21,593 nt of DNA, from the IMG/VR virus record IMGVR_UViG_3300008266_000698, positions 1 through 21,593 of that record; one strand, 5' to 3'. The translations under genes and the position numbers were made by a program. The notes beneath the pieces are model-generated. The model had not been told where the DNA came from and did not search any database. It worked only from the letters and a program-made list of their open reading frames with translations. Position 1 is the first letter of the stretch, and the number at the start of each line of letters is the position of its first letter. Shown piece after piece: positions 1-21,593 of this stretch. The DNA comes from a virus.

Positions 1-908
1 TTACTTGTATAGTTAAAATCACTGTTTGTGACTCTACAATAATAATAAGAACAATGTTTTACAGATATTGCACGAGCGGTAAATCCTTCATCATAAATTG
101 AAGCAGCACCAGATATAGATGTAAACACTTTATATGAGTTATCACCATTTGTATTACTACCTGTAACTGTATTGAATGATGCCGAATGATTTAATGCCTT
201 TGCGGAAATTAAAATGATACCCTGACTTGGATAAACTTTTCCATAATAATGTCTACTAGAATTTGAATAAATTCCATTCTGCAAACTTCCACTAACAAGG
301 TTTCTTTCATAAGAAGTTTGAGAAAGACTTTCAAGTTGGTCCAAACCATCACCTGAATCATCTATTAGAGTAATAATTCTCGGTGTTGATCCAGAAACTA
401 AAACATTACTTCCAGTATGAACGTTGTTTGCCTTTCCACTTCCACTTAATTCAGCAAAACTTATTTCAAAATTACCAGGATCGAGTTTATCACCAAATTT
501 ATCTCTGTTTATATTTATCACATAAAAATCTTCTAGAGGTTCTTCAGATCCAGAAAGATAAAACCCACCTTCATTTCCATCAAGACAAGTCAATTTGTAT
601 TGCGAATAAATTGCACGAGACGGTGTATCATCTGCCTCACCACCTTCGTTCAAAGATCCAGAACCACTAATATGTCCATATGCAACAGAAAACATTCTTT
701 CTTCGTCACATGATAGTGAAGCTGATCCCCAAATTTCATAATAATAATTTTTGGAAGTATCTGTTTGAGTAGAACTTGTAAAAAATGTAAGTAGTTCTGC
801 TGTTCCAGTATTCCACAATCCTCTTGCAGTTCCAGTAGTTGTTGGTTTTGCCTGATTTGGAGGGAAAAACTTGTAAATCTGTGCAAATTTTGGTTCTTCT
901 ACGGCCAT
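1..908 (-). CDS. Virion structural protein, 3' end beyond window
   Basis: This reading frame starts at ATG 906-908 with MAVEEPKFAQIYKFFPP and stays open for about 302 codons to the left edge, so its C-terminus is not in the window. A GAGG ribosome binding site (916-919) lies 7 nt before the ATG. I do not recognise the family. The protein is rich in Ser, Gly, Asn, Thr and Tyr, has repeated SGSG and SGS words, and has no obvious signal peptide or membrane segment. That composition is usual for beta-rich virion surface proteins. A cluster near residues 281-290 is rich in Cys and Tyr. Its place after the gp7-like wedge gene and the 231-residue tail-collar-like gene suggests an outer baseplate or fibre component, but this rests on position only. 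Confidence 0.75.
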   Translation of the reverse strand, partial: MAVEEPKFAQIYKFFPPNQAKPTTTGTARGLWNTGTAELLTFFTSSTQTDTSKNYYYEIWGSASLSCDEERMFSVAYGHISGSGSLNEGGEADDTPSRAIYSQYKLTCLDGNEGGFYLSGSEEPLEDFYVININRDKFGDKLDPGNFEISFAELSGSGKANNVHTGSNVLVSGSTPRIITLIDDSGDGLDQLESLSQTSYERNLVSGSLQNGIYSNSSRHYYGKVYPSQGIILISAKALNHSASFNTVTGSNTNGDNSYKVFTSISGAASIYDEGFTARAISVKHCSYYYCRVTNSDFNYTS

Positions 909-932
909 AATTAAACCTCTATAACTTAAATA

Positions 933-940
933 ATTTTATA
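933..940 (-). promoter_or_regulatory. Possible T4-like late promoter box (TATAAAAT)
   Basis: On the minus strand this spacer reads TATAAAAT, one base from the T4 late -10 box TATAAATA, about 25 nt before the ATG at 908 and just before a GAGG ribosome binding site. The window encodes a gp55-like sigma factor, which recognises such boxes in T4. The local DNA is so AT-rich that chance occurrence is likely. Confidence 0.2.
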
Positions 941-947
941 CTATAAA

Positions 948-1643
948 TTAAACATTACTAAATGAAATAGGAACTACAATTCTTGAACCATATCTTGTAT
1001 TTGTAACAATCATTTTTGTGGATTTTCCATCAAGAGTTTCACGTTGCCAATCACCATTTATACCAATTACAAAATCCAATACTGGAACATTATCAGCAGT
1101 AGTATTCCATGTGACTGATTTGCCTGACATAGGAAGTTGTTGTACGCCTTCATTTACAGCCAATACTGTGAAGTATGTTGTATCTAAAATTGTAAATGTA
1201 TACCCACCTGCACCAGTTTTAAGCGCTGATCCGCCGCCGCCTGTTTCATTCCATTGTTTAACCAAGAATTTAAGATTTGGGTTAGTTTCTATATCATCAG
1301 GTGTCAAATCTAATGCACCACCACTATAAGTCAATGTTAATGAACTTGGTGTAGCTTCAATGTAAGGTATTGATTTGGTTCCTTCACTCAATGTAATCAA
1401 TTTGTATTTCATCGATTGTGTTTCATCAGGAACAGCTTCTGTGATAGGCAAATTCTCAATAACTATACCCATTTTATCATCACCCAAAGGATGACTTTGA
1501 TTCCATAAATCATAATCAATCTCATCATCAGCAAGAGCAAATTGTGTAATGTTAAAAGATGATGCTCCCTTTGCTAAAAGTTCTCTACCTTTTTTTGTGA
1601 GGATTGCGTCTACTGTAACTACATTGTTGTTTAAGTAACCCAT
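948..1643 (-). CDS. Probable baseplate-attached structural protein, tail-collar-like N-terminus
   Basis: This is a 231-residue protein. Its first 45 residues carry VDAILTKKGRELLAKG followed by FNITQFALADDEIDY. I know this pattern from uncharacterised structural proteins of T4-like environmental phages. It also resembles the start of tail-collar fibre proteins, where an ILT..G...A segment precedes a strand ending in a GD-type motif; those N-termini dock fibres to the baseplate. The rest is beta-rich. Residues from about 140 to the end look like an Ig-like fold, closing with an MIVTNTRYGSRIVVPISF strand pair. The start is well supported: AAGGAG (1651-1656) lies 7 nt before the ATG. It follows the gp7-like gene after the largest gap in the window. 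A role in fibre attachment is inferred. Confidence 0.85.
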   Translation of the reverse strand: MGYLNNNVVTVDAILTKKGRELLAKGASSFNITQFALADDEIDYDLWNQSHPLGDDKMGIVIENLPITEAVPDETQSMKYKLITLSEGTKSIPYIEATPSSLTLTYSGGALDLTPDDIETNPNLKFLVKQWNETGGGGSALKTGAGGYTFTILDTTYFTVLAVNEGVQQLPMSGKSVTWNTTADNVPVLDFVIGINGDWQRETLDGKSTKMIVTNTRYGSRIVVPISFSNV

Positions 1644-1722
1644 TGTAAAACTCCTTGTTAGAAAATTATTCGTATACTTCTATAAATATAACAATTATTC
1701 AAAAATATCAAATTATTTTAGA
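1644..1722. other. 79-base intergenic spacer, largest in window
   Basis: This spacer lies between the gp7-like gene and the 231-residue gene and is almost entirely A and T. On the minus strand it holds the octamer GAATAATT twice and a good AAGGAG ribosome binding site at 1651-1656. A weak sigma70-like pair, TTGATA and TATATT about 15 nt apart, can be read but is not convincing. I see no GC-rich hairpin that would act as a terminator. The + strand carries TATAAATA at 1681-1688, which faces the wrong way for the genes here. Confidence 0.5.
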
Positions 1723-4700
1723 TTATCTTCTTTGTGATCGTATTCTTTGTAACCATTCTGGTAAAACTTCAAAAGGCAAAACCAAAATAATTAAAGCACT
1801 TGGATCTTCATTTGCATCCAAATATGTATAGTTTGGCGTATACATTGGAAAAGATATTTTGTTTGTAACATCGTTGTCTGGTAATTTACATCCATCAAAT
1901 CGTGCATTACGAACAGAAGTTGTATAGTTACCTTGATTCATTTGTCCTGCCGGTAAATACTCAAAAGAACTCCAATTTGTTCCTTCTGGATTCAAAGATG
2001 ATGTATAGTAAAACTTAAATGTTTTGTAAAAATTTTCATCGCGGGATGAACTAATCATTTGAAATAAAGAAGTTCTTTTATTAAAGGAATTATTTACAGT
2101 ATACCATCCAGTTCCCAATCCTGTTGTGCTTCCATGTATTACATTTGTTCGATCAAATGTATTTGAAAATCCTAAATCCAAACTACCAAACACATCAAGT
2201 ATCGTATTATTCTTACCAATCAAAGAATTTTTTCCTATAACTTTAATAAGTCCAGTAACATTGTTTATAGTATTATCTATAAATCTAGCAGGTTCTTTGT
2301 TTATGGTTCCTCTTTGATCATAAGATTCTGCAATTATTTCTCTTTGTCTTGATGAAATACTTCCTGTTGTAAATGATGCATCAAGTATTAAATTCGCATT
2401 AACATCAACATCATCTTCTAGGTTTTGTGTTTCCGCCTCAAATGTTTCCTCTATATCAAATTCACCAGAAATGTTTGTAAATTCACTTGGTATATCTTCA
2501 TCGAAACCAACAAAAACAGTTGTTGATTTTGAATTACTTACATCACCGATGATAACAGCTGACGCAGATATTTCAGATGTATCTCTGACGTATCTATCCG
2601 GACCTAAACCACCAAAATCTTTTGATGTTTTTACTTTTGATCTTTCAAGTATATTTGGTTCTATAACCAACCCAAGTATTTCGTTTGCACGAACAGGAAG
2701 TGTTTGGCGTATTTGATCAAACAAACTAAAATCAAATATAGAAACCAATCTCAAATACGAACTAAAATCATTTCTAGTTGTATATTTTTTCCAATACTCT
2801 CTTGCAAATTGTTTTAATCTTGGATATTCGTCTCGTTTAGTATTTTCATATTCACCGAAATAATCATCTATTACAGCATTACCTATTGATTCATATATGT
2901 CTTCATTTATTATGTGTTGTGGTGAAAATGCAACCATTAACTTATTTGAATCTATTGAAAAATTATCAAATGCAGTTACAGTTGATGATCTATCTTTTGT
3001 TAAAGAACCTTGAAGTGATGCAGAGTCTATTCTAATTTTTTCTGAGAATGGTGTATTATTTGCAACAGTTGCAACTTCCATATTGTAAACTTCAACAGTT
3101 GATTCAAATAAATCTCTACTGAATCCATTAAAGTAAGCATTCTTTGGTGAAGTGAAAAAATTAGATTTTGTTTGATCGGGATGCATACTTTTTATGCTAG
3201 AAGTTGATTCAGCATTAAAAGGTTGCCAGAATTTCCATTGTGCCTGTAAATCATAAAATGATGATGTTGCAGTATTACCATTATATGCACGGGCACCCAT
3301 TACATGATTATTGAAAGAAGATTCAATTAAAGGTTTTGCCCAATATCTCAATTCAAAAATAGATCCAGATAACATTTTGTTAGTTTGTGGATTTGATCCA
3401 GAACCTATGTATAAATACCCATCAGATGACCAACTACGATTGTAATTAGATTCACTTGAACCTGTTATTGAAATACTTGCACTTCTCTCAACTACTATCT
3501 TTCCATATTTTGAAGTTTTTAATATAAAATCATATCTGTTATCAGAAGAAAGTATATCAGTTGATTCATTTCTACGAATCATTATGTTTAATGGAACATC
3601 GTCATATAGATATTCGTCTTTTATAGATGCAGATTTGTAATTTGTCCCATCACCCAAATAAAAAGTCAAATCACCCTTTTCTGCAGATCCAGTTCTATGA
3701 ACAGTAACATACCAATCTAATCTACTACCACTAGTTTCTTTTTGCAAAACGGTTTGTAATTCGTTATTTTCATAACGATACAACTGTGATGGATTCATTT
3801 TCCATCTAAAAGTTAATGTATCTGGATATTGCCATTGATTATTTTCATTGTTAATCCTTTCCCAAGGCAATCTGACATAACTAGATGTAGGTGGTTGTTG
3901 TAAACTACCAACCAAATTCAAATAATATGTGTGTTTTTCCCATTCTGATCTAGGAACAACACCCAAGTCTGCATTATCTGGTCCACCAAATTCTCTAATA
4001 GTTAATAGTGTCTGTGGAATACCATAAGCAGATAATAGTGCCTTAACACCTCTAGCAGTTCCCTTTGATTTGTAAATGTAAGGCAAATTATTCAATACCC
4101 TACGCCAAACTTCCTTTGTTCTTTCTTCTTCACTTTTTGAATGTTCTTTGCCTACTGTATTTCTTCCTGCCCATAGTGGTTCACCACTTCCACTAACACC
4201 CAATGCGTATTCCCATAAATCTTTTGTCCGTGTTCCACTTGAAAGTGTCCAACCTAAATTTCTAGTTGCTTCGTAAATAAGGTCTTGTGATAATCCGTCT
4301 TTCGGGTGTTCTTCTCTTAAATTCTTTTTTAATATGTGGTCAGTATAAAAATATAAAATGTCAAAGTGCTGACCAATCATGTTTACAAATGTAAGTATTT
4401 GGTCATTATCTGGATTATCAAATATATGTTCTGGTAGTGATTTAACCAATGCAGAATCATTTATCATATCAAAATCAGTTGCTACATCTAAAACATTGTT
4501 ATACCATTCTTCAACTTGAATACTTGAAGATGAATATAAATTAAATTTGCCCTGTCTTGTTAATATATGATAAGTGCTTCCAGTTACTTCATATTTTGGA
4601 AATGGTTGTATTGATGCAGTAAGTTCGCTTGTATATCTTAAACTTGCAGTTGTTTCGTAATATAACCACTTTTCAAATTCATCAAATCCAGAAACAACAG

Positions 4701-5757
4701 ATTCTCTTAACATTTTTACTTTTGTTTTGTTCAAATCTAATGAACCAGTATATGATTCTAAATCAGCAAGTTGATTATTGTAATGTTGAATTAAACGAAT
4801 TTTATAGTAAAAATTTTCAACTCTTTCTTCTGCCGAGGAATAGAATACAAAATTTGAAAAATCTGTAAAATCGTAATTTAATTCTACTTTTGATCCAGAA
4901 GATGTTAAGTATTTATCAAGTATTTGTTGTGATGTTTGTAAATTACTTGATAAAATATCATTCCAATTTTTATATTCTGTTGTTGCAGAAACAAAATTTT
5001 CATATTCAACTTCGTAATTTGGACCTTTAATAAATTTTGGTGATAATGCTTCAAACTCTTTTTCCACTTGAACTGAATCAATATACGGCTTCATTATTTG
5101 ACTTGAAAGCCAACATTGATAATACAAATCAACATCAGTATCTAAAGGTTCTGCAATACGAACATAAAAATATGTAGGGTTTCCATCGGATGTAACATTT
5201 ATTACATCAACTAAATTATTCTCACCAAAATTTAGAACTATTGGTAATTTATATTTTGATCCCCTCATATATTCAAGAACAAAACTACTTAAATTTTCCA
5301 AAGATTCTATATCATTTGGATTTGTTAAAGTTAATCTTAATTCTCGTCTATCTTGTGATATATCAGAAACAAATAATCTATTTTCACTTTGAGCAGAGCC
5401 AATTAAATCTCTAAAAAAGTTGTAAACAAACTTATATGGTCCTGGAACTAAATTTAATTGTTTTATATGATTGTGTATAGGTAATACCACATATCGTAAT
5501 GGATCACCGGATTCTGTTATACGAGGATCTATTTCATAATTTGCATTATGTAATGTATCTACATAAGAGAAATTAGGCAAAAATATGTGAAGTTCTACAT
5601 TTGTTCCCGGTGAAGAAGGATCTTCTGGATTATTTAATGTAGAAAATTTTGGAACAATAATGCTATTAGCAAAATTTGAATAGTCATACCTATCGCCTCT
5701 AATAGGACGATTTGTTCTTACTATATCAAGTAAATTTTTGTATAAAAAACTTGGCAT
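1723..5757 (-). CDS. gp7-like baseplate wedge protein with LamG-like domain
   Basis: This 1344-residue protein is the largest product in the window. Residues 1-600 are mixed helical and include a region at about 455-600 that resembles the tail protein I / T4 gp7 wedge type, with LNNLPYIYKSKGTARGVKALL at 555-575 as its clearest motif. Residues about 608-822 look like a concanavalin/LamG-type beta sandwich: TFRWKMNP, YVTVHR, a DGTNYKSA turn, and GSIFELRYWAKPL as the typical closing strand. Residues 850-1344 are beta-rich and unassigned. The C-terminal end includes SLIGKNNTILDVFGSLDLGF near 1190. Its place after gp25, gp6 and two wedge-like genes matches gp7 in T4 (order 25...6-7-8). The LamG insert may bind glycans or simply be structural. 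The start at 5757 follows a weak AAGGTG site 21 bases after the preceding gene. The wedge role is likely; exact orthology with gp7 is inferred. Confidence 0.82.
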   Translation of the reverse strand: MPSFLYKNLLDIVRTNRPIRGDRYDYSNFANSIIVPKFSTLNNPEDPSSPGTNVELHIFLPNFSYVDTLHNANYEIDPRITESGDPLRYVVLPIHNHIKQLNLVPGPYKFVYNFFRDLIGSAQSENRLFVSDISQDRRELRLTLTNPNDIESLENLSSFVLEYMRGSKYKLPIVLNFGENNLVDVINVTSDGNPTYFYVRIAEPLDTDVDLYYQCWLSSQIMKPYIDSVQVEKEFEALSPKFIKGPNYEVEYENFVSATTEYKNWNDILSSNLQTSQQILDKYLTSSGSKVELNYDFTDFSNFVFYSSAEERVENFYYKIRLIQHYNNQLADLESYTGSLDLNKTKVKMLRESVVSGFDEFEKWLYYETTASLRYTSELTASIQPFPKYEVTGSTYHILTRQGKFNLYSSSSIQVEEWYNNVLDVATDFDMINDSALVKSLPEHIFDNPDNDQILTFVNMIGQHFDILYFYTDHILKKNLREEHPKDGLSQDLIYEATRNLGWTLSSGTRTKDLWEYALGVSGSGEPLWAGRNTVGKEHSKSEEERTKEVWRRVLNNLPYIYKSKGTARGVKALLSAYGIPQTLLTIREFGGPDNADLGVVPRSEWEKHTYYLNLVGSLQQPPTSSYVRLPWERINNENNQWQYPDTLTFRWKMNPSQLYRYENNELQTVLQKETSGSRLDWYVTVHRTGSAEKGDLTFYLGDGTNYKSASIKDEYLYDDVPLNIMIRRNESTDILSSDNRYDFILKTSKYGKIVVERSASISITGSSESNYNRSWSSDGYLYIGSGSNPQTNKMLSGSIFELRYWAKPLIESSFNNHVMGARAYNGNTATSSFYDLQAQWKFWQPFNAESTSSIKSMHPDQTKSNFFTSPKNAYFNGFSRDLFESTVEVYNMEVATVANNTPFSEKIRIDSASLQGSLTKDRSSTVTAFDNFSIDSNKLMVAFSPQHIINEDIYESIGNAVIDDYFGEYENTKRDEYPRLKQFAREYWKKYTTRNDFSSYLRLVSIFDFSLFDQIRQTLPVRANEILGLVIEPNILERSKVKTSKDFGGLGPDRYVRDTSEISASAVIIGDVSNSKSTTVFVGFDEDIPSEFTNISGEFDIEETFEAETQNLEDDVDVNANLILDASFTTGSISSRQREIIAESYDQRGTINKEPARFIDNTINNVTGLIKVIGKNSLIGKNNTILDVFGSLDLGFSNTFDRTNVIHGSTTGLGTGWYTVNNSFNKRTSLFQMISSSRDENFYKTFKFYYTSSLNPEGTNWSSFEYLPAGQMNQGNYTTSVRNARFDGCKLPDNDVTNKISFPMYTPNYTYLDANEDPSALIILVLPFEVLPEWLQRIRSQRR

Positions 5758-5778
5758 AAAATTAAATCACCTTATTTA

Positions 5779-6564
5779 TTAACCACCTTCGTCGCCATTA
5801 TTTTCTTCCGGTGGTGATTCATTCAAAAAATCAACATTGATTTTTTCCGATAATTTTCCTACATATCCTGTTGCTGGATCTGTAAACATACCACCGACTG
5901 TTCGTATAGTATCAACTTCTGTCAATAATGTATTCATCATCTTATCAGCTCTTTGTGCAATAGAAGATATTGATCCAGATGCAATTATGTTTTGTAAATC
6001 CATTTCAGTTTTGAGTTCTGTAATGATTTGTTCATTTTGTGCAGAAAGTTGGTTACTCAATCTTTCAAATGCATCAGCACGAACAGATTGGTTTTCATTT
6101 TCACGTGCCCAAAGACTAACAGTTTCTTGCCATCTTTCTGATGCATTTTGCCAATCTACTAATTGTTCTCTTTGACTATCTACTATTGATTCCAATTCAG
6201 CAATTCTTCTTTCTAAATTAGCAATACTGTTAGGATTGCTTTCTACAATGTTTTGTAAATTTTGAAGTAATTCATTTTTAGCAATATCTTGAACATTTTG
6301 AATATCAGTAGCAGAAAGATTACCCAATGGAACTCCAGCAAAAATTCCATTTTCTATGTTTTTTAATTGATTAAACAAATTTTGTTCAGCATTTACAGCG
6401 TCAGGTAAAGAAGTAAAATTTGATTTAATAACAAAATCAAAACTTTCAGCTAAAAATCTTTGATCAACTACCGGTATTTCTATATTTCCTTTGTTTTGAA
6501 CAGATCGTTCATCGATATAACTTATTATTCTGTTTGTTGCAGAATCTCTTTGTAAATTACTCAT
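5779..6564 (-). CDS. Coiled-coil baseplate-associated protein, function unknown
   Basis: This is a 261-residue protein that I cannot assign to a family. Residues about 85-190 are strongly helical with heptad-like spacing (ANLERRIAELESIVDSQREQ at 115-134, then further Glu/Gln-rich segments), so a long coiled coil is likely. Residues 1-80 are mixed, and the tail is acidic (PPEENNGDEGG). There is no signal peptide or membrane segment. Its ATG overlaps the TGA of the DNRLRE-like gene in an ATGA junction, so the two are probably translationally coupled, and the gp7-like gene follows 21 bases later. Sitting between two wedge proteins, it may be a trimerising connector or an assembly factor. That is inference from context. 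Confidence 0.8.
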   Translation of the reverse strand: MSNLQRDSATNRIISYIDERSVQNKGNIEIPVVDQRFLAESFDFVIKSNFTSLPDAVNAEQNLFNQLKNIENGIFAGVPLGNLSATDIQNVQDIAKNELLQNLQNIVESNPNSIANLERRIAELESIVDSQREQLVDWQNASERWQETVSLWARENENQSVRADAFERLSNQLSAQNEQIITELKTEMDLQNIIASGSISSIAQRADKMMNTLLTEVDTIRTVGGMFTDPATGYVGKLSEKINVDFLNESPPEENNGDEGG

Positions 6565-7736
6565 CGCACAACCTTGAAGTAATGATTATTGTCAAAAATT
6601 TGAACATTATCCCCATCTTCACGTTCTACTTTAATTACAACTCTATAAAATCTTTCTGGTTGAAAAGAATCCATCCAAAGATTAAAATAACTACTTGTTC
6701 CATCACAACTAATTTTTGAACCAGTGTAATCAAACGGTAAAATTATTTCATCACTATGAGCATCACGAATCTCATAATAAGATGATGATGGTAAATAATA
6801 ATTTACAGTTTGATATGCAGTTGTTGTATAATTTTTTTGTGGATAACGTGAATTTGCATATATTCTAATTTTTGCCCTTTCTTTTTCTGCATAAAACTTT
6901 TTTAGTTTGACATTAAGATTCATGTTATCTTCAGCAACAGGTTGTAAACTTCCTGTAATAAATTCAGAATCATCCCAAACTACATTCAAACGTGGAACAT
7001 ATATTGTATTACTATCAGTTCCAAAAAATTTAAGACTATTCAATAAATTATTGGGAGAACTTTCAATTTCGTTACTAAACTTTAATAACATACCATCATT
7101 TTCAAATCTACCAGATCCAGTTACCCATCTTCTGGCAATGTTGGTAACATCCATATAAATATCTGTTGATTGAAATGAAAACGATTGTGTGCATTCTAAA
7201 TCATCATAATCCCACCATGTTCCGCCACCTTCGTGTGTAAAGTATGAAGATGTAACATTAGCAGTTAAATTTACACCAAAAAGTATGTTTGCATCTATCC
7301 AACTTTCAGAAATACCGTCCCATTCATATTGTGAAATGCTTGGAGGTATATCCCACTCTGTTCCAACTGTTTTTGATGTTCTATAACGCCAAGAAACCCC
7401 ATCTGTTGTATATGGTAAATTTACAAATTTACCAGTTCCATTAGTCCAAGATGAACTCAATGGATATGCATATATTATGTATTCTTGTGGTATTTCTCTA
7501 ATATCTGCAGTGATAAGAGACAAATAGTATTTTGCATTTTCAGATATTTTACCAGAGTTAATTCTATTTTCAACATCTGACATATCAAACTTTACAAGTA
7601 TTCTACTGTTGTAAATAGAAGAACCTGAACCAGGTGTTTCATGGGACAATTCCAACAAAGGATCTATACCAGTATTCATGGTATATTGTCTTTCATAAAT
7701 TGTAGCATCTCGCTGTGCAAAAATAGAATATATCAT
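6561..7736 (-). CDS. DNRLRE-like baseplate wedge protein
   Basis: This is a 391-residue protein. Residues about 8-255 follow the DNRLRE-type beta-sandwich pattern: DATIYE at the start, N.GIDPLLEL, SRILVKFDMSD at 44-54, SSSWTNGTGKF at 94-104, then DVTNIARRWVTGSG at 196-209 and GMLLKFSNE at 215-223. In known proteins this fold is found in carbohydrate-binding and surface-associated domains. Residues 265-391 form a second beta-rich domain ending in FDNNHYFKVVR. It begins inside the stop of gp6 (ATGA overlap) and ends inside the start of the coiled-coil gene, so it is tightly coupled to wedge genes. By position it could play the part of T4 gp8, but I see no sequence proof of homology to gp8. Confidence 0.82.
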   Translation of the reverse strand: MIYSIFAQRDATIYERQYTMNTGIDPLLELSHETPGSGSSIYNSRILVKFDMSDVENRINSGKISENAKYYLSLITADIREIPQEYIIYAYPLSSSWTNGTGKFVNLPYTTDGVSWRYRTSKTVGTEWDIPPSISQYEWDGISESWIDANILFGVNLTANVTSSYFTHEGGGTWWDYDDLECTQSFSFQSTDIYMDVTNIARRWVTGSGRFENDGMLLKFSNEIESSPNNLLNSLKFFGTDSNTIYVPRLNVVWDDSEFITGSLQPVAEDNMNLNVKLKKFYAEKERAKIRIYANSRYPQKNYTTTAYQTVNYYLPSSSYYEIRDAHSDEIILPFDYTGSKISCDGTSSYFNLWMDSFQPERFYRVVIKVEREDGDNVQIFDNNHYFKVVR

Positions 7737-9622
7737 CCGAATGACCTCGCTCTACCAACAATATCATTGTTTGGATATTTTATTTCAAAAATAGATGGAT
7801 CTAATGATGGAAACAAAACACCATCTTTTGTTGCTTGTTCTATGTTGTAAGCATGAGGAGAGTAACCCAAGTTCGTATCAAATAAATTTCTAATTTTTAC
7901 ATTTACTACGGTTTGAACACCAGGAACTCTATCTAATTCTGTGTATATGTTGCTTATCACAATAGGTTGATTTATTTGCCATTTGTTTACATCAAAGTAT
8001 TGTTTTAACCGGTCAATACAACGAAGAACTACTTGATTTGAATTTTGATCAGGTAAAGTTATTATGTCAAAATTTACACCTATATTGATAATATAAGCAT
8101 CACGAATGTTAATTGCGTCTGTTAGTATTCTATACCAATTCAAATAATTTTTTAGATTTTCTTTTGTAGCATTGTTTACTGTTGTAAGTTTACCATTTAC
8201 ATCATAACCAAGAACATAAAAATTTAGAGCCAAATCATTTTGAACTCTATCACTATTGAATATAGAATCCTTCGTTAATTGAGTATCTTTTGTAATATAT
8301 GCCTTTGCAATGGAACCATACTTTGACGGTAAACTATATGCACGGATTATGTAATCTTCTTTTGTAACTGCACGATTTTGTGCAGCAAAAGAAGCAACGG
8401 CATTTTGTCTAATTTCTTGTATATCTTCTTGAAATTTACCACCTGTTGCAGGTCTTGGATTTGTTACAGCTAAACTGGATACAATTTGACCATATAATAC
8501 AGGATCTAATCCGGTTGGATCTAAAACTACTATTCTATTCAGAACATTGTTCAATACTTCACTTGGAACATTATCTTCCGTTCCACCACCGATTGTATAG
8601 AAAAATGTTAATGTTGTATTGTTTGGTGCAAGACCATATGTTTTTGTATACAAAAAGTTTGAAGGATCTATGTTTATTGATAGATTTGGATTTGTCATAG
8701 GCAAAGAACCTCCGACCAAATCTGGATTTGGAATTAACAGTTCATCATCTACATCACTTATTCCGGCACCAAACTGTATTTCTACATTTCCATTTGCCAT
8801 CTGTCTTGAAGTAAATCTTCTAGGAACTTTTCTCAATTTAAGTAAGTATGGTGTTTCTGATCTATATTTACTTAATTGTTTGTCATTTCTTGGTATGTTT
8901 AACACTGGTTCAAATAGAGTATCTTGTGCCAAATTTGGAACGTGTTCCCATTTGTTTCCTTCTGTATCTATTGCATAAAGAATTTCTATTATATCAGTTT
9001 CTTCTATTGTAAATTTATCGTATGGTTTTGGATCCCCTGCACTAAATGTGGTAGATCTAATTGTTCCGGAAATGGCTTTTGCTTGCTTTCTTAAAAGCCA
9101 AAATGTAACTTCTCCCGTTGTATTATCTATTTCATACGGTGTTACTTCTGTTGGATCAAAACTACTACTTGACTTAAAATCAATATAATCTATTGTTCTA
9201 AATGTAATTGTTCCATCAGTTGTTGGTGAAACACGCATTCCAGGTTCTATTGCCATTGCATAATCATAATCTGGAACTATTTCAGTACCTACTTTTTTTG
9301 CAGGTAGAACTTGAAAAACATCCAATACTGTATTTGCTGCAACTCTATTTTTTGGTGAATAACCGAGAGAATGTGCAATGTTGAGTATATTTTGACGTTC
9401 ATTGGCAAACAGAATCATTGATTCTTGTAATGTAACATCTGTATAAAATGACAAAACATCCCCAACATAAGCTGCCATTTCCAAAAATAACATTCCAGGT
9501 GATGTTTCATTGAAATCTTGGTATGTATCTGGAAAATAGTTTTTAGAAAAATCAATCAAAGATTTTTTTAATGAATTGAAATCTCTATTTGAATAACGAA
9601 TATCTTTTTGGATTAAAGCCAT
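7733..9622 (-). CDS. 6: Baseplate wedge protein gp6 (baseplate J family)
   Basis: This is the gp6 / baseplate J-like wedge subunit, which forms the ring of the baseplate inner wedge with gp25 and gp53 in T4. The N-terminus has the usual sequence RYSNRDFNSLKKSLIDF, then FNETSPGMLFLEMAAYVGDV and LSFYTDVTLQESM. Near residue 420 there is the family segment NRAVTKEDYIIRAYSLPSKY. The product is 629 residues long, close to T4 gp6. I chose ATG 9620-9622 because AGGTGA (9628-9633) lies 5 nt before it. An in-frame GTG three codons upstream (9629-9631) would fall inside that ribosome binding site. It follows gp25 after a few bases and overlaps the next gene by ATGA, forming a wedge operon. Confidence 0.93.
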   Translation of the reverse strand: MALIQKDIRYSNRDFNSLKKSLIDFSKNYFPDTYQDFNETSPGMLFLEMAAYVGDVLSFYTDVTLQESMILFANERQNILNIAHSLGYSPKNRVAANTVLDVFQVLPAKKVGTEIVPDYDYAMAIEPGMRVSPTTDGTITFRTIDYIDFKSSSSFDPTEVTPYEIDNTTGEVTFWLLRKQAKAISGTIRSTTFSAGDPKPYDKFTIEETDIIEILYAIDTEGNKWEHVPNLAQDTLFEPVLNIPRNDKQLSKYRSETPYLLKLRKVPRRFTSRQMANGNVEIQFGAGISDVDDELLIPNPDLVGGSLPMTNPNLSINIDPSNFLYTKTYGLAPNNTTLTFFYTIGGGTEDNVPSEVLNNVLNRIVVLDPTGLDPVLYGQIVSSLAVTNPRPATGGKFQEDIQEIRQNAVASFAAQNRAVTKEDYIIRAYSLPSKYGSIAKAYITKDTQLTKDSIFNSDRVQNDLALNFYVLGYDVNGKLTTVNNATKENLKNYLNWYRILTDAINIRDAYIINIGVNFDIITLPDQNSNQVVLRCIDRLKQYFDVNKWQINQPIVISNIYTELDRVPGVQTVVNVKIRNLFDTNLGYSPHAYNIEQATKDGVLFPSLDPSIFEIKYPNNDIVGRARSFG

Positions 9623-9627
9623 TTTTA

Positions 9628-9633
9628 TCACCT
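9628..9633 (-). promoter_or_regulatory. Ribosome binding site deciding the gp6 start
   Basis: AGGTGA on the minus strand lies 5 nt before ATG 9620-9622. The upstream in-frame GTG at 9629-9631 is part of this site, so a start there is unlikely. Confidence 0.6.
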
Positions 9634-9639
9634 ATATTT

Positions 9640-10149
9640 TCATCGCGGTTCTATTGCCGCAATTTCAATTCTACCTATTGTAGATATAAATAGTCTTATT
9701 GGTAAATATATTGTTGTTTCTCTAAGTTTTAAGGTTAAATCTATTTGTATCGCATGATCGTTTTCGGCTAAATTTGATGCATCTGGATTTATATTAACTG
9801 TCAATTTTTCTATTGTTAAAAAAGGCATCCATGTATTTAATGCCTCTACAATATCAGATTTTATACTTTCTAAAAATTGATCTTCACTTGTTATATTTTC
9901 AAACAATATAGCTTTGAGATTTGTTCCAAAATCAGGAATCATATATCTCTCACCTCTTGTTGTTAATAACAAGTTTCTCACATTTGAAAACAACTGTTTT
10001 ACATTTGTTCTACTTTGAAAGAAAATACCCTTTGGATTATTAAAAGGCAATGTTACACCAACAAACTTGTTACCTTGTGTGGCGTTTCCTTCATTTATAG
10101 GTTTTTGAAAATAATTTATTCTATTTCCGGATCTTGAAAGTGGTCTCAA
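9640..10149 (-). CDS. 25: Baseplate wedge protein gp25 (GPW/gp25 family)
   Basis: This is the gp25 wedge component, the small lysozyme-like-fold protein that nucleates sheath polymerisation at the baseplate and contacts gp6. Its 169 residues carry the family core VRNLLLTTRGERYMIPDFG (about 57-75), then LKAILFENIT, a helical stretch ending in NTWMPFLTIEKL, and the C-terminal Glu-Pro-Arg that is strongly conserved in gp25 proteins. T4 gp25 is about 132 residues, so the extra length is mostly an N-terminal extension of about 40. The start codon is TTG (10147-10149), with GGGAG 7 nt before it. The next gene downstream is gp6, the usual partner. Confidence 0.95.
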   Translation of the reverse strand: MRPLSRSGNRINYFQKPINEGNATQGNKFVGVTLPFNNPKGIFFQSRTNVKQLFSNVRNLLLTTRGERYMIPDFGTNLKAILFENITSEDQFLESIKSDIVEALNTWMPFLTIEKLTVNINPDASNLAENDHAIQIDLTLKLRETTIYLPIRLFISTIGRIEIAAIEPR

Positions 10150-10152
10150 TTA

Positions 10153-10581
10153 TTATCTCCCTTTTTTTTCATCAATTTTTTTCATAAGTTCAGAATAATC
10201 TCTTGTAAGTGCACTCATTACTTCGTTAGGTATTTCTGTTTTATTGTAACCATTTGGAATAGCCGAACCTACTCTTTCATTCCCAAATCCTTCTGCCATA
10301 TCTGCAGTAAAAGTAAATTCATCTTCCATTTCATAACTGTCTTGAAGACTTCTTTTTGTTTCTGCCAACAATTCTTGTATAGAAGAAAATTCACTTTTTT
10401 GTTGTTTTGGTTTTACTACTTTTTTTGTTGATTGTGATTCGTTATACATAGATAAACCATGTTTTAACGTAGAAACATCATCTTTTTTTGTTTGTTTTTG
10501 AGAAATTTTCTTTTCAAGAGCATATTCGATTTCTTCCCTAATTATTTCTCTTATTTTAGTAAAAAAATTCTTCGTGTTCAT
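10153..10581 (-). CDS. Small helical phage protein, function unknown
   Basis: This is a 142-residue, charged, mostly helical protein. The first 30 residues are a basic and acidic amphipathic helix (FFTKIREIIREEIEYALEKK), which I associate with uncharacterised proteins next to gp25 in T4-like environmental phages. The middle is low-complexity and Lys/Gln-rich (KKVVKPKQQKSEF), followed by SSIQELLAETKRSLQD, and the end has EVMSALTRDYSELMKKIDEK. There is no catalytic motif, signal peptide or membrane segment. The start is clear: AAGGAG (10590-10595) overlaps the stop of the upstream gene and lies 8 nt before the ATG. Its place between the hydrolase and gp25 suggests a baseplate or assembly role, without direct proof. 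Confidence 0.82.
   Translation of the reverse strand: MNTKNFFTKIREIIREEIEYALEKKISQKQTKKDDVSTLKHGLSMYNESQSTKKVVKPKQQKSEFSSIQELLAETKRSLQDSYEMEDEFTFTADMAEGFGNERVGSAIPNGYNKTEIPNEVMSALTRDYSELMKKIDEKKGR
10157..10161 (-). promoter_or_regulatory. Ribosome binding site for TTG-started gp25
   Basis: GGGAG on the minus strand overlaps the end of the preceding 142-codon gene and lies 7 nt before a TTG codon. This spacing supports the unusual TTG start of gp25. Confidence 0.6.
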
Positions 10582-10593
10582 ACTAAAAACTCC

Positions 10594-13161
10594 TTATTCT
10601 TTTTCAACGATTTGATCGTATAAAACGTTTTTTAATGTTGGTAATATGGTTTTATTATCTATACTTCTATAATAACTATCAACAATCGGCGTTCTTCTGA
10701 ATTGTCCGTTCATTGTTGGCTCAACTTTTTGAGATCCAGCCTTTGGAATAACTTTTGTAAATACAACAAATGTTCCAGCTTTTGCACCACCACTAAAAGC
10801 CCATATTGAACTACCTTTTGCAGCAAATTTTCCACCGTCTCTACTAACAAATGAACTTGCACCAGTGTTTCCTCCAAAACGAGCAATAGTGCCATCAGGG
10901 TTAATATAAGGACAAACCTCAATGTGTCCACCACGACTTATTATAGAAACCTCCCATCCTCTTTGTGATAAAAAATGTTCTAATAATTTTTTTCCTTGTG
11001 AAGTTAATCCATCTTTTGTAAAATGAATACCACCTATAAAGTATACCATTATTGGATTTGGTAATAATGATTCTCTAACTGCAACAGGTATTTTTTCTCT
11101 ATTTACTTTTGTTTTCTTTTTTGGTTTTAATTTATTTCCATCTGGAACCATAACAACTTCATTTTCAGTTGTTTCTGAATAAGTTGCACTTTCTAAAAGA
11201 ATACCATATACATCTGTAAAATAATCACTTTTTCCACCTTTTACACCAAATCCCTTTTTATCCAAAAACTTTTTAACTGGAACACTTTTACCAGCAGAAT
11301 CCAAATAAGTTGGTACATTAGCAAAACATTCACTTGCTTCTTCTAATCCTACTTCTTTTAATTTTTTAAGTGAAGAATTAAAATATACATCGTTAATTTT
11401 ATTAGCAGCAGCTAAAGCAACCGGATCTCCTGGAAAAGTATATCCACCATGATTTATACAATGTTGTGTAAATATACCACACCAATGTGGTTGTTCAGCC
11501 CAATTAGCAAATCCTCCTTTGTTTTCACCGGCACCAAAAGATCCAATACCCCATTTATCCATATTATACCTTCCACCACTATAACCTTTGTATAACATTC
11601 TATGCTGTTCTGTTTGTGTATCAGCAACATAAGGAACTTTTTTATTCCAAACACCAACTTCTGTAAAATTCATTATTATTGGATAATCTATTAAATTAAG
11701 ATCTTCAGAATTTTTTGCAACAGGAACTGGAGTACCTGATATTAACTTTTCCCATTGGGCATTAAAATGAACTTTTACAGCACCGATAAGTTTTGTTTCG
11801 ATATTGTATTCGTCTTTTGCAAATCCCAATCCATCTGTTTTTGCTTTTTGATCACGAATACCATAATACCCATTTGATGTTGGATATTTTGGCACTTTGT
11901 AATCTATATGTGATGCCCACATATTGATACTTGCTCCAGGAGCAACAATTTTACCATTAAGTTCTCTTAATTTTCCAGTTGTAAGTGCAGCACTATTTTC
12001 TACATTTGTTGGTGCACCTTCTGGTGTTGTATTTTCTTTTAATTTTGGTTCAAATTTTTTCTCAGGATCATCAGGATTTGTTGCTGGGTTTTCATCTTTC
12101 GGTGTATCAGCTGGTGGTGCATCGGGTGTAAAACCCCATCCCGCATAAAGTGCAGCCAATTCTTCTGATTTTGTATCATCAACTTGTTTTTTTAACCAAG
12201 CAACTGCAGATTCGTTTTCATAAAATACTTCTTTTGCAGTGTAGGTTACATCTTTTACTGTTATATTACCAATATCGTCAAAAAATATACTTTTTTTCGT
12301 GTCATCTGGATCGGCTATACTAACACGGGCACCATATTTGGAATCTCTTTTTAGAAACCAAGCCAATCCATTAACATTATATTTTTTTCCAGATGGTGGA
12401 GTTGTTGGTGTTCCAGACTCCCCCAACGCTTTTTTAACAATTTCTAATTTTTCAGAATCAGACTTACTTGAAAATTCAGAAAGATTTATTACAGTTGATC
12501 CAATGGTAAATGTATCATCTAACCATTCTTGATCACCACCGCCATCTGTGGTGGATTCAGTTCCCTTTGTATCTACTTGATATGTTACACCTTTATATGT
12601 TACCGTAACACCTTTACTGCGATTTCTTCGAGAATAATTTATACTAACTTTTTCATCTTTGTTTGGTGGATCTTCTGTATTGTCATCATCGGAATTGTCA
12701 TTTGAACCAAATTGTCCTGTTCTTTCTTCATTGGCTTCTCCGCCAGATTCTTCATTACCACCAGGTTCTTCTTTATCAAGTTCTTCATCTGTTGGTCCCC
12801 TATCATCGGGTTTTTCAATTTCTTCGTCTTCTTCTTTATTGTCTCCGAATAAATCTCTGACAAAATTACCTAAGTTTTCATCATCAGAACTATCATCATC
12901 TCCACCAGATGTATTATTACCGCCAGATGTATTATTACCGCCAGATGTATTATTACCGCCTTGATAAAAAACACTATCTGGATTTTTTGATTTATCTTGA
13001 CCACCATCGTCATCAGTTCTTTTATTAGATTGATCGTCTTTTACTTCATCAGAAACTCTATCAATTTTAGTGTTATCTTGTAAATTGCTATTCAATGCAC
13101 GTCTAGCAATCCTAATATCAGGAGCACTATCTTGTTCTATATCATCTACTGTTCTTGGCAT
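10594..13161 (-). CDS. Virion-associated cysteine hydrolase (CHAP/NlpC-P60-like), probable tail lysin
   Basis: This is an 855-residue multi-part protein. Residues 1-60 are charged. Residues 68-87 contain three GGNNTS repeats, and 88-170 form a very acidic linker. Two small beta modules cover 170-292. Residues 293-347 (ending in ELAALYAGWGFTPD) match a module at the start of the neighbouring 728-residue protein. After a Pro/Asp-rich linker, residues about 400-800 look like an enzyme. HWCGIFTQHCINHGGY places Cys561 at the head of a helix, as in CHAP and NlpC/P60-like peptidases and amidases. His746 in RGGHIEVC is followed by IARFGGNTGASSF, the usual Gly-His-strand then GGN pattern. The 185-residue Cys-His spacing is long and implies an insert. 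It probably cuts peptidoglycan during entry. The fold assignment is by motif only. Confidence 0.8.
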   Translation of the reverse strand: MPRTVDDIEQDSAPDIRIARRALNSNLQDNTKIDRVSDEVKDDQSNKRTDDDGGQDKSKNPDSVFYQGGNNTSGGNNTSGGNNTSGGDDDSSDDENLGNFVRDLFGDNKEEDEEIEKPDDRGPTDEELDKEEPGGNEESGGEANEERTGQFGSNDNSDDDNTEDPPNKDEKVSINYSRRNRSKGVTVTYKGVTYQVDTKGTESTTDGGGDQEWLDDTFTIGSTVINLSEFSSKSDSEKLEIVKKALGESGTPTTPPSGKKYNVNGLAWFLKRDSKYGARVSIADPDDTKKSIFFDDIGNITVKDVTYTAKEVFYENESAVAWLKKQVDDTKSEELAALYAGWGFTPDAPPADTPKDENPATNPDDPEKKFEPKLKENTTPEGAPTNVENSAALTTGKLRELNGKIVAPGASINMWASHIDYKVPKYPTSNGYYGIRDQKAKTDGLGFAKDEYNIETKLIGAVKVHFNAQWEKLISGTPVPVAKNSEDLNLIDYPIIMNFTEVGVWNKKVPYVADTQTEQHRMLYKGYSGGRYNMDKWGIGSFGAGENKGGFANWAEQPHWCGIFTQHCINHGGYTFPGDPVALAAANKINDVYFNSSLKKLKEVGLEEASECFANVPTYLDSAGKSVPVKKFLDKKGFGVKGGKSDYFTDVYGILLESATYSETTENEVVMVPDGNKLKPKKKTKVNREKIPVAVRESLLPNPIMVYFIGGIHFTKDGLTSQGKKLLEHFLSQRGWEVSIISRGGHIEVCPYINPDGTIARFGGNTGASSFVSRDGGKFAAKGSSIWAFSGGAKAGTFVVFTKVIPKAGSQKVEPTMNGQFRRTPIVDSYYRSIDNKTILPTLKNVLYDQIVEKE
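12905..12958 (-). repeat. Three perfect 18-bp tandem repeats
   Basis: The + strand unit CCAGATGTATTATTACCG occurs three times without mismatch at 12905-12922, 12923-12940 and 12941-12958. On the coding strand this gives three GGNNTS hexapeptides at about residues 68-87 of the 855-residue hydrolase, just before an acidic linker. The repeat keeps the reading frame, so copy number could vary without breaking the gene. It probably forms a flexible spacer. Confidence 0.95.
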
Positions 13162-13179
13162 ATTTTTTCTCTATTATTT

Positions 13180-15366
13180 TTACCAATATAATATAACTGA
13201 AACTTGTCTGTTGCCAGAAGTGTATGCTTTTCTATTTACAACAAATGCAGTTGATCCTCCACCATCTCCATGAGCAGCAATTATTACGTTACCACCAATC
13301 GACTTAAAATACTCAACCAATCCTTGCCCAAGTTGATTTCCAGAATGACCACTTAAACTTGCACCCGCAAACCAAGTTTTTTTACCATCTTTAAGTGTTG
13401 CCTGTCCGATAAATGGCCATCCTCTATCGTCTTTTGAGAAACTTGCAGTTTGAACTACACCTTTTTCAACAACAGTAGAACTACCACCTGCCATTAAAAG
13501 ATCTACAGGTGCATTTGGTTTTAATTTTTCAGTTGATTTATCCCAATATGTTGATGAATATACTAATGATGGTTGTCCTCTACTAATAGCAACCGATATA
13601 TTGCCACACGTTTTTGTTTTTGCACCATAATTTTTGCCATTCCAAATAAACGCACAAGTTGGTTGTAGAGTTCCCCATCCAGTGCTAGCAGCTTCCCATG
13701 TTCCCCAGTTGATATAATTTTTATATTTTTCTGGCCAAACTTCAAATCCCATTCCACTTATTTTACCATCATAATCTTTTGGACCCATGTAAGCACCTTT
13801 AACTGCTTGTGGGTTAGGGTTTCTTGGTGTAAATCCCTCAAAATGATATTTGAAACCAGTTCCTTCATTACTTCCACGAATTTGTACTCCTTTTGAATCA
13901 ACAACTGGAGTAATTTTTCCAAATCCAATGCTAAAGTTGTTAATTAAAGTAAGTGCTATAGTACCATTTCCATATTTATATTGAATTACACCACCACTTG
14001 TTGTTGATAAAACACCACCACCAACAGATTCACCTTTCTTGAATGATGTATTAACATCATATGTTTTGTCTTTCCAAACACCTTCACTTGTAATAAATTC
14101 ACCATCTATTTTTACAATACGGTTTCCGGCATCTTCTTCAAATCCACCACCTTTTTTGAAACGATCCAAACCGATACTTTGATTTGTAAGTTTTTTTGCA
14201 CCTTTATTATTAGTACAATCAAAATCTCCGTATATTTGTTTTGGTGCAAAAGAAAGTGATGTTAATGATAACCCACTAGCAACAAATCCATCAACTTCAA
14301 AATCTGCCATATTAACAGGAAATACTGTTATTTGAATGTTATTACTTATCCAATAACTACCAGGTTTACCAGTTTTTGTATCTTTTACTGGTTTTGGTAT
14401 TCCATTTAATGATGTTAATTGATTGTTAGAACAATCAAATCTTGTTACACCAGTTGAAGTAACAACACCCAAACCGGCTAAACTTGTAATTTTATTGCCA
14501 CCGCAATTAAACCCACCTGGACCAAAAGAAGTTATTCCGTTTCCTTCTAATGTTGTTAATCCACAGCCAGATACATCATAGATATATTCTTTTTGACTCT
14601 TATTTGTATCAGTTATTCCCTTTATTATTTTTGGTCCACCGGCCAATGATGTTAATTTTTTATTATCAGTAGCAAAAAAACTACCAACTTCTTCTGGAGA
14701 ACCAACTAATGAAGTTAATTCATTTTTTGAAATATCAAATTGTCCAGTGACTTTTTTAGGACCACCTTCAAGTGATGAAAGTTTTACACCCCTGCATATA
14801 AAATTACCACCAATAGTTCCAAATTTTACAGTAAATTTACCATCTTTTACTGACGGTAACGATTTGTCTCCTGAAACTAAATTTATTGTAACATCACCTG
14901 GAATGTCAATGGTTCCATCGGCTTGAATTTTTGGCTCAACACCACCTGTAATTTTAATAGCGGCCTTTTGATTTGCTATAACTGGTTTTCCAGTTTTAGA
15001 ATCCTTTTGAACAACACCTTTAACAACTTTATATCCAAACAATATGTTAAGTTTATCAGTTAAACTTGTAATTTCTTCGTTGGACAGTCCACCACTACCA
15101 GTATCAGACTTATCAACTGCATTATCCACATTACCTTCGTTTTCAGGATCATCTGTGGGTTTTTCTTCTACTGATCCAGTTTTATCATCTTTGTCTGGAG
15201 TCAATCCCCATGTTCTTGCAAGTGCAACTAATTCTGCATTATCAGATGCTAACATCCAATCTAACGCAGTATCTCCCGCATCATTTACTATTTCAAGTGC
15301 AGAGTATTTTTCACCACGAACATTGATATACCCTTCATTATCAAATTCAAATGAAACTTTTGCCAT
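13180..15366 (-). CDS. LRR protein with phosphodiester glycosidase-like C-terminus
   Basis: This is a 728-residue protein. Residues 6-57 are a small module shared with the downstream hydrolase (ELVALARTWGLTPD). Residues 58-95 are an acidic linker. Residues about 186-385 are leucine-rich repeats of the NNxLTSLxGxPxxV type, with clear copies at LSSLEGGPKKVTG, LTSLVGSPEEVG, LTSLAGGPKIIKG and NNQLTSLNGIPKPV. Residues about 620-728 match the phosphodiester glycosidase (NAGPA-like, Pfam PF09992) pattern: RGWPFIGQATLKDGK, then LGQGLVEYFKSIGG and HGDGGGSTAFVVN (DGGGS at 701-705), then a GNRQVSVILYW ending. In characterised relatives this fold cleaves sugar-phosphate diester links. The target here is unknown but could be host surface glycan. 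Its ATG directly abuts the TAA of the 1185-residue gene. Confidence 0.82.
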   Translation of the reverse strand: MAKVSFEFDNEGYINVRGEKYSALEIVNDAGDTALDWMLASDNAELVALARTWGLTPDKDDKTGSVEEKPTDDPENEGNVDNAVDKSDTGSGGLSNEEITSLTDKLNILFGYKVVKGVVQKDSKTGKPVIANQKAAIKITGGVEPKIQADGTIDIPGDVTINLVSGDKSLPSVKDGKFTVKFGTIGGNFICRGVKLSSLEGGPKKVTGQFDISKNELTSLVGSPEEVGSFFATDNKKLTSLAGGPKIIKGITDTNKSQKEYIYDVSGCGLTTLEGNGITSFGPGGFNCGGNKITSLAGLGVVTSTGVTRFDCSNNQLTSLNGIPKPVKDTKTGKPGSYWISNNIQITVFPVNMADFEVDGFVASGLSLTSLSFAPKQIYGDFDCTNNKGAKKLTNQSIGLDRFKKGGGFEEDAGNRIVKIDGEFITSEGVWKDKTYDVNTSFKKGESVGGGVLSTTSGGVIQYKYGNGTIALTLINNFSIGFGKITPVVDSKGVQIRGSNEGTGFKYHFEGFTPRNPNPQAVKGAYMGPKDYDGKISGMGFEVWPEKYKNYINWGTWEAASTGWGTLQPTCAFIWNGKNYGAKTKTCGNISVAISRGQPSLVYSSTYWDKSTEKLKPNAPVDLLMAGGSSTVVEKGVVQTASFSKDDRGWPFIGQATLKDGKKTWFAGASLSGHSGNQLGQGLVEYFKSIGGNVIIAAHGDGGGSTAFVVNRKAYTSGNRQVSVILYW

Positions 15367-18300
15367 TTAACCTATCTCCAATGATATTTTAATTGTTGGA
15401 ACTGGTAAAGGAGTGTATGTTATACCACCTTCGCCAAATTTTAATGGTGTTTTTGTAGTTGATACATTTGCACCATCAGTCTTTGAACCTTCAAGACCAA
15501 GTGGTGTACCTACCGGTGTTATTCGTGTTTCAGCCTTTCTTATTTCTTCTATATTGGTAAATGCATCCGCATTGGCAATCTGTTTTCCATCTTTATCAAA
15601 TGTTGCACCTCCTGGAACAGTTGTTTTATTTGTTACAGCAAGTGGTACAAGTTCATCACCAATATAAATAGGTCTTTGTTGTTTTGTTGGGTAGTTTGGA
15701 TTTTCTTTCTTAATTTTTTCAATCAATATGGATGTAGGTGTAAAGTATTTTTCATTGAAACTTTTACCGCTTGAATTGTATACACCTATCCTTGCAAGAC
15801 CACGAAGATATTTTGTTACCCTAAAAGGTTCTAATAAATTAAAATCTCCACTGGCAAAAGCATATCTGTATTTCAATTCTTTTGTCAATCCAAGAGTTTT
15901 TCTTTGTGATTCACTTACATTTGGATCACCTTCAACTACCCAATTTGTATCAGAATGTTTGAATATAAATCCAGACGGTGGCGTTCCCTTAAATACGGGT
16001 AATCCTGTTTCAGGATTTTGTCCAATATCTTCTATCCATGGGTGAGTGTATATTATGTATGTTCCATATTGCAATACACCCTTTACACCACTTGGAGGCG
16101 CTCCTGTTGAATCTTCAACTACATATTTGTCTTCAACATTGTATTTTTGTCTCCAATTCGGATCACCAGCACCTGGAACTCCAGGAGGTAGTGAGGCCGC
16201 TGAATCTAATAAATCAGCATAAGGATCCTCTGTCAATTCTTTTGCAGAATCATATATGTCTTTGAAGAAATCTTCTTTTTCAAAGTCTTCTCTAGTATCT
16301 ACCAATTCATCATATACTCCAGTAAGTAATGCCTCATCTTGAAGTATATCCGGTGAATTTTTCACTTGTTCATATTTTTGCAATAATCTATTTTTAACAC
16401 TTATTCCTTTTGCAAGTGATTCTTTGAATTTTAATGCTTTATCTATAGCAATTCCACATTTTACTATAGCAAGACCATTTACTTCTGTATGTGTTATGTC
16501 CTTACCAGTTACAGGATCCTTTTTGTAAGGTTGTGGTGCAGCTTTTATGTTAGTAAATCCCATTGAAAGTGCAATAGTTTGTTTCATTTTTGGATCAAGG
16601 GTTCCACCGCCTGGAGTTACTTTTCCAGTTTTCTTGTCATATGCATTATAGTTCTCCCAAACTTCCGCATTTGGTCCCCATTTATTGAGCAAACTTTGAC
16701 CTACTTTATCGAATAAACCTTCAGCAAATTTTTCTTTCTCACCAGGTCCATTAAACCTCTTTCCACTTATTAAATCGGTAATATCGCCAGCAATGGGAAT
16801 TACATCACCCAATACTTCCTCACTAACACCTAATTGTTTTGAGATTTTTGCCTTTAATTCTGGTGGAAGTGAATTGTAATGTTGAAATCCTTTTGTTGAT
16901 AATTCATATAAGTTCTTTGCACCACTTAAAACTTCATAATATCTAATTATTTCGGATTCATCTATTCCTATTAGTGCAGCTGTGCTAAAAATAAATGTTT
17001 GAACAGGAGCTGGTAAATTTTTGAAATCTACTGCATCAAATATAGATAAAAATTGTTTCTTCTTGTATAAGTTGTAAACTGCCAATCCATTTTTTGCAAT
17101 ATCAAAACCTTGTTCTAATGTAATTGGATTTTGACCAAAATTTTGTTCCGCCCAAGAACCAGGAATTACATTATCATATGAAACTGTTTCAGTTACTTCT
17201 TCACCTCTGTCTAAAATATGTGGCAATTCCTCACTAACTTCTTCATAAATTTTTGTAGCGGCATTGAATTTTCTATAAACTAATCTTGGTATACTATTAC
17301 CAATAAATTTGTAATCTATTTGAAATGGAATTACACCAGACCTTATTGGGTCAGTTCCCTCATATTGTTGTTGATATTTTGTGTTATCTAGATTTATTTT
17401 AAGTTCCATACTACCATTTGGAAACAATCCAGATGATATTGGATCTGCACCAGTTTCTGATCCATAAGTATTTGGTATTGTAATGGTGCAAATATCTCTG
17501 TTGGTGTTATAGTCATAGAATAATTCATTTGCGGTAAATCCATCTACAAATCCAGGAGATGTTATTTTTCCAATAGAGATTGACTTTATCGGTATAAAAT
17601 CCCCTTCTTTATTTATAGATTTAATAATAATTTGATTCAAAACTATATTATTACCTTCTGTTTTTCTATATGATGGATTTTCTACTATAAGTTTTAGATT
17701 GTCTTTATCAACAATTTGTAATTTTTTTGTTACAACTGATCCTGGAGACAATTCTGAAAATGCTTCACCGGTTGCAAATTCTCTTAATTCTTTGGGTAAA
17801 TCATCTAATGATTTTACATTCTCTGCCTCTTTTAATACATATTCCTGTAAAGCATCGTAGTTACCATCACTTACCATTTTTTCTATTTCTATTATCTTAT
17901 TAACAACCCATATTATTCGTTTAATAGTTTTTGGGCTAGTTCCTAAAAAATTAGCAACTTTTATTTGTAATCCTGGTGATAATTTTTCGTAATCAAGTAA
18001 TGTTCTTAAATTTGCAAGAAGTCTACCAGTTGCTATTGCAGATTTTCCTTGAGCATATAATTGATATATTTTTGCAGCACTAGATAATGCCTTTAATCCG
18101 GATTTAATCAGAGTTGCATTTTGTTTCTTAGTTAAGAAATCTAATGCAGTAAATGGATAACCAATTACTGTTGAAAAAAGACTTGCCTCTCTATCTTTTT
18201 CTTCTTCTAATTTTTGTCTCGCATCTTCTTCACTATAACCTTTAGATCCAGATGGATATAAACCTTCAACTTGACTTATCCCCCAAGCAACACCTTCTCC

Positions 18301-18924
18301 GATGAAACCAGCAACACCAACTAAAGCACTACTTACATATTTTAGTGAATCGGTAACAAAAGAATCAATCGATCCAGTCACACCATTTAATAATCCACCT
18401 TCTCCCAATAATGAGTTTGATTTTATTTTAATTGTTAATTTTTTGATTTCATCAGTTGGTTTATCCGATGGTGGATCTAAAATTAAATCACCTGGTACTT
18501 TTTTTCCAAAATTTACCCAAACTTCAATTTCACTAGCAACTCTAAATACAGCACTTGATGTTTCCAGTATTCCAAATTTATCTATGATAATTGATGGAAC
18601 TGATAATGGTATTGGTTTTATTTCAGCATTCCAATCTAAAGCATACTTTGAAGCATATTGTGTTACTTCTGAATCATCATAAAAAGAATCGTTAAATTGT
18701 GATAAATCTCCAGGATCGGTTGGACCGTTATCAGTAAAGTGTGCAGCATTAACAAGACTTAATTTCCAAGTATTGAGAGCATTTTTTGTTCCGCCTGGTT
18801 CAAATACAACATAATCAAGAAGATTTATAGTATCTCCTTGAAAAACTTCAAGTTCGTATTTATCAGGTGTTGTTGCAGAACCTGGTATAAATTTAACTAA
18901 ATTTTTATTCCATGATATTCCCAT
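15367..18924 (-). CDS. Very large virion protein with internal helical repeats, unrecognised
   Basis: This is an 1185-residue protein with no family I can name. Residues 1-170 are beta-rich. Residues 197-216 (SSALVGVAGFIGEGVAWGI) are strongly hydrophobic and could insert in a membrane or bury in the virion. A helical block at about 265-385 is followed by a beta-rich part (400-560), then helices at 605-745 and at 820-905 (acidic), and a Pro/Gly-rich C-terminus. Three similar helical units can be seen: LSPGLQIKVANFLGTSPKTI at 315-334, LPAPVQTFIFSTAALIGIDE at 637-656, and LPPELKAKISKQLGVSEEVL at 686-705, each preceded by an [IV]YxLY-like or LYEL helix. The gene lies between the gp5-like spike and the two hydrolases. 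A hub-linked or ejected protein is possible, but this is inferred. Confidence 0.78.
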   Translation of the reverse strand: MGISWNKNLVKFIPGSATTPDKYELEVFQGDTINLLDYVVFEPGGTKNALNTWKLSLVNAAHFTDNGPTDPGDLSQFNDSFYDDSEVTQYASKYALDWNAEIKPIPLSVPSIIIDKFGILETSSAVFRVASEIEVWVNFGKKVPGDLILDPPSDKPTDEIKKLTIKIKSNSLLGEGGLLNGVTGSIDSFVTDSLKYVSSALVGVAGFIGEGVAWGISQVEGLYPSGSKGYSEEDARQKLEEEKDREASLFSTVIGYPFTALDFLTKKQNATLIKSGLKALSSAAKIYQLYAQGKSAIATGRLLANLRTLLDYEKLSPGLQIKVANFLGTSPKTIKRIIWVVNKIIEIEKMVSDGNYDALQEYVLKEAENVKSLDDLPKELREFATGEAFSELSPGSVVTKKLQIVDKDNLKLIVENPSYRKTEGNNIVLNQIIIKSINKEGDFIPIKSISIGKITSPGFVDGFTANELFYDYNTNRDICTITIPNTYGSETGADPISSGLFPNGSMELKINLDNTKYQQQYEGTDPIRSGVIPFQIDYKFIGNSIPRLVYRKFNAATKIYEEVSEELPHILDRGEEVTETVSYDNVIPGSWAEQNFGQNPITLEQGFDIAKNGLAVYNLYKKKQFLSIFDAVDFKNLPAPVQTFIFSTAALIGIDESEIIRYYEVLSGAKNLYELSTKGFQHYNSLPPELKAKISKQLGVSEEVLGDVIPIAGDITDLISGKRFNGPGEKEKFAEGLFDKVGQSLLNKWGPNAEVWENYNAYDKKTGKVTPGGGTLDPKMKQTIALSMGFTNIKAAPQPYKKDPVTGKDITHTEVNGLAIVKCGIAIDKALKFKESLAKGISVKNRLLQKYEQVKNSPDILQDEALLTGVYDELVDTREDFEKEDFFKDIYDSAKELTEDPYADLLDSAASLPPGVPGAGDPNWRQKYNVEDKYVVEDSTGAPPSGVKGVLQYGTYIIYTHPWIEDIGQNPETGLPVFKGTPPSGFIFKHSDTNWVVEGDPNVSESQRKTLGLTKELKYRYAFASGDFNLLEPFRVTKYLRGLARIGVYNSSGKSFNEKYFTPTSILIEKIKKENPNYPTKQQRPIYIGDELVPLAVTNKTTVPGGATFDKDGKQIANADAFTNIEEIRKAETRITPVGTPLGLEGSKTDGANVSTTKTPLKFGEGGITYTPLPVPTIKISLEIG

Positions 18925-18926
18925 AA

Positions 18927-19115
18927 TTACACTGGTCCTCCAGAATTTTCGTCATCGCCGCCAACAAGAGAAGTTCCATAATCAAATTTTGGATCAATAT
19001 CTCCTAAAATTTGATCTATTAGTTTTATTTTTTCTTGTTCAATATCAGCAATATCAGCAAGAAGTGTTAGTGGATCATCGTTTTCCAAAGCCCCTTCACC
19101 TGTGTCTACCAACAA
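18927..19115 (-). CDS. C-terminal part of gp5-like protein in -1 frame (or separate small ORF)
   Basis: This is a 62-codon acidic segment (LVDTGEGALENDDPLTLLAD... ending in GGDDENSGGPV). It has no ATG, only two adjacent TTG codons at 19110-19115. The same frame stays open upstream to a TGA just before the A5 run at 19187-19191. The 24 codons between that run and the TTG (IKEVQQSNEKILQSQFIKEG and onward) almost all end in A or T, like real genes here, and continue the coiled-coil character of the gp5-like protein. The best reading is that this is the true C-terminus of the gp5-like protein, displaced by a one-base frame change. The alternative is a separate TTG-started gene overlapping the gp5 stop; a GAAGG sequence lies upstream at a loose distance. 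Confidence 0.5.
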   Translation of the reverse strand: MLVDTGEGALENDDPLTLLADIADIEQEKIKLIDQILGDIDPKFDYGTSLVGGDDENSGGPV

Positions 19116-20374
19116 ATTAGAACTATCACCTTCTTTAATAAATTGACTTTGTAGAATTTTTTCATTTGATTGTTGAACTTCTTTAATTTTTCTATTTGAC
19201 TTTGTAACTCTACTAAATCAGAATGTGCCGTTGAAAAATCAGATATGTTTATTGGAACACCAGAAGGACCTGTTCCAGTTGGATGTGTTTGTTGTGTAAT
19301 TGCTCTTGTAACATTTAATAGTATTTGGCATAAATCATTTAACCAAGTCATTGTTCTTTTTCCCAACAATATCGGTTCTATTGCATTTATGCCCAATGAT
19401 ATTTTTTGTGTTGATTCGATTTCAACTACTTGTTTTCCGTCAAGAGATATACCCTTTTCAGAAGAAAAGCCAATACCCTCTTTACTGAAACCAATTAGCT
19501 CTTGCTTACGAGAATTAAAAATTATTCTATCAGAAGCAATCATAACTGAATTTCCACCAAATTCATTTTTAGTAAAAAGATTTATACTTTTATCTGTTAT
19601 TGATGGTGTATATGTGGATGCTGGTTCAAATTTTACATATTGTCCAGATGTCATCCAAATAGATGAATCATCTTCATCTATATTTTCTAATATAAATTCG
19701 TTTCTTGGTTTTAATTCTGGATTTGTTCCATTTGAAATTATCAAAATTGGATTACCTATTTGACCTAACCCCTTTTTCCAAGTTGGAACTTGCGGATATT
19801 TTCTTCTTTCATCTAATGTTGATCCAAATCTTATAGATTGCCCCCATCTACCTTCGAGGATTATATCTCCGGAATAAGGTTGTATTGGATAAATGTCTTT
19901 TCGTTCTACAAAAATTGGATCAATAGTTGTTGGTGTATCAAATTTTGTATTAGTTGAATGTGGAATACCATCTTCTGCATCATTTCTTTTTACACGATTA
20001 CCAGGTGAAGTTCTTTCTACCCAGTAAGTTACTCCAGGAATACCATTATGATGAATTGATGATTGAACAGAAACAGGATTTGTATAGTAGTATTCTTGTG
20101 AAACACCACCTGCACTGGCATAAGGGGATGGTGCCTTTGTAAGCATAACAACCTCTCCCCTAATTGGCATATTTTTTATATTGGCATCAAATGCACGAGC
20201 ACGTATAACATCTTTATGCCCTTGTCCCATTGCACCCAATAATCTACATAATACCGTGTATAGTGCAGTTTTATCACGACCTTCGTAATCTACATCCAAT
20301 ACTTCAGCAGGAAACCACTCACGAGGAAACCCATCAATTATCGTTACTTGCGGATTAAACGGTAGGCCGCTCAC
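19106..20374 (-). CDS. 5: gp5-like baseplate spike/hub protein (OB-fold, no lysozyme domain)
   Basis: This is the baseplate central spike or hub protein of gp5 type. The N-terminal half is an OB-fold-like region: RAFDANIKNMPIRGEVVML (about 62-80) and YPIQPYSGDIILEGRWGQSI with RFGST (164-188), a stretch I associate with gp5 counterparts of T4-like environmental phages. Residues 280-340 form short strand repeats (IGFSKEGIGFSSEKGISLDG) like the start of a spike beta-helix, followed by TMTWLNDLCQILLNVTRAIT and THPTGTGPSG. I see no T4-type lysozyme domain. I chose GTG 20372-20374 because AGGAG lies 7 nt before it; the ATG two codons upstream is only 1 nt from that site. The last 26 codons after the A5 run at 19187-19191 have atypical Lys-rich content and many C- or G-ending codons, so the real C-terminus is probably in the -1 frame. 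Residue numbers count from the upstream ATG. Confidence 0.82.
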   Translation of the reverse strand: MSGLPFNPQVTIIDGFPREWFPAEVLDVDYEGRDKTALYTVLCRLLGAMGQGHKDVIRARAFDANIKNMPIRGEVVMLTKAPSPYASAGGVSQEYYYTNPVSVQSSIHHNGIPGVTYWVERTSPGNRVKRNDAEDGIPHSTNTKFDTPTTIDPIFVERKDIYPIQPYSGDIILEGRWGQSIRFGSTLDERRKYPQVPTWKKGLGQIGNPILIISNGTNPELKPRNEFILENIDEDDSSIWMTSGQYVKFEPASTYTPSITDKSINLFTKNEFGGNSVMIASDRIIFNSRKQELIGFSKEGIGFSSEKGISLDGKQVVEIESTQKISLGINAIEPILLGKRTMTWLNDLCQILLNVTRAITQQTHPTGTGPSGVPINISDFSTAHSDLVELQSQIEKLKKFNNQMKKFYKVNLLKKVIVLICW

Positions 20375-20717
20375 TATCATTCTCCTCTTGATCGTTTTGA
20401 ATTTCTTGTATACCCTTTAATAGAGCTTCTTTTTCTTCATCAGTCAAAAATGAGGAGGATTCTTCACCTTTATCACCCATAGCCCGTTGTATAACTGCTG
20501 CTAGTTTCACTAAATGTTCATCATTTTTTACCGAAACCTCCATAAAATCTTTTATTGCAGGAACTAGTATTGCCGCATCACTTATATTGTTTAACATGGG
20601 CTTTAAGTCAGCAATCAAAAGATTTATCTGACGATCCTTTTTCTTCTGATTATCGTAAATATCTTTTAACAAATCAGAAAATTTTTTACTTCCAAAGATT
20701 TCTTCATCAAATTTCAT
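20355..20717 (-). CDS. Small helical phage protein, function unknown
   Basis: This is a 120-residue, mostly helical protein (FSDLLKDIYDNQKKKDRQIN, then LIADLKPMLNNISDAAILVP and VIQRAMGDKGEESS, with an acidic end). It has no catalytic motif, signal peptide or clear membrane segment and is not recognised. Amphipathic spacing in the first 60 residues suggests a helical bundle or oligomer. It starts 11 bases after the sigma gene stop, with no good ribosome binding site, and its last codons overlap the gp5-like gene by about 20 bases. It may be an accessory to spike or hub assembly, by position only. Confidence 0.78.
   Translation of the reverse strand: MKFDEEIFGSKKFSDLLKDIYDNQKKKDRQINLLIADLKPMLNNISDAAILVPAIKDFMEVSVKNDEHLVKLAAVIQRAMGDKGEESSSFLTDEEKEALLKGIQEIQNDQEENDSERPTV
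20382..20386 (-). promoter_or_regulatory. Ribosome binding site deciding a GTG start
   Basis: AGGAG on the minus strand is separated by 7 nt from GTG 20372-20374 but by only 1 nt from ATG 20378-20380. Spacing favours the GTG as the start of the gp5-like gene. The site lies inside the end of the preceding 120-codon gene, so translation may be coupled. Confidence 0.6.
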
Positions 20718-20728
20718 AACTATAAATA

Positions 20729-21463
20729 TCAGTTGTTAATAATATGTTGAATATCATACCAAGACATTTTTTCTATATTTTTTCCTGATTGATATTCTCT
20801 GTATAAATTTACATATATTGATTTTATCTTATTTATTACACTAGTAATGTATTGAGAACTTACTCCAGTTCTTTCTCTAACCAATATGTATATTGCCTTT
20901 TTATTGTAATTTTCTATATTTTCACGAGTTCTAAACAAATACAATATGGTATCTGCAACTTGTATGTCTCTTTGTTTTGAAAAGAACAATGGTAAATGTT
21001 TTTCAACAACATTGACAAATAAATCTATAAAATCTTTTCGTTCTTCTATCAAATCAAATCTAATTTTTTCATTTACAATGTTACGTTCTAAATCTATTGC
21101 ACCAATATCTTGACTTCTTTTGAAATGATAATAGTTCTTGTTATTCTCAGCAATTAGATAATTTTTAGCAACAATAGAAAAATATGAAAATGCCTTACCA
21201 TTTTCAGCTTTATACTTCGTAATCTTTTCGTGAAGAAAAGAAATAACTTCATGTTTAACATCTTCATGTGATACATCAAAGTTATAGAACTTAAATCTAT
21301 GTATCATAATTTCAGCAAGTTTGTAAAATGCCGGATGAATTTTTTTCGTGTATATTAAATTTCTCTCATATTCATCTTCCATTTTATTATACAATACTAT
21401 GGCATCTTCTGTTTCTTGTGTAAAATAAACATTTGGTTTCTTGGGACTACGTTTTTGTTTCAT
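20729..21463 (-). CDS. 55: T4 gp55-like late sigma factor
   Basis: This 244-residue protein is of the gp55 type, the small phage sigma factor that directs host RNA polymerase to late promoters together with the sliding clamp in T4. Residues about 62-118 match sigma region 2: SHEDVKHEVISFLHEKITKY, an ENGKAFSYFSIVAKNYLIAE core, then NKNYYHFKRSQD. Residues about 188-225 (AIYILVRERTGVSSQYITSV and after) look like a helix-turn-helix similar to sigma region 4. T4 gp55 is 185 residues and lacks a classic region 4, so this version is longer. The ATG overlaps the TGA of the upstream gene (ATGA), with AAAGGA 9 nt before it. It probably transcribes the structural genes that follow it. Confidence 0.88.
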   Translation of the reverse strand: MKQKRSPKKPNVYFTQETEDAIVLYNKMEDEYERNLIYTKKIHPAFYKLAEIMIHRFKFYNFDVSHEDVKHEVISFLHEKITKYKAENGKAFSYFSIVAKNYLIAENNKNYYHFKRSQDIGAIDLERNIVNEKIRFDLIEERKDFIDLFVNVVEKHLPLFFSKQRDIQVADTILYLFRTRENIENYNKKAIYILVRERTGVSSQYITSVINKIKSIYVNLYREYQSGKNIEKMSWYDIQHIINN

Positions 21464-21593
21464 AACGGATAATCCTTTTGAAATGAAACATCTGCTGATT
21501 TTTTATTTTCTAAAATACTTCTCTTTTCATCTTCGATTGGATTTTCACCAAAGTAAACTGCAATATCATTCATAATATCTTTCATTTCTTTGA
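21460..21593 (-). CDS. 3' end of an upstream gene, unidentified
   Basis: An open frame enters from the right edge and ends at TGA 21460-21462, giving 43 complete codons that end in ADVSFQKDYPL. The visible part is helical and charged (MKDIMNDIAVYFGENPIEDE). Its stop overlaps the sigma factor start by ATGA, so it belongs to the same operon. Codons mostly end in A or T, like the other genes. Too little is visible to name a family. Confidence 0.7.
   Translation of the reverse strand, partial: KEMKDIMNDIAVYFGENPIEDEKRSILENKKSADVSFQKDYPL

Follow-up and report, generated by a model that had tools for sequence, protein, structure and literature searches.

A tail gene cassette with a NAGPA-like module and a probable cysteine hydrolase: a candidate envelope-penetration system with exchangeable parts

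In T4, the baseplate supplies a wall hydrolase through gp5, a tail lysozyme of the GH24 family. In Staphylococcus phage K (Kayvirus), adjacent genes annotated as CHAP, cysteine protease and phosphodiesterase lie beside the baseplate genes. In the available sections of the respective reports, NAGPA-like depolymerases of Curtobacterium prophages are described as predicted phage envelope enzymes (PMC9862828), and surface proteins of Bacillota join NAGPA to an NlpC/P60 peptidase, i.e. a papain-like peptidoglycan peptidase (PMC12419801). The window analysed here, i.e. the whole stretch of 21,593 nucleotides of the IMG/VR virus record IMGVR_UViG_3300008266_000698, belongs to an uncultured T4-like phage and encodes a NAGPA-like and a CHAP-like protein side by side in a tail gene cluster. 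The initial annotation knew of no described baseplate with this pair, which was too strong a statement in view of the phage K genes and the published prophage depolymerases. We hold it to be fairly likely that the locus is an envelope-penetration cassette of the tail whose catalytic modules can be exchanged; catalysis, substrates, virion location and docking are predicted.

Gene order and parts of the locus

Both open reading frames lie on the minus strand (10594-13161, 855 aa; 13180-15366, 728 aa) and are followed on the same strand by gp25 and then gp6. As frames and gene order are seen again in relatives, they are not due to chance, and the existence of the adjacent gene pair noticed in the initial annotation is confirmed. 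The parts of the locus are as follows:

7733..9631, minus strand: gp6 baseplate wedge (phrog_219, E 3.6e-23)
9640..10149, minus strand: gp25 baseplate wedge (PF04965, E 6.8e-10)
10153..10581, minus strand: conserved 142-aa gene between cassette and gp25 (local HMM)
10594..13161, minus strand: 855-aa protein with acidic low-complexity N-terminus, common N-domain and C-terminal Cys-hydrolase-like domain
10597..12009, minus strand: papain-like/CHAP-like cysteine hydrolase domain (predicted), within residues 385-855, with a long Cys-to-His stretch
10867..10869, minus strand: N765, predicted third catalytic residue, invariant (21/21 homologue rows)
10924..10926, minus strand: H746, predicted catalytic His (H in 17/21 rows)
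11479..11481, minus strand: C561, predicted nucleophile (C in 14/21 rows, S/A/D in 7)
11932..12297, minus strand: N-domain copy, residues 289-410 of the 855-aa protein, by similarity to the 728-aa protein
13180..15366, minus strand: 728-aa protein with common N-domain, leucine-rich-repeat (LRR) region and C-terminal NAGPA module
13183..14031, minus strand: NAGPA-like phosphodiester glycosidase module, residues 446-728 (PF09992 E 0.018; Foldseek; VIA-align)
13249..13269, minus strand: GDGGGST motif, residues 700-706 of the 728-aa protein, D701 and S705 invariant in alignments A10 and A11
14032..15069, minus strand: LRR region, residues 100-445 of the 728-aa protein (LRR_4 E 0.0023, under cut-off)
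15013..15360, minus strand: N-domain, residues 3-118 of the 728-aa protein, by similarity to the copy in the 855-aa protein
15367..18924, minus strand: 1185-aa cassette protein without recognised family
19106..20380, minus strand: presumed baseplate hub/spike in the gp5 position, by gene order; no hydrolase domain found

No signal sequence was seen by eye in the 728-aa or the 855-aa protein. Their N-domains are 29% identical over 123 columns (pairwise E 2.5e-9), and it is possible that they serve as a common docking domain. The 142-aa gene has a local HMM match in most of the 68 rows listed.

Endolysins typically carry CHAP-like, GH24, M15 and GH19 domains too, and both genes could in principle encode lysis enzymes that are sited in the tail cluster and are not virion parts. 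This is very unlikely, as both proteins are large and have the N-domain in common, and as, in L019, L020, L029 and L033, the LRR-type protein carries the C-terminal part of the 1185-aa protein (residues 1003-1160) as an N-terminal fusion. Moreover, the LRR repeats are joined to the presumed hub in L074 and L075, and probable lysis genes (a NAGPA with hydrophobic N-terminus and an SLT) lie elsewhere in a close relative.

The hub itself is presumed from gene order. Its designation as gp5-like in the initial annotation found no sequence support: as a homologue of T4 gp5 it reached only E 0.37 in hhalign, with no match to PDB or PHROG. The accompanying statement that it contains no lysozyme domain held, since Pfam detected none in the window copy and no hydrolase domain in an intact homologue, and since local GH24, M15, GH19, NAGPA and CHAP-like HMMs, applied to window ORFs of at least 80 aa, found only the two hydrolase domains reported here. 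The window copy lacks 49 bases relative to an otherwise identical contig, resulting in a frame shift after residue 399; related hubs have 500 aa.

The nearest named relative, Microcystis phage Mel-JY01 (gp6 69%, presumed hub 60% identity), suggests a cyanobacterial host. This assignment was not adopted, since NblA (PF04485) and PF00124 were found in none of 13 records, Mel-JY01 included, and since a Flavobacterium phage shares 44% identity in gp6. Scans of genome contigs with gp6 found no relative. Among named phages, tblastn gave no match for the 855-aa protein, the NAGPA modules of L059 and L027 or the CHAP-like domain of L018, and the 728-aa query matched six records, the best places being the N-terminal and repeat part.

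The NAGPA-like module and its exchange

By homology and fold, the 728-aa protein ends in a NAGPA-like domain (PF09992), with catalysis and substrate predicted. In Pfam, the window module scored 15.7 bits at a curated cut-off of 25, L083 came just below that cut-off (24.9 bits), and the homologue in L059 exceeded it (E 1.6e-5, 25.6 bits). The AlphaFold model of the protein has a mean pLDDT of 50, with C-terminal core blocks at 55-89. With the modelled module, Foldseek rows 1-8 were all named NAGPA (best 6pki, E 1.0e-3, none below 0.001) and row 9 was a Synechocystis hypothetical protein. VIA-align placed its rows 1-8 at Z 7.0-9.8 (best 6pku, Z 9.8) and the next row at 3.2; six of these eight are named NAGPA/DUF2233, with 14-19% identity to the module in structural alignments, and two are unnamed (5h3k, 6ozd). 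These neighbours support the glycosidase fold proposed in the initial annotation, and a lysozyme hidden in the presumed hub was looked for and not found.

Profile A10 aligns GDGGGST to the DGGGS stretch of 3ohg, 6pku, 6pky and 6u11; these PDB matches were obtained after two separate NAGPA genes and L083 had joined the profile. With the 11 members alone that occupy the position of the 728-aa gene (the slot), no PDB chain was matched, and a five-row slot-only profile ranked dioxygenases (0.012) ahead of the sole NAGPA chain, 6pki (E 1.4). Against the separate NAGPA genes, the slot-only profile reached E 3.6e-5 (probability 71, 33 columns), the control profile A5 only E 0.81. Mel-JY01 carries a separate NAGPA gene, and in a close relative such a gene, of 218 aa and with a hydrophobic N-terminus, adjoins an SLT transglycosylase gene (PF01464, E 1e-6). 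The motif occurs as GDGGGST, ADPGGSY and SDGSASR among relatives, and because of this variation some of their modules may, judging from the residues, have changed activity.

The idea of a detachable cassette is borne out by module exchange among relatives, which the sequence comparison supports well. Between the window and L016, gp6 is 97.6%, the 855-aa protein 93.8% and the N-terminal part with the LRR region 94.4% identical, with neighbouring genes overall at 93-98%, whereas the NAGPA modules are only 30% identical. In L020, the same LRR stem carries a lysozyme in place of NAGPA (Phage_lysozyme PF00959, GH24, E 4.7e-8). The module of L019 is 75.5% identical to the separate NAGPA gene of L074, whereas the CHAP-like proteins of the two are 28% and their gp25 47.6% identical. 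The slot holds GH24 (E 7e-21) together with VanY (E 2.1e-5) in L075, M15_4 (E 3.9e-4, under cut-off) in L082, a GH19-like enzyme annotated as "putative chitinase" in L078, a GH19-like protein similar to the latter (4e-14; PF00182 E 0.014, under cut-off) in L086, and C39_2 (E 9.6e-7) in the more distant L089; in most of the distant relatives surveyed it is without a recognised enzyme. It is thus probably a tail-borne slot for exchangeable hydrolases, and the LRR region, which is 61-94% identical in the relatives compared, would be a conserved stem that carries different modules of predicted catalytic function.

Which other explanation could account for this exchange? LRR stems are a usual scaffold for binding, and the NAGPA module could bind or remodel a host-specific surface glycan on the receptor side, in which case only the CHAP-like protein would cut peptidoglycan and the exchange would reflect host-range evolution. 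The divergence of the module next to nearly identical neighbours and its variable motif agree with this possibility, as does the proposal, in the part of the source available, that NAGPA-type prophage depolymerases strip receptor modifications (PMC9862828). Nevertheless, we regard it as unlikely: D701 and S705 are invariant, the stem carries a GH24 lysozyme instead of NAGPA in L020, and the slot holds lysozyme or GH19-like enzymes elsewhere. It should be mentioned that the rival readings are partly compatible with the envelope-penetration cassette.

The cysteine-hydrolase-like domain and the loss of its cysteine

The 855-aa protein probably ends in a papain-like (CHAP-type) cysteine hydrolase, whose C561, H746 and N765 do not vary in any of the 11 rows aligned; membership in CHAP proper is suggestive only, at scores that do not reach family cut-offs. 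Pfam matched no family to the window domain, and CHAP (PF05257) appeared in one of 14 members only (E 0.13), the score of L084 being 16.9 bits at a cut-off of 26. Most recurrent was TIGR02594, which we take to be a CHAP-like family, with 6 of the 14 members (best E 0.0018, under cut-off); the window domain matched it at the Cys motif with E 0.054 and 13.8 bits against a cut-off of 70.55. The AlphaFold model of the protein is of low confidence (mean pLDDT 50), plain Foldseek gave no meaningful match for the domain, and PDB profile searches no true one. The first seven VIA-align rows, at Z 5.0-6.9 and thus all below 8, comprise a wall amidase, PcsB, 2lrj, the CHAP domain of the phi812 hub and peptidase-domain entries, some of them presumably of CHAP or C39 type. 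As UfSP, SpeB and viral deubiquitinases, i.e. papain-like proteases of the same fold class, are also listed at Z 4-5, VIA-align cannot separate CHAP from C39. Profile-profile comparisons with CHAP were negative (A7 against a poor six-sequence CHAP alignment, E 0.52; trimmed profiles against five CHAP sequences, E 0.8 and 0.71), and A9 aligned the His and Asn motifs with one CHAP protein of a sister phage at E 0.002 and a probability of only 14. The conserved Cys, His and Asn speak for the initial assignment as CHAP/NlpC-P60-like, whereas no family cut-off is passed and Z does not exceed 6.9.

A comparison of 21 rows from the surveyed loci, with the near-duplicates L030-L032, L056, L073 and L077 excluded and with L048/L081, a single contig, counted twice, shows that loss of the cysteine is associated with another wall peptidase in the cassette. 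The Cys/His positions are C/H in 14 rows, S/Y in four, A/H in two and D/H in one. All seven Cys-lacking cassettes have another wall peptidase when Pfam, local HMM and motif are combined (M15 in six, CHAP in one), which may represent two to three independent losses on contigs that are in several cases fragmentary. Pfam alone identifies M15 in four of the seven records, and the M15 call in L057 follows solely from its motif and its similarity to L087. No M15 was found in the Cys-bearing records searched.

The seven rows without the cysteine, four of which have lost the His as well, together with the missed family cut-offs, could indicate that the domain is mainly a structural platform with dispensable catalysis, and that the second enzyme present is the real wall cutter. 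This appears improbable to us, as the 14 rows for which the search revealed no second wall peptidase all retain Cys, His, Glu and Asn, and as the Cys is missing only where one was detected. A related idea, to which we give somewhat less than an even chance, is that the LRR stem acts as a tool holder of the contractile tail whose C-terminal slot takes NAGPA or lysozyme interchangeably, that NAGPA, as a wall enzyme borne by the tail, and the cysteine hydrolase together replace the lysozyme, and that the hydrolase decays to a scaffold once another peptidase joins. Both comparisons, module exchange and Cys loss in the presence of another peptidase, support a function of these domains.

Proposed mechanism and comparison with known systems

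In the envelope-penetration cassette, the common N-domain would probably dock the 728-aa and 855-aa proteins to one tail part. On contact, the tail would present both enzymes, and the wall would be opened locally: the cysteine hydrolase may cut peptide or amide bonds of the peptidoglycan, and the glycosidase may act on the wall or on a wall-attached polymer, at a sugar-phosphate bond or another glycosidic linkage. The LRR stem would be the constant holder; from phage to phage, its C-terminal module gives way to a GH24 lysozyme or to other forms of NAGPA, and a GH19-type enzyme fills the slot in still other phages. If this is true, wall-penetration enzymes of T4-like tails evolve as swappable parts on a fixed stem, and NAGPA-type glycosidases join the tail toolkit of contractile phages. 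Close relatives that differ by one catalytic module would then be matched natural experiments, homologues with and without the active-site cysteine would offer a further natural comparison, and the bond cut by NAGPA-type phage enzymes would become directly testable.

How does this compare with known systems? As with T4 gp5, a wall hydrolase would act from the baseplate region, and GH24, the T4 lysozyme family, also occurs in the relatives L020 and L075. Unlike in T4, the enzymes are on separate proteins encoded after the presumed hub gene, and for this hub neither homology to gp5 nor a lysozyme domain was detected. The NAGPA/DUF2233 (PF09992) phosphodiester glycosidases have fold and DGGGS motif in common with the window module, but differ by low identity and by the motif variants in the window's relatives. 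The Curtobacterium enzymes belong to prophages of a Gram-positive host genus, one of the two has 427 aa, and the available part of the report mentions neither a CHAP partner nor module exchange (PMC9862828). The NAGPA-NlpC/P60 proteins of Bacillota are, in the part of that report available, cellular and carry a TelC-type domain (PMC12419801). Phage K, which belongs to another phage family and has an annotated phosphodiesterase instead of NAGPA, resembles the locus in having its adjacent enzyme genes beside the baseplate genes, and the structural neighbours of the domain in the 855-aa protein include the CHAP domain of the phi812 hub (9eum, Z 5.0).

Gene order and the presumed hub

The genes under study all lie on the minus strand of the 21.6-kb virus record, in the order two small genes, presumed hub, 1185-aa protein, 728-aa protein, 855-aa protein, 142-aa protein, gp25 and gp6.

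Genes from the gp5 position onwards
19106-20380, minus strand: presumed hub, gp5 position
15367-18924, minus strand: 1185-aa protein
13180-15366, minus strand: 728-aa protein
10594-13161, minus strand: 855-aa protein

The 728-aa and 855-aa proteins, named as enzyme-like in the initial annotation, are indeed real and conserved, with homologues in IMG/VR contigs. One contig (loci L008/L010) is identical to the window in the aligned stretches except for 49 bases, six more carry the 728-aa protein at 66% (L002-L007) and the 855-aa protein at 94% identity (L011-L016), and more distant relatives were found beyond these. The 49 bases, present in L008, are missing from the presumed hub gene of the window (19106-20380, near 19184), which causes a frameshift past residue 399 and a presumed hub of 424 instead of 500 aa; this is either a strain variant or an assembly error.

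The pair had been described as standing in place of the gp5 lysozyme. The position fits, but no homology of the presumed hub to T4 gp5 was detectable (hhalign E 0.37), and the description is therefore based on position. The presumed hub also had no PDB match, and no PHROG match among 15 members. In the related loci L019, L020, L029 and L033, the LRR-type protein carries, fused to its front, a stretch that resembles the C-terminal part of the 1185-aa protein, and in L074 and L075, LRR repeats follow the presumed hub; such fusions would suit parts of one structure. The 728-aa and 855-aa proteins share an N-domain (29% identity over 123 columns, E 2.5e-9). Elsewhere in the baseplate cluster, a 391-aa protein (6561-7736) weakly matches CBM96, a carbohydrate-binding module, at E 0.0019 (below cut-off).

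An exchangeable NAGPA-like module on the LRR stem

In the 728-aa protein, the N-domain and the LRR region are followed by a 283-aa module, for which several lines of evidence point to the phosphodiester glycosidase family NAGPA. In Pfam, the match of the window protein (E 0.018) stays below cut-off, and the homologue L059 (30% identity, E 5e-28) exceeds the cut-off with E 1.6e-5. With a weak AlphaFold model of the module (pLDDT 50), Foldseek ranks 1-8 are all NAGPA structures, the best being 6pki with E 1.0e-3 and none lower. VIA-align of the same model gives eight rows with Z 7.0-9.8 and then a row at 3.2; six of the eight are named NAGPA or DUF2233 (6pku Z 9.8, 3ohg Z 8.4), and two are unnamed (5h3k Z 9.8, 6ozd Z 7.0). 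When two separate NAGPA genes and L083 are included, a profile built from 14 modules matches six PDB sequences (best 1.5e-6), each of which is either NAGPA/DUF2233 or, in the case of 6u11, NAGPA from Xenopus; a profile from the 11 slot members alone has zero PDB matches. Within the GDGGGST motif, D701 and S705 are invariant and the middle positions vary. In L059, where the NAGPA gene lies in a different gene context, its neighbour (1045-2709) contains a stretch that looks intein/Hint-like by eye.

The module is exchanged on a conserved stem. Between the window and L016, gp6 (97.6%), the 855-aa protein (93.8%) and the N-part with LRR (94.4%) are highly similar, whereas the NAGPA modules are 30% identical, the drop occurring near residue 450. 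In L020, the stem (residues 100-445) is 62% identical to that of the window and carries a GH24 phage lysozyme as its module (PF00959 E 4.7e-8; E 4.5e-11 for the L020 record). Moreover, the module of L019 is 75.5% identical to the separate NAGPA gene of L074, while elsewhere these two loci are far less similar (CHAP-like proteins 28%, gp25 47.6%).

A probable papain-like domain and a second wall peptidase

In the C-terminal 471 residues of the 855-aa protein, C561, H746, E748 and N765 are invariant in all 11 aligned rows. Pfam finds zero families in this window domain. TIGR02594, a CHAP-like family, stays below cut-off throughout: it matches six of 14 members, with E 0.0018 at best, as well as the window domain at its Cys motif (E 0.054). 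Plain Foldseek with the model (pLDDT 50) gave nothing meaningful; the top VIA-align rows are an S. aureus amidase (Z 6.9), PcsB (5.7) and 2lrj (5.5), after which come entries for PCAT1-type peptidases and the CHAP domain of the phi812 hub (Z 5.0). As these Z values lie under the level for trusting one match alone, we term the domain papain-like and probably CHAP-type. In related CHAP-like proteins, the N-terminal part appears alpha/beta-hydrolase-like by eye (L074 6607-7536, L083 4173-5312, start of L075 6621-10139); for the segments of L074 and L083, Pfam gave no convincing match.

Among the 21 rows of CHAP-like proteins, in which one contig appears twice (as L048 and L081), 14 have both Cys and His; Ser/Tyr occurs in L074, L075, L086 and L083, Ala/His in L057 and L087, and Asp/His in L082. 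Each of the seven Cys-lacking cassettes contains another wall peptidase, as judged by Pfam, local HMM, motif and similarity combined. M15 is found by Pfam in L074, L075, L082 and L087 (mostly under the curated cut-off), by local HMM (2e-24) and motif in L086, and by motif and similarity to L087 (1e-8) in L057, without a Pfam match; in L083, the next gene contains a CHAP domain (PF05257 E 1.1e-6, just below cut-off). No M15 was found by Pfam in the 15 Cys-bearing records searched, nor by motif and local HMM across the Cys-bearing loci or the window, and in a CHAP search of 13 records, eight of them Cys-bearing, the sole Cys-bearing match was the own domain of L084. M15 thus occurs in 6/7 Cys-lacking versus 0/14 Cys-bearing rows (Fisher p 1.3e-4), with the rows being related, the contigs partial and the independent Cys losses perhaps only two or three. 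This pattern points to a role for the Cys in the proteins that retain it.

The slot among relatives and in known systems

A gene at the gp5 position together with gp25 or gp6 was present in 68 of 98 surveyed loci.

Enzymes in the slot of related loci
L016, L029, L033: NAGPA + CHAP-like
L020: GH24 + CHAP-like
L057: M15-NAGPA + CHAP-like
L074: NAGPA + CHAP-like-M15
L075: NAGPA + GH24-CHAP-like-M15 (GH24 E 7e-21)
L086: GH19-like + CHAP-like-M15
L087: M15-CHAP-like
L084: CHAP-like only
L089 (more distant relative): C39-like peptidase (E 9.6e-7)
Microcystis phage Mel-JY01: GH19-like alone (annotated "putative chitinase"; no Pfam match)

Among the matches listed, most of the more distant relatives lack a recognised enzyme at this place (Pfam covered some of their slot proteins), and the cassette is therefore not general to the group. 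L083 encodes a 1388-aa protein (4173-8339) in which a degenerate CHAP-like domain is combined with NAGPA at the C-terminus. The CHAP-containing gene (2621-4153) lies immediately before it, and directly after it comes a second NAGPA-like gene (8383-9027), whose match to PF09992 (E 3.8e-4) is below cut-off. In Mel-JY01, the "tail lysozyme" (PP395634.1 162980-163483), by position and local similarity a gp25 homologue, probably bears a legacy name; it served among the gp25 HMM seeds of the survey.

Close relatives also have a separate NAGPA gene (PF09992 over cut-off), of which the window-identical contig holds a cut piece only (L162).

Separate NAGPA and SLT transglycosylase genes
L163 1153-1809: 218-aa NAGPA (E 4.3e-15), hydrophobic N-terminus
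L163 2035-2613: SLT transglycosylase (E 1e-6), close by
L161 1492-2124, minus strand: separate NAGPA of Mel-JY01

The L163 genes possibly form a periplasmic lysis pair. The proximity of NAGPA to SLT suggests a role of NAGPA at the wall in these phages, and endolysins other than the large cassette proteins.

In the titles and abstract starts of the papers listed, with subscription journals mostly outside the search, no description of a NAGPA domain from the baseplate cluster of a contractile tail was found; a precedent may exist in print. NAGPA-like prophage depolymerases (PMC9862828), NAGPA combined with NlpC/P60 (PMC12419801), tail lysins including endopeptidases and phosphodiesterases (PMC10194240) and virion lysins (PMC5380687) are described (see also PMC11488536, PMC12024695). 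In the phage K annotation, CHAP, cysteine protease and phosphodiesterase genes are adjacent at the tail cluster.
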